NCBI GenBank assembly: GCA_001899685.1
Contig: MKWG01000022.1
Span: 39,088 to 103,087 of the forward strand
From: Sphingobacteriales bacterium 44-15
GTDB lineage: Bacteria; Bacteroidota; Bacteroidia; Chitinophagales; Chitinophagaceae
Direction of reading: 5' to 3'
Length of the DNA stretch: 64,000 nt
Within the stretch, counting starts at the first letter, position 1, and the number at the start of each line of letters is the position of its first letter. The notes under the pieces are model-generated. The model was not told the DNA's origin and searched no databases. It was given only the letters and a program-made list of their open reading frames with translations. Of the stretch, positions 1 through 64,000 are shown in pieces. A program made the translations under genes and the position numbers.

Positions 1-206
1 TTGTTGTAAGGATTTGCATCACCAGGGCGCTAAGAGGTATGAAGCAATTTTTTTTGAGGAAACACAATTTCTCGCAGCGGTTGCAGTAGTGTAGTGAGCG
101 CTGCGATGTTTTCTTTGCGGCGCTGCTCCTCTGCACCCGCTGCGTGAACCCCTTTGAAAATATATGCTATCTTCGGAACCTACTTTAATCTTCTAAATCT
201 TCATAT
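1..206. other. Upstream region of the fucosidase operon, no gene seen
   Basis: No supportable reading frame was found. The stretch at about 73-145 is rich in GCAGCG and CGCTGC words and resembles the spacer at 54245-54345, so it may be repeat-derived. A TATCTTCG word at 168-175 resembles a Bacteroidota -7 box, but no -33 TTTG lies at the usual distance, so I do not call a promoter. Confidence 0.4.
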
Positions 207-1577
207 ATGAAGAAAATTTTGATAACGGTTGTATGTATCTGTCTTGCCGGAACTACAGTATTTGCCCAAAAGAAAAGATTATTCAACGAAACGCCTGCGC
301 AGAAGCAGCAGCGTATGCAGTGGTGGGAAGATGCCCGCTTCGGCATGTTCATTCACTGGGGGCTGTATGCTTTGCCGGCCAGGCATGAGTGGGTTAAAAA
401 CCGTGAGCGTATTACCAACGAAGCATACCAGAAATATTTTGACCTCTTTAATCCTGACCTGTTTGAGCCTAAAAAATGGGCGAAAGAGGCCAAAGCGGCA
501 GGCATGAAATATGCCGTGCTTACTACCAAGCATCATGAGGGATTTTGCCTGTTTGACAGCAAGTACACCGACTATAAAGCCACCAATACACCTGCCAAAC
601 GCGACCTGGTAAAAGAATTTGTAGAAGCATTTCGCGCAGAAGGTATTAAAGTGGGATTTTACTATTCTCTTATTGACTGGCATCACCCGGATTTTACCAT
701 TGACAGGGTACACCCGCAACGCCTTGATGAAAATGCTCCCGAATCTGAATGGGAAAATATCAACAAAGGACGTGATATGGTAAAGTACCGCGAATATCTT
801 TTCAACCAGGTAACAGAGCTGCTGACGAATTACGGAAAAATAGATATCCTGTGGCTTGATTTTTCCTACCCCGGAAAGCATGGTAAAGGGAAGGATGACT
901 GGAACTCAGTGGCGCTCATTAAGCAGATCAGGAAACTGCAGCCCGGTATTATCGTAGATAACCGCCTTAACCTGGGCGACTATGAAGATGGCGAAGATTT
1001 TGAAACTCCCGAGCAGGTAAAGCCCGAAACCCTTGCCAAATACCGTGGTAAGACCTGGGAAACCTGCCAGACTTTTTCGGGCTCATGGGGATATTACCGC
1101 GATGAGCATAGCTGGAAGTCTGATAAGCAGTTGCTGGATCTTCTTATTACCTCTACCGCCAACGGCGGTAATCTCATTCTGAATGTAGGCCCTACTGCCC
1201 GCGGAGAGTTTGACTACAGGGCTACAAGAGCGCTCGACAGTCTTTCATTATGGATGCACGGCAACAGCAGGTCTATCTATAATTGTACTTATGCACCCGA
1301 TGGATTCGCTGTGCCTGAAGGAACAAGACTTACTTATAATCCTCAGATCAAACGCCTGTATGTTCATCTCTTTGACTACCCTTATGCGCGGGAACTGGTA
1401 TTAAAAGGGTATGGCGGGAAGATCAGCTATGCGCAGCTCCTTCATGACGGGTCTGAGGTAAGGACTGTAGATAAATCTGCTATTGACAAAGCTGCTGCAG
1501 GCAGCGATATAGTACTGGAGTTACCTGCAGAGAAGCCCCCTGTTGAAGTACCTGTTATTGAACTGATATTAAAATAA
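207..1577 (+). CDS. Secreted GH29 alpha-L-fucosidase
   Basis: The 456-aa product should hydrolyse terminal alpha-L-fucose from glycans in the periplasm or outside the cell. Residues 1-20 form a Sec signal peptide ending TVFA before Q21. The GH29 catalytic domain begins at WWEDARFGMFIHWG (39-52), followed by the family signature TTKHHEGFCLFDS (106-118) and DLVKEF (133-138). The likely nucleophile is D218 in LWLD. The acidic stretch up to TPEQ (260-270) is where the acid/base is expected. The length fits a single catalytic domain with a small C-terminal beta domain. It starts at an ATG right before the signal peptide and ends 5 bp before a second GH29 gene, so the two are probably co-transcribed. 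No SusC/SusD pair is visible in the window. Confidence 0.93.
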   Translation: MKKILITVVCICLAGTTVFAQKKRLFNETPAQKQQRMQWWEDARFGMFIHWGLYALPARHEWVKNRERITNEAYQKYFDLFNPDLFEPKKWAKEAKAAGMKYAVLTTKHHEGFCLFDSKYTDYKATNTPAKRDLVKEFVEAFRAEGIKVGFYYSLIDWHHPDFTIDRVHPQRLDENAPESEWENINKGRDMVKYREYLFNQVTELLTNYGKIDILWLDFSYPGKHGKGKDDWNSVALIKQIRKLQPGIIVDNRLNLGDYEDGEDFETPEQVKPETLAKYRGKTWETCQTFSGSWGYYRDEHSWKSDKQLLDLLITSTANGGNLILNVGPTARGEFDYRATRALDSLSLWMHGNSRSIYNCTYAPDGFAVPEGTRLTYNPQIKRLYVHLFDYPYARELVLKGYGGKISYAQLLHDGSEVRTVDKSAIDKAAAGSDIVLELPAEKPPVEVPVIELILK

Positions 1578-1582
1578 ACAAG

Positions 1583-3550
1583 ATGAATAGTAAGCTGGTT
1601 AAAAGTGTTGCGGCAGTTTGCCTGCCTCTGTCTTTGCTTTTGGGATGTGCAGGAGCAAATAATGATAATAAGGATGGGGCTATTGAAAATGCACCCGCTT
1701 CTTATGGTCCTTTGCCGTCTGCCGCGCAGCTCAACTGGCATGAAATGGAGACCTACTGCCTGATACATTTCACGCCTACCACTTTTGAAAATAAGGAGTG
1801 GGGATATGGCGACGCGTCCCCTTCTATATTCAACCCGGCGCATTTTGATGCCGGCCAGATCGCTGTCGCAGCAAGGTCAGCGGGTTTCCGGGGACTTGTT
1901 TCAGTTGCCAAACACCATGATGGTTTTTGTTTGTTCCCTACAAAGGCAACAGATTATAATATCAGTAAGAGTCCCTGGCGTGATGGTAAGGGAGATATGG
2001 TGAAGGAATTTATGGAAGCCACACGCAAACAGGGAATGCAATTCGGGGCATATTGTTCCGCCTGGGATAGAAATGATCCTGCCTATGGCACGCCCGAATA
2101 TGTGCAGCACTACCGGCAGGAGCTTACAGATCTTTACAGCAATTACGGCCCGCTGTTTATCAGCTGGCATGATGGCGCCAATGGCGGTGATGGTTATTAT
2201 GGCGGAGCTAAGGAAAAGAGGATCATTGACCGTTCTGTATATTACAATTGGCCTTCTATATGGGAGATCACGAGGAAGCTGCAGCCCGGCGCTGTTATCT
2301 TTAGTGATATAGGCCCTGATGTGCGCTGGGTAGGTAATGAGCGGGGTATGGCAGGCGAGACATGCTGGGCTACATTTACCCCGGTAGGACCGGAAGGCAA
2401 AAACCCTGCTCCGGGTTTTGTAGATGACAGGTTCCTTACCACAGGCCAGCGCGACGGTAAATACTGGATCCCCGCCGAGTGTGATGTGCCGCTGCGGCCG
2501 GGATGGTTTTATCACCCCGACCAGGACGATAAAGTAAAATCTCCTGACCAGTTGTTTGACCTGTACCTTCAAAGCGTAGGACGCGGAGCCTGCCTCAACC
2601 TGGGACTTTCACCCAATACAGAAGGCTTATTGCATAATAATGATGTAGCATCGTTGAAAGCTTTTGGCGATAAGCTGAACAAAACATTTGCCGATAACCT
2701 CGCCAAAGATGCCGTATTTACAGCTTCCAATATCCGCGATAAGAATGATAAGGACTTTGGCACGGCAAAGCTGACGGATGATGACCGTTATAGTTACTGG
2801 GCTACCGACGATAAGGAAACAAAGCCGGAGCTGACCATAGATTTAAAAGAATCAAAACGGTTCAATATCATCCGGCTGAGGGAGAATATTAAACTGGGCC
2901 AAAGGCTGGATAGCGTGGTAATAGAACAATGGCAGAGCGATCAGTGGCAACCGCTGGCTTCAGCCACCAGTATCGGATCAACCAGGCTGATAAGATTGCC
3001 GGCATTTATAACCACACAAAAATTACGGTTACATTTCTTTGCACCGGTATGTATTGCGCTCAGCGATATAGGACTGTTTGCCGAAGCTCCGGCAGATTAT
3101 ACCGCTATCAATAAAACCCGGCAGAGCGTTGGTCATGAAGGCTGGAAGACAATAGCAGGCAGCGCTTCCGCCGGGGGCAGCAGGGCAGCGCTTGCTTTTG
3201 ACGGAGATAAAAATACATTCTGGCAAACCGCAGCAGGCAGCCTCCCGCAACAGATCACCATAGATCTTGGCGGAGTGAAAGAGCTTAAGGCTTTTTCATG
3301 GCTGCCGCGCCAGGACAGCAAACCCGAAGGACTTATCAGCAAATATATATTTGAGACAAGCACAGACGGTAAGCAATGGACAACATCTGCCGAAGGAGAA
3401 TTTTCAAATATTACAGCTAACCCGGTAGAGCAATATGTTCCGTTGAAAAAAAATGTTGAAGCAAGGTTTATCAGGCTGCAGGCAACGGCAGTGTCAGGCA
3501 CTGGCAATGCTCCTGCAATCATTACGATAGCCGAGCTGAATGTTTTTTAG
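1583..3550 (+). CDS. Lipid-anchored GH29 alpha-L-fucosidase with discoidin-like domains
   Basis: This 655-aa GH29 enzyme has a lipobox (LLLGC, lipidated C22), so it is probably a surface or periplasmic lipoprotein. The catalytic domain spans about 40-375 and contains VAKHHDGFCLF (108-118). The nucleophile-region motif is SWHDGANGG (D197), with His where many relatives have Phe. Two beta-sandwich modules follow: one at about 385-510 (KLTDDDRYSYWATDD) and a clearer F5/8 type C module at about 530-655 (AFDGDKNTFWQT, then ITIDLGG). Such modules bind carbohydrate. The gene begins 5 bp after the previous fucosidase. Its different architecture suggests a different linkage preference, which is inference. 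A GTGAAT/ATTCAC palindrome follows it. Confidence 0.92.
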   Translation: MNSKLVKSVAAVCLPLSLLLGCAGANNDNKDGAIENAPASYGPLPSAAQLNWHEMETYCLIHFTPTTFENKEWGYGDASPSIFNPAHFDAGQIAVAARSAGFRGLVSVAKHHDGFCLFPTKATDYNISKSPWRDGKGDMVKEFMEATRKQGMQFGAYCSAWDRNDPAYGTPEYVQHYRQELTDLYSNYGPLFISWHDGANGGDGYYGGAKEKRIIDRSVYYNWPSIWEITRKLQPGAVIFSDIGPDVRWVGNERGMAGETCWATFTPVGPEGKNPAPGFVDDRFLTTGQRDGKYWIPAECDVPLRPGWFYHPDQDDKVKSPDQLFDLYLQSVGRGACLNLGLSPNTEGLLHNNDVASLKAFGDKLNKTFADNLAKDAVFTASNIRDKNDKDFGTAKLTDDDRYSYWATDDKETKPELTIDLKESKRFNIIRLRENIKLGQRLDSVVIEQWQSDQWQPLASATSIGSTRLIRLPAFITTQKLRLHFFAPVCIALSDIGLFAEAPADYTAINKTRQSVGHEGWKTIAGSASAGGSRAALAFDGDKNTFWQTAAGSLPQQITIDLGGVKELKAFSWLPRQDSKPEGLISKYIFETSTDGKQWTTSAEGEFSNITANPVEQYVPLKKNVEARFIRLQATAVSGTGNAPAIITIAELNVF

Positions 3551-3570
3551 CATCAGCCCGTGAAGCTGGG

Positions 3571-3634
3571 TTGGTGAATAGGCAATAGTGAATGGTGAAT
3601 TCACCATTCACTATTCACTATTCACCATTCACTA
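3571..3634. repeat. GTGAAT/ATTCAC short-period palindrome between convergent genes
   Basis: The spacer between the convergent fucosidase and asmA-like genes is made of GTGAATRGTGAAT words followed by their complement. Perfect 16-bp arms lie at 3584-3599 and 3600-3615 with no loop. Either transcript could fold it, so a bidirectional terminator is plausible, although there is no strong U-run. Related tracts lie at 25380-25450, 44430-44459, 49982-50036 and 58880-58905. Confidence 0.7.
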
Positions 3635-6600
3635 CTGAGACTTTGTAGTATCCTTGCTTTTCTTTTTCAACAATCCGTTCAGCGTATTCTTCAGCGTTTG
3701 CTCTGCATTTTTCCTGGTGTTGTCAAGCGGTTTTCCATCAGCAGCGCTGTCTTTGCCGCCACCAAGCAATTGCTTTGCAAGATCTTCTTTAAGGTCTTTT
3801 ACCGCCTGGTTCTTTATAGCGGTCAGAGAGTCTTTAACTTCATTTTTGGCGCTGTCAATTTTTTGCTGAGCAAATGCTACGGCCTGTTGTTTCATGTCGG
3901 CGGTTGCATCGCCGGCTACCTGCTGCAGGTCTGTTTTCAACTGGGGATTGGTGAGCGTGCCGCCCATTTTAACATTCAGGTTAATATAATCACTCAGCTT
4001 AACGGGAATGCCTTTGCTGGCAGCCTGCTGCGCAAGATTATTGATCAATGCATTTCCCTGGCTGCCTATCATGCTGCGGGGCACTTTCAATCCTATGGCA
4101 TAGTCAATAGATTGATCCAGTCCATGCATGCCGCCTATCTCCATATCAATGTCTTTTACTTTTACATGAAATGGTTTCACCAGTACTTTCCCGTTCGCAA
4201 ACTCAAAATAAGTCTTGATATCTTTTAATGAAAACCCGTTGAGCTCATTTACATTAAGCGTTTGAGCCAGCTTTTCCACCGGGGCGAATTTTTTCAATAC
4301 TCCTTCTATTAATAATAAATTTCCTTTTCCTGTCAGTGAGCTTAGTAAGGGCATCATATCTCCTCCCAGCTTCCCGTTAAGGGTAAGCTCGGAATTTATC
4401 TTTCCTGAAATGAATTTGCCGATGGGCATCAGCGCCTGCACGGTGTTGAATGCATTAAATGTTTTTTCTGCATCAAGCGCATTCACGTCATAGCTCAGCG
4501 AAATATCAGGCGTTTTTTTGCTTGCTTTGGTAGAATAATATCCGTTCAGCGATAAACTGCCACCCAATGCATCCATGGCTACATTCTTCAAGGATACGGT
4601 CTGGTCTTTAATAGCTACGGTACCTTTAAGGTTATCGTATTCAACCTTGTCATAAATGAGTTTGTCTATATTAGCATTAAGGGTAAACGCTATGTTTTTA
4701 GGCACTTCAAAAGGCGCGGAAGCAGCAGCGGCTGTGGTATCAGCAGGGGCGGTGGATGTTCCCATGAGATCATTCAGGTTCACCCTGTCTGCCGATACAT
4801 TCAGTGTCCCGGAAATGGGCTCATCTTTCAGCGCATAGCCGATAGCGTTATCCACCGACCCAGAGGCTGTAATACGCGATTTAAGGTATTCTGCTTTCAG
4901 CGTGTTCAATGTTATATTTTTCGGGTTGAAAGTGAATGCGGCTTCACTTACTTTAATGCCACCGGGATAATCTTTGCTTACATAAGAAAGATCAGACAGG
5001 CTCAGGGTTCCCGAAGTATTTATTTTGTCGTACTGGCTTTTATCAATGGATGATTTATTCCCTTTGAAAGCTATATCGGCATTGAGCATTCCCGAAACAG
5101 ACATGCCGGGCTCAAGGGTAGTGAACTGGCTTACCGTGCCCAGATCGAATTTCCCTTTTGCTCTTCCGTCAAAATACGGGTCAGAAGCCGGGTTCTTAAG
5201 CAATACATTAAAATCAACGGGGTTGTTCCCTATTTCAACGTGTGCTACCGGCACATTGATAACCGTATGATCCGGTACGCCATCAGGGTTCTCAAACTTT
5301 ACCTGTATATTACTGTTACGCACCGGCTGGGGAAAGTCTTTCGAAGCATAATTCAGACCGGTAAGATTGATAAAGCCGTTCGCTGTAAAAGGTCCCGGCT
5401 TTTGCTGCGTGATCACCGCAACATTTCCCTTGGCTGTAGCATCTGCATCAAGCAGCCCCGACAGCTTTGTATCTCCGCTGAGCTTTACAAACTTAGTGAC
5501 CTGCGCCAGATCAAGCTTTCCCCTTACATTGGCATCAATATACTGATCTGTCACGGGCTTTTTCAGCAGCAGCCTGAAATCAAAGGGATCATTTCCAAAT
5601 TCGATATGCCCTTTGGAAATATCAACTACCGTATTGTCAGTAACGCCGTCAGGGTTATCTACCTTCATGGTAATATTGATATTCTTTACCGGCTGCGGCA
5701 GATCGGGATACTGGAAGAATCCATCATCCACCTGCAGGTTGATATGATATGAAGGGATCTTTACGGCATTGTATTCCCCTTTTACATTTCCGTTGAACAA
5801 GGCCTTGCCGCTTGTTTTTATTTTATTAAAATCATTTTTGTATATGGCGGGTACCAGTGAAAGCAGGGTCTTAAATTCGGTGGAAGGCGCTTTAAAAGAA
5901 ATGTCCATTCCGTAAGTGGTATCATTTACAAACTGGAAATAGCCTTCTGTAGACAGCCTGAGATCATTAAGTGTAACATCATCGGTTTTAAAGCTGTATT
6001 TATCCTGTTTGTTGTCTACCTGTATATCTGCGTCCAGCGAGGCTTTGGCATCAACGAGATAGGGGATCTTGGTATAAACAAAATTTACGGACCCGGCGGA
6101 AGTTTTAGTGCTGAGCGTAAAAAGGTCGGAAGTAAAATCGCCGCTCCCGGAGTGGTTGAGATCTGTGATATCTGCGCTCATATCGCCTGGGATATCTATA
6201 TATTGAATATACCCGTTGTTGATCTCATAATGATTGAGATTAAGGTTGAATGCAGCAGGTGCTTCTGCAGTGGCAGTGGTATCAGGTTTGGTGATATCCC
6301 AGTTGGCTTTACCTTCTTTATTCACCAGCGCATGTATCCTGGGCTTGTCTACCGTAATGCTGTATATCTTCATCTGCGATCCGCCGAAGAGGCTCATCAG
6401 GTTGAGCGCCACATCAATGCGTTGGGCAGCAATAAGCGTATCTTTTGCAAAATCATCCAGCCCGGTCACTTCCAGGTCTTCCAGGCCTACAGCCAGTCGC
6501 GGGAAATGACGGAACAGTGAAATATTCACATCTTTGAAATCTACTTTCGCGTTAAGGTTTTTATTGATCTCCGTTTTGGCGATAGCGGTGATCTTATCTT

Positions 6601-6682
6601 TGAATATCATTGGCAGGGCAATAGCAGCAATGATCAGGATAAGTAAAACGATCCCCGTAATTTTCAAGACTTTTTTCAGCAT
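3632..6682 (-). CDS. AsmA-family inner-membrane/periplasmic protein
   Basis: This 1016-aa protein has one N-terminal membrane segment (about 5-27) and a long periplasmic beta-rich region. The opening has the AsmA signature: an anchor, then NLNAKVDFKDVNISLFRHFP, where nested beta strands begin. Internal repeats near residues 300-520 (PQPVKNINITMKVDNPDGV and PQPVRNSNIQVKFENPDGV) point to a duplicated module. The C-terminal part (about 790-940) resembles the AsmA C-terminal region, and the tail after 940 is charged and helical. AsmA-like proteins are thought to bridge the envelope and help lipid transport or outer-membrane homeostasis; the exact role here is unknown. A TAACTTTG -7-like box lies at 6718-6725 on the minus strand. 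Confidence 0.82.
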   Translation of the reverse strand: MLKKVLKITGIVLLILIIAAIALPMIFKDKITAIAKTEINKNLNAKVDFKDVNISLFRHFPRLAVGLEDLEVTGLDDFAKDTLIAAQRIDVALNLMSLFGGSQMKIYSITVDKPRIHALVNKEGKANWDITKPDTTATAEAPAAFNLNLNHYEINNGYIQYIDIPGDMSADITDLNHSGSGDFTSDLFTLSTKTSAGSVNFVYTKIPYLVDAKASLDADIQVDNKQDKYSFKTDDVTLNDLRLSTEGYFQFVNDTTYGMDISFKAPSTEFKTLLSLVPAIYKNDFNKIKTSGKALFNGNVKGEYNAVKIPSYHINLQVDDGFFQYPDLPQPVKNINITMKVDNPDGVTDNTVVDISKGHIEFGNDPFDFRLLLKKPVTDQYIDANVRGKLDLAQVTKFVKLSGDTKLSGLLDADATAKGNVAVITQQKPGPFTANGFINLTGLNYASKDFPQPVRNSNIQVKFENPDGVPDHTVINVPVAHVEIGNNPVDFNVLLKNPASDPYFDGRAKGKFDLGTVSQFTTLEPGMSVSGMLNADIAFKGNKSSIDKSQYDKINTSGTLSLSDLSYVSKDYPGGIKVSEAAFTFNPKNITLNTLKAEYLKSRITASGSVDNAIGYALKDEPISGTLNVSADRVNLNDLMGTSTAPADTTAAAASAPFEVPKNIAFTLNANIDKLIYDKVEYDNLKGTVAIKDQTVSLKNVAMDALGGSLSLNGYYSTKASKKTPDISLSYDVNALDAEKTFNAFNTVQALMPIGKFISGKINSELTLNGKLGGDMMPLLSSLTGKGNLLLIEGVLKKFAPVEKLAQTLNVNELNGFSLKDIKTYFEFANGKVLVKPFHVKVKDIDMEIGGMHGLDQSIDYAIGLKVPRSMIGSQGNALINNLAQQAASKGIPVKLSDYINLNVKMGGTLTNPQLKTDLQQVAGDATADMKQQAVAFAQQKIDSAKNEVKDSLTAIKNQAVKDLKEDLAKQLLGGGKDSAADGKPLDNTRKNAEQTLKNTLNGLLKKKSKDTTKSQ

Positions 6683-6758
6683 AACAGATAATGGACTTTT
6701 ATGTGTTTTAAAACAGGCAAAGTTAGTTTTTTGTTATTCGTAAGCTAATTTTACAAAT

Positions 6759-7370
6759 ATGACGCCAGAAAGATCAGACCGGTTGCTACAGGTTTTGAAT
6801 AAACGACAAAACAATCTCGCTGTTGTGTTGGAGAATGTATTTGACCCGCACAATATATCGGCGGTAATGCGCAGTTGCGATGCAGTAGGTATACAGGATA
6901 TTTATATTCTTAATACCAGGATACCGCGGCATAAAAAGTGGGGCGCCAAAAGCTCTTCCAGCGCCTCCAAATGGCTGACCATACACCAGTATACCGATGC
7001 AGACCAGTGCTTCGATGAGCTCCGGAGGAAATATGATAGGATATTAGCCACACATCTCGACAGCGATGCCGTAAGCGTATACGAGGTTGATTTTACCCAA
7101 TCTGTTGCATTGATATTCGGGAATGAGCATTCCGGCGTTAGTGAAGACATCAGGAAGCTGGCAGATGGTAATTTTATTATCCCGCAGGTTGGTATTATAA
7201 AATCACTGAATATATCCGTGGCATGCGCTGTTACTATTTATGAGGCCTACCGTCAGAAGCTGCTGGCAGGTCATTATGATAAAAGAGCACTTCATGAGAT
7301 ACAGTATAATGCATTGCTGAAGGAATGGGGATTTCATACCCGGCCCCGTGATATCCCGGAAGAACAATAA
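6759..7370 (+). CDS. TrmH/SpoU-family RNA 2'-O-methyltransferase
   Basis: This 203-aa SPOUT enzyme transfers methyl from S-adenosylmethionine to a ribose 2'-OH in RNA. All three SpoU motifs are present: NVFDPHNISAVMRSCDAVG (about 26-44), ALIFGNEHSGVS (about 116-127) and IPQVGIIKSLNISVACAV (about 141-158). The conserved Arg of motif 1 and the GNE and SLNxSVA cores make the knot fold certain. The short N-terminal segment (MTPERSDRLLQVLNKRQ) and the 2'-O-specific motif 1 favour a TrmH-like tRNA Gm18 enzyme over an rRNA RlmB type, but substrate cannot be read from sequence. It is divergent from the asmA-like gene, with a 76-bp shared promoter region, and convergent with the next gene. Confidence 0.88.
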   Translation: MTPERSDRLLQVLNKRQNNLAVVLENVFDPHNISAVMRSCDAVGIQDIYILNTRIPRHKKWGAKSSSSASKWLTIHQYTDADQCFDELRRKYDRILATHLDSDAVSVYEVDFTQSVALIFGNEHSGVSEDIRKLADGNFIIPQVGIIKSLNISVACAVTIYEAYRQKLLAGHYDKRALHEIQYNALLKEWGFHTRPRDIPEEQ

Positions 7371-7400
7371 AAAAGGCCTTCCTTTAGGGAAGACCTTTAA
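7371..7400 (-). terminator. Rho-independent terminator for the DUF4412-like gene
   Basis: The arms are 7372-7382 and 7388-7398 (AAAGGCCTTCC with GGAAGACCTTT). The only mismatch is a G-U pair in the minus-strand transcript. On the minus strand the hairpin is followed by a TTTTTTATT run, so it best serves the leftward gene. It may also slow transcripts of the convergent methyltransferase gene. Confidence 0.75.
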
Positions 7401-7418
7401 CTATAAAAGCCCCAAAAC

Positions 7419-8324
7419 CTAATTATTTCCGCCTCCGGGAGAGCCGCTTCTAAAGGAACCCCTTCCTCTGAACTGCCCTTCCATTTCGCTGATAGGCTTA
7501 ATATCGTATCCTTTTGGTATTTCAAATACTTTGTCTGCTATCTGCGGGTCTACCTGCAGGTCTGTTACTTCTGTTTCCATTTTATATCCATTCGGCCTGC
7601 TTACTTCTATGCCCATGATAAAACCATCAATTTTATCAAGCCCGCCGAAATTATTCCCGGCTCTGCCTGCCATTGCTCCTGCAAATCCCCTGCCGCCACC
7701 GGTTCCGAAATTCACCGGGTAGCCCTCGGGGCGTTTAAGGTCAGGGCAATACCATACAATAGTCTCATTTACTTCCCCCTGGCGTGTTTTAGATTTTATT
7801 ATTGCCTTTTTGCAGGTAAAGCCGGCGATCTTTTTTGTTTCACCTGTTTGCACCACTTCCACATCCTGGGGGCGTTGCTGGCGTGAAGTATTATCTGCTG
7901 ATTCACCTCTTGCCTGGCGGATAGAATCCATTCTTTTGCGCATCCTTTCTTCCATTGCTTCTCTTTCTTCTTCCGTGCTGTAGTAGGCGGTTTTCTTTCC
8001 CATTGCCTGTATCAGGGTAGTGGTCCTGCCGGTCTTTTTGTCAATGATCACCGTATTGTTACCAAAATCAGATTCGTTGTATGTTTTTATCTGGTCTCCC
8101 CGGTAGTATATGGTGCTTTTGGATTCCATTCCAGAGGGCCGTCCTCCAAAATCACCATCTCCGTTATCACCGCCGCCACGGTTATTATTGTTATCGGGAA
8201 AAGTTATGGAGGTCTTTGACTTAACAATAGCGCTTCCCAAAGTTTTTTGCTGCGCCAGTCCTGCCATCACTATACAGGTGCTCAAAACTACAGTGATGCT
8301 CAAATACTTTGTCATATACAGCAT
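7419..8324 (-). CDS. Secreted DUF4412/GLPGLI-like protein of unknown function
   Basis: This 301-aa protein has an N-terminal signal peptide (SITVVLSTCIVMAGLAQQ). The mature part reads as a beta-rich domain broken by low-complexity segments: an N/G/D-rich stretch near 45-65 and G/R/F-rich stretches near 210-235 and at the C-terminus. Features such as KTGRTTTLIQAMGKKTAYYS, KIAGFTCKKA and WYCPDLKRPEGYP resemble DUF4412/GLPGLI-type secreted proteins of Bacteroidota. That match is from memory and needs a profile search. Residues 120-160 are highly charged (EEEREAMEERMRKRMD). A second in-frame ATG three codons in (8315) is an equally good start. A TATTTTTG -7-like box lies at 8340-8347. Confidence 0.6.
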   Translation of the reverse strand: MLYMTKYLSITVVLSTCIVMAGLAQQKTLGSAIVKSKTSITFPDNNNNRGGGDNGDGDFGGRPSGMESKSTIYYRGDQIKTYNESDFGNNTVIIDKKTGRTTTLIQAMGKKTAYYSTEEEREAMEERMRKRMDSIRQARGESADNTSRQQRPQDVEVVQTGETKKIAGFTCKKAIIKSKTRQGEVNETIVWYCPDLKRPEGYPVNFGTGGGRGFAGAMAGRAGNNFGGLDKIDGFIMGIEVSRPNGYKMETEVTDLQVDPQIADKVFEIPKGYDIKPISEMEGQFRGRGSFRSGSPGGGNN

Positions 8325-8390
8325 GCATTATAATGTATCCAAAAATACGAACCCTGTTAAAAGCGCCCTTCCTTCCAAGGTTAAATAAGG

Positions 8391-9584
8391 TTAATAAGTT
8401 TCGAAATAGCATACGGAGCCGCCTACCCATTCCTTTTCGGCGTTGTAGCGAACGCCTATCATTTTTCCTTTGCTGAGTCTGGCGAGATTGATAGCAGGAT
8501 GGGGGCGTTTATCCTCATCAGGCCATACATACATGATCCTTATCTCAGCCTTGGCCGGGATATCCGGGGTTTCAATTATATCGGCGTATTTTACCTTGCG
8601 CTGCAATATCCAGTTCTGCGGATCTTTGATATGCTCAAGGTCTTCGGAAGTAATATCTATGACTACTCCCTGCCCGGCAAAAGAAAACAATGGCTTGAGC
8701 ACATAATTTTCAAGATCGGCAGGCGCCTGTTTTACTTCGTTCAAAAAGAAGGTCTTGGGAACGTTGGGATGATGGATAAATGGCAGCGTGAATTTGCTGA
8801 TGCGGTAAAACCAGTTGGGATGGGGAACCCATTCAACATCCCAGTTTTGAGTGATGTCAATAATATCCCCGAGATCAGTCCTTGATCTCAGATCGTCAAA
8901 AATGATGCGGTTATAAATTCTTTTTACCCTTGTTTTTTTGCCTTCATTCATATAGAAAAGCTGTCTGTCTTCCGCTGTCAATTCAGATATACATACCGGC
9001 TTTACCCCTGTATAATCCTGTGTGCAGTAAAAATCAATCCTGGTTTTCTGCTCATGGGGTTTGATCTCCAGCAATATCACGTGTTCCGGGTCATGACCGT
9101 TCAGCAGCAGCTTTTTCAGCATGGCAATATAGGTTTCCTTCGTGTAGCCGCTGAGGTAAGGAGTATAATTGCCGGGTAAATTGAAATGCCTTTCCAGCAC
9201 TTCAGCATAATATGTCTGGAATGCAAAAAGCGTGGGGAATCCCTGCATTTCTATCAGCTGAGGCTCCAGCCCGCCTTCGTCATTTAAGCATACTCCAAAA
9301 TCGAAGGCGATCATCTGTGAATGGGATGTTTCATTTTGTACGAGCTCATCCTGCGGTATGGCGTCTTCTGTGATATGCCTGAACTGCGGGTCGCAGATAA
9401 TATCAATAATATGCTCACAGACATCCAGCATTTTTTGGGTAAAGACTTTATCAGCGAAGACAGGTGTTTCTGCTACCCTGAACTCAATGGCGCCAGGGCG
9501 CTTACTGTACAGATCAGCAAGAAATGACTGGTATTTTTGCGGTGTAAATGCTGCGTTGAATGCTTTTCGCAATGAGGTGACCAT
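8391..9584 (-). CDS. ATP-grasp-like protein paired with a glutamine amidotransferase
   Basis: The 397-aa cytoplasmic protein has the look of an ATP-grasp carboxylate-amine ligase. The sequence YVLKPLFSFAGQGVVID (about 295-311) matches the Lys plus glycine-loop segment, WILQRKV the hinge strand, and AEIRIMYVW a metal/phosphate-binding strand. An earlier acidic segment, PQLIEMQGFPTLFAFQ (about 108-123), could supply substrate contacts. The order may be permuted relative to classical enzymes. It lies 31 bp downstream of a class I glutamine amidotransferase on the same strand, so the pair probably forms an amide or peptide bond using glutamine-derived ammonia. The substrate is unknown. No transporter or other biosynthetic gene is adjacent. 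Confidence 0.6.
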   Translation of the reverse strand: MVTSLRKAFNAAFTPQKYQSFLADLYSKRPGAIEFRVAETPVFADKVFTQKMLDVCEHIIDIICDPQFRHITEDAIPQDELVQNETSHSQMIAFDFGVCLNDEGGLEPQLIEMQGFPTLFAFQTYYAEVLERHFNLPGNYTPYLSGYTKETYIAMLKKLLLNGHDPEHVILLEIKPHEQKTRIDFYCTQDYTGVKPVCISELTAEDRQLFYMNEGKKTRVKRIYNRIIFDDLRSRTDLGDIIDITQNWDVEWVPHPNWFYRISKFTLPFIHHPNVPKTFFLNEVKQAPADLENYVLKPLFSFAGQGVVIDITSEDLEHIKDPQNWILQRKVKYADIIETPDIPAKAEIRIMYVWPDEDKRPHPAINLARLSKGKMIGVRYNAEKEWVGGSVCYFETY

Positions 9585-9615
9585 CGCCGGTAAGTTTGCA
9601 GAAAGGTAATGATAA

Positions 9616-10464
9616 TTATAATACTGCCGCCTGCAGATGTTCCACTGCCTGGTTCAGGAAATTGGGGAGCACATGAGCGTAAGTCCACAAAATTTTATCG
9701 GGGTCATTCAACTGTTCGATCATTGATGCCCATTTGGCTTCGCCGTGGGCCGCTATCACACTTTCTTTTTTATCTTCCCGCTGCAGGTACATGCTCATGC
9801 CTGTAGCATCGGCTTCGGGATGGAATTGGGTGCCTACCATGTATTCATTGAACCGTACTGCCATTATCGCTCTTTCCAGTTGTATATGCGGTCGTTCTTT
9901 CTCAATACAGAGGATGGTGCTCCCCATAGCAGAAAGCTTGTTGTGATTGGGCATGGTTACCTGGTAGTCGCGGCTGTCTACTGCATAAAAAGGATCGTTC
10001 AGTCCTTCAAAAATGATTTCATCCCTGCTATCGTCAAGCAGGTGAACAGGAAATACACCGAACGAAGTAGACCTGCGTTTGCTTACTTTGGCTATATCAT
10101 AATGTCGGCAGGCAAGCTGGTAAGAATGACAAATGAAAAAAATGAATTTCCTGGTATAATTTCCCGGATTATTATTCCATCTTTCTACCCCTTCAAGCCA
10201 TTTAAAATACCTGTTTTCCCACTCAGCGCCTTCGCTGTCAAGAGGGCTTCCGGGACCGCCGCTTGAAATGAAGATATCGTATGAGGCAACCGGTGGCGTC
10301 TGTAATTCACGGCGCACTTCAAATTCATCCCAGACGAGATCAAGAAAATTAGCTTCTGCGTATTGGTTCAGGATCTCGCGTATGCCCCGCATTCCCTGGT
10401 TGGGCGCCCCATCATACAGATCCAGTATAGCTACACGTATAGATCTCTTTTCCTGCAATTTCAT
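9616..10464 (-). CDS. Class I (type 1) glutamine amidotransferase-like protein
   Basis: This 282-aa protein carries a complete GATase1 triad: C112 in FICHSYQLA, and H215 and E217 in GTQFHPEAD. A preceding glycine loop reads FISSGGPGSPLDS (65-77). It should release ammonia from glutamine for a partner synthetase. The nucleophile elbow is unusual, since the glycines of the standard GxCxG are replaced (F-I-C-H-S). The gene stands immediately before the ATP-grasp-like gene and is likely translated from the same message. A TATTTTTG -7-like box at 10469-10476 lies only 5 bp from the ATG, which would give an almost leaderless transcript. It is not carA, guaA, hisH or pabA by domain context. Confidence 0.75.
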   Translation of the reverse strand: MKLQEKRSIRVAILDLYDGAPNQGMRGIREILNQYAEANFLDLVWDEFEVRRELQTPPVASYDIFISSGGPGSPLDSEGAEWENRYFKWLEGVERWNNNPGNYTRKFIFFICHSYQLACRHYDIAKVSKRRSTSFGVFPVHLLDDSRDEIIFEGLNDPFYAVDSRDYQVTMPNHNKLSAMGSTILCIEKERPHIQLERAIMAVRFNEYMVGTQFHPEADATGMSMYLQREDKKESVIAAHGEAKWASMIEQLNDPDKILWTYAHVLPNFLNQAVEHLQAAVL

Positions 10465-10500
10465 CAGGCAAAAATAACGATTTTGCAGGATTACTGCCAG

Positions 10501-11529
10501 TCAATCCCAGTCCAGTTTTGCTATCCTCCCGTCTTTTCCTGCCAGCAGCACAAGATTGCCTTTTTTAGCCTTACGGCAGGTGTGAAAGCTGAGCCGGCTG
10601 ATCTGCCGCCAGTGCATTCCGCCATCTTCAGAGATATCTACCCCCGAAGTGCCACAGGCGATCAGCCTTTTAGCTGTAATAAATTCAACACAGCTCTTAT
10701 AGCCCCTCGGCGGTATTGCAGGAACAGCCCAGGTTGCCCCGCCATCGCTGCTTACCGCACAGTTGCCCTGTGAGATGCTGTCATTAGAAAAATCGCCCCC
10801 GGCAACCACCATGTTTTGAGCAGACTTTCTCTTTTTGTTGTGGTATACCGCAAGCGAATTAGCTCCTGTAGTTTCTTTTCCCTGCAGCAGGGGGAGCGCT
10901 GTTTTTTTATCACGATGAAAAAATCGTGATACGGATCCGCCGGTAACGAATGCGGCTTCAGACAGGGATATGGACCTGATATTTGTTCCGCTGGCAGCAA
11001 ACATAGCTTCTCCTTTTTCTGCGGAGGGTAACCCGTTTTCCGGTAATATTTGCCAACTGTCTCCGCCGTCAAAGCTCCGCGCCACAAATATTTTTTCTTC
11101 CAGGGGATCACCAATAACGATGCCGCTTTGCTCATTCCAGAATTCCATGGCATCTAAAAACATGCCCTTGCGGCTGTCTTTAAATACGGTTTGCCAGTGT
11201 GCGCCTCCGTCGTGTGTCTTTAATATGACCGCCGGCTCCCCAATACCCATTATCACTGCAGTGTTTTTATCAAAAGCTTCTATATCCCTGAAATCTGTTT
11301 GTTCAAATCCTCCTACCTGCATCCATTCCCAGTTATTGCCGCCATCCGCCGACCTGGCCACAGTGCCGTTGCTCCCACTCAGCCAGGCGGTATTATTGTC
11401 CACTATACTTAATCCCCTGATAGAGATGATATGAGAAGAATCGAGCATTACTATACGCTGGGCATACAATGATCCTGACAGCAGGAGTGCAGGCAGCATG
11501 GTCAGGATATGCAAAATTTTATTGCGCAT
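10501..11529 (-). CDS. Secreted Ycf48/BNR-like beta-propeller protein
   Basis: The 342-aa product has a signal peptide (HILTMLPALLLSGSLYAQ) followed by repeated blades with S/EDGGxxW motifs: SADGGNNWEWM, THDGGAHWQTV, SFDGGDSWQIL, SSDGGATWAVP and SEDGGMHWRQI. These BNR/Asp-box repeats are typical of photosystem II assembly factor Ycf48-like and sialidase-like propellers. In Bacteroidota such proteins are usually secreted and of unknown function, and no sialidase catalytic set is visible. The start at 11529 is chosen because an AGGA lies just upstream and the signal peptide begins there. The frame stays open to 11697, but that extension reads as repeat-derived DNA. Confidence 0.75.
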   Translation of the reverse strand: MRNKILHILTMLPALLLSGSLYAQRIVMLDSSHIISIRGLSIVDNNTAWLSGSNGTVARSADGGNNWEWMQVGGFEQTDFRDIEAFDKNTAVIMGIGEPAVILKTHDGGAHWQTVFKDSRKGMFLDAMEFWNEQSGIVIGDPLEEKIFVARSFDGGDSWQILPENGLPSAEKGEAMFAASGTNIRSISLSEAAFVTGGSVSRFFHRDKKTALPLLQGKETTGANSLAVYHNKKRKSAQNMVVAGGDFSNDSISQGNCAVSSDGGATWAVPAIPPRGYKSCVEFITAKRLIACGTSGVDISEDGGMHWRQISRLSFHTCRKAKKGNLVLLAGKDGRIAKLDWD

Positions 11530-11981
11530 GCTATTATTTTCCTGGATTTCTGAAAAAAATTTAGATTTAACCGCAAAGATCGCGAAGTATATTGAAGTTT
11601 GCGAAGCGCTCATTATGACAAATGTGAAACGTGAGAGGTGAAATGTGAGCGTTCGCTTCATGTAAAGTGACCAGTGAAATACAGGAAAATATTTCAATCC
11701 AATGTCGGAAAGTTATGCATGGAGCGAAAAAGTGAAATGCGGCCGGTTGACTTAATACCACATCAAATCACTTTTTTATACTTTCTTTTATTGTTGTCCG
11801 ATTAAAAATCAGTGAATCTCTTTGCTGTGGAGGTTTCTGTTCCCTCTCCGCGAGCCTGCCTGCCGGTAGGCAGGGAGAGGGCTGGGGTGAGGCGATCAAC
11901 TGAATTTCAAACGATTATTGATATTTATCGGACAATAGTGACTTTCTTTGCATACATTGTTTTGTATATCAAACAGGGTTC
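11530..11981. other. Repeat-rich spacer upstream of the esterase gene
   Basis: No gene is seen in these 452 bp. Contents in order: an ACCGCAAAGATCGCGAAG tract (11570-11590); GTGAAA-type words (11620-11685); a degenerate copy of the dispersed repeat with CATGGAGCGAAAAAGTGAAA near 11719-11738; and the CCCTCTCC palindrome at 11842-11881. A promoter for the esterase gene probably lies in 11900-11980, but I cannot place it. Confidence 0.6.
11842..11881. repeat. CCCTCTCC...GGAGAGGG REP-like palindrome
   Basis: Outer arms CCCTCTCC (11842-11849) and GGAGAGGG (11874-11881) enclose a near-perfect 20-bp palindrome, CCTGCCTGCCGGTAGGCAGG (11855-11874). The GGAGAGGGCTGGGGTGAGG tail is a word I know from intergenic repeats of several unrelated bacteria. 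It probably forms a stable hairpin. Confidence 0.6.
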
Positions 11982-12809
11982 ATGAAAAATATTATTTCTT
12001 TTCTTATTCTGCTCATTGGTTATTCCGTTCAGGCGCAACAGCAGTATATTACGGAAAAGGATATACGCTATTATCCTGATGAAGTAAATGCAAAAGATGA
12101 GTATATGGCTTCGCAATGCCGGCTTGACCTGTATTATCCCAAAGGCGCTAAACATTTTTCCACCATTATCTGGTTCCATGGCGGAGGCATTACTGCCGGT
12201 CATAAAGAAATACCGCGGGCGCTGATGGAAAAAGGATATGCAGTTGTTGGGGTAGGATACAGGCTTTCTCCGAAAGTGCATGCCCCGGCATATATTGAAG
12301 ATGCCGCGGCAGCGGTGGCCTGGGTCTTTCGTCATATCGCGGATTATGGAGGCGACAGCCGGCTGATTTTTGTTTCAGGGCATTCTGCCGGAGCATATCT
12401 CGGCATGATGATCACATTTGACAAAAAATACCTGGCCAAACATAATGTCAATGCGGATGATATAGCAGCGCTTATCCCCTTTAGCGGGCAGGCGGTTACA
12501 CACTTCACGGTAAGAAAAGAAAAAGGGATAAAAGAGACACAGCCTGTGATTGATGAATATGCTCCGCTCTATCATGTGCGTGCGGATGCCCCGCCGGTAT
12601 TGCTTATCACCGGAGACCGGCGGATGGAGATGCTTGCCCGTTATGAAGAGAATGCTTACCTGGCGCATATGCTTACCATAGCCGGTCATAAGCACACTAT
12701 CTTGTATGAGCTGCAGGGATTTGATCATGGCGGCATGGCTGAGCCGGCATTCCCTTTACTGCTCCGGGAAGTAGCAGGAGTGACAAAGGAGATACTGCAG
12801 CATAAATGA
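11982..12809 (+). CDS. Secreted alpha/beta-hydrolase (HSL-like carboxylesterase)
   Basis: The 275-aa protein begins with a signal peptide (MKNIISFLILLIGYSVQAQ). It then shows the hormone-sensitive-lipase-like esterase plan: oxyanion-hole motif WFHGGG (about 65-70), nucleophile elbow GHSAG (S near 134), an acid-residue segment near LLITGDRRME (about 206-215), and catalytic His in FDHGG (about 246-250). It should hydrolyse short acyl or aryl esters, possibly ester decorations on plant polysaccharides given the nearby fucosidases (inference). The start is the first ATG before the signal peptide. The next gene follows after 102 bp. Confidence 0.85.
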   Translation: MKNIISFLILLIGYSVQAQQQYITEKDIRYYPDEVNAKDEYMASQCRLDLYYPKGAKHFSTIIWFHGGGITAGHKEIPRALMEKGYAVVGVGYRLSPKVHAPAYIEDAAAAVAWVFRHIADYGGDSRLIFVSGHSAGAYLGMMITFDKKYLAKHNVNADDIAALIPFSGQAVTHFTVRKEKGIKETQPVIDEYAPLYHVRADAPPVLLITGDRRMEMLARYEENAYLAHMLTIAGHKHTILYELQGFDHGGMAEPAFPLLLREVAGVTKEILQHK

Positions 12810-12911
12810 TCAAAAGCAGCTTTACAAAAGTTTTAACCAAAACAACAGCGTCATCCCATTGCAGCATTAAAAATATTTATCTTGCTTTACATTCTGTAAA
12901 ATGCCGGCAAT

Positions 12912-15900
12912 ATGAATATTTCTACCTTCTGCCTTTCCAGGAAATACATTGTTTTTTTACTCCTGTTATTTGCTGCAGGCAGCCTGCCTGTATCCTGCCA
13001 TAAAAAAGAAAAACCCGGACCCGTTGATCCTGCATTTGGCAAATATATTGACGGCTATACTTCGGGAATGATCTCCAAAACGGCTGCCATACGGGTACGC
13101 CTCACCGAAGAAACGCCGGCTACTCATAGTGTGAATGAGCCGCTGAAAGAAAAGCTGTTCAGCTTTTCACCCGCTGTAAAAGGGAAAGCCTACTGGGTGG
13201 ATTCCCGTACCATTGAATTTAAGCCGGAGGTAAACCTGCAACCGGGACAATTGTATGATGTGGATTTTGATCTGGGCAAAGCAAGCGCCGTTCCGGATCA
13301 GTACAAAACCTTTCGCTTTACGGTGCAGGCAGTGAAGCCGGGATTCCAGGTAATAGATCATGGATTAAAAGTCGTTGGCAATTCCAAAGAGATGATGACG
13401 CTCACCGGGGTTGTTGAAACCGCCGATGTGGAAGCTTCTGCCGTCATTGAAAAAATATTGCATGCAAATTATGCGGGCAGCGCGGTCACCATCAAATGGG
13501 AACATAATGAAGCCGCAAAAAACCACAGGTTTACGATAGAAAACATTAAAAGGGGCGCTAATACTGCACCGCTGCAGTTGAAATGGGATGGGGCTCCGCT
13601 CGGCATTAATGATAAAGGTGAACAGTCCATTGATGTGCCTGCTGCCGGGGATTTTAAAGTATTATCGGTAAGGGCGGTGCAGGATGCCGATAATTATGTG
13701 CTGGTGCAGCTCTCTGATGCAGTAGCCACCAACCAGCAATTGAATGGGCTGATCACTATCAGCGATAAGGGCGACCTGAGCTACAGTATTGATGGCAGCG
13801 AAGTGAAACTATATGTAACAGACCAGTTCGACGGGAATTATACGGTGAATATTAATACCGGGATTCAGAATGTTTGGGGAGCGAAGCTGGACCAGGCATT
13901 TACATCCAATATCTTTTTTGAGAACCGCCTGCCTTCTGTAAAGATACAGGGCAGGGGTGTTATCCTTCCCAATACAGGGCGTCTGGTATTACCTTTTGAA
14001 AGCATTAACCTGGGCGCCGTGGATGTCAGCATTATCAAAGTATATCAGAATAATATCCCGCAATTCCTGCAGGCAAATAATCTTGACGGAGAATCCGATC
14101 TGCGGCGTGTAGCCACCCCCGTAGTGCAGCAAACCATCAGGCTTGATAATGACAAGACACTGGATCTTCATAAAAAGCAGAAGTTTTCTCTTGATATAGA
14201 TAAGTACCTGAAAGCCGAGCCCGGCGCCATCTATCATGTTACTATCGGTTTTCGCCCCGAGTATTCCTTATACACCTGCCATGATGCGGATAAGGCAGAC
14301 AAAGATGATGAAGATGATTATTACGGCTGGTATAATAATGAGGAGGAAAGCAATGTGCTCGACAGTGATGAGGGCTTCTGGAAAGTATATGATGCCTATT
14401 ATCCTTACGGCTACAACTGGCGGCAAAGGAATAACCCCTGCAGCCCGTCGTACTATAACAAAGAAAGATGGGCAAGCCGCAATATACTCGCTTCTAATAT
14501 CGGGCTTACTGCAAAAAGGGCTAACGACAACAGCATGCTGGTGGCGGTGACGGATATACTCACGGCTACCCCTTTGAGCGGCGTTGAGCTCAGGCTGCTC
14601 GACTACCAGCAGCAACTGCTGCTGACAACCAAAAGCGGTGATAACGGGCTGGCACGTTTTGACCTGAAGAAAAAACCTTACCTGCTCATTGCTTCGAAGG
14701 GAAATGAAAAAGGCTATTTAAAGCTTGATGACGGAAATTCATTGATGCTGAGCCGCTTTGATGTTGCAGGCGAGGAAGTAAAGAATGGGATCAAAGGATT
14801 CATCTTTGGAGAGCGCGGAGTGTGGCGTCCCGGCGATACCATGTATATCAATTTTGTAGTGGAGGATAAAGGCAGTAAGCTGCCGGCGGAACACCCGGTA
14901 GAGTTCAATTTATATAATCCGCAAGGGCAGTTGTATAAGCGGATGATTGAAACCAAAGGTGAACATGGCTTTTATGTATTTACTACGGCTACCGACGCTG
15001 CTTCTCCCACGGGTAACTGGCTGGCTAAAATAAAAGTGGGCGGGGCTGTATTTGAAAAAAGACTGAAGGTGGAAACGGTAATGCCTAACCGCCTGAAGAT
15101 AAACCTTGATTTTGGAAATGCTCCCGTACTGGGGAGGAATGGAGTGACTTCAGGTACGCTGAGCTCTCAATGGTTGTTTGGCGCACCTGCCAAAAACCTG
15201 AAAGCCAAAATTGACGCTTCTCTGTATGCCAGGAAAACGGCTTTTAAAAAATATCCTGCCTATCATTTTGATGATCCCACTACAGCGTATACTACAGAAA
15301 CAAAAACCATGTTTGACGGCACGCTGAATGAAAAAGGCGAGGCAACGGTCAATACAAAATTTGAAATCGGTAAAAATGCACCGGGCATGCTTAACGCCAG
15401 CCTGCTGGTAAAAGTGTTTGAGCCCGGTGGTGCATCCAGCGTAGACAACATGGTGCTGCCTTACAGCCCTTATAAAAGCTATGTTGGCATTAACATGCCG
15501 GAAGGGCAGAAGCCCTGGGGCTTTTTGCTCACAGATAAAAGTTATGATCTGCCTGTGGTAAATGTAGATGCGGGCGGCAACCCGCTCAACGGATCACAAA
15601 CGGTAGAAGTTGAAATGTACCGTGTAAGCTGGCGCTGGTGGTGGGATGACAGCGGAGACGGGTTTTCTAATTTTACCCAGGATACTTATAATAAGCTGCT
15701 CAAAAAAGATACGCTTCGTTTATCCAATGGCGTTGGTAAATGGCATTTTACCGCTCCGGGAAAAGAATGGGGGCGCTACTTAGTGCTGGTGAGAGATAAG
15801 CAGAGTGGTCACACCACGGGGCAGGTCGTTTATTTTGACGACCCCTGGTGGCAGACAAGGAGCAATGCTGATGATCCTTCTGCAGCGGCTATGCTGTCGT

Positions 15901-18506
15901 TTACCGCTGATAAAGAAAAGTATAATGTAGGAGAGGAGATCAGCCTCAATATCCCCAGCAGCAAGGGCGGCAGGGCGCTCATAAGCATCGAATCAGGAAG
16001 CCGCATTATTAAAACCGACTGGGTGGAAACGCAGCAGGGGCAAACCATTTATAAATTTAAGGCTGAGCCCGGCATGGCGCCCAACGTGTATGCCAACGTA
16101 AGCTTATTGCAGCCGCATGCGCAAACGGTAAATGATCTTCCCATACGGATGTATGGTGTGATACCGATACCGGTAGAGGACAAAAATACTACCCTGAAAC
16201 CTGTTATCAATATACCGGCGGTCATCCGTCCCGAGCAGCCTTCTTCTTTTACCGTATCCGAAACCTCCGGCAGGGCGATGGCCTATTGTGTGGCCATTGT
16301 AGATGAAGGATTGCTCGATCTTACAAGATTTAAGACACCCGATCCTCATGCGGCGTTCTATGCAAGAGAGGCGCTGGGCGTAAAAAGCTGGGATCTTTTT
16401 GATAATGTCATCGGCGCCTGGGGCAGCGGACTGGAGCGTATCCTCACTATAGGTGGTGATGAAGCGCCGGGCGGCGGCGCAAAGGAGAACAGGGCAAATC
16501 GATTCAAGCCTGTTGTAAAATATTTCGGGCCTTTCTACCTCGGTAAGGGCGATAAGCAAACACACCGGTTTCAGCTCCCGCCTTATATAGGATCGGTGCG
16601 GGCAATGGTGGTGGCTGCCAATGACGGCGCTTATGGATTTGCGGAAAAAGCAGTGGCAGTGAAAAAGCCGTTGATGCTGCTGGGAACTTTACCCCGCGTG
16701 CTGGGCCCGCTGGAAACCATTAAGCTGCCCGTAACTGTTTTTGCAATGGAGAACAATGTGCGCAATGTAAGCGTATCGTTGCAGAGCAATGCATTTCTTG
16801 AGCCGGTAGGTAACGCTACACAGCAGGTGTCCTTCGCTTCGCCCGGCGAGCAGATGGTATATTTTGATGTAAAAGTGAAAGAGCATACAGGGGTGGGTAA
16901 AGTGAAGATCGTGGCAAGCAGCGGCAGCGAAAAAGCAGATTATGATGTGGAATTGGACGTACGGAATCCCAATCCGGTGGTTACGAATGTGCTGTCGGCA
17001 TCACTCGCGGCAGGACAGCAATGGAGTGAAACCGTTGTGCCTGTCGGCATTCCTCAAAACGGAAAAGCAACCCTTGAAATTTCAAGCATCCCCCCGATCA
17101 ATCTCGAAAAAAGGCTGGACTATCTCATACACTATCCCTATGGATGCATTGAGCAAACCACGTCATCGGTATTTCCCCAACTGGTATTGAACCAACTGGT
17201 TGATCTCAGCGACCGCAGAAAAGCGGAAGTGCAAACGAATATACGTGCAGGTATAGAACGGCTCAGGAATTTTCAGCGGCCGGATGGCGGCTTCAGCTAT
17301 TGGCCCAGTCTTACGGAAAGCGATGAATGGGGTACAAATTATGCCGGGCATTTTCTGTTGAAAGCGCAGGAAAAAGGATATATCGTACCTGTGGATATGC
17401 TGCAACAATGGAGTGCTTATCAGCGGTCGAAAGCCAATGCCTGGGCGCCGTCAACTACTAATTTCTATGGCGGCGACCTCAGCCAGTCGTACCGCTTATA
17501 CCTGCTGGCGCTGGCAGGATCAGCGGATCTCGGCGCGATGAACCGCCTGAAAGAATTTAAGTACCTCTCTCCCGAAGCCAAATGGCGGCTTGCCGCAGCT
17601 TACCAGCTTGCAGGTCAGCAAAAGACGGCTGCTGCGCTGATCGCCGGCCTGCCGACAACATTCCAGCAGCGGAAATCACCGGGTATTACGTATGGCTCCG
17701 GTCTGCGCGACCAGGCGATGGTGCTGGAGACACTCACTATTATGGGTAAACGAAACGAAGCCGCAGCCGTGCTTAAAGACGTATCGGCCGATATGGCAAC
17801 CGACAGGTGGTACAGCACACAAACCACCGCCTACAGCCTGGTAGCCATAGCCGCTTATTGCGGAACGAATGCGGGCGGCGAAAAAATAATAACTCAGGTG
17901 AATGTGAATGGTAAAAATGTAAATGTCAGCAGCAAGGCATATATCTCGCAGGTGGAAATAGATCCGGTTGCTGCAAATAAAAAAGTAAATGTGGTGAATA
18001 AGGGTGCCAATGAATTATATATAAGGCTGATCGTGCAGGGTAAGCCGCTTACCGGCGAAGCCATCCCGGTGACCAACAATCCTGATGTGCTTTCCATGCA
18101 GGTAAGCTATCTCACCCTTGATGGTAAGGCAATAGGTAATGTGGAAACCCTGAAGCAGGGTACTGATTTTGTGGCGAAGGTGAGCATCCGCAACCCGGGC
18201 ATTCGCGGGCGTTACAACAATATGACGCTTTCGCAGATATTCCCCGGCGGCTGGGAGATCCTGAATACCCGGATGCTTGACAATGAAGGCAGCTTTAAAC
18301 CATCGCCATATACTTACCAGGATATACGCGACGACAGGGTTTACACGCATTTTGACATTAAGGAAGGAGAAACGCTCACCTATTATGTGATGCTGAATGC
18401 AGCATACCTCGGTAAATATTTTTTACCCGGCACCTATTGCGAAGCGATGTATGATAATACCATAAGCGCCGGTACAGCAGGTAAGTGGGTGGAAGTGGTG
18501 AAGTAA
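12912..18506 (+). CDS. Bacterial alpha-2-macroglobulin-like lipoprotein (YfhM type)
   Basis: This 1864-aa protein is a protease-trapping relative of eukaryotic alpha-2-macroglobulin and acts in the periplasm. A lipobox-like end (LPVSC, C29) suggests membrane anchoring. Tandem MG (macroglobulin) domains fill about 60-1300, including KGFIFGERGVWRPGDTMYINF, the recurring MG2 motif. The thioester domain contains YGCIEQ, with C1412 and Q1415 as the reactive pair, followed by the alpha-helical toroid repeats (GGFSYWP...). An acidic insert near 455-485 (DADKADKDDEDDYYG) is unusual. Such genes classically sit beside pbpC. Here pbpC follows about 2.6 kb later, after an Imm26-like gene and a thioredoxin gene. 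Confidence 0.92.
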   Translation: MNISTFCLSRKYIVFLLLLFAAGSLPVSCHKKEKPGPVDPAFGKYIDGYTSGMISKTAAIRVRLTEETPATHSVNEPLKEKLFSFSPAVKGKAYWVDSRTIEFKPEVNLQPGQLYDVDFDLGKASAVPDQYKTFRFTVQAVKPGFQVIDHGLKVVGNSKEMMTLTGVVETADVEASAVIEKILHANYAGSAVTIKWEHNEAAKNHRFTIENIKRGANTAPLQLKWDGAPLGINDKGEQSIDVPAAGDFKVLSVRAVQDADNYVLVQLSDAVATNQQLNGLITISDKGDLSYSIDGSEVKLYVTDQFDGNYTVNINTGIQNVWGAKLDQAFTSNIFFENRLPSVKIQGRGVILPNTGRLVLPFESINLGAVDVSIIKVYQNNIPQFLQANNLDGESDLRRVATPVVQQTIRLDNDKTLDLHKKQKFSLDIDKYLKAEPGAIYHVTIGFRPEYSLYTCHDADKADKDDEDDYYGWYNNEEESNVLDSDEGFWKVYDAYYPYGYNWRQRNNPCSPSYYNKERWASRNILASNIGLTAKRANDNSMLVAVTDILTATPLSGVELRLLDYQQQLLLTTKSGDNGLARFDLKKKPYLLIASKGNEKGYLKLDDGNSLMLSRFDVAGEEVKNGIKGFIFGERGVWRPGDTMYINFVVEDKGSKLPAEHPVEFNLYNPQGQLYKRMIETKGEHGFYVFTTATDAASPTGNWLAKIKVGGAVFEKRLKVETVMPNRLKINLDFGNAPVLGRNGVTSGTLSSQWLFGAPAKNLKAKIDASLYARKTAFKKYPAYHFDDPTTAYTTETKTMFDGTLNEKGEATVNTKFEIGKNAPGMLNASLLVKVFEPGGASSVDNMVLPYSPYKSYVGINMPEGQKPWGFLLTDKSYDLPVVNVDAGGNPLNGSQTVEVEMYRVSWRWWWDDSGDGFSNFTQDTYNKLLKKDTLRLSNGVGKWHFTAPGKEWGRYLVLVRDKQSGHTTGQVVYFDDPWWQTRSNADDPSAAAMLSFTADKEKYNVGEEISLNIPSSKGGRALISIESGSRIIKTDWVETQQGQTIYKFKAEPGMAPNVYANVSLLQPHAQTVNDLPIRMYGVIPIPVEDKNTTLKPVINIPAVIRPEQPSSFTVSETSGRAMAYCVAIVDEGLLDLTRFKTPDPHAAFYAREALGVKSWDLFDNVIGAWGSGLERILTIGGDEAPGGGAKENRANRFKPVVKYFGPFYLGKGDKQTHRFQLPPYIGSVRAMVVAANDGAYGFAEKAVAVKKPLMLLGTLPRVLGPLETIKLPVTVFAMENNVRNVSVSLQSNAFLEPVGNATQQVSFASPGEQMVYFDVKVKEHTGVGKVKIVASSGSEKADYDVELDVRNPNPVVTNVLSASLAAGQQWSETVVPVGIPQNGKATLEISSIPPINLEKRLDYLIHYPYGCIEQTTSSVFPQLVLNQLVDLSDRRKAEVQTNIRAGIERLRNFQRPDGGFSYWPSLTESDEWGTNYAGHFLLKAQEKGYIVPVDMLQQWSAYQRSKANAWAPSTTNFYGGDLSQSYRLYLLALAGSADLGAMNRLKEFKYLSPEAKWRLAAAYQLAGQQKTAAALIAGLPTTFQQRKSPGITYGSGLRDQAMVLETLTIMGKRNEAAAVLKDVSADMATDRWYSTQTTAYSLVAIAAYCGTNAGGEKIITQVNVNGKNVNVSSKAYISQVEIDPVAANKKVNVVNKGANELYIRLIVQGKPLTGEAIPVTNNPDVLSMQVSYLTLDGKAIGNVETLKQGTDFVAKVSIRNPGIRGRYNNMTLSQIFPGGWEILNTRMLDNEGSFKPSPYTYQDIRDDRVYTHFDIKEGETLTYYVMLNAAYLGKYFLPGTYCEAMYDNTISAGTAGKWVEVVK

Positions 18507-18607
18507 AATAAGCGGAGCGCAAATGTTTATCTTCGGATAATGGAAGCTGTATTGCTGTAATTGACGTCTTTTTTCAGCAGACATCTTAAAAAATATTTTC
18601 TTCGACA

Positions 18608-19795
18608 ATGTTGACGAATAATATCAGAGAATATTATAAAATAAAACCGATAAAATCAGATTGGAAAGAGTATGAACTGAAAAAAGCCTATGGCTGCAAA
18701 GTTCTTATTGACAAGAAAAATATTTTACAAAAGCTCATTATGGATAATTCTGATTTGGGCAATATTTCATACAAAGAAGTTGACTACAATGTTCCATTGA
18801 CCAGCGATTTTAAGATAATAACTAAAACAGGAAAATTAAAAGGACTATCATATTCGGTATTAGAAGCAATAAAACCGTCAAACAAATATTTCAGTGTTTC
18901 TTCAAATAATATCGATTTATATAATTGCGACAACGGTATTAATATCTTATTTGATTATGATCTTAAATTGAAATCGCCAAAAGATGTTATCCGATATATT
19001 GAAAAAAGAATGAAAAATACAACTGCTTTTGAAAAAGAGGAGTTTGAAAAATATACTTTCAACAAAAAACAAAAACGGAAAACAATAAAATCTGGAGATA
19101 TTTTTAGAATAAAGCTTAATAACCGTCAAATTGCGTATGGGCGGGTAATATTTGACCTTAATAAATTCCGAAATTTCAAGCCTGATTTTCTATCTGAATT
19201 AAATATAGGTTTTCGTGACAGTTTAATTTTTGACAAAGTATTAATGACGCCTGCATTAATTGATCTTTATCTCTTTAAAACAGACAACCCGCATTTAGAG
19301 TCAAGCGACTTTTATTCTATAAAAACGACACCTTCTCTTATTAAAAATTCAGAACTAATTAAAAACAACACTTTTAAGATTATAGGAAATATTCAACTTG
19401 ACCTATCCTCGTTTGATATTCCAATGAGTTGGGAAACATATTATCAATACAAACCAATATCCCATATCTTCAAATGGGGTGCAGGAATTAAAACATTTGC
19501 ACCTGTTAGCAGACTTGAAAAACTTACCGAGCTAACATTTCCGATAAACTATAAGCCTATTAGTCTTAGAGTTACTGAGGAATTGGATGGTTTCCTAACC
19601 TCTTGTATATCGGGAAAACCTAACTTCAAATATGTAAGTAGTAATGGTGACCTCAGAGAACCGCTATTTTCAGAAGTAAAGGAGATAATAAGTAAAAATA
19701 TCAACTTCGACATTGATACAAATGACTATAACAAATTTGCCAGGCAATTTGGATTTATGACAAAGGAAGAAATTCTATTATTCACACAATCATAA
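18608..19795 (+). CDS. Imm26-like immunity-type protein, A/T-rich, probably acquired
   Basis: The 395-aa protein has no signal peptide or membrane segment. Its middle (about 160-185, SGDIFRIKLNNRQIAYGRVIF) matches what I recall of Imm26 immunity domains, which protect against polymorphic toxins. The N-terminal half (VPLTSDFKII..., SVLEAIKPSNKYFSV) loosely resembles another immunity fold (Imm11-like). Base composition is visibly lower in GC than both neighbours, with many AAA, AAT and ATA codons, which points to horizontal transfer. No cognate toxin gene is adjacent, so it looks like an orphan immunity gene. It lies between the alpha-2-macroglobulin gene and pbpC. The function is inference from a short motif. 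Confidence 0.5.
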   Translation: MLTNNIREYYKIKPIKSDWKEYELKKAYGCKVLIDKKNILQKLIMDNSDLGNISYKEVDYNVPLTSDFKIITKTGKLKGLSYSVLEAIKPSNKYFSVSSNNIDLYNCDNGINILFDYDLKLKSPKDVIRYIEKRMKNTTAFEKEEFEKYTFNKKQKRKTIKSGDIFRIKLNNRQIAYGRVIFDLNKFRNFKPDFLSELNIGFRDSLIFDKVLMTPALIDLYLFKTDNPHLESSDFYSIKTTPSLIKNSELIKNNTFKIIGNIQLDLSSFDIPMSWETYYQYKPISHIFKWGAGIKTFAPVSRLEKLTELTFPINYKPISLRVTEELDGFLTSCISGKPNFKYVSSNGDLREPLFSEVKEIISKNINFDIDTNDYNKFARQFGFMTKEEILLFTQS

Positions 19796-19899
19796 TTCGA
19801 TTGACAGAATATTACGGTATACAGTTGAGGCAACGAATTTCTATATGTTGCGTATAAATATTATACAACATTCTAATGTTTAACAGAGAAGTATTAATT

Positions 19900-20685
19900 A
19901 TGAAAAAAGAGATCCTTATTTTTTTATTATTGCTGAATAACTTTTTCCTGTTTGGGCAGAGCAACCCTCACAAGCCGGGGTATGTAATTATAGCCAACGA
20001 TACAATTATAACATTGGCGAAAGTTGATTCGCTTGCTAAGTTGGGATATGTCAGATCAATCGCTAAAGGCGTAACGGAAGAAGAAAGAAATAAATTGTTT
20101 GAGCAATTCGGGAGCCGGATTGGCGACAAGGAATTTATTATTATCGTAACGCTTTATTCCGAAGCTGAGAAAGCGCAGCGGCAATCCGCGCAACCGCAGC
20201 AATCCGTTAAGCCTGATACTACGGCAAATAAAAATGGGTATCTTGTTAGTATTAATGACACCGCCAAAGACTTCACGGTGCAGATGATCAACGGAGAGAC
20301 AATAAGGCTGTCTGACTTAAAGGGGAAAGTTGTGATGCTGAATTTCTGGGCGACATGGTGTGCTCCCTGCCTGATGGAATTTTATGACTTCCCGTCAAAA
20401 ATCATTGCTCCTTTTAAAAACAGCAATTTTTTACTGCTCCCCGTTTCAAGAGGAGAACGTATGGAGCTGGTAAAAGCCAAAATGAAACACTTACAAAAGG
20501 ACGGTATCGGCTTTAATGTTGGCATAGATCCGACGGAAGAAATATGGAAACGCTTCGCGGAAGGGGCGATCCCGAAAAGTTTCCTGATCGATAAAAACGG
20601 GATTGTTAGATATATGAGCACTGGAAGTAACAATGCTAATTTAGATGAGACGGTATTGATGATTAAGAAATTGTTGAAGGAATAG
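19900..20685 (+). CDS. TlpA/ResA-like secreted thioredoxin
   Basis: The 261-aa product has a signal peptide (ILIFLLLLNNFFLFGQ) and an extra N-terminal region of about 95 residues of unknown role. A thioredoxin-fold domain begins near 115 (KDFTVQMINGETIRLSDLKGKVVMLNFWATWCAPC). The redox pair is C154 and C157 in WCAPC. The cis-Pro region appears as GAIPKSFLID. It probably reduces or isomerises disulfides, or supports cytochrome maturation, in the periplasm. The ATG at 19900 is preferred over 19876 because it directly precedes the signal peptide and has AGAGAAG upstream. The gene sits between the Imm26-like gene and the pbpC upstream island. Confidence 0.8.
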   Translation: MKKEILIFLLLLNNFFLFGQSNPHKPGYVIIANDTIITLAKVDSLAKLGYVRSIAKGVTEEERNKLFEQFGSRIGDKEFIIIVTLYSEAEKAQRQSAQPQQSVKPDTTANKNGYLVSINDTAKDFTVQMINGETIRLSDLKGKVVMLNFWATWCAPCLMEFYDFPSKIIAPFKNSNFLLLPVSRGERMELVKAKMKHLQKDGIGFNVGIDPTEEIWKRFAEGAIPKSFLIDKNGIVRYMSTGSNNANLDETVLMIKKLLKE

Positions 20686-20721
20686 AATATGGCAAAGAAA
20701 AAAAATAGAAGTTGAAAGCGA

Positions 20722-20747
20722 TGTGGAATACAAATGAAGAAATTATT
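20722..20747 (+). repeat. Direct repeat, copy 1 (duplicate of the pbpC start region)
   Basis: These 26 bp are identical to 21072-21097, which cover the last 12 bp before pbpC and its first 14 coding bases. In this copy the ATG at 20734 gives only MKKLLRHSGR before a stop. The two copies bracket a 324-bp palindrome-rich island. Confidence 0.85.
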
Positions 20748-21071
20748 GCGACATTCCGGTCGGTGAGACACCGACCGGTAGCGGCTTCTACAGGTGGGTG
20801 TCACCACCCACCTGCGAAAATTATATATACCCCTTTAACCTGGCTTTGCGCCTCTTTGCCTGCCCGAATGATTCGTTCAGGCGGGCGTAATACTTGGCGT
20901 GCTTTGCGGTAAAAAATAGAAATCTAACGGGTATATCCCTTGTTTTGCAGGCTGCGCCTGCTGAACCAATGATGAAATCCTTGCTCGAAGGCAACGTAAT
21001 AAAAAGCTGAAATAAGAACGAACAAAACAACAATGAGGTACTAGCGAGGTTTTCAGAAAACGGGAAAATAG
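20748..21071. repeat. Palindrome-rich dispersed repeat island upstream of pbpC
   Basis: The 324-bp non-coding island holds two perfect hairpins: CCGGTCGGTG (20756-20765) with CACCGACCGG (20769-20778), and CAGGTGGGTG (20791-20800) with CACCCACCTG (20805-20814). A GAAAATTATATATAC word (20815-20829) is shared with 44932-44946, followed by TTTGCG-type tracts and an imperfect hairpin near 20858-20884. Parts recur at 27499-27660 and 42613-42700. It is flanked by 26-bp direct repeats. No coding potential is recognised. Confidence 0.65.
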
Positions 21072-21083
21072 TGTGGAATACAA

Positions 21084-23495
21084 ATGAAGAAATTATTTAC
21101 CAAAATATATCGATACCTCACAGGGTTGAAAAGGCGCACCAAACTATGGTTGCTGTGCCTGTTGATCTGTATGATATGGTTTTGGTTAAGCCTGCCCCGC
21201 CCGCTTTTTAATACACCCACTTCATGGGTGATGGAAGATGCCAAAGGGCAACTGCTGGGCGCTACTATTGCCGCCGACGGGCAGTGGCGTTTTCCGTATA
21301 ATGCGGATGTGCCGGATAAATTTGCCAGGTGCATCGTAGCCTTTGAAGATAAGCGGTTTTACTATCATCCGGGGGTGGATTTACTTGCCATAGTGAGAGC
21401 GATCCGCCAGAATACCGGCGCCGCCCATACGGTAAGCGGTGGCAGCACCATTACCATGCAGGTAATGCGCATGTCGCGCGGCAGACAGCGGAATATTTTT
21501 CAGAAGATCGTAGAAAGCATACTGGCGCTGCGGCTTGAATTGTCTTATTCCAAAAAGGAAATACTTGCCTTATATGCTTCCAATGCACCTTTCGGCAGCA
21601 ATGTGATTGGCCTGGATGCGGCATCCTGGAGGTACTACGGGCGCCCGCCGCAGCAGCTTAGCTGGGGTGAAATGGCGGTACTGGCGGTATTGCCCAATGC
21701 CCCGGCGCTGGTGCACCCGGGCAGGAACAGGAATACTTTATTAAAAAAAAGGAACCTGTTGCTCGATAAGCTGCTGCAGCAAAAAAAGATAGACAGCTCC
21801 ACGCATGAGCTTGCCCTGCTGGAAGCTTTGCCCGATGAGCCTAAACCCCTGCCGCAGCTTGCACCGCACCTGCTGCAGCGTTTCAGGCAGGAGCACCGGG
21901 CAAAAGACCATGCTGTTGCGCATACCACTATCAATGCTGCCCTGCAGCAGAATGTCGCCCGTATTGTGGAACAATACCATGCTGCCTACAGGGGCAACAG
22001 CATCAACAATATTTGTGCGCTGGTGCTTGAAGTGGAAAGCGGAAATGTGCTGTCGTACGTGGGTAATGCCTACCACCCCGAAAACCCGGAGCTGCAAAGC
22101 CACGTGGATGTCATCAGTGCAGCAAGAAGCCCCGGCAGCACATTGAAGCCCCTGCTCTATGCCTGTATGCTGCACGAAGGAAAATTGCTGCCCGGTACGT
22201 TGGTGGCAGATATCCCTACACAGATCGGCGGCTATACCCCACAGAATTACGACAGGGACTATGACGGCGCCGTGCCTGCGCATCTTGCATTGTCAAGATC
22301 GCTGAATGTACCGGCTGTGCGCATGCTCAGGGATTATAAATACCCTCGGTTTTATGAAGTGCTGAAACAGCTTGGTATTACTACACTCCACCGGACTGCA
22401 GATAACTACGGGCTTTCTCTCATTCTCGGTGGCTGCGAGGTTACGCCCTGGGATCTGGCAGGTGTATATGCAGGCATGGCGAGAGCCTTGCATCATGCAG
22501 AACGCAATAAGGGAAAAATATTGAGATCAGATTTTCATCCGCCTGTTTATCTATCCGGCAATACTGCTCCTGAAAATGCTGATAAAGCTGCCATTAATTT
22601 CATTGACCCCATGGCTATATGGCAGATGTTCCAGGCAATGGAGGATGTGATGCGGCCGGGGGAGGAAGGATTGTGGAAACAGTTTACTTCCTCACAACGC
22701 GTTGCCTGGAAAACAGGTACCAGCTTTGGTTTTCGTGATGCCTGGGCAGTAGGGGTCACTCCGCGCTTTGTCACGGTAGTTTGGGTAGGCAACGGTAACG
22801 GCGAAGGCCGCCCGGGACTGATCGGTGTGCAGAAAGCAGCGCCCGTATTGTTTGATATCATTAAACAGCTTCCGGCTTCACCCTGGTTTAGTGCGCCTGC
22901 GGAGCGTCTGACCAGGGTTGCCGTATGTCATCAAAGCGGCTTCCGGGCAAATACAGACTGTACGGATATTGACAGCATAGCCGTTGCTGCAGAGGGATCC
23001 AACAGCCCCCTTTGCCCTTATCACAGCATTATTCACCTCGACCCCTCGCAACAGTACCGGGTAACCGGAGATTGCGTTTCCCCGTCATCCATGGTGCATA
23101 AAAGCTGGTTTATACTACCGCCGACAATGGAGTGGTATTACCGGCGGAAGCATTTTGATTATATGCCGGCGCCACCATATAAGGAGGGGTGTGGTAACAA
23201 TGCATCGCACCCGGCAATGGAGCTGATATATCCGGAGAACAATGCGAGAATATATGTGCCGGTGGAGATCAATGGTGAAAGGGGAAAGGCGGTATTCACG
23301 GCGGCACATCAAAAAACGGACGCCAGGATCTTCTGGCACCTGGATGACGAGTATATAGGAGAGACCACCCGGTTTCACCAGATGGCGCTGAGCCCTGCTC
23401 CCGGCAAGCATTTTATTACCCTTGTGGATGATGTAGGGGAACGGATCACGCATCAGTTTGAAGTGCTTGAGAACACGGCAGACGATAAACGATAA
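21084..23495 (+). CDS. pbpC: Penicillin-binding protein 1C
   Basis: This 803-aa bifunctional peptidoglycan synthase has a membrane anchor (about 18-36). The GT51 glycosyltransferase domain has catalytic E88 in FEDKRFYYHPG and GGSTITMQ. The transpeptidase domain has S352-T-L-K355, an SLN motif and K543-T-G. The C-terminal region (about 690-800) fits the BiPBP_C domain typical of PBP1C. In many bacteria it is paired with the alpha-2-macroglobulin gene, and the pair is thought to repair the wall and trap proteases after envelope breach. Its first 14 bases belong to a 26-bp direct repeat whose other copy is 350 bp upstream, so its promoter has probably been displaced or rebuilt. Confidence 0.93.
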   Translation: MKKLFTKIYRYLTGLKRRTKLWLLCLLICMIWFWLSLPRPLFNTPTSWVMEDAKGQLLGATIAADGQWRFPYNADVPDKFARCIVAFEDKRFYYHPGVDLLAIVRAIRQNTGAAHTVSGGSTITMQVMRMSRGRQRNIFQKIVESILALRLELSYSKKEILALYASNAPFGSNVIGLDAASWRYYGRPPQQLSWGEMAVLAVLPNAPALVHPGRNRNTLLKKRNLLLDKLLQQKKIDSSTHELALLEALPDEPKPLPQLAPHLLQRFRQEHRAKDHAVAHTTINAALQQNVARIVEQYHAAYRGNSINNICALVLEVESGNVLSYVGNAYHPENPELQSHVDVISAARSPGSTLKPLLYACMLHEGKLLPGTLVADIPTQIGGYTPQNYDRDYDGAVPAHLALSRSLNVPAVRMLRDYKYPRFYEVLKQLGITTLHRTADNYGLSLILGGCEVTPWDLAGVYAGMARALHHAERNKGKILRSDFHPPVYLSGNTAPENADKAAINFIDPMAIWQMFQAMEDVMRPGEEGLWKQFTSSQRVAWKTGTSFGFRDAWAVGVTPRFVTVVWVGNGNGEGRPGLIGVQKAAPVLFDIIKQLPASPWFSAPAERLTRVAVCHQSGFRANTDCTDIDSIAVAAEGSNSPLCPYHSIIHLDPSQQYRVTGDCVSPSSMVHKSWFILPPTMEWYYRRKHFDYMPAPPYKEGCGNNASHPAMELIYPENNARIYVPVEINGERGKAVFTAAHQKTDARIFWHLDDEYIGETTRFHQMALSPAPGKHFITLVDDVGERITHQFEVLENTADDKR

Positions 23496-23562
23496 ACGAC
23501 AGACGATAAACAGCAGGCTCCTTCGTGAAACTCCGTGTCTTGGTGCCTCCGTGGTTCAGAAT
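23480..23562. repeat. Short-period tracts after pbpC
   Basis: A GATAAACGATAAACGACAG tract (period 8-9, about 23483-23511) overlaps the pbpC stop. It is followed by a roughly 11-bp-period tract with TTCGTGAAACTCCGTGTCTT and CCTCCGTGG (23520-23553). Both are intergenic words I associate with Bacteroidota spacers. No gene is seen. Confidence 0.5.
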
Positions 23563-23567
23563 CATTT

Positions 23568-25265
23568 TCAAAACTCAAACTCCCTTCTCCCTATATTCCA
23601 TCTCAGCCCCATGGAAAAAAAGAGCTCATTTATCTTAGGTTGTCCTTCAACGTTATATCCGCGGTTAGCGATGCCGGCATCAATAAAAATATTCTGCAAC
23701 AATTCATATGATGCGGCAAAAGAAGCCAGCAGGCATTTGGCGGGAGTGCCTGTGCCGATAAAGAATCCGTAGTCTCTCGGGCGGCTGTTATAGCTTCTGA
23801 AAATGTCCCCGCCCATATTGACACCGGCAGAATCCAGTCCTTTTTTATAATACATCAGCTTTCCGGAAAAATAAAGCCGGGGCAGCGGCTGGTATTTCAG
23901 CAGCAGGATATATTCGCCGAAATTCGCACCCAGCGGATGGGCAAGCGGTTTATTATAGTGAGTAAATGCCGTAGCGCTGTCGTTGTGGGTATACATATAT
24001 GGGCGCACAAGGTTTATCTCAGCTAGCAGGTCGAGATTTTTTACTCCCAGTGCATCAATATATTTCGTGCCGACCTGAAGTGCGTGCTTGTTGAGCCAGC
24101 TTCCCCTGCCATAGTGCAATATATTGCTGAATACAAATTCGCCAATACCAAGCTGGCTGTACAGTTGCAGGCGATGAAAAAGATTTGATTTCAGGTCTAT
24201 GCCTACAGTGGCTTTTGATCCTCCGCTGCCCAACTGCATTTCGATAGAGCGGTAAAAAATTACAGGGTTGAAGTAGCTTAGCTCAATACCATTCCGCCCA
24301 TTGTATAATACGTTTTCATACACACCCACATTCAGCCACCTGGCTACCTGTACGCTCAGGTGATGCAGGGCCATATAGTTTTTGTAGCGGATGGTATCCC
24401 TGTTGGGAATGGGGTTGAAGGGAGCAATGAGTTCGGCGATCACCGTTTTGTAGCTGAACTTCCGCAACTGCACATCCATTTGCAGGTAGAGATAGTTGTT
24501 GCTGAAATCGCTCAACAGCAAGCTGCGGTATCCGTTGCCAATAAAAAGCTTATCGTATCCGAAACGGAAATTAAAATACTTCGATGCGGCAAAATCTATT
24601 CCTCCCCTGGCGTCAAAATAATCGTAGCCGTTTTTTTTGAAATTTTTGAAATAACCTGCATTGGGTACACCATGATGCGCAGCTACATATTGCTGCACAT
24701 ATAGGGGATCCCGTTCCTGGTTCTCGGTGATGTAGGTGTAAAAGCCTAGCTTACGCCCGATATTTCCTCTTACTGAGATACCCCTGGTATTTACAAATAA
24801 AGGATCATCCACCTTTGATGACTTGCCTGCCTGCAGGTTAAGTACCGGGTCTATGATCAGGGTAAAATCTTTGGCATAAGTTTCATACAGGTGTGCAGGG
24901 GTTTTAAAAAAAGTATTCCAGACAGGTCTACGCATATGAAAGGAGTCTCCAAATGCTTTTGTCCACTCTGCATTGTTCATCAGCAGGCTCCTGATATTGT
25001 ATTGGTCTACCGGCGATAGTGTTACGGGGAACTGCCCTTGTTTATAAAGGCTGTCAATATATTCTACGCGTTCTGTATACAGCTTCCTGCTATAAGGCTT
25101 AATGGTCGAAAATGAGCATACGGAGTCATTCTGCAATTTAATATCAAGCCTGTCCAGCAGTTGATATTGCTTATTGTCAAGATCAATACGGTCAGACTGG
25201 CTAAAAGCGGATAAAGAAAGGATCAGACCTGTTATCGCTAACCGGCAGGCTTTTATTACATGCAT
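23568..25265 (-). CDS. Outer-membrane beta-barrel protein (RemB/Wzi-like)
   Basis: This 565-aa protein starts with a signal peptide (ACRLAITGLILSLSAFSQ). From about residue 130 onward it consists of alternating strands rich in aromatic residues and ends in Phe (REFEF), as expected for an outer-membrane barrel. Segments such as LGFYTYITENQERDPLYVQQY and YFNFRFGYDKLFIGNGYRSLLLSDF are reminiscent of the RemB gliding-motility protein and of Wzi-type capsule-assembly barrels. I recall the resemblance but cannot confirm it. The N-terminal 120 residues form a soluble region (KPYSRKLYTERVEYIDSLY). It lies downstream of dapA on the same strand with a 187-bp gap that contains a hairpin. Confidence 0.6.
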   Translation of the reverse strand: MHVIKACRLAITGLILSLSAFSQSDRIDLDNKQYQLLDRLDIKLQNDSVCSFSTIKPYSRKLYTERVEYIDSLYKQGQFPVTLSPVDQYNIRSLLMNNAEWTKAFGDSFHMRRPVWNTFFKTPAHLYETYAKDFTLIIDPVLNLQAGKSSKVDDPLFVNTRGISVRGNIGRKLGFYTYITENQERDPLYVQQYVAAHHGVPNAGYFKNFKKNGYDYFDARGGIDFAASKYFNFRFGYDKLFIGNGYRSLLLSDFSNNYLYLQMDVQLRKFSYKTVIAELIAPFNPIPNRDTIRYKNYMALHHLSVQVARWLNVGVYENVLYNGRNGIELSYFNPVIFYRSIEMQLGSGGSKATVGIDLKSNLFHRLQLYSQLGIGEFVFSNILHYGRGSWLNKHALQVGTKYIDALGVKNLDLLAEINLVRPYMYTHNDSATAFTHYNKPLAHPLGANFGEYILLLKYQPLPRLYFSGKLMYYKKGLDSAGVNMGGDIFRSYNSRPRDYGFFIGTGTPAKCLLASFAASYELLQNIFIDAGIANRGYNVEGQPKINELFFSMGLRWNIGRREFEF

Positions 25266-25379
25266 GGATTGTGCTCTTTTACAACGGGAAATAACTGCTA
25301 TGTAAAAGAATTATTGCCCTCAGGTTATTGAATTTCAGGAGATAGGGGCGGGTCAGCCGGATTATGTCAGTGTATTATC

Positions 25380-25450
25380 GTGAGAAGTGAAAGGATAAAG
25401 GTGAAATGGGTTTCACCTCTCACGTCTACATTTCCCGTTTCACCATTCAC
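25380..25450. repeat. GTGAAA/TTTCAC hairpin tract after dapA
   Basis: Arms AGGTGAAA (25399-25406) and TTTCACCT (25411-25418) with a 4-base loop lie within a run of GTGAAA and TTTCAC words. The tract starts just after the dapA stop on the minus strand, so it could end or stabilise that transcript. It is a variant of the palindrome at 3571-3634. Confidence 0.55.
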
Positions 25451-25452
25451 TC

Positions 25453-26361
25453 CTAAGATACCAGCGCCCCCTGCCTTGCGCTGTGCTTCTGCAAAAACTG
25501 TTTGATCTTTTGGTGCAGCGTTTCGCTTACAGGAGTTACGGGCAGGCGAAGCACGTTTTCAATCAATCCCAGGTGGGTAAGGAATGATTTTACCCCGGCG
25601 GGATTATTTTCCACAAAGAGCAACTGGTATGCTTCCAGCAGGGTATCATTAATAGCTTTTGCTTCAGGCAGCCTGCCATCCAGCGCAGCGCGTACCATGC
25701 CTGAAAATTCATGAGGCATGCAGTTGGCGATCACACTGATCACGCCATCCATGCCACAGGCGATCTGCGGAAATCCCAACGCATCATCGCCGCTTGACAC
25801 CAGGAAGTCATCGGGACGGTATTTCAATATCTGCATACATTGCATTATATCTCCGCCCGCTTCTTTGATGCCGGTAATATTGGGTAGTTCTGCCAGCCGT
25901 AAAACGGTTCCGGCATCAAGGTTCCTGCCGGTGCGCCCGGGAACATTGTACAGGATCACCGGTTGTGGAGCTGCTTCTGCTATAGCTTTATAATGAAGAT
26001 ACAGTCCTTCCTGTGAAGGCTTGCTGTAATAAGGACTTACACTGAGAATAGCGGTAGCTTCTTTAAGAGGAAGGTGTTTCAGGTCTGCTACTGCTTCCCG
26101 GGTATTGTTTCCTCCTACACCCACCACTACAGGTACCCGCCCATTTACTTTTTCGTAAGTAAAATTGATAATGCTGATCTTTTCTTCTTTATCTATGGTA
26201 GGCGACTCGCCTGTGGTGCCAAGTGTTACGATATATTCTACTCCATTGTCAATAATGAAGTCAATGAGCTTTTCGAGTGCCGTATAATCTACACTGAAAT
26301 CCCTTTTAAAAGGAGTGACAATAGCAACTCCCGTTCCCCTGAGTTTTGTTCTACATGACAT
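25453..26361 (-). CDS. dapA: 4-hydroxy-tetrahydrodipicolinate synthase
   Basis: The 302-aa class I aldolase condenses pyruvate with aspartate semialdehyde, the first committed step to diaminopimelate and lysine. The Schiff-base lysine is K166 in GIKEAGGD. The Tyr/Arg active-site strand is LYNVPGRTGRN (Y138), and the Thr-Thr pair is in GTTGESPT (49-50). The length matches the family. A TAACTTTG -7-like box at 26366-26373 (minus strand) ends 5 bp from the ATG, so transcription may start almost at the initiation codon. accA lies upstream on the same strand after a 76-bp gap. Confidence 0.95.
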   Translation of the reverse strand: MSCRTKLRGTGVAIVTPFKRDFSVDYTALEKLIDFIIDNGVEYIVTLGTTGESPTIDKEEKISIINFTYEKVNGRVPVVVGVGGNNTREAVADLKHLPLKEATAILSVSPYYSKPSQEGLYLHYKAIAEAAPQPVILYNVPGRTGRNLDAGTVLRLAELPNITGIKEAGGDIMQCMQILKYRPDDFLVSSGDDALGFPQIACGMDGVISVIANCMPHEFSGMVRAALDGRLPEAKAINDTLLEAYQLLFVENNPAGVKSFLTHLGLIENVLRLPVTPVSETLHQKIKQFLQKHSARQGALVS

Positions 26362-26437
26362 GCTGCAAAGTTATTACTGAGATTTTGATTCAACAGTGTT
26401 GAAGTAAAATAAATTATCCCGTAGGAGAGGCTGCGTT

Positions 26438-27418
26438 TTATTCCGCCGTTTCTTCCCAGAATCCCATCCGGCTGTATTTTTCAATACGCTGATTGATCCT
26501 TTCGTCGGCAGGTATTTGCTTAAGCTCATCGAGCAACCGGAGCAGCACCTGCTTAAGGGAGGCAGAAGCTTCCTCGTAATTCCAGTGGGCTCCGCCATAA
26601 GGCTCTGCCACGATCTCGTCTACCAGTCCGAAACCTTTCATATCAGGAGGAGTAAGCTTTAACTGCTCTGCGGCTACTTCTTTTTTCTCCCAGCTCCGCC
26701 ACAGGATACTGCTGCAGTTTTCCGGGGAGATCACTGTATACCATGTGTTTTGCAGCATCAATACCCTGTCGCCCACACCAATGCCTAATGCACCGCCGCT
26801 TGCCCCTTCGCCGATGATCACGCATATTACAGGCACCCTGAGCCTCATCATCTCGTAAATATTCCGGGCAATAGCTTCACCCTGCCCCCTCATTTCCGCT
26901 TCTGCACCCGGAAAAGCCCCGGGAGTATCAATAAAAGTAATGACAGGCTTATTGAATTTTTCAGCTAACTTCATCAGTCTCAATGCTTTGCGATAACCTT
27001 CCGGGTTTGCCATGCCAAAATTGCGCAACTGCCGCATTTTGGTATTGATCCCTTTCTGGTGGCCGATCACCATCACTGTCTGCCCGTCAAGCTGGGCAAA
27101 GCCGCCTACAATGGCTTTATCGTCTCTAACGTTCCTGTCGCCAAAGAATTCAATAAAGTTGGTGAACATCCGCTTTATATAGGCATTGGTATACGGTCTG
27201 TCCGGGTGGCGGCTCAATTGTACACGCTGCCAGGGAGTTAAATTGCAGGTGATATCCTTTCTCTTCTCTGCCAGCGATTGCTCCAACTGGGCTATGGCAT
27301 TGGCATAATCTACTTTGGGATTTTTTTCAGCCATCTCTTTCAACTGTGATAGCTGATCGTATACTTCTTTTATCGGTTTCTCAAAATCCAGAAATTGTCG
27401 TTGTTTGAATTGAGGCAT
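26438..27418 (-). CDS. accA: Acetyl-CoA carboxylase carboxyltransferase subunit alpha
   Basis: The 326-aa cytoplasmic protein is the AccA half of the carboxyltransferase that transfers carboxyl from biotin to acetyl-CoA, making malonyl-CoA for fatty-acid synthesis. The N-terminal helix region ([18 protein letters not shown]), [20 protein letters not shown] segment, [20 protein letters not shown], and the crotonase-fold core [29 protein letters not shown] followed by [15 protein letters not shown] are all typical. The length matches the family. The partner accD is not in the window, as is common. A TACTTTTG -7-like box lies at 27439-27446, 21 bp before the ATG. Confidence 0.95.
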
Positions 27419-27661
27419 ATATTGGCTTTAGGAGTGGACAAAAGTAGTATTTAATAAATAAACCGGCTGAATGTTCCCTGCCGCATTTCAATTTTTCGAA
27501 GGGGGGGTGATGGCGTCCGCCTGTAGACCCCGCTACCGGACGGTGTCTCACCCATAGCCGTACTTAAGGAACTTAAGCGCTCCGGGCTAAAGTTGGCTAT
27601 GGTGTCTCACCGACGGGAAAGTCGTGCATGGAGCAAAAAATTGAAATGCGCCTAATGTTCC
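27419..27661. repeat. Dispersed palindromic repeat between purM-like gene and accA
   Basis: From about 27499 the spacer carries CGGTGTCTCACCCATAGCCG (27540-27559), then GGCTATGGTGTCTCACCGAC (27594-27613), an inverted pair. It ends with GTGCATGGAGCAAAAAATTG followed by AAATGCGCC (27624-27652). The modules match those at 11700-11750, 20756-20830, 42187-42260 and 42613-42704. The accA promoter occupies its right-hand neighbourhood. Confidence 0.65.
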
Positions 27662-28831
27662 TCAGAAGCGGATAATATCCTTTCCCGTATGTATCTCAAG
27701 AGACTGTTCCTGTGCTTCTTCCACTCTTCCGATCACCCGGGCATCAATCCCAAACTGCCCGGCAGTTTTAATAATATTATCTGCTGCCTTTTCACTGGTA
27801 TATATTTCCATCCGGCAGCCCATATTGAATACCTGGTACATTTCCCTGTCGTCCGCTTTGCTGGCATCCTGTATCACATCAAAAATAACAGGAGGGGTAA
27901 ACAGGTTGTCTTTGACGACTTTCACCTTTTCAGGTATATACTTCAGGCATTTTGTTTGCCCGCCGCCACTGCAGTGGATCAGGCCATGAATATCATCAAA
28001 CTGCTGTTCAAGCAATGTTTTTAATACAGGGGCATAGGTTCTTGTTGGCGACAGCAATAATTTTCCTACCCGTAAAATATTTTCACCTGTTACTACTGTG
28101 TCGGTCATCCTGTATTTGCCTATATATACCACTTCATCGTTCAATGACGGCTCAAAAGTTTCAGGATAATTTTCAGCATAATATTTATTTAGCACATCGT
28201 GGCGGGCGCTCGTCAGTCCGTTGCTGCCCAGCCCGCTGTTGTATTCCTTCTCATAAGAGCACTTGCCAAAACTTGCCAGCCCTACAATGACATCACCCGC
28301 TTTTATTTTTTCATTAGTGATTATTTTCTCTTTTGGCCAGCGGGCAGTCATGGTGCCGTTTACCGCAATGGTTCTCACTACATCCCCTACATCTGCCGTT
28401 TCACCGCCGAGGTACCGGATGTTTACGCCAAAGGAACTAAGCGTATCAAACAATTCCTGTGAGCCGCTGATCACCTGTTCCAGCACTTCACCGGGAATGC
28501 GTTTTTTATTGCGGTCAATGGTGGAGTTAAATACCAGCCCGTCATATACGCCTACGCAAAGCAGGTCATCCAGGTTCATGACTATAGCGTCCTGCGCAAT
28601 ACCTTTCCATACCGAGATATCTCCTGTTTCTTTCCAGTACAGGTAGGCAAGGATGCTTTTGGTGCCTGCGCCGTCGGCATGCATGATATTCACATAACTG
28701 TTATCTCCTGCCAGGAAATCAGGGTACATCTTGCAAAATGCTTTGGGATACAGTCCTGCATCCAGCTTTTTGATGGCATTATGTACGTCTTCTTTTTGTG
28801 CGGATACCCCTCTTTCGTTATACAAGCTCAT
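27662..28831 (-). CDS. purM: PurM-like phosphoribosylformylglycinamidine cyclo-ligase
   Basis: The 389-aa protein resembles AIR synthetase, which closes the imidazole ring in purine synthesis using ATP. Visible features are an AIR-synthase-type N-terminal segment (ADGAGTKSILAYLYWKETGD), an ordered DDLLCVGVYDGLVFNSTIDRNK region, YLGGETADVGDVVRTIAVNGTM and GDVIVGLASFGKC. The C-terminal half has a glycine-rich IHCSGGGQTK loop and a FNMGCRMEIY strand. It is about 40 residues longer than proteobacterial PurM, which is usual for this group. It is divergent from ribF. A TACTTTTG -7 box at 28852-28859 lies 21 bp before the ATG. Confidence 0.85.
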   Translation of the reverse strand: MSLYNERGVSAQKEDVHNAIKKLDAGLYPKAFCKMYPDFLAGDNSYVNIMHADGAGTKSILAYLYWKETGDISVWKGIAQDAIVMNLDDLLCVGVYDGLVFNSTIDRNKKRIPGEVLEQVISGSQELFDTLSSFGVNIRYLGGETADVGDVVRTIAVNGTMTARWPKEKIITNEKIKAGDVIVGLASFGKCSYEKEYNSGLGSNGLTSARHDVLNKYYAENYPETFEPSLNDEVVYIGKYRMTDTVVTGENILRVGKLLLSPTRTYAPVLKTLLEQQFDDIHGLIHCSGGGQTKCLKYIPEKVKVVKDNLFTPPVIFDVIQDASKADDREMYQVFNMGCRMEIYTSEKAADNIIKTAGQFGIDARVIGRVEEAQEQSLEIHTGKDIIRF

Positions 28832-28851
28832 GATATATTTTTAGACCGCTG

Positions 28852-28883
28852 CAAAAGTAATTATTCGCGGTACAAATATCAAT
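28852..28883 (-). promoter_or_regulatory. Predicted promoter of the purM-like gene
   Basis: On the minus strand a TACTTTTG -7 box (28852-28859) is preceded after 20 bp by ATTG, close to the Bacteroidota -33 TTTG. The expected transcript would have a leader of about 17 nt. Confidence 0.45.
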
Positions 28884-28889
28884 TTACAT

Positions 28890-28897
28890 TAGCTTTG
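28890..28897 (+). promoter_or_regulatory. Possible -7 box of ribF
   Basis: TAGCTTTG fits the Bacteroidota TAnnTTTG -7 consensus and lies 28 bp upstream of the proposed TTG start of ribF. The -33 element is weak, only TTCG at 864-867 of the same kilobase with a long spacer. Confidence 0.35.
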
Positions 28898-28924
28898 CAG
28901 CCTCTTATTAAAGAATCGTCATTT

Positions 28925-29866
28925 TTGACCCTGCAGATACATCGCGACATATCAGCTTTACCTTCTTTCCGCAACCCGGTAATTACCATCGGCACTTTTG
29001 ACGGCGTTCATCTTGGGCACAAGCAGATCATTAACCGCCTCAAAGAAGAAGCCCGGAGCATTGACGGGGAAACTGTTATCATCACTTTTTACCCTCACCC
29101 CAGAAAGATCGTAACGCCCGGCGCACATATTGCGTTACTGAATACAACGGAAGAGAAGATAGCATTGCTGGACAAAGAAAAAATCGACCATCTCATTATA
29201 GTTCCCTTTACTGATGTATTTGCAGAGCAGGACGCCACTTCCTATATAAAAGATTTTCTCGTAGCTAAGATACATCCGCATACTATTATCATCGGGTATG
29301 ATCACCGCTTTGGTAAGGGAAGGGAAGGCAACTATATGATGCTGGAAAACTTTGGCGCTATATGGGGCTTTACAGTAAAAGAGATCCCGGAAAAGCTGTT
29401 GCACGAAGCTGCGGTAAGCTCTACCCGTATCCGACAGGCACTGGCAGAGGGGAATATCGCCACGGCTAATGAACTGCTTGGGTACAGCTATTTTTTTACA
29501 GGGACTGTTGTGGAAGGCAACCGCCTGGGAAATACTATCGGCTATCCTACAGCTAATATCCGGCCCGGAAGTGAGGAAAAGCTGATCCCGGCAAATGGAG
29601 TATATGCCGTGGAAGTTATAGTGCGGGGGGGAAAATACCAGGGAATGATGAATATAGGCGTTCGCCCGACCATAGGCGGTACCCGGAGAGTAATTGAGGT
29701 CAACATCTTCGGATTCAGCTCAGATATTTACAACAGCTCCATTACGGTATACTTTAAATATTTCCTGCGCAGTGAGCAAAAGTTCAGCGGGATAGATGCG
29801 CTGAAGCAACAACTGGCGGAAGATAAAGTGAATGCGTTGAGGGTGCTGGGGGAGGGGAGAAGGTAA
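28925..29866 (+). CDS. ribF: Bifunctional riboflavin kinase/FAD synthetase
   Basis: The 313-aa enzyme phosphorylates riboflavin to FMN and adenylylates it to FAD. The N-terminal nucleotidyltransferase has NPVITIGTFDGVHLGH (HxGH core) and later SSTRIRQAL. The C-terminal flavokinase has GNRLGNTIGYPTANI and IGVRPTIGG. The frame is open much further upstream, but that extension lies opposite the purM-like gene and has no family similarity. The expected N-terminus (LQIHRDISALPSF) begins right after a TTG at 28925, which I take as the start; a CTG at 28931 is the alternative. The next gene, an ABC ATPase, follows after 115 bp of A/G-rich repeat. Confidence 0.9.
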   Translation: MTLQIHRDISALPSFRNPVITIGTFDGVHLGHKQIINRLKEEARSIDGETVIITFYPHPRKIVTPGAHIALLNTTEEKIALLDKEKIDHLIIVPFTDVFAEQDATSYIKDFLVAKIHPHTIIIGYDHRFGKGREGNYMMLENFGAIWGFTVKEIPEKLLHEAAVSSTRIRQALAEGNIATANELLGYSYFFTGTVVEGNRLGNTIGYPTANIRPGSEEKLIPANGVYAVEVIVRGGKYQGMMNIGVRPTIGGTRRVIEVNIFGFSSDIYNSSITVYFKYFLRSEQKFSGIDALKQQLAEDKVNALRVLGEGRR

Positions 29867-29932
29867 AAGGAGTAAGGGATAAGGCATAAGATATAGGGCA
29901 TAAGGCATAAGGTAAAGGGAGTAAGTCTCAAA
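29862..29932. repeat. TAAGGCATAAGG short-period tract
   Basis: After ribF comes an A/G-rich tract of repeated AAGGCATAAG and AGGGCATAAGG words with a period of about 7-10 bp. It is a different word from the GTGAAT tracts but sits in the same position, directly after a stop codon. Confidence 0.5.
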
Positions 29933-29981
29933 TCCGCCCATTTAATCTATATTTGTCTGATACAACTTCACTTTTAATATT

Positions 29982-30686
29982 ATGCCTATGCAGTCAATTA
30001 TTCATCTTGACAACATCCGCAAGAGCTATTTTATGGGTAAACAGGAGCTGCCGGTGCTTAAAGGCATTTCACTTGATATCCGTAAGAATGAATATGTTGC
30101 GCTCATGGGTCCTTCCGGGTCGGGAAAGAGCACCCTGATGAATATTGTCGGATGCCTCGATTCTCCTACAAGCGGGGATTATTTTCTCAACGGGCACCAG
30201 GTAAGTAAAATGGAGGATAACGACCTGGCAGAAGTGCGCAACCGCGAAATAGGGTTTGTGTTCCAGCAATTCAATCTATTGCCACGTCTTACTGCGGTAG
30301 AGAATGTGGCGCTACCATTAATATATTCCGGTATATCCAAGAAGCAGCGCATAGAAATGGCAATGCATGTGCTGGCGCAGGTTGACCTTGCAGACCGGAG
30401 TCACCATCGCCCCAACGAAATGAGCGGCGGCCAGTGCCAGCGTGTGGCTATTGCAAGAGCGCTGGTAAATAATCCCTCCCTTGTACTGGCAGATGAGCCC
30501 ACGGGAAATCTTGATACAAAGACCTCCTACGAGATCATGAATATCTTCAACAGGATACAGGAAGCCGGCAATACTATTGTGCTGGTAACACATGAAGAAG
30601 ATATTGCACATTATGCCAAACGTATCGTAAGGCTGCGGGACGGGGTAATTGAATCCGACCGGAAAACCGAAGCGGTGACGGTGTGA
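29982..30686 (+). CDS. ABC transporter ATP-binding protein (MacB/LolD-like)
   Basis: The 234-aa ATPase has Walker [10 protein letters not shown] (about 45-53), the Q-loop in [18 protein letters not shown], signature [15 protein letters not shown] (about 147-161), Walker [13 protein letters not shown] and an H-loop in [15 protein letters not shown]. The NLLPxLTxxENVxLPL pattern places it in the MacB/LolD/FtsE-like group that exports peptides, antibiotics or lipoproteins. No permease gene is adjacent, so the membrane partner must be encoded elsewhere. The gene starts after a repeat tract and is followed by a second tract of AAGTGATAAGTGG words. Confidence 0.85.
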
Positions 30687-30689
30687 GGG

Positions 30690-30730
30690 GAGGAAAGTAG
30701 TAAGTGATAAGTGGTAAGTGGTAAGTAGAC
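30690..30730. repeat. AGTAAGTGATAAGTGGTAAG short-period tract
   Basis: A tract of GTAAGTGATAAGTGGTAAGT words follows the ABC ATPase stop codon. Like 29862-29932 it is A/G-rich with a period of 7-8 bp and no coding content. Confidence 0.45.
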
Positions 30731-30784
30731 GCAAGGCATGTCTTGCGCCTGCGAGACAACCTGTAACCTGAAACCCGCAACCTG

Positions 30785-31354
30785 ATGTCTATTCGAATTT
30801 ATACAAAAACAGGCGATAAAGGGGCTACTTCTCTTATTGGCGGCACAAGGATCTCCAAAGCGCATCTGCGGATTGAATCTTATGGCACGGTAGATGAGCT
30901 AAACGCCTATATCGGGCTTTGTAAAGATGTGTTGAAAGATCAGCAAAGCAGGGATATGCTGATGAAAATACAGGAAGACCTTTTTGTCATCGGAGCCTTG
31001 CTGGCCTGCGACCCTGGAAAAGAGATCAAAATGCAACTCCCTGATATCAGTGAAAAAGATATTGCTCTGCTGGAAACGGCAATAGACCGCATGGATGCTG
31101 CTTTGCCCCCCATGAAAAATTTTATTCTTCCCGGAGGCGACCAGTCAGTGTCTTACCTGCATATTGCCCGTTGCGTTTGCCGGAGAGCCGAGCGTTGTTG
31201 TGTGCGGCTTTCGGATGAAGAAGGAGAGGAGCATGTACTTATTCTGCAATATCTTAACCGGCTCAGCGACTGTCTTTTTGTGCTGGCGAGATATACCGGT
31301 CAGTCGCTGGGCATATCGGATATTCCCTGGCATCCCCGCAGCAGGCAGGATTAA
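30785..31354 (+). CDS. PduO-type cob(I)alamin adenosyltransferase
   Basis: The 189-aa enzyme transfers adenosyl from ATP to cob(I)alamin, giving coenzyme B12. The N-terminal ATP-binding motif [16 protein letters not shown] (5-20) is typical, as are [13 protein letters not shown] (about 35-47) and the Arg-rich helix [14 protein letters not shown] (about 125-138). Two extra cysteines in that helix are not a family requirement. The length matches PduO/MMAB-type enzymes. Its end overlaps the end of the opposite-strand LolD-like gene by 4 bp (31351-31354), so the two are convergent without a spacer. Confidence 0.9.
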
Positions 31355-32007
31355 ACGTCTGCTATTTTCCCGTCTTTCATGTGTAATATGCGGTCGCTCA
31401 TTTGCGCGAGCTCTTCATTGTGGGTCACGATGAGAAAGGTCTGGCGGTGCTGGTCTCTCAATTGTACGAACAGGTGATGCAGTTCCCTGGCATTATGGGA
31501 ATCAAGATTGCCTGTGGGCTCATCGGCAAAGACAATATCAGGGTCATTAATGAGGGCTCTTGCTACAGCCACCCGTTGCTGTTCACCGCCGGAGAGGGCA
31601 TTGGGCTTATTTTCCATCCGGTCTTGGAGCCCCAGCGTGGTCAGCAGCGTTTTTGCCCTGGCTTCTGTTTCTTTCTTTTTTTTCCCTGCCAGCCATCCGG
31701 GGATGCAAACATTCTCAAGGGCGGTAAATTCGGGCAGCAGGTGATGAAACTGGAAAACGAAGCCCATGTGCCGGTTGCGGAATGCCGCGAGCTTTTTCCC
31801 TTTGAGCAGGTCTACCCGTTGTCCGCCTAATAATATTTCGCCTGCGTCGGGAAAGTCAAGGGTGCCTATGATATGCAGCAGGGTGCTTTTTCCCGCGCCT
31901 GAAGAACCCACGATGCTTACGATTTCCCCGCGGCTTATGTCGAGGCTTACACCTTTCAGCACCTGGAGGCTTCCATACGATTTTACGATATTTCTTGCAG
32001 CTAACAT
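31351..32007 (-). CDS. LolD-like ABC transporter ATP-binding protein
   Basis: The 218-aa ATPase shows Walker [10 protein letters not shown] (about 34-42), Q-loop [18 protein letters not shown], signature [15 protein letters not shown], Walker [14 protein letters not shown] and H-loop [27 protein letters not shown] is a good match to LolD, the ATPase that powers release of lipoproteins from the inner membrane to LolA. The LolC/E permease is not next to it. The tail overlaps the adenosyltransferase gene by 4 bp. It faces a strong promoter for the DUF2795 gene in the 203-bp divergent spacer. Confidence 0.85.
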
Positions 32008-32124
32008 GAATCGAAACGCTTGAATAAAAACGGGAAATTAAGCATTAGCTCCCATACTTCGCCCCTTTAAAACGCAATAAAGTAGGGACTGCTCCCGTTC
32101 ATTTTTTTAGGTGAATATCATGAA

Positions 32125-32155
32125 TTTGGAAATTTCGCGCTAAACTTTACTTTTG
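32125..32155 (+). promoter_or_regulatory. Canonical Bacteroidota promoter of the DUF2795 gene
   Basis: TTTG (32125-32128), a 19-bp spacer and TACTTTTG (32148-32155) match the -33/-7 consensus exactly. Transcription should start near 32162, leaving a leader of about 49 nt before the ATG at 32211. Confidence 0.75.
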
Positions 32156-32210
32156 CGGAAAATTTGGAGCTGTGGAAACACTGATCTGATCATCGTAAAA
32201 CTGTATCATA

Positions 32211-32432
32211 ATGTTCTGGACACTTGAACTGGCATCGTATCTTGAAGACGCTCCCTGGCCCGCAACCAAAGATGAACTGATAGATTATTCTATCCGGAGC
32301 GGGGCGCCTATTGAAGTGATAGAGAATCTGCAGGAACTGGAAGACGAGGGTGAGATATATGAGGGTATTGACGATATATGGCCCGACTATCCTTCACAGG
32401 AGGATTTCTTCTTCAACGAAGACGAATATTAA
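32211..32432 (+). CDS. DUF2795 small acidic protein
   Basis: This 73-aa cytoplasmic protein is very acidic and belongs to the DUF2795 group as far as I recall it. The core is LASYLEDAPWPATKDELIDYSIRSGAP-type (about 6-32), then a helix VIENLQELEDEGEIYEG and a tail of IWPDYPSQEDFFFNEDEY. It is conserved as a stand-alone gene in Bacteroidota; the function is unknown. It has an exact consensus promoter upstream and a strong terminator downstream, so it is a monocistronic and probably well-expressed unit. Confidence 0.8.
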   Translation: MFWTLELASYLEDAPWPATKDELIDYSIRSGAPIEVIENLQELEDEGEIYEGIDDIWPDYPSQEDFFFNEDEY

Positions 32433-32466
32433 TTCCTCTCCGTCTGATCATCGTATTGTAGTAATG

Positions 32467-32491
32467 CCGTTCCTGAGGGAACGGTTTTTTT
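32467..32491 (+). terminator. Rho-independent terminator of the DUF2795 gene
   Basis: CCGTTCC (32467-32473), loop TGAG, GGAACGG (32478-32484), then seven T residues (32485-32491). It stands 34 bp after the stop codon. Confidence 0.92.
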
Positions 32492-32715
32492 ATTAATAAT
32501 AACCCTTTTATAACAAATCGCAGCTTACCTGTGTGGCACAAATCAGTAATTTGAGCGGGTGCAAACAGTACGGAGAGAAAAATTGAAATATGCCTGTACT
32601 ACCTGCCTGTAAACATATTTGATAATTAAATGAGACTGTTGTACAATAATTATACAAAAATTGTCTTTCCTTTTATTTACCTGCAGACAACGGAACGAAC
32701 AAGTAATCTGTCAGT

Positions 32716-34995
32716 ATGAGAAGCATTCTTTTTGTTTTGGTAAGATCAGTTTTTGCGACGGGGACGTTGCTGTTGCTGGCTATTACGGCAGCAGAGGCGC
32801 AGCAGCATAGTGCCCGCCCGAAGATAGGGCTTACCCTGAGCGGGGGCGGTGCAAAAGGACTGGCACATATCGGCATCCTGAAGGCGATTGACTCGGCAGG
32901 GCTGAAAATCGACTATATTACCGGCACCAGCATGGGGAGCGTGATCGGCGGGTTGTATGCCATTGGCTATTCTGCAGATACTATAGAAAAGATAGCCCGT
33001 ACCATTGACTGGGATATACTGCTGAGTAACCAGTCTTCTCTTCGCAGCGTCTTTATGGCGGAGAAAGAAGAATATGGAAAATATGTGCTGGAGCTGCCCT
33101 GGGTAAATCATAAGTTCAGGCTTCCTACAGGCATACTGGAGGGGCAGGAACTCTGGCTTAAATTTTCAGAGCTGTTCTTCCCCGTCAGTGAAATAAAGGA
33201 TTTTTCCAAGTTCAGTATTCCTTTCAAATGCATTGCTACGGATGTTGGCAACGGCGAGGCGGTAGTAATGGACTCCGGTGAGATCGTTTCATCCATCCGG
33301 TCGAGCATGGCTATCCCTTCTTTTTTTACAGCGGTGAGTATTGCGGACAAAAGGCTGATCGATGGCGGCGTGGTAAGAAATTTTCCGGTACAGGATGTAA
33401 AGCGCATGGGCGCGGATATCGTCATAGGAAGTAATGTTTCCAGCGGGTTGCTTACCTCTACCAATGTGCGTAATGCCATACAGGTATTGCTGCAGGTAGC
33501 TTTTTTCAGGGAGGCGGAAGACCACAAAACAGAAGTACCTTTATGCGATATATATGTCAGCCATGAGCTGGGCAGGTACAATATGGGCAGCTTTGGGCAG
33601 GCCATGGATATATTGGAGGAAGGCATACAGGAAGGGCGCAGGCTCTATCCCAGGCTCAAACATCTGGCTGATTCGCTGAATGCCATATATGGGCCGGACA
33701 GCGTAAAAACGGACAGGCTGCCACACAAGGATAAAATAAAAATATCTTCTTTTGAGATCAACAGCCTTCGCAATACAACAATAGAGTTTTTTATAAATAC
33801 CCTTGATTTAAAAACGAATCACTGGTATACTGCAAAAGAAATTTCCGATATGGTTCGCCATGCATTTGGTACGAGGTATTACAACCGGATATTATATGCT
33901 TTGCACGAGCAGCAGAATGGCTCCTATAAAATTATATTTGAAGTGGAAGAAAACCCTTTGGCCTTTGCCAAAGTAGGGCTGCATTACGACAAGTTCAGCG
34001 GCATAAGCGCTATAGTTAACCTGACCACGAGAAATTTTGTTACCAGCAACTCAAGAGACCTGGTAACACTTAACATAGGCGATAATTTCAGGGCAAGGGC
34101 AGAACATTTGCAATATATAGGGCGGCACAAAAATTTTACATCATCACTCAGCGCTCAGTATGACCGGTTTGATATAAACACCTACAATTCCTACAAAACG
34201 GATAATGCTTACAGCGAGACGGGCTTGTATAAACGGCAATATGCCATATTCGATTTTAATACGGCTTTTTCCACAGACCGCAGGTTTGCCATAGGTATGG
34301 GATTTAAAATGGAGCTTTTTCACTATAAACCTGTGATTGTATCCACCACGGCATTTAAGGGAGATAACAGCATACCGACAGCTTACGGGTTTATCAGATA
34401 CAATTCACTCGACAAAAAAGTGCTTCCCCGCAAAGGTGTAAAGATAGATGCCGAAGCCGGCTGGGTATTAAAACAACATCCCGACATCACCATAGTAGAG
34501 GATGGAACAGACGATCCGGGAGCAGCAGCAGATGTTTCCAATCATCCGTATCCCCGTACAGTGCTTAATATAGAATCGTATTATCGCGTCAGCTCCCGTA
34601 CCACTGCCATAGCTTCGATGCAGTCCGGTATAAATTTCAATTATACAAACAATATCATGAATGAGTTCTCTATAGGAGGGCTGCTGCCTTTATACAACAA
34701 CCAGGTCACTTTTGCAGGGCTTCCGGAAGCCTCCGCCTATGCTCCTACGGTTGCCGCATTTCTTGGCGGTTTGCGGTATGAATTTCTGGCGAATACTTAT
34801 GTTACCGGCAAAGCCAATATGCTCTTTACCAATTTTATCAACCAGAGTGTTTTTTTTGATAACCCCAGGTTCCTTTCAGGATACGCCCTCACTTTTGGAT
34901 ATAACTTTGCTTTAGGTCCTCTTGAGATAAGCGCTATGTACTCCGACCAGTCGAGAAAGCTGAGATCCTATGTAAGCCTGGGGATTAGTTTTTGA
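32716..34995 (+). CDS. Patatin-like phospholipase fused to an outer-membrane beta-barrel
   Basis: This 759-aa protein has a signal peptide (about 1-28) and a patatin domain (about 35-320). The oxyanion loop is LSGGGAKG (41-48), nucleophile S72 lies in GTSMG, and D216 in IDGGVV completes the dyad. A POTRA-like linker (about 335-415) leads to a C-terminal 16-strand-type BamA/TamA-family barrel ending SYVSLGISF. This PlpD-like layout suggests a surface or periplasmic lipase carried or exported by its own barrel. The substrate is probably phospholipid (inference). The start is the ATG at the signal peptide. A degenerate dispersed repeat lies upstream near 32575-32600. Confidence 0.9.
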   Translation: MRSILFVLVRSVFATGTLLLLAITAAEAQQHSARPKIGLTLSGGGAKGLAHIGILKAIDSAGLKIDYITGTSMGSVIGGLYAIGYSADTIEKIARTIDWDILLSNQSSLRSVFMAEKEEYGKYVLELPWVNHKFRLPTGILEGQELWLKFSELFFPVSEIKDFSKFSIPFKCIATDVGNGEAVVMDSGEIVSSIRSSMAIPSFFTAVSIADKRLIDGGVVRNFPVQDVKRMGADIVIGSNVSSGLLTSTNVRNAIQVLLQVAFFREAEDHKTEVPLCDIYVSHELGRYNMGSFGQAMDILEEGIQEGRRLYPRLKHLADSLNAIYGPDSVKTDRLPHKDKIKISSFEINSLRNTTIEFFINTLDLKTNHWYTAKEISDMVRHAFGTRYYNRILYALHEQQNGSYKIIFEVEENPLAFAKVGLHYDKFSGISAIVNLTTRNFVTSNSRDLVTLNIGDNFRARAEHLQYIGRHKNFTSSLSAQYDRFDINTYNSYKTDNAYSETGLYKRQYAIFDFNTAFSTDRRFAIGMGFKMELFHYKPVIVSTTAFKGDNSIPTAYGFIRYNSLDKKVLPRKGVKIDAEAGWVLKQHPDITIVEDGTDDPGAAADVSNHPYPRTVLNIESYYRVSSRTTAIASMQSGINFNYTNNIMNEFSIGGLLPLYNNQVTFAGLPEASAYAPTVAAFLGGLRYEFLANTYVTGKANMLFTNFINQSVFFDNPRFLSGYALTFGYNFALGPLEISAMYSDQSRKLRSYVSLGISF

Positions 34996-35182
34996 GGAGA
35001 AGGTCTTCTTAATGAGAGCTGTTGCAGCACAACTTCATATTTCAATGCCGCTTGTTGTATCATTTATTAATTCATCCATGGATTAGCCCAGGTCCGGGTT
35101 GACTATTTCATCCGGAGAAAAGAGCAATTCATACATATCCTGCATTGCCGCGATGAGTAGAAATATAATTTTTGTTTAAAAA

Positions 35183-35722
35183 ATGGAGCGGATAACTTTT
35201 CAAAACCCTAAAATTCAGGACAAGATCACAGTTCTAAAACACCCGGATGAAACTAACAATGAGTTTATGCTGCTTGAAGTAGAACTTAAGCCGGGGGGAA
35301 GAAATGGATGGCATTACCATACATCTTTTACTGAGGAATTTTTTGCTAAGTCAGGTAAATTAGGTGTACAGGTGGGACGAAAGAAACTAAGTCTTACTCC
35401 CGGTGAATCAGCTATAGTACATATTGGAGAACATCACTTCTTTTTTAATCCCACTAATGAGACTATTAAGTTTAATGTCAGGATAAGTCCTGCTAATGTG
35501 GGATTCTTATACTCGCTTCAAATTGCATATGGGCTGGCTAATGATGACCTCACTACAAAGAAGGGAGTTCCTAAAAAGGTTGATCACCTGGCTATTTTAC
35601 TTAAACTCTCTGATACCAGACTGACAGGCCTGCTTGGTATTATTTCCGACTTACTCATTAAAAGAGCCAACAAATTGGAGAAAAGAGGTATCCGGAAGAT
35701 GCTGATTGAAAAATATTGTTAA
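35183..35722 (+). CDS. Cupin-domain protein
   Basis: The 179-aa protein has one cupin barrel. Motif 1 reads GGRNGWHYHTSFTEEFFAKSG (HxH and Glu, about 38-58). Motif 2 reads IVHIGEHHFFFNPTNE (about 79-94). These could bind a single metal ion. The C-terminal 60 residues are helical and basic (LLIKRANKLEKRGIRK). No signal peptide is seen. The catalytic or binding role cannot be inferred from sequence. It is convergent with nirK, with only 12 bp between the stops. Confidence 0.75.
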   Translation: MERITFQNPKIQDKITVLKHPDETNNEFMLLEVELKPGGRNGWHYHTSFTEEFFAKSGKLGVQVGRKKLSLTPGESAIVHIGEHHFFFNPTNETIKFNVRISPANVGFLYSLQIAYGLANDDLTTKKGVPKKVDHLAILLKLSDTRLTGLLGIISDLLIKRANKLEKRGIRKMLIEKYC

Positions 35723-35734
35723 GGAAATATCATT

Positions 35735-36880
35735 TTATTTTATTGGTGATGGTTTCTCCATCTGTTTCATGTAGGTGCTGTCCCAGGCGCCGGAAACCTT
35801 TATTTGTGCGAGGGCACCATAATCAAAAGCTTCAATGAGGTTATGGTTCAACAAAACGTATGTTCCCGGCTCCCTGAACTGGTATATAGTCGCGGCAGCA
35901 GAGCCGGCCGGCACCGCCCAGGTTTCAAAATCAGTGTAAGGCTTATTATTGAATTTACCGCCGGGCCAATAGAGGTCTGCATGCCCGCCGATCAAATGAA
36001 AACGGGTATCCCTGTTTGCCTGTGAGGTAATGAACAGCACCTTTTCTCCCACCTTTGCGGTAAGCGCATTTTTGCCAAGCAGCGCACCTTTTTTACCGTT
36101 AAAAACAATATGGGTGGGCTTTAATGTTTTCAGCGATTCATCTAATGCCTGCACGCTTTGCTGTGGCGTTGCAATGCTTATCGTTTTGCCGTCTTTGTCT
36201 TGCGGGATATAAAAATCCTGCTCGGCAATATAGTAAGCCCGGTCAAATTTTACGGTATTCCCATTTTCATCTTTCAGGCCGCTACGGGGCAAAACCATTA
36301 TGGCGCCGTTCATGCCGGCAGTTACGTGTATGGGCACCATCGTGCCGCCCGGTGCGCAGTGATAAACAAACACACCCGGTCTTGTACATTTAAATCTTAG
36401 CTTAACTTCCTGTCCCGGATTTACCAGTGTCAGGTCGCCGCCGCCCATACCGCCTGTTGCGGCATGAAAATCTATGTTGTGCTGTTGCGTATTTGTTGCA
36501 GGATTTCTTAAAGTAAGCTCAACAAAATCATTTTGGTGTGCAACAATGACCGGCGCCGGCACCGAACCATTGAATGTGAACGCCCATATAGAATCACCGG
36601 GCGCGACTTCGATCTTTTTTTCCTCGGCGGTCAGCGTAACATCAATGACTTTTGCATTACCTTCTGCAACCTGGTCAAATTCCGGGAGCATCGGCGGGGC
36701 TACCAGTTGCTCGGCAACATGCTGAAGATGATCGCCGTCTTCATTTTTTTTATCATCGAAAACGGATGAGCCACCGTTCCGGCATGCTGCGAAAAGAGTA
36801 GCGCATATTGCTACCACAACTACATTAGTGGTAACTTTTTTACAGGCGTTTATACAACCCGGCTTCTTTTTTGATTTCAT
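35735..36880 (-). CDS. nirK: Copper-containing nitrite reductase, lipoprotein form
   Basis: The 381-aa enzyme reduces nitrite to nitric oxide in the periplasm. The type 1 copper set is H134, C175, H185 and M190. The type 2 copper ligands are H139, H174 and H346 (LLNHNLIEAF). Catalytic D137 (HNIDFH) and H295 (FHLIGGH) are present, so the enzyme should be active. A lipobox (LFAAC, C33) suggests membrane anchoring instead of a free periplasmic trimer. It is the first reductase of a denitrification region whose nos genes start about 10 kb away. No perfect FNR-like site was found upstream; TTGA-N7-TCAT at 37027-37041 is one base too long. Confidence 0.95.
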   Translation of the reverse strand: MKSKKKPGCINACKKVTTNVVVVAICATLFAACRNGGSSVFDDKKNEDGDHLQHVAEQLVAPPMLPEFDQVAEGNAKVIDVTLTAEEKKIEVAPGDSIWAFTFNGSVPAPVIVAHQNDFVELTLRNPATNTQQHNIDFHAATGGMGGGDLTLVNPGQEVKLRFKCTRPGVFVYHCAPGGTMVPIHVTAGMNGAIMVLPRSGLKDENGNTVKFDRAYYIAEQDFYIPQDKDGKTISIATPQQSVQALDESLKTLKPTHIVFNGKKGALLGKNALTAKVGEKVLFITSQANRDTRFHLIGGHADLYWPGGKFNNKPYTDFETWAVPAGSAAATIYQFREPGTYVLLNHNLIEAFDYGALAQIKVSGAWDSTYMKQMEKPSPIK

Positions 36881-37090
36881 ACAATATCATTTATTTACTT
36901 TTAAAATTTTTATTTTCTTAATGCTCAGCCTATGTCAGGATAAGAGGTCTCCATTAACAAGACATATAATGGTTTGGTGGTTGTTATTGCTTTTTGACGG
37001 AGCTAAAACTCATAGGAGCATATAAGTTGAAGTAGTGTCATCTGTCCATCAACGTAACATATAGAGTGCACCTGTTAGCGGGATACTCTA

Positions 37091-37600
37091 TTATAGTATT
37101 CTATTAGTGATATAGTATATGCTTGTTTGGGTTGATTTTGTATTTGGATTTGTAGTTATTACCAATAGTATTTGAGAATAAACGTTCAATAATCTTCCGC
37201 CATCGTTCGTTCCTGGTTCCCAATTAGGCATCTGCAAAAATATTTTTATGATAGCCTCTCTCAAATAATCTGTTGGACTATTCAAAAACCTGAATCTGCA
37301 CAGATCTCCATTACTTGTAACTAAAAATTTTATTAAAATACTATCTGTTCTGCTTTCGGGCAAAAGTTTCTGGACATCAAAGCGGGAAGTAATAAAATTT
37401 TCTAAATCTCCTTTAAAATGAGGGGCATGATTTATAAAATGAAACGTTGAACTGCTATCTGTCAAACAATTCCCCAATAGCTCTGTGCTATCCCGAAAAA
37501 CTTGTTCGCCCCGAGTGTTAGATTGTGCAATAGTATCTTTTTTCAAAAAAAAAGCTGCTAATAGTAGGCAAGAATTGATACACGTTACAAGACTGCTCAT
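37091..37600 (-). CDS. Small secreted protein with a TonB-C-like domain
   Basis: The 169-aa product from the ATG at 37600 has a signal peptide-like start (MSSLVTCINSCLLLAAFFL). The C-terminal half (SRTDSILIKFLVTSNGDLCRFRFLNSPTD, then MPNWEPGTNDGGRLLNVYSQILLVI) resembles the TonB C-terminal fold seen in many Bacteroidota envelope proteins. It lacks the proline-rich linker of a real TonB, so an energy-transducer role is doubtful. The frame is open up to 37822, but that extension covers dispersed-repeat DNA and is not credible. The role is unknown. Confidence 0.55.
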   Translation of the reverse strand: MSSLVTCINSCLLLAAFFLKKDTIAQSNTRGEQVFRDSTELLGNCLTDSSSTFHFINHAPHFKGDLENFITSRFDVQKLLPESRTDSILIKFLVTSNGDLCRFRFLNSPTDYLREAIIKIFLQMPNWEPGTNDGGRLLNVYSQILLVITTNPNTKSTQTSIYYITNRIL

Positions 37601-37699
37601 TAGGTTTGATTTGGCTACATCCGGTGGATAGGCAAAGCTACAGCAATAGCGAATAAATTTTTTATAATTACCTTTTATAGAGTGTATTTTAATTTTACA

Positions 37700-37812
37700 C
37701 AAGCAGAAATGTACAACGGCTTGAAATCCGTTGGAACAATATGCTACCGAGCTAACGGCTCCGCGTGAGATTTCAATCCCATGCGAAAATTTGAAATGCG
37801 CCCACTCCAACT
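37700..37812. repeat. Dispersed palindromic repeat copy
   Basis: CAACGG (37714-37719) and CCGTTG (37728-37733) form a hairpin. The copy ends with CCATGCGAAAATTTGAAATG (37778-37797) followed by CGCCC. The CAACGG/CCGTTG part is related to the perfect hairpin at 44907-44938, and the end module to those at 27660 and 42700. Confidence 0.55.
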
Positions 37813-37892
37813 GATCTGACAAACTCCTGCTATTTGACCGGCAGATATAACTACGGTTCCAGGTAAATAACGAATCAGCTACTCAATAAAAA

Positions 37893-38324
37893 CTACAATA
37901 CGTTTTTTTCAAACCTCTTGTTGTGGAACAGTACCGGTACTGCTATGGCTGCGCCTATGCCCACGATCAAAACAATACCGAGGAGCAATCCGCGGAACTC
38001 GGAGGTGATTTCCTGGTTGGCGCTGCGTACAACAGCTTCCGCTTTCCAGCTCAGAAGCGCCGTCAGCAGTACGAGGGCGATAATATAGATGAGCTCTCCC
38101 GTACCTTTCATCTGCCGCATAAAATAAAAGATGATCCCCAGCAGCAGGAAAAGCAGGTTGACCCCGAAAATAATGGAAGCCACGTTTATAATGGCCGTGG
38201 GAGCGAGTCCTGTTTCAGCGCGGAAAATACTGTTGTAGATCAGGCATAATATTGAGGTGATGATGCCAACAAATACTGCTGTTAAAAATGCCTTTGAAAA
38301 AGGCGTCTGCATTTCGTAATCCAT
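37893..38324 (-). CDS. Four-helix membrane protein of unknown function
   Basis: From the ATG at 38324 the product is 143 aa with four predicted membrane helices (about 9-28, 44-66, 75-94 and 112-132). The third helix ends at WKAEAVVRSANQEITSEFRG, a charged loop before helix four. No family is recognised; it resembles small DUF4199-like or DUF4293-like membrane proteins only in layout. The ATG at 38369 would add 15 residues without any feature, so the shorter start is preferred. It lies just downstream of the Crp/Fnr gene on the same strand (69-bp gap) and could be co-transcribed with it. Confidence 0.55.
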   Translation of the reverse strand: MDYEMQTPFSKAFLTAVFVGIITSILCLIYNSIFRAETGLAPTAIINVASIIFGVNLLFLLLGIIFYFMRQMKGTGELIYIIALVLLTALLSWKAEAVVRSANQEITSEFRGLLLGIVLIVGIGAAIAVPVLFHNKRFEKNVL

Positions 38325-38393
38325 ATTATTATATTTAAGAACGTTAAAACAAGCTTCGGTTTTCCGCAACGGGTGGAGATCGCAGCAATACTT

Positions 38394-39083
38394 TTATGGT
38401 ATAAGCGTTAGTTCAGCCAGCTTTTTTTCTTTCAGCAGGAATATTTTTTTTCCAGAAACACGGATAAGCTTTCCCTGGATAAATTCCTGCATGGTCCGGA
38501 ACAGGGTTTCATAGGTGGTGCCAGTAAAGGCCGCTATATCCTGCCGGCTCAGTTGTATATCAATGCTTCCGTCCCTGCTTTTGCCAAACTGGCTGAGCAG
38601 CGCCAGCAGCGTTTCTGCTACTCTTGCTCTTACGTTCATGTGCACCAGGTTGCTCATTTTCTTTTCCGCATACTGCAGCTCATTGGCATAGCATTGCATA
38701 AGCTGGTAAGTGAGCGGGTGGTTGATCTGCAGCATGGATTCAAAAAAGCTGAGCTCAACATAACAGACCGTGACCGGCTCGATAGCCGTGGCGCTTACCG
38801 TATATTTTTTTTCGTTGCTCAATCCCCTGTAGCCAAGTATGTCGCCCGCTTTGGCAAAACGAAGGATCAGTTGCTTTTGGTTGCCCCATTGCCTGTGCAC
38901 TTTTACAATGCCGCTGTATACGAAGTGCATACCGCTTACAGGCTCTCCTTCCTCAAAGAGAGTAGCTCCTTTTTTAAACCTGAGGTTTTTACGGTTAGCG
39001 CTTATCAGCGCCTGCCAGCCGGGCAGGCTGTTGCTGCAGAGAAAGCAAAGGCTGAGATCACAACTATTCTTCGGTGCAGACAT
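38394..39083 (-). CDS. Crp/Fnr-family regulator with N-terminal cysteine cluster
   Basis: The 229-aa regulator has a cyclic-nucleotide-binding-fold sensor domain (about 30-145) and a C-terminal winged HTH (about 150-225). Its recognition helix contains YETLFR, the Glu...Arg pair that reads TGA half-sites in FNR relatives. The N-terminal cluster C8-x4-C13-x2-C16 (CDLSLCFLC) could hold an oxygen-sensitive Fe-S centre as in FNR, or respond to redox or NO (inference). The start at 39083 is chosen because it places that cluster at the N-terminus. A TATTTTTG -7-like box lies at 39126-39133. It is divergent from the ClC gene, with an FNR-like site between them. Confidence 0.85.
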   Translation of the reverse strand: MSAPKNSCDLSLCFLCSNSLPGWQALISANRKNLRFKKGATLFEEGEPVSGMHFVYSGIVKVHRQWGNQKQLILRFAKAGDILGYRGLSNEKKYTVSATAIEPVTVCYVELSFFESMLQINHPLTYQLMQCYANELQYAEKKMSNLVHMNVRARVAETLLALLSQFGKSRDGSIDIQLSRQDIAAFTGTTYETLFRTMQEFIQGKLIRVSGKKIFLLKEKKLAELTLIP

Positions 39084-39164
39084 CTGGAGGTTTAATGCCG
39101 GTAGATATAAATATTGTTTGTGCAACAAAAATAGGCAATTGTTTAGAATGTTTAAGTTTAAAAA

Positions 39165-39178
39165 ATGATTTAAATCAT
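39165..39178. promoter_or_regulatory. FNR-like operator ATGATTTAAATCAT
   Basis: A perfect 14-bp palindrome with TGAT-N4-ATCA, the FNR core, lies in the divergent spacer between the Crp/Fnr gene and the ClC gene. A TAACTTTA -7-like box for ClC (39203-39210) predicts a start near 39213, placing the site centre about 42 bp upstream, the position of class II activation. It could also autoregulate the regulator gene. Confidence 0.65.
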
Positions 39179-39218
39179 ATTTTTGCCCGTTTTTAAGAAA
39201 GATAACTTTAATAAATAT

Positions 39219-41105
39219 ATGTTGAAATCCAGTTTAAAAAGTGGGATCCCGGTATCTGTTTCGCTGATGGACAGCCTGCAGGCGGAAGCTATTGAGCCTG
39301 CGGGGGCTGCCGGCAAAAAAAGGGTATTCCGGATCTCGTGTTATGCATTTGTTATTGCGGTATGCGTGAGCGCTATAGCCAGGTTCCTGATCATCCTCAT
39401 TGATTTTGTTACCCAGTTATCTTTTTACGGGCGTTTTTCCGGTGCTGCTGTCAGCCCGGCAGACAATACACTGGGACTATGGGTAATACTTATCCCGGCT
39501 GCCGGCGGCATACTGGTAGGGTTAATGGCTTATTATGGCACCGGCGCAATCAGGGGGCATGGCATTCCTGAAGCCATGGAGCAGATACTCACTAACCAGA
39601 GCAAGATAAAGCCTACGATCACTTATTTAAAGCCATTGTCTTCTGCCATCGCTATCGGAACAGGTGGGCCATTCGGAGCGGAAGGTCCTATCATTGCCAC
39701 CGGTGGAGCGTTGGGTTCTACCCTGGGGCAGGTATTAAAGATCACTCCTAACGAACGGAAAATATTGCTGAGCTGCGGAGCTACCGCGGGCATGGCTGCT
39801 ATTTTCGGCAGTCCCGTAGCTGCTATTTTCCTGGCTATTGAATTATTGTTGTTTGAATTTTCCCCCCGCTCCATCCTGCCTGTAGCATTAGCCTGCATTA
39901 CCGGCGCAGCAGGACATCATTTTCTTTTTGGCGCTGCTCCTGTTTTTGCGATACACGTGCCCGTTAGCTCCCCGGGCAATATCGCCCTGCTTTGCTACAG
40001 CGTGATGGGACTTATAATGGGGATACTGTCTGCGGGTGTCACCAAAGCCGTATATTATATTGAAGATGCGTTCAGTAAATTGCCTGTGCACTGGATGTGG
40101 TGGCCTGCCATAGGCGGGCTGGTAGTGGGTGTTGTAGGTTATTTTTTCCCCACCACACTGGGAGTAGGGTATGATAATATTACCAATGTGCTCAACTGCG
40201 GACTTACACTCCGGGCGGTGGCGCTGCTGCTGGTATTCAAGTTTGTTTCCTGGTCGGTAGCGCTGGGCAGTGGCACATCAGGCGGTACGCTGGCGCCCCT
40301 GCTCACCATCGGCGGCGCTGCAGGATTTTTGCTGGGCGAGCTGGCGGCCTATATTTTTCCTGATACTGCAATATCGCCTTCTCTTGCCGCGCTGGTGGGC
40401 ATGTCTGCTATGTTTGCGGGCGCTTCAAGGGCGCTGCTGACCTCCATTATTTTTGCCCTTGAAACAACAGGTGTATCTGCTGCCTTATCTGCGCTGCTGG
40501 CCGCCTGCACCGCCGCTTATATGGTGTCGTTTTTCTTTTTGGAAAATACTATTATGACAGAAAAGATTGCACGCCGGGGCATTAAAACACCTGACTCCTT
40601 TGAACCGGACCTGCTGCAGGAGCTCACAGTAAATGATGTGCTGGGTGAGCAGGGATTTGTGATCAACCAGGATGTGTCGGTAGGCGAGGCGAGGGAATGG
40701 GTGAAGCAGCATCCCGAAGACAAAAGCAATCATTTCATTATTACCGATGGTGATAACGCCTTTGTAGGTATCATCAGCGCATCCACGCTATTCGGGATGC
40801 AGCATGATGCAGATACCCGTATCGGCACATTGATCCGGAGAACACCGGTTGCCGTAAATATGTCGGGTACGTTAAGAACTGCTCTTGAGCTTATGGTGCG
40901 CGAGAATGTGGATGTGCTTCCCGTGGTATCTGATTCCGGTACTATTGCAGGTATATTATCCCACCAGCATATAGTAGACGCCTATAAAACAGATATGGCA
41001 ACATCAAGGGAGCAGCAGCCGGTCATATCAGTAAAACGAAGAGCTTTAAAAATGCTGGTAAAAGGACAGCGGCTGATCACTACTATCAAAAGGCACAGGG
41101 ATTGA
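39219..41105 (+). CDS. ClC-family chloride channel/exchanger with CBS domains
   Basis: The 628-aa membrane protein has the ClC fold (about 40-450): GHGIP (113-117), GPFGAEGP (150-157) with gating glutamate E155, and the GTSGGTLAP segment. The retained E155 suggests Cl-/H+ exchange over a simple channel (inference). A C-terminal CBS pair (about 475-600) probably senses adenosine nucleotides. The basic tail is short. An in-frame TTG at 39183 exists, but the ATG at 39219 fits the predicted leader of about 6 nt. The FNR-like palindrome upstream suggests induction under low oxygen or nitrosative stress, together with the denitrification genes. Confidence 0.9.
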   Translation: MLKSSLKSGIPVSVSLMDSLQAEAIEPAGAAGKKRVFRISCYAFVIAVCVSAIARFLIILIDFVTQLSFYGRFSGAAVSPADNTLGLWVILIPAAGGILVGLMAYYGTGAIRGHGIPEAMEQILTNQSKIKPTITYLKPLSSAIAIGTGGPFGAEGPIIATGGALGSTLGQVLKITPNERKILLSCGATAGMAAIFGSPVAAIFLAIELLLFEFSPRSILPVALACITGAAGHHFLFGAAPVFAIHVPVSSPGNIALLCYSVMGLIMGILSAGVTKAVYYIEDAFSKLPVHWMWWPAIGGLVVGVVGYFFPTTLGVGYDNITNVLNCGLTLRAVALLLVFKFVSWSVALGSGTSGGTLAPLLTIGGAAGFLLGELAAYIFPDTAISPSLAALVGMSAMFAGASRALLTSIIFALETTGVSAALSALLAACTAAYMVSFFFLENTIMTEKIARRGIKTPDSFEPDLLQELTVNDVLGEQGFVINQDVSVGEAREWVKQHPEDKSNHFIITDGDNAFVGIISASTLFGMQHDADTRIGTLIRRTPVAVNMSGTLRTALELMVRENVDVLPVVSDSGTIAGILSHQHIVDAYKTDMATSREQQPVISVKRRALKMLVKGQRLITTIKRHRD

Positions 41106-41123
41106 TACGAGACCAGTATCCGT

Positions 41124-41969
41124 TCATTTTTCCAGGTCTGCGATGATGATCTTTTTCATCTTCATCATGGCTTCCATAGCGTATTTTGAAATTTGCGGGT
41201 TATTGTTGTTAATGAGTGAGAGTAACTTTTTAGGGACGATCTGCCAGCTCAGCCCGTATTTGTCTTTCAGCCAGCCGCACATGCTTTCCTCACCGCCGCT
41301 TTTGGTTAACCCGTTCCAGTAATAATCGGTTTCATCCTGGTTGGCGGTAAGCACTACCAGTGAAATGCCTTCGTCGAAATTGAAATTATGGTTTAAAGAG
41401 CTGTCCATGCAGGCGAGCGTATAGCCGTTGATCCGGAACTGTGCATGCTGCACATTGCCGGGGGTATCTTCGCCGCCTTCAGGATATTCCAGGATACCCT
41501 CCGTTTGAGAATCAGGGAACAATGTGGTATAGAATGTAATAGCTTCTTTTGCCCTGCCGTTTTGCCTGTTGATGAACATTAATGTGGGTGTAAAATACTG
41601 ATCCGTATTTCCTTTCTGCCCGGTATACAACTGCCAGGTAATACCAAACTTATCGCGTACCCACCCGTATTTTTTGCTGAAAGGATAGCTGTCGAGCGGC
41701 ATCAGCGCAATGCCGCCTTCAGCCAGTGCATTATACAATCTTTCTGTTTCTTTTTCGTCTTCATTGGCTATCAGGAAAGATATGGAGGCATTCGGCGCAA
41801 ACTGATCCCCGCCGTTCAGGAACATCATATTTTGCCCGTTGATGCTGAGCATCTGTACCAGCCCGGTATCTTCTGTTACGGTGGCGCCGGGAAATACAGT
41901 ACAGTAGAAAGCCGCGGCTTCTTTACCGTTATTGTTGAACCAGATGCATGGATAAACAGAATTGTTCAT
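41124..41969 (-). CDS. Tandem VOC (glyoxalase-fold, PhnB-like) protein
   Basis: The 281-aa protein carries two PhnB/3-demethylubiquinone-methyltransferase-like VOC domains: about 4-125 (YPCIWFNNNGKEAAAFYCTVFPGA) and about 140-260 (PTLMFINRQNGRAKEAITFYTTLFPDS). Each has a W-x-x-DKFGIxWQ-type closing strand (YGWVRDKFGITWQLY and CGWLKDKYGLSWQIV). Such proteins bind small molecules or metals, but no activity can be named. No signal peptide is seen. It is convergent with the ClC gene, 18 bp between stops, and has a long repeat-rich spacer upstream. Confidence 0.8.
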   Translation of the reverse strand: MNNSVYPCIWFNNNGKEAAAFYCTVFPGATVTEDTGLVQMLSINGQNMMFLNGGDQFAPNASISFLIANEDEKETERLYNALAEGGIALMPLDSYPFSKKYGWVRDKFGITWQLYTGQKGNTDQYFTPTLMFINRQNGRAKEAITFYTTLFPDSQTEGILEYPEGGEDTPGNVQHAQFRINGYTLACMDSSLNHNFNFDEGISLVVLTANQDETDYYWNGLTKSGGEESMCGWLKDKYGLSWQIVPKKLLSLINNNNPQISKYAMEAMMKMKKIIIADLEK

Positions 41970-42186
41970 AAAAAGATTACTTAATTGTTATTTGTATAGA
42001 AATGCGCATAAATCGGGCCGCTCTTACAGGACAGATGCATAAATTTACGAAACGAGCGGCTGACGGAATGATTTTTGAATACAACACAGCCACGAATTCA
42101 CGAATGTGGTTTAACATATTTATTTGTGCATTAGTGACTATTTCTTCTTTTGTTGTACAGATACACGAATAAATATATTAAAATAC

Positions 42187-42260
42187 ATGCGTGGCAGGCG
42201 CATTTCAATTTTTAGCTTCATGTATAATTTTCTGGCCGGTGAGACACCATAGCCGTATTT
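42187..42260 (-). repeat. Dispersed palindromic repeat copy, inverted
   Basis: GGCGCATTTCAATTTTTAGC (42197-42216) is the complement of the usual AATTGAAATGCGCC end. GGTGAGACACCATAGCCGTA (42238-42257) is the complement of the module at 27594-27610. Confidence 0.6.
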
Positions 42261-42391
42261 TAGGTTTAGAGGAGGAAAGTGTAGTCTTATCTTTCCGGGA
42301 CGTGGAGACACTTGCAGGGGCGACTGTGGGACGAATCATCGTGATGAGAATAATTATGATGGTAGTGCAGGATCGGGTTTAATTTTTACCA

Positions 42392-42497
42392 GTAACCGGA
42401 TAAGCCGCCTCTTTTTGTCTGGTCCCGCCGGAGGCGGGATTGAAAAAATGCGGAGCATATTTTTTCAAAAGACAAAAAGCAGCGGCGTTCCGGTTAC
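42392..42497. repeat. 106-bp branched palindrome (three-way-junction type)
   Basis: The outer stem pairs GTAACCGG (42392-42399) with CCGGTTAC (42490-42497), then GCCGC (42404-42408) with GCGGC (42482-42486), then CTTTTTGTCT (42411-42420) with AGACAAAAAG (42470-42479). Inside are two hairpins: TCCCGCC/GGCGGGA (42423-42439) and TTGAAAAAAT/ATTTTTTCAA (42440-42468). As RNA or single-stranded DNA it would form a three-way junction. The origin is unknown; a miniature mobile element or structured RNA are options. Confidence 0.7.
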
Positions 42498-42612
42498 GAA
42501 GCCCGCCGGCTATGAGGCAAAAGCAACGCAGCAGAAAGGATGTGTTCAATATAAAAATGGTTAACTGATAATGTTATATCGCCAGGAATTCTTTTTTGCT
42601 TAAGTTAACAGC

Positions 42613-42704
42613 TATGATGAGACACCGACTGGTAGCGGGTTCTACAGGCAGGTGCCTGCCTGACAGATAGGCACCACCTGCCCTCTAAAATTGAAATGCG
42701 CCTA
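42613..42704 (+). repeat. Dispersed palindromic repeat copy
   Basis: GATGAGACACCGACTGGTAG (42613-42632) parallels 20762-20781. An imperfect palindrome around GGCAGGTGCCTGCCTG follows. The end AAAATTGAAATGCGCC (42687-42702) matches 27638-27652. Confidence 0.65.
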
Positions 42705-42765
42705 TTTACGGCTATCTATAGAAATACTTTTTTAATTTTATTCCAATAATTTAAAATTACAGGTT

Positions 42766-43119
42766 ATGACAACAAAAGAGATCGCTGAAAAGTTTTATGC
42801 GTATATGCAGCAGGGCGCATTCGACAAGATATATAGTGAGCTTTACAGCCAGGATGCTACCAGCGAAGAAACCCCCGGTTCCGACTGGCAGATAGCAAAG
42901 GGCATGAAAGAGATCCATGAAAAAGGTAAAAAATGGAACGAAAGTGTTGAAGCCATGCATGGCGGTTCCACTTCCGGGCCTGTGGTAGCAGGCAATTATT
43001 TTACCTGCTATATGACCATGGACTTTACCCGTAAAGACGGGCAAAGGATAAACATGGAAGAGATCGGACTGTATAAAATAAAGGATGGAAAGATCATTTC
43101 AGAACAGTTCTTTTATTAA
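42766..43119 (+). CDS. SnoaL/NTF2-like small protein
   Basis: The 117-aa cytoplasmic protein fits the SnoaL-like NTF2 fold: an N-terminal helix (TTKEIAEKFYAYMQQGAFDKIYSELYSQDA), then strands ending in the typical MDFTRKDGQRINMEEIGLYKIKDGKIISEQFFY. The family includes isomerases, dehydratases and many binding proteins, so function cannot be given. It is convergent with the antiporter gene (5 bp between stops). Its upstream side is the long repeat-rich spacer. Confidence 0.8.
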   Translation: MTTKEIAEKFYAYMQQGAFDKIYSELYSQDATSEETPGSDWQIAKGMKEIHEKGKKWNESVEAMHGGSTSGPVVAGNYFTCYMTMDFTRKDGQRINMEEIGLYKIKDGKIISEQFFY

Positions 43120-43124
43120 TAAAC

Positions 43125-44363
43125 CTATTCTTTACTTAAACTGTTGACTACTTTACCCAATGTAAGCCCCTGTATGATCACTGAAAAAATTACGATAATA
43201 TAGCTTGCCGAAAGTATCAATTCCTTATAAGGCGAGGCAGGCAATGACAGCGCCAGGGCCACGGATATGCCTCCGCGCAGTCCCGCCCACACCAGTATGC
43301 CTCCGCTGCGATAGTCCACGTTCAGCGTACGCCGCATGAATATGGTAGGCAACAAAATGCTTACCGACCTGGCAACAAGCACGAAAATCACGCTGAGCAA
43401 CCCTACCAGCCAGTAATTGGTGATAAAAGGCATGACCACGATCTGTAACCCGATCATTACAAAAAGTATGGTATTGAGGAGGTCATCCACCAGCTTCCAG
43501 AACTGGTGAAAATAATCCTGTAATGCCCTCGACTGCCGCGGACCAAGAGAAGTATTGCCCAGCAGCAAGCCGGCAGATACAGCAGCCAATGGAACGGATA
43601 CATGCAAAAGGCTCCCGAATAAGGAAATGCACATTACCATGGACAGCGAAACAAAAAGAATGGTTTCAAACTCCTGTATTTTTTTCATGGTGAAATAGGC
43701 AACAGCCGCAAGCCCTGTACCCAGTAAGATCCCTCCGAAGACTTCCTCTACAAATAATTCCAGGATGTGCGGCACAGAAACAGCATCTCCGTGCTGCACG
43801 GCAATTTCCCCGAGGGTTACAAAGAGGATAATGCCCACGCCATCGTTCAGCAGTGATTCTCCGCCGATAATGGTACGGAGCGAAGGAGGGATTTTCGATT
43901 TGTTCAGCACTGACATTACTGCTACCGGGTCTGTAGGCGAAATGAGCGCTCCAAACAGCAGGCACCAGATGAGAGGAATGTCAATGTGGAGAAGCTGACC
44001 GGCACCATAGAGCAAAGCCCCGAATACCAGGGTGGAAAGTATTACACCAACCGTGCTTAGTACCATGATCGGCCCCTTATATATTTTAAGCCTGCCATAA
44101 TCAAAATGCAGGGCGCTTGCAAACAAAAGAAATCCCAGCATGATATCGAGCAGTGCCTTGGTGAAATCAATCTGCCCCGTAAGCTTTATGATTACCCGCG
44201 ATACCAGCGAGGAAGATTTGCCTGTGACTAGGATGATCACTGAAATTAAGATAGCCGCTACCATTATCCCGATGGTGCCGGGAAGCTTCAGAAAGCGGAG
44301 ATTAATATAAGATATGCCTGCACAAAGTGTGACCAATACAGTGATCAGTGTAAAGCTGTCCAT
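43125..44363 (-). CDS. CPA1-family sodium/proton antiporter (NhaP-like)
   Basis: The 412-aa inner-membrane protein has 11-12 helices and the CPA1 ND motif. GALISPTDPVAVMSVL (about 139-154) and GGESLLNDGVGIILFVTL (about 167-184) are characteristic, and IVWAGLRGGISVALALSLP-type sequence (about 358-375) is the conserved late helix. It should exchange Na+ or K+ for H+ and regulate pH or sodium. It lacks the long cytoplasmic tail of some homologues. The start is the ATG directly before the first hydrophobic segment. The GTGAAT hairpin tract upstream (44430-44459) may mark the end of another unit. Confidence 0.9.
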   Translation of the reverse strand: MDSFTLITVLVTLCAGISYINLRFLKLPGTIGIMVAAILISVIILVTGKSSSLVSRVIIKLTGQIDFTKALLDIMLGFLLFASALHFDYGRLKIYKGPIMVLSTVGVILSTLVFGALLYGAGQLLHIDIPLIWCLLFGALISPTDPVAVMSVLNKSKIPPSLRTIIGGESLLNDGVGIILFVTLGEIAVQHGDAVSVPHILELFVEEVFGGILLGTGLAAVAYFTMKKIQEFETILFVSLSMVMCISLFGSLLHVSVPLAAVSAGLLLGNTSLGPRQSRALQDYFHQFWKLVDDLLNTILFVMIGLQIVVMPFITNYWLVGLLSVIFVLVARSVSILLPTIFMRRTLNVDYRSGGILVWAGLRGGISVALALSLPASPYKELILSASYIIVIFSVIIQGLTLGKVVNSLSKE

Positions 44364-44429
44364 GAAATATGTTTGCTTTTAGTAAGGTTTAAATAAATGA
44401 TCCCCCGGAGTTGGGAGGCGGTATTATGT

Positions 44430-44459
44430 GAGGTGAATGGTGAATAGTGAAATTCACCT
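44430..44459. repeat. GTGAAT/ATTCAC hairpin tract
   Basis: Arms AGGTGAAT (44431-44438) and ATTCACCT (44452-44459) enclose GTGAATAG-type words. It is a member of the same family as 3571-3634 and 49982-50036. Confidence 0.6.
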
Positions 44460-44497
44460 CTGTCATTATTGCACTATAGACCGGAAGCGGATTGGGC

Positions 44498-44836
44498 CTA
44501 CCAGAAATAGTGAAAAGGGAATATGAGCAAAATGCTGCTCAGGCTGCTGATGGATATGAATCCTGTGAGTCTTGTTGTGATGTATGTGGAAATACATAAA
44601 CCATACCTGTTGCCGGTACCTGTACCGGTGGAAAATTTAGGAGAACAGTAAGTATTGCTGCACGGGATATTGCCGGAAGTTAAAGCCATTTCTCCTCTTT
44701 TGCCCGAATTGAAAATCCTGCTGCAATTAGTTTTTTTGATGCCGGGGCTGTATTTATGAGCGCTGTAACAATTCCCTGTTTTTTGAAGCAACAGTATAAA
44801 AAGCAGGAAAGAAAATTTCAACAGAAGATGCCTCAT
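44498..44836 (-). CDS. Possible small secreted or membrane protein
   Basis: This 112-aa frame begins with a plausible signal peptide (MRHLLLKFSFLLFILLLQKTGNCYSA), has four further cysteines (NCSR, PCSNTYCS, GLCIS), and ends in a hydrophobic segment (ISSLSSILLIFPFHYFW). I recognise no family. It lies between the antiporter gene and a repeat-rich spacer, isolated from other genes. It could be a real small gene or a chance frame. A conserved homologue would be needed to decide. Confidence 0.3.
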   Translation of the reverse strand: MRHLLLKFSFLLFILLLQKTGNCYSAHKYSPGIKKTNCSRIFNSGKRGEMALTSGNIPCSNTYCSPKFSTGTGTGNRYGLCISTYITTRLTGFISISSLSSILLIFPFHYFW

Positions 44837-45347
44837 ATCGGTAAAGATAGGTAAATACTTTTATGTAGAAAAGGCATAGCAGGATGGGGCATTTTTCGCC
44901 GGAGAAAATTTTCAACGGATTTCAATCCGTTGAAAATTATATATACTCCTTTTGCCCGGCTTTGCGGTAAAAAATAACCGCAAAGGAAATACAAAGCCTG
45001 CCTGTCGGCAGTCAGGTTTTTCGCGCGCCTGAATGATCTTCAGACCAGGCAGGCAAAGACCACAAAGAAATTAAATGAACAGAGGCACAATTGTAGGGAT
45101 TGCTTCTCCCGCCGCAACATTCATTAAATTCAAATCTTGATGCTGGCGGGCTCGCAATACGTGCAAGGGGCTGAGTAATTGTATGCTTTGCTTTCGTACA
45201 AGATCGTAACGACAAATCACTTTTGCGGTCACTGCGATCCCAACCAAAGGTCGGGAGAAGCAGTCTCTGAGTGGCATTGGTAATTAACTGTTTAGCAATA
45301 CGTCATTGGCTCTTTTGGGGAACTATCTCTTCTTTGGCACCCTGCGG
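44837..45347. other. Repeat-rich spacer without genes
   Basis: It contains the perfect hairpin at 44907-44938, a GAAAATTATATATAC word (44932-44946) shared with the pbpC island, TTTGCGGTAAAAAATAACCG and further CAAAG words up to 45065, and GCCTGCCTGTCGGCAGTCAGG-like palindromic DNA near 44996. The rest (45070-45347) shows no recognised element. Two overlapping small frames near 45012-45277 look like chance products. Confidence 0.5.
44907..44938. repeat. Perfect hairpin with 15-bp arms
   Basis: Arms AATTTTCAACGGATT (44907-44921) and AATCCGTTGAAAATT (44924-44938) with a 2-base TC spacer. It is related to CAACGG/CCGTTG at 37714-37733. It does not directly follow a gene. Confidence 0.8.
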
Positions 45348-46571
45348 TTAAAGTATTAAAGAATTGCTTTTTTGTTTGAATTGCTGTGAACAGAAAATAG
45401 TAAGAAATCCCAAAAACAAAATGACAGCGGCTATTAAGAGGAAGAAATTCATGGCAGGAATGGGGAGATAGCTGATGTCGGCAACGCCCTGTATCATCAG
45501 GAATATCTCATTAAGAAGGATCCCTGCAGTAGCGGTGATGACGCCTGCACGTAAAAAAATGTTGATATGGATCAGCTTTGCTGCTATAGTGTACGAGATG
45601 ATGAAGAGCGTGATCACCCCCAATAAAACAAGGTGCAAATAGCCTATTACAATAGGCCGGAAGCCAAAAGCAAGATGGCTCAGCGAAGGAACAACAGAAG
45701 CTGATTGTAAAACCAGCTTGATCGAAAAAGCCAGGCCGCATAATGCCAGCAGTATACGGGGAAAACGTTCCACTGCAAGCAGCTTTTGCTGCAGAAGCTT
45801 CCGTATATGTTTAACGGTAATGATCCAGCCGGTTAATTGCAGCACTACGGCAACGATCACAAGCATATACAGCCATACTGGCAATTTGACCCACAACACG
45901 GAAAGCATGTAGGCAGGAACACAGGCGTACACAAACAGCCGGTATATTATGAGCAACTGCTCTTTTTTTACAGCATACTGTTCCAGCTTATGCGTCAGCA
46001 ATCCCATACAGGCAAAGAAGAACCATCCATTGTATTGAAAATGGAGAAAGAAATACACTGCCGCCAGGTATATTCCTGTGTGAGTGGACCTTGTTGCCAT
46101 GATGCCTGCCAGGGTAAAAGCCCCTGCAGAGGAGATAACATTAAACAATACCGCAGCTTTAAACCACAGGGAGCTCACTTTTTTTTCCCCCAGCCGGTTC
46201 AGATCCCGCCGGTATTGTATAGCAAACCAGTAAGAAACAAAAATGGAGAGAGTGGAAAAGATAATAGAGATCAGCCCATAGCCTTCAAAAGGAAAACTGA
46301 GCAGCATTCCGTAAGCGGTAAGGAGGTTGGCGATCAATACCGGGCGATATTTCCGGAAAATTGCGTTGTTGTCATTGCCAAGCTTTGATATGAGCAGGCT
46401 CATCAATGCAAGCGTAACCCAGCCGGAGAAGGCAAAATGCGAATGGGCATGCAGGAACTTTTTCTGGTCAACGAATGGTAGAGGATACAGGATCTTATAG
46501 CGCATAACCACACCCAGCAATGCTACAATTGCCAGGTTCAGAAAAGATATTTGTAACCATTTTTTCAGCAT
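45348..46571 (-). CDS. Polytopic heme-copper-oxidase-like membrane protein
   Basis: From the ATG at 46571 the product is 407 aa with about 12 membrane helices. Conserved-looking histidines sit in HAHSHFAFSGW (about 38-48), FFLHFQYNGWFFF and GYLHLVLLG, as in cytochrome c oxidase subunit I/NorB-like folds. The full His set of a catalytic oxidase or NO reductase is not obvious, so I do not call it NorB. The denitrification context suggests a role in nitric oxide or electron handling. The frame opens at TTG 46607, but the ATG at 46571 lies correctly downstream of a TTATTTTG -7-like box (46594-46601) and an FNR-like site. Confidence 0.55.
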   Translation of the reverse strand: MLKKWLQISFLNLAIVALLGVVMRYKILYPLPFVDQKKFLHAHSHFAFSGWVTLALMSLLISKLGNDNNAIFRKYRPVLIANLLTAYGMLLSFPFEGYGLISIIFSTLSIFVSYWFAIQYRRDLNRLGEKKVSSLWFKAAVLFNVISSAGAFTLAGIMATRSTHTGIYLAAVYFFLHFQYNGWFFFACMGLLTHKLEQYAVKKEQLLIIYRLFVYACVPAYMLSVLWVKLPVWLYMLVIVAVVLQLTGWIITVKHIRKLLQQKLLAVERFPRILLALCGLAFSIKLVLQSASVVPSLSHLAFGFRPIVIGYLHLVLLGVITLFIISYTIAAKLIHINIFLRAGVITATAGILLNEIFLMIQGVADISYLPIPAMNFFLLIAAVILFLGFLTIFCSQQFKQKSNSLIL

Positions 46572-46623
46572 CTGATGACTTTCTTTTGCAGCGCAAAATA
46601 ATTGCAACAGGTGGAATCAGGGT

Positions 46624-46637
46624 ATGAGCAGGATCAT
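46624..46637 (-). promoter_or_regulatory. FNR-like operator ATGAGCAGGATCAT
   Basis: ATGA-N6-TCAT lies in the 72-bp gap between the second Crp/Fnr gene and the oxidase-like gene. Its centre is about 40 bp upstream of the start point predicted from the TTATTTTG box at 46594-46601, so it is a good candidate for class II activation. Confidence 0.55.
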
Positions 46638-46643
46638 AAAAAA

Positions 46644-47240
46644 TCAGCAAAAGACCTTACCCTTGTCAATGACCACAGCGCCTTTATTTTCGAGTGACTT
46701 CATGGTGCGTATCACGGTTTCCACCCTCAGCCCGGTCATATCAGCAATTTGCTGCCGCGTCAACTGAACCTGGGCACAGTCGCCACAAATGAATTTCCCC
46801 TTTTCCTTAAAATAAGACAGTAATGTAAATATCCTGTGTTCGGGGGTATTGTAAGCCAGCTCGTTAAGCAGCATGAATTTAAACCTTATTCTTTCCGCCA
46901 TTACCCGTGAGAATGTAAAATGCAGTTCGGGATGTTCTTTTAATAACTGGCGGAAGGTATCCCTGTGTAAACGTATGACAACAGATTCACTGTTGGCTAT
47001 AGCGGAAGCGGCATAGGGACCATCATCAAAAAGTGGCAGCTCGCCAAAGCATTCGCCCGGCTCTACCATGTGTTGAAGAAATTCCCTCCCGTCATCATTG
47101 ATCGTTACCCACCGTACCAATCCGCTTACCAGTTGGTAGTAAAAATGACCTTCGGAGCCTTCATTGAAAATTATTTCCTCGGGCGCTACTTTTTTATAAG
47201 CTGCTCCCCAGGCAAGTAAAATATCTATATCAATCATCAT
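46644..47240 (-). CDS. Crp/Fnr-family regulator without cysteine cluster
   Basis: The 198-aa regulator has a cNMP-binding-fold domain (about 15-115), with PGECFGELPLFDDGPYAASAIA as the phosphate-cassette-like region, and a winged HTH (about 145-195). The recognition helix includes RVETVIRTM, again Glu...Arg as in FNR and DNR. It has no N-terminal Cys cluster, which is like DNR/NnrR-type NO-responsive regulators (inference). It is divergent from the cytochrome c/nos operon and shares a 225-bp spacer with two FNR-like sites. A TACTTTTG -7 box (47271-47278) is in the right place for its own promoter. Confidence 0.85.
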   Translation of the reverse strand: MMIDIDILLAWGAAYKKVAPEEIIFNEGSEGHFYYQLVSGLVRWVTINDDGREFLQHMVEPGECFGELPLFDDGPYAASAIANSESVVIRLHRDTFRQLLKEHPELHFTFSRVMAERIRFKFMLLNELAYNTPEHRIFTLLSYFKEKGKFICGDCAQVQLTRQQIADMTGLRVETVIRTMKSLENKGAVVIDKGKVFC

Positions 47241-47270
47241 GACCGGAGACTTTTTTGTTTCTCAAAGCCT

Positions 47271-47278
47271 CAAAAGTA
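47271..47278 (-). promoter_or_regulatory. Predicted -7 box of the second Crp/Fnr gene
   Basis: TACTTTTG on the minus strand fits the Bacteroidota -7 consensus 30 bp upstream of the ATG. The FNR-like site at 47323-47336 would then be centred about 62 bp upstream of the start point, a class I-like position. Confidence 0.45.
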
Positions 47279-47322
47279 TCCCTGCAATACGCGTTAAGAT
47301 ATGACTTTTATTTCAATATTGA

Positions 47323-47336
47323 TTGATCTGTGTCAT
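47323..47336. promoter_or_regulatory. FNR-like operator TTGATCTGTGTCAT
   Basis: TTGA-N6-TCAT in the divergent spacer between the second Crp/Fnr gene and the nos operon. Its inner sequence TGATCTGTGTCA is nearly the same as that of the second site at 47400-47413 (TGATCTGGGTCA). Confidence 0.6.
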
Positions 47337-47387
47337 TACGCCCGGCAGCATCGGAGATTTTATCACCTGCAAACGCGCTGAGAAACT

Positions 47388-47425
47388 ATATATTCTTTTA
47401 TGATCTGGGTCATAAAAGAATATAT
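47388..47425. promoter_or_regulatory. 16-bp inverted repeat with FNR-like core upstream of the nos operon
   Basis: Arms ATATATTCTTTTATGA (47388-47403) and TCATAAAAGAATATAT (47410-47425) are perfect complements around TCTGGG. The centre is ATGA-N6-TCAT, the same form as the other operators. A TTTG at 47439-47442 could be the end of a -7 box, placing the centre about 39 bp upstream of transcription start of the cytochrome c/nosZ operon. Confidence 0.75.
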
Positions 47426-47465
47426 CTATTTGAGGCAATTTGCGTTCTGTTAAAAACAGCAATAT

Positions 47466-47942
47466 ATGAAATACTTACTTCCTGTCGTAACTGCTGCTAT
47501 TATCCTGTCTTCATGTGGTGGCAACGACGCTCAGCAAAAAACAGAAGAGTCATCTTCTTCACAGTCCGCGCAAACTGCCAATGGAAATCCTTCTTATGAC
47601 CCTAACCGGGGCGAAGGTAAATTTACACATGTAGAAGTTGGGGCTGCGCTTGATGCGGCAAAAGCCGAAGCAGGTGACAAGGTTTATGCAGTAAAATGCG
47701 GTTCCTGCCATAAGCTCAGCGATGAAAAGCTGGTAGGCCCCGGGTGGAAAGGTGTTACTACCAGACACTCCGCCGAATGGATCATGAATTTTATTACCAA
47801 TCCTGATGAAATGCTGGATAAGGATCCCAAGGCGCAGGCTATGCTTGAAATATGCCTTGTGAGAATGCCAAACCAAAACCTGACAGATGAAGATGCCCGT
47901 AACGTCTTCGAATTTATGCGCAAAAATGATGGTGTTAAATAA
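47466..47942 (+). CDS. Lipid-anchored class I cytochrome c
   Basis: The 158-aa protein has a lipobox (ILSSC, C17), an S/Q/E-rich linker to about residue 55, and a cytochrome c domain. The heme site is C78-G-S-C81-H82, and the likely axial methionine lies in RMPNQNL near 142. It probably delivers electrons to nitrous oxide reductase or nitrite reductase. It is the first gene of the nos operon: nosZ begins 30 bp after its stop. The palindrome at 47388-47425 stands 40 bp upstream of its ATG. Confidence 0.9.
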   Translation: MKYLLPVVTAAIILSSCGGNDAQQKTEESSSSQSAQTANGNPSYDPNRGEGKFTHVEVGAALDAAKAEAGDKVYAVKCGSCHKLSDEKLVGPGWKGVTTRHSAEWIMNFITNPDEMLDKDPKAQAMLEICLVRMPNQNLTDEDARNVFEFMRKNDGVK

Positions 47943-47972
47943 ACCAATACTTTAAATATACAATCGAAGGTT

Positions 47973-49973
47973 ATGTTACACAAAACTCCACAGATAATAG
48001 CAGCATTTATTGCCATGGTGCTTGTTACCGGATATTCATGCAAACCCAAGGATGCAGGTACAGCGGTTGGCGGCGATGCTGCTGCTAAAACTTACGTGCC
48101 TCCAGGGAAATACGATGAGTTCTACAATTTTGTTTCCGGAGGCTTCAGCGGACAGCTCAGCGTATATGGCCTGCCATCGGGAAGGCTGCTGAGGGTCATT
48201 CCTGTCTTTTCTACCGACCCTGAAAAAGGATATGGGTTCAGCGAGGAAACGAAGCCTATGCTTAATACATCACACGGGGAAGTGCCCTGGGATGATCTGC
48301 ACCATGTTGAATTGTCGCAAACCAATGGGGAAATTGACGGGCGCTGGGTATTTACCAACGCCAATAACACTCCCCGGGTAGGACGGATAGACCTGAAAAC
48401 ATTCCGCACGGCGGAGATCATAGAGCTGCCCAACAGCGCAGGTAACCACTCTTCTCCGTTCATTACGGAAAATACAGAGTATGTAGTTGCCGGTACCCGG
48501 TTCAGCGTTCCTCTTGATAATTCTAATGGCGATGTACCGATCAACAGCTATAAAAAGAACTTTAAAGGTACTATCAGCTTTATTAAAGTAGACCCGCAGT
48601 CGGGCAATATGAACATTGCTTTTCAGCTCAGGACGCCGGGAGTCAATTTTGACCTGAGCCATGCCGGCAAGAATAAATCACATGGATGGTTTTTCTTTTC
48701 CACCTATAATACCGAGCAGGCAAATACATTGCTTGAAGTAAATGCTTCGCAAAGAGATAAGGACTTTATAATGGCTGTCAACTGGAAAAAAGCCGAAGAG
48801 TACCTGGCAGCAGGTAAGGGGAAAAAAGAAACTGTAAAATATGCTCATAATATATACGACGAAAAGACGCACACTGCTACCTCAAAAATTGAAACTGAGG
48901 TGACTGTGCTGGATATATCTGAGCTGAAAGATATCTGTTATTTTATTCCCTGTCCCAAATCTCCTCACGGCTGTGATGTAGATCCTTCCGGAGAGTATAT
49001 TGTGGGCAGCGGTAAGCTGGCAGCATTGTTGCCCGTATTCAGCTTCGACAAGATCCAGAAGGCTATTGCCGCAAAAGATTTTATCGGCGACTACTCCGGT
49101 ATCCCTGTGATCAAATATGAATCTGCATTGTATGGCGAGGTGCAAAAGCCAGGGCTTGGACCTTTGCATACTGAGTTTGACGGGCGCGGTAATGCTATTA
49201 CCACCTTCTTTGTTTCTTCTGAAATTGTTAAGTGGAATATCAAAGACCTGAAGATAATAGACCGTCAGCCTACCTATTATTCTCCCGGGCACCTGTGCAT
49301 ACCGGGTGGCGATACCAAGAAGCCTAATGGTAAATATGTAATAGTATACAATAAGATCACCAAAGACCGCTACCTACCTACAGGACCGGAACTGGCACAG
49401 GCCGCACAGTTGTTTGATATCACAGGAGATAAAATGAAGCTGATCCTTGATTTCCCGACTATCGGTGAACCGCACTATGCGCAGGCTGTGGCTGCCGACC
49501 TTATCAAGGATAAATCGGTGCGCTTTTTCAATATCAATGAGAACCAGAATCCATACGTGGCTAAAGGAGAGGCAGAAACCAAAGTGGTACGTAACGGTAA
49601 ACGCGTAGATATTTATATTACAGCTATACGCTCTCATTTTACTCCGGATAATATTGAAGGAGTGAAGATGGGGGATGATGTATACTGGCATGTTACCAAT
49701 CTTGAGCAGGACTGGGATGTTCCACATGGCTTTGCTGTCAAGGCCGCGCCTACCGCTGAGCTGCTTGTTATGCCTGGCGAAACTCAAACCCTGAGATGGT
49801 CGCCGGAAAAACCAGGCATGTATCCTTTTTACTGCACTGATTTCTGCAGTGCGCTGCACCAGGAAATGCAGGGATATATAAGGGTATCTCCTGCCGACAG
49901 TAATGTTCCCCTGTCTTTTTCTACCGGCACTAATCTGCCGCCTGCCGACAGCACGGATAAAGCTGGAAAATAA
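47973..49973 (+). CDS. nosZ: Nitrous oxide reductase, clade II (Sec-exported)
   Basis: The 666-aa enzyme reduces N2O to N2 in the periplasm. The N-terminus has a Sec-type hydrophobic signal without a twin-arginine motif, which marks clade II. The seven-bladed propeller contains the His-rich CuZ segments (HHVELSQTNGE, KSPHGCDVDPSGEY, LGPLHTEFDGRGN, SPGHLCIPGGD, GEPHYAQ). The C-terminal cupredoxin CuA site has H585, then C621-T-D-F-C625-S-A-L-H629-Q-E-M632. Clade I has Trp between the two cysteines, while this has Asp, as expected for clade II. All key residues appear intact. A GTGAAT hairpin follows before the next nos gene. Confidence 0.96.
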   Translation: MLHKTPQIIAAFIAMVLVTGYSCKPKDAGTAVGGDAAAKTYVPPGKYDEFYNFVSGGFSGQLSVYGLPSGRLLRVIPVFSTDPEKGYGFSEETKPMLNTSHGEVPWDDLHHVELSQTNGEIDGRWVFTNANNTPRVGRIDLKTFRTAEIIELPNSAGNHSSPFITENTEYVVAGTRFSVPLDNSNGDVPINSYKKNFKGTISFIKVDPQSGNMNIAFQLRTPGVNFDLSHAGKNKSHGWFFFSTYNTEQANTLLEVNASQRDKDFIMAVNWKKAEEYLAAGKGKKETVKYAHNIYDEKTHTATSKIETEVTVLDISELKDICYFIPCPKSPHGCDVDPSGEYIVGSGKLAALLPVFSFDKIQKAIAAKDFIGDYSGIPVIKYESALYGEVQKPGLGPLHTEFDGRGNAITTFFVSSEIVKWNIKDLKIIDRQPTYYSPGHLCIPGGDTKKPNGKYVIVYNKITKDRYLPTGPELAQAAQLFDITGDKMKLILDFPTIGEPHYAQAVAADLIKDKSVRFFNINENQNPYVAKGEAETKVVRNGKRVDIYITAIRSHFTPDNIEGVKMGDDVYWHVTNLEQDWDVPHGFAVKAAPTAELLVMPGETQTLRWSPEKPGMYPFYCTDFCSALHQEMQGYIRVSPADSNVPLSFSTGTNLPPADSTDKAGK

Positions 49974-49981
49974 TATAGGGA

Positions 49982-50036
49982 TGAATAGTGAATGGTGAAT
50001 AGTGAACGTATTCACCATTCACCATTGCCCGTTCAC
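49982..50036 (+). repeat. GTGAAT/ATTCAC hairpin inside the nos operon
   Basis: GTGAATGGTGAAT (49988-50000) and ATTCACCATTCAC (50010-50022) form 13-bp arms around a 9-base loop. It sits between nosZ and the NosL-fusion gene and could reduce read-through or protect the nosZ message. Confidence 0.65.
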
Positions 50037-50049
50037 AAAATAATACAGC

Positions 50050-51078
50050 ATGAAACAGCATAAAATAACGGCAAGAAGCAGGATACTACTGGTTATAAGC
50101 GCGGTGATGATGGTGATCGTGCTGTTCGTTCCCATGTGGAAAATTGACCTGGTAGCGCCTCAATATCCTGAAGGGCTTGCCCTCATCATTCATCCCAACG
50201 GACTGCGCGGCAACGTGGATATTATTAATGGTCTCAACCATTATATCGGGATGAAACACCTGCATACAGAGGATTTTGTGGAGTTTACAGTATTACCGTA
50301 TATAATAGCCTTTTTTGCAGTATTGTTCCTGGTGATAGCTTTTACACGTTCAAAGCTGTTGCTCAATATCACTACTGTATTGTTCATTTGTTTTGGTATT
50401 ATAGCAATGGTTGACTTCTGGCGTTGGGAATATAATTATGGACATACACTCGATCCTAATGCGGCTATCGTTGTTCCCGGTATGGCTTACCAGCCTCCTC
50501 TTATAGGCTTTAAGCAACTGCTTAATTTCAGCGCATGGGCTTTCCCTGCGGCAGGAGGATGGTTGTTTGTGGGCGCCGGTGTATTGCTGTTGTTCGCTGC
50601 TATATCAGAGCGGGTACGGGGAAAACGGCAGCAGCGGAAAGTCAATAATAATATTGCCGCGGCATCAGCTTTGCTTATTCTCTTTACTCTCTCTTCCTGC
50701 AATAGCGGGCCGGAACCTATACAGGTGGGAAGAGATCATTGTGATTATTGCAAAATGATGTTCAGTGATGCACGTTTTGGAGCGGAAATAGTGACAGCTA
50801 AAGGCAAGGTATACAAGTTTGATGATGCGCACTGCCTGCTGGCTTTTCTGAAAGACGGGGAAGCGCAACGGAAAGAGGATGAGAAAATATATTTCGTAAG
50901 CTTCAGCGGAGATCATGCGATGATAGCTTCAGGTAATGCAATGCTGCTTAAAAGCGACCAGCTTCGCAGCCCGATGGGAGGAAATATAGCCGCTTTTGAA
51001 AACAAGGACAGCCTTGCCAAAGTGCAGATTACTTTTCCGGGTGAAGTGGTTTCCTGGAAGGATATAGCTATACAATGA
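50050..51078 (+). CDS. Fusion of a four-helix membrane domain with NosL
   Basis: Residues 1-190 are a membrane domain with helices at about 12-30, 82-98, 104-121 and 168-185; its counterpart could be NosB of clade II nos clusters (inference). Residues 200-342 are a NosL copper-chaperone domain with HCDYCKMMFSDARFGAE (C231, C234, M236-M237) and FDDAHC (C262). Between them lies a hydrophobic segment ending TLSSC (C217), which looks like an internal lipobox. The protein may therefore be a true fusion of two once-separate genes that kept the old lipoprotein signal. It would deliver copper for NosZ. The stop overlaps the nosD start (ATGA, 51075-51078). Confidence 0.85.
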   Translation: MKQHKITARSRILLVISAVMMVIVLFVPMWKIDLVAPQYPEGLALIIHPNGLRGNVDIINGLNHYIGMKHLHTEDFVEFTVLPYIIAFFAVLFLVIAFTRSKLLLNITTVLFICFGIIAMVDFWRWEYNYGHTLDPNAAIVVPGMAYQPPLIGFKQLLNFSAWAFPAAGGWLFVGAGVLLLFAAISERVRGKRQQRKVNNNIAAASALLILFTLSSCNSGPEPIQVGRDHCDYCKMMFSDARFGAEIVTAKGKVYKFDDAHCLLAFLKDGEAQRKEDEKIYFVSFSGDHAMIASGNAMLLKSDQLRSPMGGNIAAFENKDSLAKVQITFPGEVVSWKDIAIQ

Positions 51079-52313
51079 GCAGAGTGCTTATCATATTACT
51101 CTCTTTGTTGTTATCCGGGAGTGCCGGCCGGGCCGGAAATATAGAAGTGGGGAATGATAAAAGGGTAGCAACCATACAGGAAGCTCTCCGGATGGCAGCA
51201 GCCGGAGATACTATACTCGTATCTCCAGGCACTTACAGGGAGAAAAATATTGTAATTAATAAAAGTATTGTCCTTCTCGGTAAAGACTACCCGGTGCTGG
51301 ATGGAGAGCATGCTTATGAAATACTATCAGTAAAAGCGAACAGGGTAGTCATCCGCGGCTTCAGACTTGTTCATTCCGGGGTGTCCAGCATGGAAGATAT
51401 AGCGGCAATAAAAATTTATAATGCCCGGAATGTAATTATCTCCGATAATATTTTGTATGATACTTTCTTCGGGATCTATGCCCAGTCTTCCGCCAACTGC
51501 TTATTTGAAAATAATAAGCTTACAGGCATAGCTGTTACCGAGCAGGCAAGCGGCAATGGTATTCATTGCTGGAAGAGCGACAGCCTGAGGATCATCGGCA
51601 ATACGGTTACCGGCCACCGTGATGGCATCTATTTCGAGTTTGTTACCCATTCTGTTATATGGAGAAACACATCGTACGGTAATATGCGTTATGGACTGCA
51701 TTTTATGTTCTCCCATAACGATGCTTATATATCCAATATCTTTCGCAACAATGGCGCGGGGGTATCGGTTATGTTTACCCATAATGTAAAAATGTTCAAT
51801 AATGTTTTTGAAGAGAACTGGGGCGATGCCGCTTATGGTATTTTCCTGAAAGAGATATCAGACAGCTATATTTCGGGCAACAGGTTCCTGCATAATACCA
51901 GTGGTATATTCATGGAGGGGACCAACCGCATCCTCGTCGAGAAAAATGAATTTGCCGGCAACGGCTGGGCAATGAAAATACAGGCCAGTTGTTCGGGGAA
52001 TACGATAACCAATAATAACTTCAGGGGAAATACTTTTGATGTAGGTACCAATGGGTCGCTGGTGATGAACAGCTTTGATCATAATTACTGGGATAAATAT
52101 GAGGGGTATGATCTGAATAAAGATAAAACCGGCGATGTACCTTACCGACCGGTGAGCGTGTATTCTATGATCGTGGAGAAGAACCCGGCTGCAATGATGC
52201 TTTTCCGCAGCTTTATGACCTCGCTGCTGGATAAATCAGAAAAGATACTTCCTTCCCTGACGCCCGAGAGCCTGAAAGATAATTTTCCATGGATGAAACC
52301 CCTGCAGCTATGA
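51075..52313 (+). CDS. nosD: Periplasmic copper-processing protein NosD
   Basis: The 412-aa protein has a signal peptide (about 1-21) and a right-handed parallel beta-helix of CASH-type repeats (about 45-330): strings of NxxxGI/NxxYGI rungs such as NILYDTFFGIYAQSSANCLFENNKLTGIA and RYGLHFMFSHNDAYISN. This is the standard NosD fold, required for assembling the CuZ centre of NosZ in the periplasm. The length matches the family. Translation is coupled to the upstream gene by an ATGA overlap and to nosF by another (52310-52313). Confidence 0.94.
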   Translation: MSRVLIILLSLLLSGSAGRAGNIEVGNDKRVATIQEALRMAAAGDTILVSPGTYREKNIVINKSIVLLGKDYPVLDGEHAYEILSVKANRVVIRGFRLVHSGVSSMEDIAAIKIYNARNVIISDNILYDTFFGIYAQSSANCLFENNKLTGIAVTEQASGNGIHCWKSDSLRIIGNTVTGHRDGIYFEFVTHSVIWRNTSYGNMRYGLHFMFSHNDAYISNIFRNNGAGVSVMFTHNVKMFNNVFEENWGDAAYGIFLKEISDSYISGNRFLHNTSGIFMEGTNRILVEKNEFAGNGWAMKIQASCSGNTITNNNFRGNTFDVGTNGSLVMNSFDHNYWDKYEGYDLNKDKTGDVPYRPVSVYSMIVEKNPAAMMLFRSFMTSLLDKSEKILPSLTPESLKDNFPWMKPLQL

Positions 52314-53020
52314 TTATTGCAAATAATGTATCAAAACAATTTGGAAAACTGAAGGCGCTGAATAATGTGTCCGTTGCCTGCAACAAGGGAGAATGTATTG
52401 CCTTGCTGGGCCCGAACGGGAGCGGTAAAACAACCCTGATCAAAAGTATCCTGGGCATGGTAGTACCTGACAGCGGGTTTATCACTTTCAACGGGAAAAA
52501 TATATTGCACGACTGGCTTTACCGCCGCCATATTGGCTATATGCCGCAGATAGGAAGGTATCCCGACAATATGACGATAGAGCAGGTATTCAATATGATG
52601 AAGGATATCCGGTCGTTTAATGAAGATACAGCACCTGATAATTCGCTGGCAGAGCAATTCGGGCTTACCGGCATGCTGCATAAAAGGATGCGCACGCTTT
52701 CAGGCGGCACACGCCAGAAAGTAAGCGCTTCTATTGCATTTATGTTCAATCCCGAAGTATTCATTCTCGACGAGCCTACGGCAGGGCTTGACCCCGTAGC
52801 CGCCGAGATGCTGAAAGAAAGGATCATTTTTGAAAAATCGAAAGGTAAGCTGGTGCTGATAACTTCTCATGTGCTGAGCGACCTTGACGATCTTATTACC
52901 CATGTAATATATATGCAGGAAGGTGCGCTGCTGTTTCATAAAAAGATAGGAGAGCTCCAGGCTGATACAGGTGAACAAAAATTGTCCAAAGCTATTGCAG
53001 CGGTCATGCTGAAAAAATAA
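52310..53020 (+). CDS. nosF: Nos ABC transporter ATPase NosF
   Basis: The 236-aa ATPase powers the NosFY transporter needed for NosZ maturation, thought to export a sulfur or copper-assembly factor. It has Walker A GPNGSGKTT (about 33-41), a Q-loop in GYMPQIGRYPDNMT, signature LSGGTRQKVSASIAF, Walker B VFILDEPTAGLDP and H-loop TSHVLSDLDD. The ATG at 52310 is preferred because it forms ATGA with the nosD stop. The ATG at 52289 would add seven residues (MDETPAA) inside the nosD frame. Confidence 0.93.
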   Translation: MIIANNVSKQFGKLKALNNVSVACNKGECIALLGPNGSGKTTLIKSILGMVVPDSGFITFNGKNILHDWLYRRHIGYMPQIGRYPDNMTIEQVFNMMKDIRSFNEDTAPDNSLAEQFGLTGMLHKRMRTLSGGTRQKVSASIAFMFNPEVFILDEPTAGLDPVAAEMLKERIIFEKSKGKLVLITSHVLSDLDDLITHVIYMQEGALLFHKKIGELQADTGEQKLSKAIAAVMLKK

Positions 53021-53024
53021 ACAG

Positions 53025-53792
53025 ATGAACAAGCTTGTAAAATATGTATGTGCTGATATCCTGCGAAACAGGATAGTTATCGGGTATACCGCTTTTCTGC
53101 TGCTGATCTCCATGAGCGTATTCAGCCTGGAAGACAATGCTTCCAAAGGGCTGCTGAGCCTGTTGAATGTGGTGCTGATCATTGTGCCCCTGGTGTCTGT
53201 TATTTTTTCCACCATCTACGTATACAACAGCGCCGAGTTTATCGAATTGCTGGTCAGTCAGCCGCTGCGGCGAAAGCAGTTGTGGAGCAGCCTGTTTATC
53301 GGACTGTCCGGCTCCCTCTCGCTGGCATTCCTGATCGGTGTTGGTATTCCGCTTATTGTTTTTGATGCAACTGCCACAGCCTGGATAATGACAGGCATGG
53401 GGATGATACTGACCGTGATCTTTGTAGCTATTGCTATGCTGGCTGCCGTAGCCACACGGGATAAGGCAAAAGGCATAGGTATCTCTATTTTCCTGTGGCT
53501 GTTCTTTGCTGTTTTATTCGATGGGTTGGTATTGTTTGTATTATTTCAATTTGAGGATTATCCGCTCGAAAAATTCATGGTGGTGGCGGCAGCGCTCAAC
53601 CCGGTTGATCTCGGCCGCATTCTCATTCTTCTCAAATTGGATGTTTCCGCATTGATGGGATATACGGGAGCCGTGTTCAGGGATGTTCTGGGTTCACAAA
53701 CCGGGATGCTGGCAGCGGTGCTGATCCTTTTGCTCTGGGTGTTTATCGTCTTCCGGATTTCGTTGTCAAAGTTCAACAGAAAAGATCTGTAA
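53025..53792 (+). CDS. nosY: Nos ABC transporter permease NosY
   Basis: The 255-aa inner-membrane protein has six hydrophobic helices and the ABC-2 layout: helix 1 near 16-34, then a cytoplasmic VYNSAEFIELLVSQPLRRKQLW segment (about 66-87), typical of NosY, before helix 2. It is the membrane partner of NosF. The start lies 4 bp after the nosF stop, so the two are translated together. The globin gene follows after 52 bp. Confidence 0.92.
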   Translation: MNKLVKYVCADILRNRIVIGYTAFLLLISMSVFSLEDNASKGLLSLLNVVLIIVPLVSVIFSTIYVYNSAEFIELLVSQPLRRKQLWSSLFIGLSGSLSLAFLIGVGIPLIVFDATATAWIMTGMGMILTVIFVAIAMLAAVATRDKAKGIGISIFLWLFFAVLFDGLVLFVLFQFEDYPLEKFMVVAAALNPVDLGRILILLKLDVSALMGYTGAVFRDVLGSQTGMLAAVLILLLWVFIVFRISLSKFNRKDL

Positions 53793-53844
53793 GAGTACAA
53801 TCTTTTTATAAATCTTTACCACATAAGCTGTGTGTGAAGGCCGT

Positions 53845-54231
53845 ATGAAAAAAGATATCAGAACAAGAAGAGATATAGAGCGGCTGGTAGACAGATTTTA
53901 TGATAAAGTAAAAGCCGACGATCTCCTGGGTCCTGTCTTTAATGATGTAGCCCGGGTGAACTGGGAAAGGCATCTGCCTGTGATGTATGATTTCTGGGAT
54001 AATACCATTTTTTTCAGCGGAACTTATTCGGGTAATCCCATGCTCCTGCACCAGCACCTGCATGGGCGCTTCGCACTTACCGCATCCCATTTTGACCGCT
54101 GGATTGATATATTCAATATTACAGTAGATGAATTGTTCTCGGGAGAAAATGCTTCAATGGCAAAGCAAAGGGGCGGAAATATTGCTGCAGTGATAAGGAG
54201 CAAGATACTTGGGATCGGTAGCCGTGGATAA
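53845..54231 (+). CDS. Group III truncated hemoglobin
   Basis: The 128-aa globin belongs to group III truncated hemoglobins: DIERLVDRFYDKVKADDLLGPVFNDVARVNWERHLPVMYDFWDNTIF (about 6-54), the Pro-Met before HQHLHGRF that supplies the proximal-His region (about 65-75), and HFDRWIDIF (about 83-91). Such globins bind O2 and NO. Lying at the end of the nos operon, it may scavenge or sense nitric oxide. The start is the ATG at 53845; the GTG at 53830 would add five residues with no family counterpart. Confidence 0.85.
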   Translation: MKKDIRTRRDIERLVDRFYDKVKADDLLGPVFNDVARVNWERHLPVMYDFWDNTIFFSGTYSGNPMLLHQHLHGRFALTASHFDRWIDIFNITVDELFSGENASMAKQRGGNIAAVIRSKILGIGSRG

Positions 54232-54362
54232 AATGATTTGATTTACGATTTCACGCGGCGTGCGCAGCGAAGCAGTGTGCGCAACGTATGTTTTTTTGCG
54301 TCCGCCGCATCTTTGCGTTCGCTGCGCGAAACAATACTTTCCCGATCAGGCTGCATATTCTC
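54232..54362. other. Spacer with GCAGCG/CGCTGC palindromic DNA
   Basis: Between the globin gene and the first giant gene. GTGCGCAGCG (54269-54278) and CGCTGCGCGA (54331-54340) are partly complementary and may form a hairpin that ends both convergent transcripts. No gene is seen. Confidence 0.4.
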
Positions 54363-57300
54363 TTACCCGCATGTCGGGCAGCATACAAACGGTACTTCTG
54401 TCAGCGGCGAAGTCCGCAATATCCTGTAATTTCCAAGCTCTTCATTCAGCGCCTGCCGGTTCCTTCTTCTCCGGTCGAGCAATGTGGTTACAATTTCTTT
54501 TGCATTATCAGTAGTGTTGCCCAAAGCCTGGAGCTGCTCATCCGATAATGCAAAGAAATGATCAAAAATATTGGTGATATTGCCAAACACTTCTACCACC
54601 AAAACGCTCAGTGCCGCATCTTCGGGTAGGCCTAACTGTTGCAGCAATACCGCGATCTCCTTATTGTCCCACACGGCAATGGCTGTTTTAGGCAGGTCTT
54701 TGTATATAGCTTTTATGGCGCCTGCTGCGAGAGTGGCATCTGTAAATTTAACCGCTGCCACAGGATGAGCAGGTTCTTTCAGCTTCAACTGGTCGAAAGC
54801 CTGCAGGATGCCGGTAGCCATCTCCTTATCCATCTTCACTACTTTGCCCGACCTGTAATCCTTCATTGCCTTAGTGATCTTTCTTTCATAAGCTGTGCCT
54901 ATCTTCAGCCTTGATACTTCGTTCATCAGGGTAAGATTGCTCAATACCACGTTGGCCCTGGCTATTTCATCTGTCTCACTTACTGTCCATACTTTTGTTA
55001 TATCTGCTATTTTCGGCATTATGGTATTTGAGAACAGGTTGCCGCCCTGGATATTACCAACAGCGCCTGCTGCTACAGGCTTTACCAACATCATCAGCTT
55101 TTCATCGAGCAGGATATTCCTGTATTCCAGCCTGTCTGCCTGCTGCACCTGTGCGTATAATATGCAATGCAGTTGCGTGCGGGGCGGATCGCTGGTGACA
55201 TTTTTACCCTTCCATACTGCTTTTGCATAGGGGGCATTTACATATACTTTATCCTGGTCCCTGTTCACATTACAGAGTAGCGTGGGAGCAGGGTGCTGCA
55301 TGCCCGTCACTTCCAGCGGGCGGCCAAAGCGGCCCTGCGCTGTGCTCCACAGGTTTTCCTTTTCCCCGTTGCTCCAGTGTCCGTGACCTATACGGAACTC
55401 ATAAGTGAAGAACCCAAACAGCTCGGGGCTTTCCGGATGCAGACCCGGGGGCAACGGCAGCAGGTAGTGAATGTCATCGTCATCGCTTGCTTTCTCCATC
55501 GGCTGCATGGCACTTAATCCTGCCATGTCATCTGTTTGCCCCGGAGTGATCATCCGGATATATTCCGGTTCAATGGGCAATGGCGGGTTTTCTTCCGTTT
55601 CCCGCAGCAGCTCTGCAAGCTGGTTATTATTACCGATCAGCTGATCCGGGGCATAATGCAACACCCTGCAGAACAAAGTATCGGACGGGTTCTCTACGGG
55701 CTCTTCCAGCTCCACCCACAAGTATTTCTGCCTTGCTTCTGTTGCGCTGTACTTTTCATTTTTGATATAAGGCGAAAAGGCGAGCCCTACGCTTGCGATC
55801 TTAGGCACCTGCGACGGGATAACGGTAGTTGGTAAAGTGATCAGCTCCGGTTGTATGCTCGTGGGCTGACCATGCCCCGGCTTGAAGTTAGCGGTAATGG
55901 TATATTGCACTTCGATAGTATCGGGGAAACGCAATCTTCCTGCGGGCGTAAGCAAAGAGGATTTGGGTTCTATAGCATCTATAAAAATTATGGTAGTGCT
56001 GCTTCTGTTTATGTTCCCGAAAATATCCGGTTGCAACGATTCAAAAGAAGCAGAGTGCTTCAGTTCAATATTGCCGATATTGGCGAGTATTTCTGCTTCA
56101 TCCGGTGCATCATGGGTGAACTTTTTATTTCTCGACAGGGTAAAAGCTGCGTCTTCAAGTGCATCCCAGCTCCAGTCACGGTTAATGCGGTAGGTAATGC
56201 AACCCAGCCAGTGATTGCACAGGTCGCCTTTAGAAGAGAATGTGATGCTGCTGCCGTCGGGCGCCAGGTGGTGACGGATCTTATTACTACAACCAAACAC
56301 TACTCTTTCGCCTTTTTCACCTACAAGCGTCAGCCCGTTTGATCTTACGCCTAATTGCTGTGCAAGCCGGTGCATGATATCCGGCTGTACACTCGTTTGC
56401 GTATTGAAGAAGAAAAACTGTCCTGCCACTCCTTTGCGGATATACTCCGGGTCAGGCTGAAGATACAATCCCTGCAATGAAGAGACGTTGGCTTTGGGCA
56501 CCAGCAGGTTGCTTTCGTCAGCAGATTCTTTGTAAAACCAGAACTGGGTTGTTTGACCATACCTGCTGTCCAGGTCGTGATTGCCTTCATTGATGAAGCC
56601 GTAATAGGAGCTGTCATTCCCATCGCAGACTGCGCGGATGCTCATCCTTATTTTTCTTGCAGTAGGCAATGGTATATCCGTCATGGCATCAATGGCAGCC
56701 TTGTTCAATGCAGGATCATTAAAAGGGTCGTCATTGCTGCCGGGATTTAAAGCAGGTACATCATGAAATACCACATTCAACGACATGGTATTTTCAAAGT
56801 CTTCGGCATTTGCCACTGCAGGGAAATTCCTGAAGGTAGTATACAAGGTGATATAGTTCTCTTTGCCGGTATCGCTGGCAAGATTATCAAGCCTCAGGGT
56901 TTCTGCTTCTACTTTTATTTCCACCCTGCTTACATCCGGGTCGGCAATAGCGGGATGAACAACTTTAGGCTTCAACACCGTGCCGCCCTGTTTCTGATCC
57001 TGTGCGGATTGTATCAGCAACTGTACGGGGTCGCTGCCTATGGCCTGGTATTTATTGGTGAATACCACTGCGGGGTAGTTGAGCAATGGCCTTTGTATAT
57101 TGATCACGGGGTTCGCATCAAAAGCAGAAGGCAGTCCTTCCGTAAGGATCTCATTATAAAAATCTGCTTTGATCAGTCGTATGTCCAGAGGCTTATCAAT
57201 ACGGCACAAGCCGGGCGCTACATATCGTTTGAAGCTCCATTCGGAAGTGGGCGCCGGCGCATTATTATACAGGTCTTCCGTGATGACCGGCCCGCCGCCG

Positions 57301-58811
57301 CTGATATCCATCATACGTACCCTGAACTGGTAGCGATGTCCATAACGGAGCTGCGTAGCCGCCGCTACTTCATCAAACATATTGGTCGGGCCTACGGCTT
57401 TGGTAGGAGTGGGGTCGGCAGCATTTACTCTTGCCTCGTCATTCTGGTGAATGGCAACAGCATCTGTATCTTTTAATACCATGCTTTTGCCTATCCAATT
57501 GGTAAAATACATAGGCAGCCAGAAAGGCGCTTTGGTATCATTATCCAACTGTGTGGGGAATACCTGGAAAGGCAGCTCCAGTTGCTGGTTTGGGGCATTG
57601 CCTACAGGCACGCCTCCAAAGCTGTATGCCTGCCTGCAGCTTACCAGGTTCAGGCTGCTCCAGTCCGCATTTACCGCATCTTCCTTCACATCAATCCTGT
57701 ACCCGAATACCCCCAGCGGCGCATCCACCCGTTTCCCGGGTTCCTGCGGATTGGATTCCAGTTGCCGCATATACCATATCAGCACCTGCTCATCATCCCA
57801 TGCCAGGCGAATGCCTTCATCTTTTACAGGGTGAGCGCCATCCTGTTGTTCGGCAAGCCATATACGGCTCACGGGCTGACCCGCATGCACTATTTTGGCA
57901 AAACCGTCATTATATTCATTAAGCTCGGCGAAGATCTGGTCCCAGGGGGCTTTGGGCGGCTCGGGATCAACCAGGTCTCCCGCCTTTGCAAACAATACCG
58001 GGAAAAGTATGGGCGCAAATACCGGGCGCTTATTTTCATCACCTGTCTTGAGCTTCGGCAGCCTTGCAGCATAAGGTTTAATGAACGGACCGTTTGCATC
58101 AATCATCAGCTTTTCCTGTATGCTCCTGTAGTCGGCATTGGCAATATCTGCGTATATGTAACAACCTTTCTCGAACAGATCCTTATTGGCATCATCAATG
58201 ATGAGCTGTGTTTCATATACCATACCGCAGGCTTTGGCAAGCAACGGCTGGCGCAGTATATAAGCAAACACTTTTCCCCAGCTCAGATCATCGTCATTCT
58301 TCCAGCCGTCAATACGTTTGGTCTCTTTTTTTATAGCGCAATGATAGCTGTCGTCGGTCTTTGCATTCGGCACACGCGGCCCTGTAAAGTTGAACGCATT
58401 GCAATAAGTATTCGGCAGGTACTTGTTCACAGAAGGAGAATCCGCTTGTATATCCGGCGCTTTATCGGTAGCCGTAGTATTTATCTTCGCTCCAAAATCA
58501 TCCGCTATTGCCTGCAGCAAAGCTTTTTTACTGGCAGCGCTGTTTACATTTACCGCTGCTGTCACGGGAGCGCGTGAAGCATCTAATGCATTACCGATGG
58601 GCCATTCATCCAGCCCCTTTACGATCTTCAGCTCAAACTGCGGATCAAGGTCTGCAAACGGGATGGCCGTATCATCCGGCGCAGGCAGCTCGGTAGCATA
58701 ACTGCTGAAAGGATCCTGGTTCCTCGGGATCAGTACGATGTTCAGCTTTAATACCGTCCCGTCAAAACCCTGCGGGAAAACCATCGTGGTATATCTTCTT
58801 TTCGCTTCCAT
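54363..58811 (-). CDS. Giant uncharacterised protein A (1482 aa)
   Basis: I do not recognise a family. The product has no signal peptide or membrane helix and looks cytoplasmic, unless exported by an unusual route. The N-terminus (RRYTTMVFPQGFDGTVLKLNIVLIPRNQDPF) is followed by long beta-rich stretches. One short segment, YGHRYQFRVRMMDISGGGP (about 510-528), has a fibronectin-III-like strand pattern. A stretch near 1150-1250 reads FFTYEFRIGHGHWSN, WSTAQGRFGRPLEVTG and QHPAPTLLCNVN. The region from about 1270 to 1470 is more helical. The C-terminus ends VPFVCCPTCG, a zinc-ribbon-like half motif. Antisense frames are open (57582-58577), which is common with this composition. It follows giant gene B after 145 bp on the same strand. 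Confidence 0.7.
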   Translation of the reverse strand: MEAKRRYTTMVFPQGFDGTVLKLNIVLIPRNQDPFSSYATELPAPDDTAIPFADLDPQFELKIVKGLDEWPIGNALDASRAPVTAAVNVNSAASKKALLQAIADDFGAKINTTATDKAPDIQADSPSVNKYLPNTYCNAFNFTGPRVPNAKTDDSYHCAIKKETKRIDGWKNDDDLSWGKVFAYILRQPLLAKACGMVYETQLIIDDANKDLFEKGCYIYADIANADYRSIQEKLMIDANGPFIKPYAARLPKLKTGDENKRPVFAPILFPVLFAKAGDLVDPEPPKAPWDQIFAELNEYNDGFAKIVHAGQPVSRIWLAEQQDGAHPVKDEGIRLAWDDEQVLIWYMRQLESNPQEPGKRVDAPLGVFGYRIDVKEDAVNADWSSLNLVSCRQAYSFGGVPVGNAPNQQLELPFQVFPTQLDNDTKAPFWLPMYFTNWIGKSMVLKDTDAVAIHQNDEARVNAADPTPTKAVGPTNMFDEVAAATQLRYGHRYQFRVRMMDISGGGPVITEDLYNNAPAPTSEWSFKRYVAPGLCRIDKPLDIRLIKADFYNEILTEGLPSAFDANPVINIQRPLLNYPAVVFTNKYQAIGSDPVQLLIQSAQDQKQGGTVLKPKVVHPAIADPDVSRVEIKVEAETLRLDNLASDTGKENYITLYTTFRNFPAVANAEDFENTMSLNVVFHDVPALNPGSNDDPFNDPALNKAAIDAMTDIPLPTARKIRMSIRAVCDGNDSSYYGFINEGNHDLDSRYGQTTQFWFYKESADESNLLVPKANVSSLQGLYLQPDPEYIRKGVAGQFFFFNTQTSVQPDIMHRLAQQLGVRSNGLTLVGEKGERVVFGCSNKIRHHLAPDGSSITFSSKGDLCNHWLGCITYRINRDWSWDALEDAAFTLSRNKKFTHDAPDEAEILANIGNIELKHSASFESLQPDIFGNINRSSTTIIFIDAIEPKSSLLTPAGRLRFPDTIEVQYTITANFKPGHGQPTSIQPELITLPTTVIPSQVPKIASVGLAFSPYIKNEKYSATEARQKYLWVELEEPVENPSDTLFCRVLHYAPDQLIGNNNQLAELLRETEENPPLPIEPEYIRMITPGQTDDMAGLSAMQPMEKASDDDDIHYLLPLPPGLHPESPELFGFFTYEFRIGHGHWSNGEKENLWSTAQGRFGRPLEVTGMQHPAPTLLCNVNRDQDKVYVNAPYAKAVWKGKNVTSDPPRTQLHCILYAQVQQADRLEYRNILLDEKLMMLVKPVAAGAVGNIQGGNLFSNTIMPKIADITKVWTVSETDEIARANVVLSNLTLMNEVSRLKIGTAYERKITKAMKDYRSGKVVKMDKEMATGILQAFDQLKLKEPAHPVAAVKFTDATLAAGAIKAIYKDLPKTAIAVWDNKEIAVLLQQLGLPEDAALSVLVVEVFGNITNIFDHFFALSDEQLQALGNTTDNAKEIVTTLLDRRRRNRQALNEELGNYRILRTSPLTEVPFVCCPTCG

Positions 58812-58956
58812 AATATAGAGGTCTTTTTTTAGCTGTCAGCTGTGGGCTATCAGCTATCAGGTTATAAGTTTCAGGTTTCTCCATTCACTATTACACGTTC
58901 ACAACATCTCACATTTTATATTGCCGGCTGACACCCACATCTCACAGCCCACAGCC
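58812..58956. repeat. Spacer with CTATCAGC and ATTCAC words between the giant genes
   Basis: AGCTGTCAGCTGTGGGCTAT (58831-58850) has its complement GCCCACAGCC in 58944-58953 and could form a long-range stem. CCATTCACTATTACACGTTC (58881-58900) belongs to the GTGAAT/ATTCAC family. It may uncouple expression of the two giant genes. Confidence 0.5.
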
Positions 58957-61900
58957 TTACGCCACCTGCCTGTCTTCTCCCCATGTTTTGGAGAAGCTGA
59001 TATCTATTACCAGGAATATGCTGATATCAATGGCAAAAGTTACCTGGGCGCTGCAGTCTGTTTTATCGTTGGCGATATCGCGGACAACAATGCCTTTTGC
59101 TTCAATGGTTATGCATACACAAACCAAACCGCCAAGCAGGTTTGCCTGTCCTTTGAATACCATTAATGCAGCCAGCACTACTTTATCTTTATTGGCCGAC
59201 ATTTCAACGCCTACCATAAAGCTTACGCTGGCATTGCCTACAACCGGCAAACTAACGACTATGGATACCCCAAACCCGAATTTCAGGTACAGGCTTGGTC
59301 CTACCTGTGTGTCCGCGGCGATCTTTACATCTACCGCACCGATGGCATAAATAGAACCAACACCAACAGAGTAGCACATGATCTGCAATCCGCCGTGGAA
59401 CTGGAGAAATGCGCCTGCGGTTGGTAGTAATTGCGACGGATCTGTGGTTACCTTCAACGCTGCATTGAAGTATACGCCTGCGCTTAAGGATGCTTCGAGC
59501 TTGAGCGGCGTTTGTGCACTGTTGTAGAGCTCATCTGTTGGCGGGAAGCGGATAGTGGCGATCTCCTTGCTGGCTTCAAACTTATACTGCCATATTTCTC
59601 CGCTGTTGCTCATGGCCATCTTCAATCCTTTCTTCAATACATCTTTATAGTCATTGGTGCTTAAAGAAGCCAGCATCTGCAGTATGTCAATTACCGGCTG
59701 TAAAGCATCGCTGAATTCTATTTCCGGCATCGGCAAGCCGTCAGTGTCATCATCAGGTCCGCCTTCATAATTACTTTCCTTTCCTTTCTTCGCATCAAAG
59801 TTCCCCTTGATGGTCATCAGGCGTTTCATATCGCCAAGGTCGACCACCATTGCCAGGTTGTTCAGGCGGCTTTTCCACTGACCCGCCATATCACCTGCAA
59901 AGGAGTCCACATCAAAATTCAGCTTGCTGTCTACATAGCTGGCAGGCGGCGCATCTTTTTTACCTGTTTTGTATTCAATGTATATTCTCAGCGCTTCCGT
60001 ATCTACCAGCGGTACCTCAAAAGACGGCACGTCAAATCTCAATGCTTTATCCAGTAACCCGTTGGCCCCCTGCTTGAGCATATTCATGCCCTGGTTTATC
60101 ACGGCTTCGCCTGCTTTCTCTGCTTCCACCTTCATTAATTCCCACACTTTTTCCCCGCCATCTTCCAATGCACTTTGTGCAAAAGCCTGGAAAGTATTGC
60201 CGTTAATATCCTTGCTGTTGAGCAATGGCATTGCTTTGCCAAAATTGTCAATAGCATTCCCGATATTGGGGAATATGGCCTCTCCCGTCATCAGGCGGTA
60301 GGCGTCTGCAAAAACCGGCGGCGTTTTGCTGAGCATTTTATCGATATTCAGTCCATACGCAGGTGTGAGGAACAACGCTTTCTGTGTAGCGGTAGTTTGC
60401 AGGTAGCCGAAGTTGATGGTATCCGTGGTTGGGTCGCGCAGTATCTCCATAGGATGCGCCACGCGCACCAGTTGTTTTTGCAAAGTATTATTATCAACCA
60501 CATTTCCCTTTTTCCACGTGCCTGTGCGAATCAGCGGGACCATGGTATCTGTGGGTAAAGGCGTTACTTCACCGGTGCCTGTACTATGCTGTACCAGTGC
60601 CCAGCTACCGTCTTTGGGAAGGAATATATTTCCGCGGGCAGCCACTACAAATACGGGTTGAGTACCTGCTTTGTCAACGGAAGGCGCTACATCAAACCTT
60701 GCTGCCCGTATCTGCTGGTTGCTCTTGTTGATATCAAGCACGCAATCTATATCCCCGCCGATACTGCCATTCTGCAGATCCAGGAGCTCTTTCAATTGCT
60801 GGGCCGTCAACGGCTTGCCTGCGGGCGCGAGCTGCACATAACCAAGGATACGTTTGGATACTACTCTTTTGTTTACATGCCCCTGCACCACATTTTCTAT
60901 TTCCACGTCCGCATCAAAATATACGCCGCCGCATTTTACAGGCTCATGCCTTTCTGTGGCATCATTGGTATATATCTGCCCTTTCACGCCATTCAGGTAG
61001 TCGGTATTGGGAGCTATGATATTTTCACTGTTATATTCCGTAACCGATGGTGCGTCTTTAATATTCCTTACATTAAATAATCCCCTGATGATGCCTGTAT
61101 GAAATTCATACTGCGGAGGTACATTGTTCACCTCGTCGGGGATATGCACAAAATCATTAACGGTAAGGTTGCTGAAGGGATCAATGCCTTTCTTTAAATA
61201 ACTGAATGAAAAATCAAATAACCCGTCGCTTTCCGCTTTCCACCCGCTGTCGGTACGGAATACATAACCCGATCCGGTACGGAAAACAGTGATAGTGCGT
61301 ACCACGCGGATACCCCAGGGATATAAAATACTTTTCACCTGAATTACTTCATGCCCGGTGCGGCCAAGCATTACGTCGAACCTTGCTTTGCTGGTTTGTG
61401 CCAGCGCCGCACCGGGGCTGATCCAGTTGCTGAAAATGCTGGCACCATAACCCGTAACATCCATGCGTGAAACAGGCACGCCGCGGGAATCTTTGAGAAG
61501 AGAGGAAAGGCTTAATGGTCCGAATAAAAATTCATTATTAAAAATTTCAGTGACCCTATGCCCGAGATTACTTGCATAAGACGCAATGCCGAACCAGTTG
61601 AGCAGGTTATTGGCCTGCACGGTATAACCGGGGAACATGTCGCTGTCGTACTCAGAGGGATTGGCAGGATTGGGTTTGCCAAACCTCCCTGCCTGCAGGC
61701 TTAACTGGATACCGCCTTCCAGCTTGTAAGTCCCGTCGTCAGCATTCTTTTTGAATTTAGGCCGGATGTTTTCAATTGCCGGTTTTTGAGGTTCCACAAA
61801 ATGTTTTGAAATATAGCTGATGGCTTTTAATCCGAATGGTAAAGTGAAAACTGCCAGCGTATAATTGTCGGGCTGAGATTTAAAATCTTCTATCAGTCCG

Positions 61901-64000
61901 TTGGCGACGGGGATGGGTGCAAGCGGCACAGGCACTGTATTATTATTCCATATACGCGCCGGGCCGCCATCGTTGGCATAATACAAAAATCCTGCTTCGG
62001 GGTCCATCAGCAGTTTGGGTGATGAGAGATCAAGCGGGTTATCCCTGTCGGGCGGAGTAAGATTGATCTCAGGTTCCCAGGCCATCAGTGGCAAAGTAAA
62101 GGTCCTTACCCTGTTAGAAGGTAATTTCACCTGCATGCCCTCTACCAGGAAGGGAAATGCTGTATTGTATGCTGTAGCATTATAATCTACCTGCTGCATT
62201 TCACCATCCCTGCCGCGTACGCTCCCGGTCTTTATGATCTGCCAGTTGGTGCCAAAGCTCACGCCCAACTGGTTGGCATTACTGCTTACATCCAGCAGGG
62301 AGAAAAATTCGTTCTTTATACCAATACTGTTATCCCAGACATCTTCAATATCTTTCTTCAGCTTAAATAACTCTTCAGGACTGTAGATCTTCCCGTCAGG
62401 TTTTTTAAACCCTCCAAGTAGGTCTGCCTCCAGTTCCGGCTCCTGCTTTACCAATACGCCATCCGTCAGTACATCACCTATTACTTCAGGTAAAAACTGG
62501 TTGGTGGTGAGTTTGGTGGTGGTACTGAAGTTGCCGAAAATAGCTTTTGTTGCTAATGCCGTTTTACTCAATGGCTTTTTTAAAGTGGTAATAGTGATCC
62601 TTGCTTTTGCCGCAGAAGTTTTACTTGCTTTTTTGGAAGAAGGTACCGGAGCATTTTCGGGTAGATCCATGATGTTAGGCAGCTCAACACCGCCGAAGTA
62701 GAAATTGACTTTTACATTATCGGTTTCTTCATCAGCTCCAACAAAGGTTATGAAGCATACCAGCAGGCTGCTGAAACCTGCGGCTCCTGCCAATCGGTTA
62801 TACCTGTCATTATTTGCGCCTCTTCTCCACAATCCCAGCTTTGCCACATAAGGATCGGGCAGGGTAGGGAGGTAGCTGTAAAGGGTAAATACAATAATAA
62901 CATTCCCGCGTCTTACGTCAGTCATGCTGTCATTACACTCTCCGAAAAGTATAAATGTTTTTACCGGTGAAACAGTAAATAATGCATTTTCGAGCGCTAT
63001 GGAAAATAACCTGACTTGCTGAGCTGCTCCGACAATCTTAGCCTGGTCTGCCTGCACATCATCTTCTATCAGCATTATCCTCCTGCCGGTCTTACCGCCA
63101 CTGAGCAGGAGAGAACATGATAGAGATTCTACGGGAAATGGTTCTCCGTTCACTTTTACGGGCCTGTCAGCCTCTATATCTGCAGCGCAGAATGTGCTGA
63201 TCACTTCAACCGCAGTCTTACTGTTGCTGATATAAATGAGCGGCGCCTTTTCCAATAATGTGAGATCGGCGGTGGTGCCATGCGGGTTTTGTTCGTCCTG
63301 CCACAACTGCAGGTGCTGTGATGCGCCAAGCCCGTTTGATCCGAGATCAATAATTGCCAGGTCGCCCGGTTTTCCGAGTATGGCAGGATTGAGGAGACGG
63401 ATATCTTCGTCCTGCAGACCTGTCCAGCTTAGGCGTAATCCGTCTCCACATTGCAGCATAACCAGCCCGTTGCCGGAAGCTGCAACAGAAGCGGCTATAT
63501 TAATAGCGCTTGTTGGTAAAGCCCAAAAAGATTTTTGTAGTTGAGCTGATTCCGAAATGCTTGTCCACGGGCTTTGATCTTTGGAAACGGTACATTTATT
63601 TACGCTTGCCTTCCATGGGATCAGCAGCATATCATTTTCATATTTGAACGCAGTGCTTGCGGCAGGCGTAAAACTGAAAGCGATCTCCTGTCCGTATATA
63701 TTACAGGAAGACGGGGCTATCTGTGTAACGTTTGCCTTATTATTTTGCCAGGTAAACATCCATGTGGATGGAAGTGTATAGGCAGCATCACGGGCATCCT
63801 TACCGTAAGGGGAGGTTTCTGCCGCTCCGGCATCTGCTTCCTGCACCAGTTCCAGCGACATATCAATGGCAGTGGCGGGACTAATGGTAATTTGATTATT
63901 CTGCAATGTTGGCGCTGCGCTTAATTTAAGTGTTCCTTTTTTTACCTGCACACCAACAAATCTTTCAACAGGTGCAGATGAAAAAAGGAATTTCGCATTG
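58957..64000 (-). CDS. Giant uncharacterised protein B (at least 1680 aa, runs off the window)
   Basis: The frame is open to the end of the window. The GTG at 63951 is not the true start, since coding continues upstream (KFLFSSAPVERFVGVQVKKG). No family is recognised. Residue numbers here count from that GTG. The region to about 470 is beta-rich and includes LGLWRRGANNDRYNRLAGAAGF. A middle part (about 600-1000) has tracts such as WEPEINLTPPDRDNP and FRTGSGYVFRTDSGW. The C-terminal 200 residues are striking: alternating hydrophobic, Gly-rich strands (SLSAGVYFNAALKV, GAFLQFHGGLQIMCYSVGVGSIYAIGAVDV, LYLKFGFGVSIVVSLPVVGNASVSFMVGVEM) ending KTWGEDRQVA. This could be a membrane-inserting sheet or a lipid-binding surface (inference). 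It is upstream of protein A and likely in one operon with it. Confidence 0.7.
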   Translation of the reverse strand, partial: NAKFLFSSAPVERFVGVQVKKGTLKLSAAPTLQNNQITISPATAIDMSLELVQEADAGAAETSPYGKDARDAAYTLPSTWMFTWQNNKANVTQIAPSSCNIYGQEIAFSFTPAASTAFKYENDMLLIPWKASVNKCTVSKDQSPWTSISESAQLQKSFWALPTSAINIAASVAASGNGLVMLQCGDGLRLSWTGLQDEDIRLLNPAILGKPGDLAIIDLGSNGLGASQHLQLWQDEQNPHGTTADLTLLEKAPLIYISNSKTAVEVISTFCAADIEADRPVKVNGEPFPVESLSCSLLLSGGKTGRRIMLIEDDVQADQAKIVGAAQQVRLFSIALENALFTVSPVKTFILFGECNDSMTDVRRGNVIIVFTLYSYLPTLPDPYVAKLGLWRRGANNDRYNRLAGAAGFSSLLVCFITFVGADEETDNVKVNFYFGGVELPNIMDLPENAPVPSSKKASKTSAAKARITITTLKKPLSKTALATKAIFGNFSTTTKLTTNQFLPEVIGDVLTDGVLVKQEPELEADLLGGFKKPDGKIYSPEELFKLKKDIEDVWDNSIGIKNEFFSLLDVSSNANQLGVSFGTNWQIIKTGSVRGRDGEMQQVDYNATAYNTAFPFLVEGMQVKLPSNRVRTFTLPLMAWEPEINLTPPDRDNPLDLSSPKLLMDPEAGFLYYANDGGPARIWNNNTVPVPLAPIPVANGLIEDFKSQPDNYTLAVFTLPFGLKAISYISKHFVEPQKPAIENIRPKFKKNADDGTYKLEGGIQLSLQAGRFGKPNPANPSEYDSDMFPGYTVQANNLLNWFGIASYASNLGHRVTEIFNNEFLFGPLSLSSLLKDSRGVPVSRMDVTGYGASIFSNWISPGAALAQTSKARFDVMLGRTGHEVIQVKSILYPWGIRVVRTITVFRTGSGYVFRTDSGWKAESDGLFDFSFSYLKKGIDPFSNLTVNDFVHIPDEVNNVPPQYEFHTGIIRGLFNVRNIKDAPSVTEYNSENIIAPNTDYLNGVKGQIYTNDATERHEPVKCGGVYFDADVEIENVVQGHVNKRVVSKRILGYVQLAPAGKPLTAQQLKELLDLQNGSIGGDIDCVLDINKSNQQIRAARFDVAPSVDKAGTQPVFVVAARGNIFLPKDGSWALVQHSTGTGEVTPLPTDTMVPLIRTGTWKKGNVVDNNTLQKQLVRVAHPMEILRDPTTDTINFGYLQTTATQKALFLTPAYGLNIDKMLSKTPPVFADAYRLMTGEAIFPNIGNAIDNFGKAMPLLNSKDINGNTFQAFAQSALEDGGEKVWELMKVEAEKAGEAVINQGMNMLKQGANGLLDKALRFDVPSFEVPLVDTEALRIYIEYKTGKKDAPPASYVDSKLNFDVDSFAGDMAGQWKSRLNNLAMVVDLGDMKRLMTIKGNFDAKKGKESNYEGGPDDDTDGLPMPEIEFSDALQPVIDILQMLASLSTNDYKDVLKKGLKMAMSNSGEIWQYKFEASKEIATIRFPPTDELYNSAQTPLKLEASLSAGVYFNAALKVTTDPSQLLPTAGAFLQFHGGLQIMCYSVGVGSIYAIGAVDVKIAADTQVGPSLYLKFGFGVSIVVSLPVVGNASVSFMVGVEMSANKDKVVLAALMVFKGQANLLGGLVCVCITIEAKGIVVRDIANDKTDCSAQVTFAIDISIFLVIDISFSKTWGEDRQVA

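Follow-up and report, generated by a model that had tools for sequence, protein, structure and literature searches.

Two adjacent giant genes, here called A and B, constitute an ancient pair whose members occur together in several bacterial phyla. They lie at one end of a stretch of 64,000 nucleotides from Sphingobacteriales bacterium 44-15 (the window, by which the whole stretch analysed is meant), where they form a two-gene unit in the order B then A. The genes are paired and keep this order in intact copies, their trees are largely congruent, both products evolve under constraint and homologous pairs occur in four phyla. The reading that we prefer is that A and B are probably two subunits of one giant complex, likely built mostly of beta structure and encoded by an operon that is inherited and transferred as a unit, and that in groups 2 and 3 of its relatives (the window's own pair belongs to group 1) the complex would be exported through the Tat pathway with A hitchhiking on B. 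The coordinates of both genes, and of the stretches of their products discussed below, are collected in Table 1.

Table 1. Location in the window of genes A and B and of the stretches distinguished in their products.
Feature	Window positions	Strand	Description
Gene A	54363..58811	minus	1482 aa, ATG start; second gene of the pair; from the ORF listing, 13 relatives and the alignment
Gene B	58957..64000 (part in window)	minus	First gene of the pair; the window part encodes 1680 aa and holds all but the first 545 bases
FnIII-like stretch, A residues 365-545	57177..57719	minus	GYRxDV...WxSL ... LRYGxxYxFRVRxxDxxG; inside the region common to groups 1 and 2
C-terminal tail of A, last 29 residues	54366..54452	minus	LGxxRIxRTSPLxxVPxxC; from the tails of 24 sequences
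C-terminal domain of B, residues 1640-1862	58960..59628	minus	Hydrophobic, beta-like (by eye)
Most conserved stretch of B, residues about 1061-1113	61207..61365	minus	Motif GRTxHEVxQVxSxxYPWGIRVVRT

B is complete in the host contig (C22 of genome G000, an assembly of 6.0 Mb in 46 contigs), where it encodes 1862 aa from an ATG at C22:103632, equivalent to window position 64545. The masses of A and B in this genome are 165 and 203 kDa. The genes are separated by 145 bp (window 58812-58956), and this gap contains the inverted repeat gctgtgggct ... agcccacagc; scans for promoters and terminators gave counts close to those of shuffles. Across the 30 loci listed the gap varies from -4 to 174 bp, the genes overlapping in four of them, and it is longer in the window's pair and those nearest to it (123-174 bp) than in the 25 other loci listed (-4 to 60 bp). 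On the other side of A, on the opposite strand, window positions 47973-54231 hold genes that by eye resemble a nitrous oxide reductase cluster (nosZ, L, D, F and Y); a small globin-like gene beside A falls in the same interval. The plus strand carries a further giant gene at window 12912-18506; it encodes 1864 aa and its start looks lipoprotein-like by eye.

Thirteen relatives of A were found in genome_contigs, matched over nearly the whole length and 48-84% identical in the best segment; they belong mostly to Chitinophagaceae, with Mucilaginibacter and Kriegella in addition. B directly precedes A, in the same order, at all 13 loci; at L006 just the tail of B is present. A is intact at every one of them, and so is B at each of the 12 loci that contain its full stretch. 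Among 395 genomes of the phylum, matches to A occurred in 15 (ten strong, five weak) and matches to B in 11. Every genome with a strong A holds an adjacent B (10/10, two being cut by contig ends), and the eleventh genome with B (G213) carries a fragment that is interrupted by two stops. Counting only the strong matches to A, the co-occurrence of ten A and 11 B in 395 genomes has a hypergeometric P of 4.8e-19; the group-1 B profile matched nothing in the five weak-A genomes. The spread is patchy, since the 13 other sampled genomes from the window's family have neither A nor B and several genome_contigs species of the same family have both. The shared process that the initial annotation had proposed for the two proteins is supported by their adjacency in one order in the intact copies read, by this co-occurrence and by the agreement of their trees. 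A second, divergent B-A pair was observed in Paraflavitalea sp. CAU 1676 (L098:4393-13505).

Both proteins are under purifying selection. Compared with the five closest relatives, A has a dN of 0.09-0.16 and a dS that is 2.3-3.0 or exceeds what can be estimated; for B, compared with four, the values are 0.06-0.17 and 1.1-1.4 or too high. The A and B trees have most groups in common, and in both of them Kriegella joins Chitinophaga at 99/98. This grouping runs against taxonomy and points to a probable transfer of both genes together. The two trees conflict, with good support in both, among four close sequences of family f18, and they also differ over a few rows that are weakly supported or long-branched.

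Homologous pairs, again in the same order, are present in Bacteroidota, Chloroflexota, Pseudomonadota and Actinomycetota. Group 2 was reached through the five weak A matches, of which four lie beside a B-like giant and the fifth (L051) at a contig end; A is split at L052, and at L050 B appears to go out of frame near its end. Plasmid searches with A, B, group-2 A, group-2 B and group-3 A named 22 records, of which 21 were opened, the one left out being NZ_CP046333.1, a second Cupriavidus. The pair is present in 16 of the 21, namely in Chlorohelix (Chloroflexota), Microvirga terrae, Tistrella, three Streptomyces, Cupriavidus CH34, Diaphorobacter, R. phaseoli, three Rhizobium of other kinds, Agrobacterium vitis, two Sinorhizobium meliloti and Ruegeria. 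Wherever the plasmid record is annotated, the giants are named 'hypothetical protein'. B lies in two frames in Tistrella and in R. ruizarguesonis TP23, and A in two frames in A. vitis; the other five records hold only remnants of one gene, A in L091, L122, L123 and L124 and B in L120.

The kinship of the groups was analysed with hhalign. Between groups 1 and 2, residues 170-530 of A scored 96.7% (97.2% with group 3 added) and the last 120-130 residues of B 95.1% (94.0% with group 3 added), against 0.2-2.2% for the reversed-profile controls of the A and B matches (1.9-2.2% for the end of B); outside these two regions, the other halves tested gave nothing significant. Groups 2 and 3 matched at 100% over 921 columns of A and at 100% over 598 columns of B, plus 88.7% at the end of B, with three group-3 members, and a match to group-2 A was also obtained with the A of L125 (E 1e-9). 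Direct matches between groups 1 and 3 are weak (6.9% for A and 1.6% for B).

The initial annotation had placed neither protein in a known family and had seen no signal peptide in A. The latter point agrees with our hydrophobicity scan, within the reach of such a scan, and the former was upheld by profile searches. No credible match to A or B was found in Pfam, NCBIfam, PHROGs or PADLOC, where the best group-1 E value was 0.064 and everything stayed below cut-off (some of these searches used the 1680-aa part of B as query). Against PDB chains, the whole profiles of the two proteins (alignments A1 and A2) returned nothing at E 1 or less and the end-of-B profile nothing at E 10. The group-2 B of L053 and L054 matched Apolipoprotein, ATG17-like and LeoA at E 1e-4 to 1e-3, below the Pfam cut-offs and over a coiled-coil-like stretch, and no enzyme or carbohydrate-binding family rose above cut-off, CBM32 and CBM77 appearing only at E 0.1-0.24 in single members. 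A defence system was rejected on the lack of PADLOC matches, and a phage protein on the lack of relatives in phage or viral contigs for A, group-2 A and B (for B, viral_contigs only); comparison of the two proteins showed no relationship between A and B. Membership in DUF6603 (PF20248) was rejected as well, there being no Pfam match and hhalign scores of 0.1-0.8% for A and 0.2-6.3% for B, the highest of which falls at the end of group-2 B (P 0.006) and is too weak to claim. A search of open full text with a few terms found nothing on the B-A pair. As all of these tests are on sequence, a fold already described may still turn up.

When the profile of A residues 365-545 was compared with PDB chains, it matched titin (E 8.9e-6, the sum of six weak stretches), myomesin (0.0014) and FN3con (0.0056), all of these being whole-sequence E values with weak single stretches. 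A may contain an FnIII-like domain. Most of group 1 has conserved the C-terminal tail of A, which follows a variable linker (about residues 1240-1365); the motif of the tail occurs once in the host genome. In B, about the last 120-130 residues are common to groups 1 and 2 (about 120 columns in hhalign), and the motif of the most conserved stretch resembles GRDxxVxVxxxGxLFPFG of some group-2 B, a profile match that taken alone is weak (2.1%, P 0.02) but that is colinear.

The Tat pathway carries folded cargo. Tat-type leaders were sought by a rule, written after some leaders had been seen, that asks for RR, any residue, two non-polar residues and then at least 12 uncharged residues in a row, all within the first 120 residues. 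The rule selected the B of 3/11 members in group 2 and of 4/5 in group 3 (7/16 together), against 7/948 control windows from inside the same proteins. It selected none of 40 A and none of 23 group-1 B, including the B of the window, whose own frame opens only 18 residues upstream of its start. By the rule, eight of the 11 group-2 B are without such a leader, some of their starts being uncertain; L121, which the rule missed, and L126, which is outside the count, carry one by eye. A looser first pattern also matched three group-1 B, which have no hydrophobic stretch, and was dropped. On the conjugative S. meliloti plasmid pC a 55-aa TatA-type protein, annotated as such, is encoded 49 bp after A (L117:22901-23068); in loose scans of 17 and 41 loci no second convincing tatA turned up beside the pair, and the other matches were chance-like. 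The leaders suggest that B of groups 2 and 3, where it bears one, is a Tat substrate, as predicted from its sequence. Group-3 B alone reaches 246-363 kDa, far above the 150 kDa given as the upper size of Tat cargo in one review (PMC6708511), so that either the Tat limit is softer than thought or the leaders do not export the whole protein.

The pairing, together with the export tag on the B of distant relatives, suggests that A and B work as one large two-part complex. Both proteins would be folded and put together in the cytoplasm. In groups 2 and 3, Tat would then export the finished complex, or B, with A as the hitchhiker. Group 1 is without a leader, and its complex would therefore stay inside or leave by another route. 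With less weight, the FnIII-like stretch and the lack of a recognisable catalytic domain point to a job of binding or scaffolding and not of catalysis. A wider proposal, which we put forward only tentatively, is that the giant pairs might form a superfamily whose complexes are completed in the cytoplasm and, in several lineages, pass intact through Tat as a folded cargo of about 250-570 kDa, once with a tatA of their own; the window's group would be a leaderless branch with the complex kept inside or released otherwise.

The Tat-type leaders on the B of relatives and the FnIII-like stretch in A would also suit an exported or surface-held device that binds or degrades polymers or lipids, with A and B sharing a substrate but not forming a tight complex. 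Small proteins with Sec-like leaders (by eye) adjoin some group-3 pairs, a phospholipase C-like gene precedes the Ruegeria pair and a metalloprotease gene lies some 7 kb off in Microvirga. However, no such neighbour is constant, and the enzyme and carbohydrate-binding families remain below cut-off, so we regard this explanation as unlikely.

It is improbable that the pair is a carrier or effector of a toxin-complex type system, even though patchy spread, plasmids and transfer would fit one and Tc-like genes, one of them with a TcA_TcB_BD domain, are found just 5' of B in two Chitinophaga genomes. That domain occurs in only 2 of the 18 pair-holding genomes searched (three further genome_contigs loci were left out) and not in the host genome. 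Neither protein contains an Rhs, Tc or toxin domain, and a variable tip domain is likewise lacking: the extreme C-terminus of A ranks among its better conserved parts. The Tc-like genes belong to loci L096 and L012/L015 (Chitinophaga rupis and Chitinophaga sp. GbtcB8), where a small nucleotidyltransferase-like gene stands between them and the B-A pair.

The initial annotation had noted that the locus runs past the window and had raised a larger machine, to which A and B would belong. The first of these statements holds for the missing bases of B and not for any recurrent neighbour: in an all-against-all comparison of the neighbouring open frames of 41 loci, no family except A and B stood beside more than five, and those that reached up to five are common types by their look, such as TonB receptors and sensor kinases. 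In the host contig, three open frames (230, 764 and 1695 aa) follow on the same strand past the start of B, the first beginning 426 bp away. The machine itself, with A and B as two parts among further giant proteins, was rejected and must be considered very improbable. It is favoured by Flavisolibacter, in which five giants stand in a row on one strand (2340, 1276 and 1062 aa, then B and A), but the three 5' of the pair occur together in Rhizobium tropici with no A or B in the 39 kb read, the 1062-aa protein matched none of the 395 genomes (a search with no positive control) and the 1276-aa one matched two weakly. These three genes are a second giant-gene unit, present in one order at L097:411-14486 (Flavisolibacter) and L116:6814-21207 (R. 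tropici CIAT 899, pRtrCIAT899c), with products of 2340-2480, 1225-1276 and 1062-1087 aa, and Flavisolibacter is the one place where they were seen beside A and B. In that copy no Pfam family exceeded the cut-off; the last gene looks phospholipase-D-like by eye. Finally, the idea that the open frames persist by chance or are a decaying relic is refuted by the low dN against high dS and by the intact A and B of the genome_contigs loci, the relics found elsewhere saying nothing of the window's copy, and this explanation is practically untenable.

A deep, transferable two-gene unit that has no family name in any library searched is a gap in the bacterial protein map. If the Tat reading of the pair were true, its members would be very large folded Tat cargoes and would allow a direct test of the size limit of the pathway.

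Comparison with known systems gives partial likenesses. Towards FnIII domain proteins, the likeness lies in the FnIII-like pattern at A residues 365-545, but this stretch is about an eighth of A and the rest is unmatched. The DUF6603 giants are similar in being giant, patchy, of the same phylum and, by eye, hydrophobic and beta-like; DUF6603 is present in 12 of 247 genomes of the phylum (11 over cut-off) and not in the host genome. Tc toxin complexes also consist of giant proteins and are neighbours of the pair in the two Chitinophaga genomes, but A and B are without their domains and TcA_TcB_BD is absent from 16/18 genomes. Tat hitchhiker complexes are represented by PaoABC of E. coli, a Tat-exported multi-subunit complex that uses the hitchhiker mechanism (PMC4273604). 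One subunit has a twin-arginine leader and its partner has none, and the complex is folded before export, as A and B would be. In contrast to them, the A/B pairs reach 363 + 209 kDa, match no cofactor-enzyme family and, in the window's group, are leaderless.
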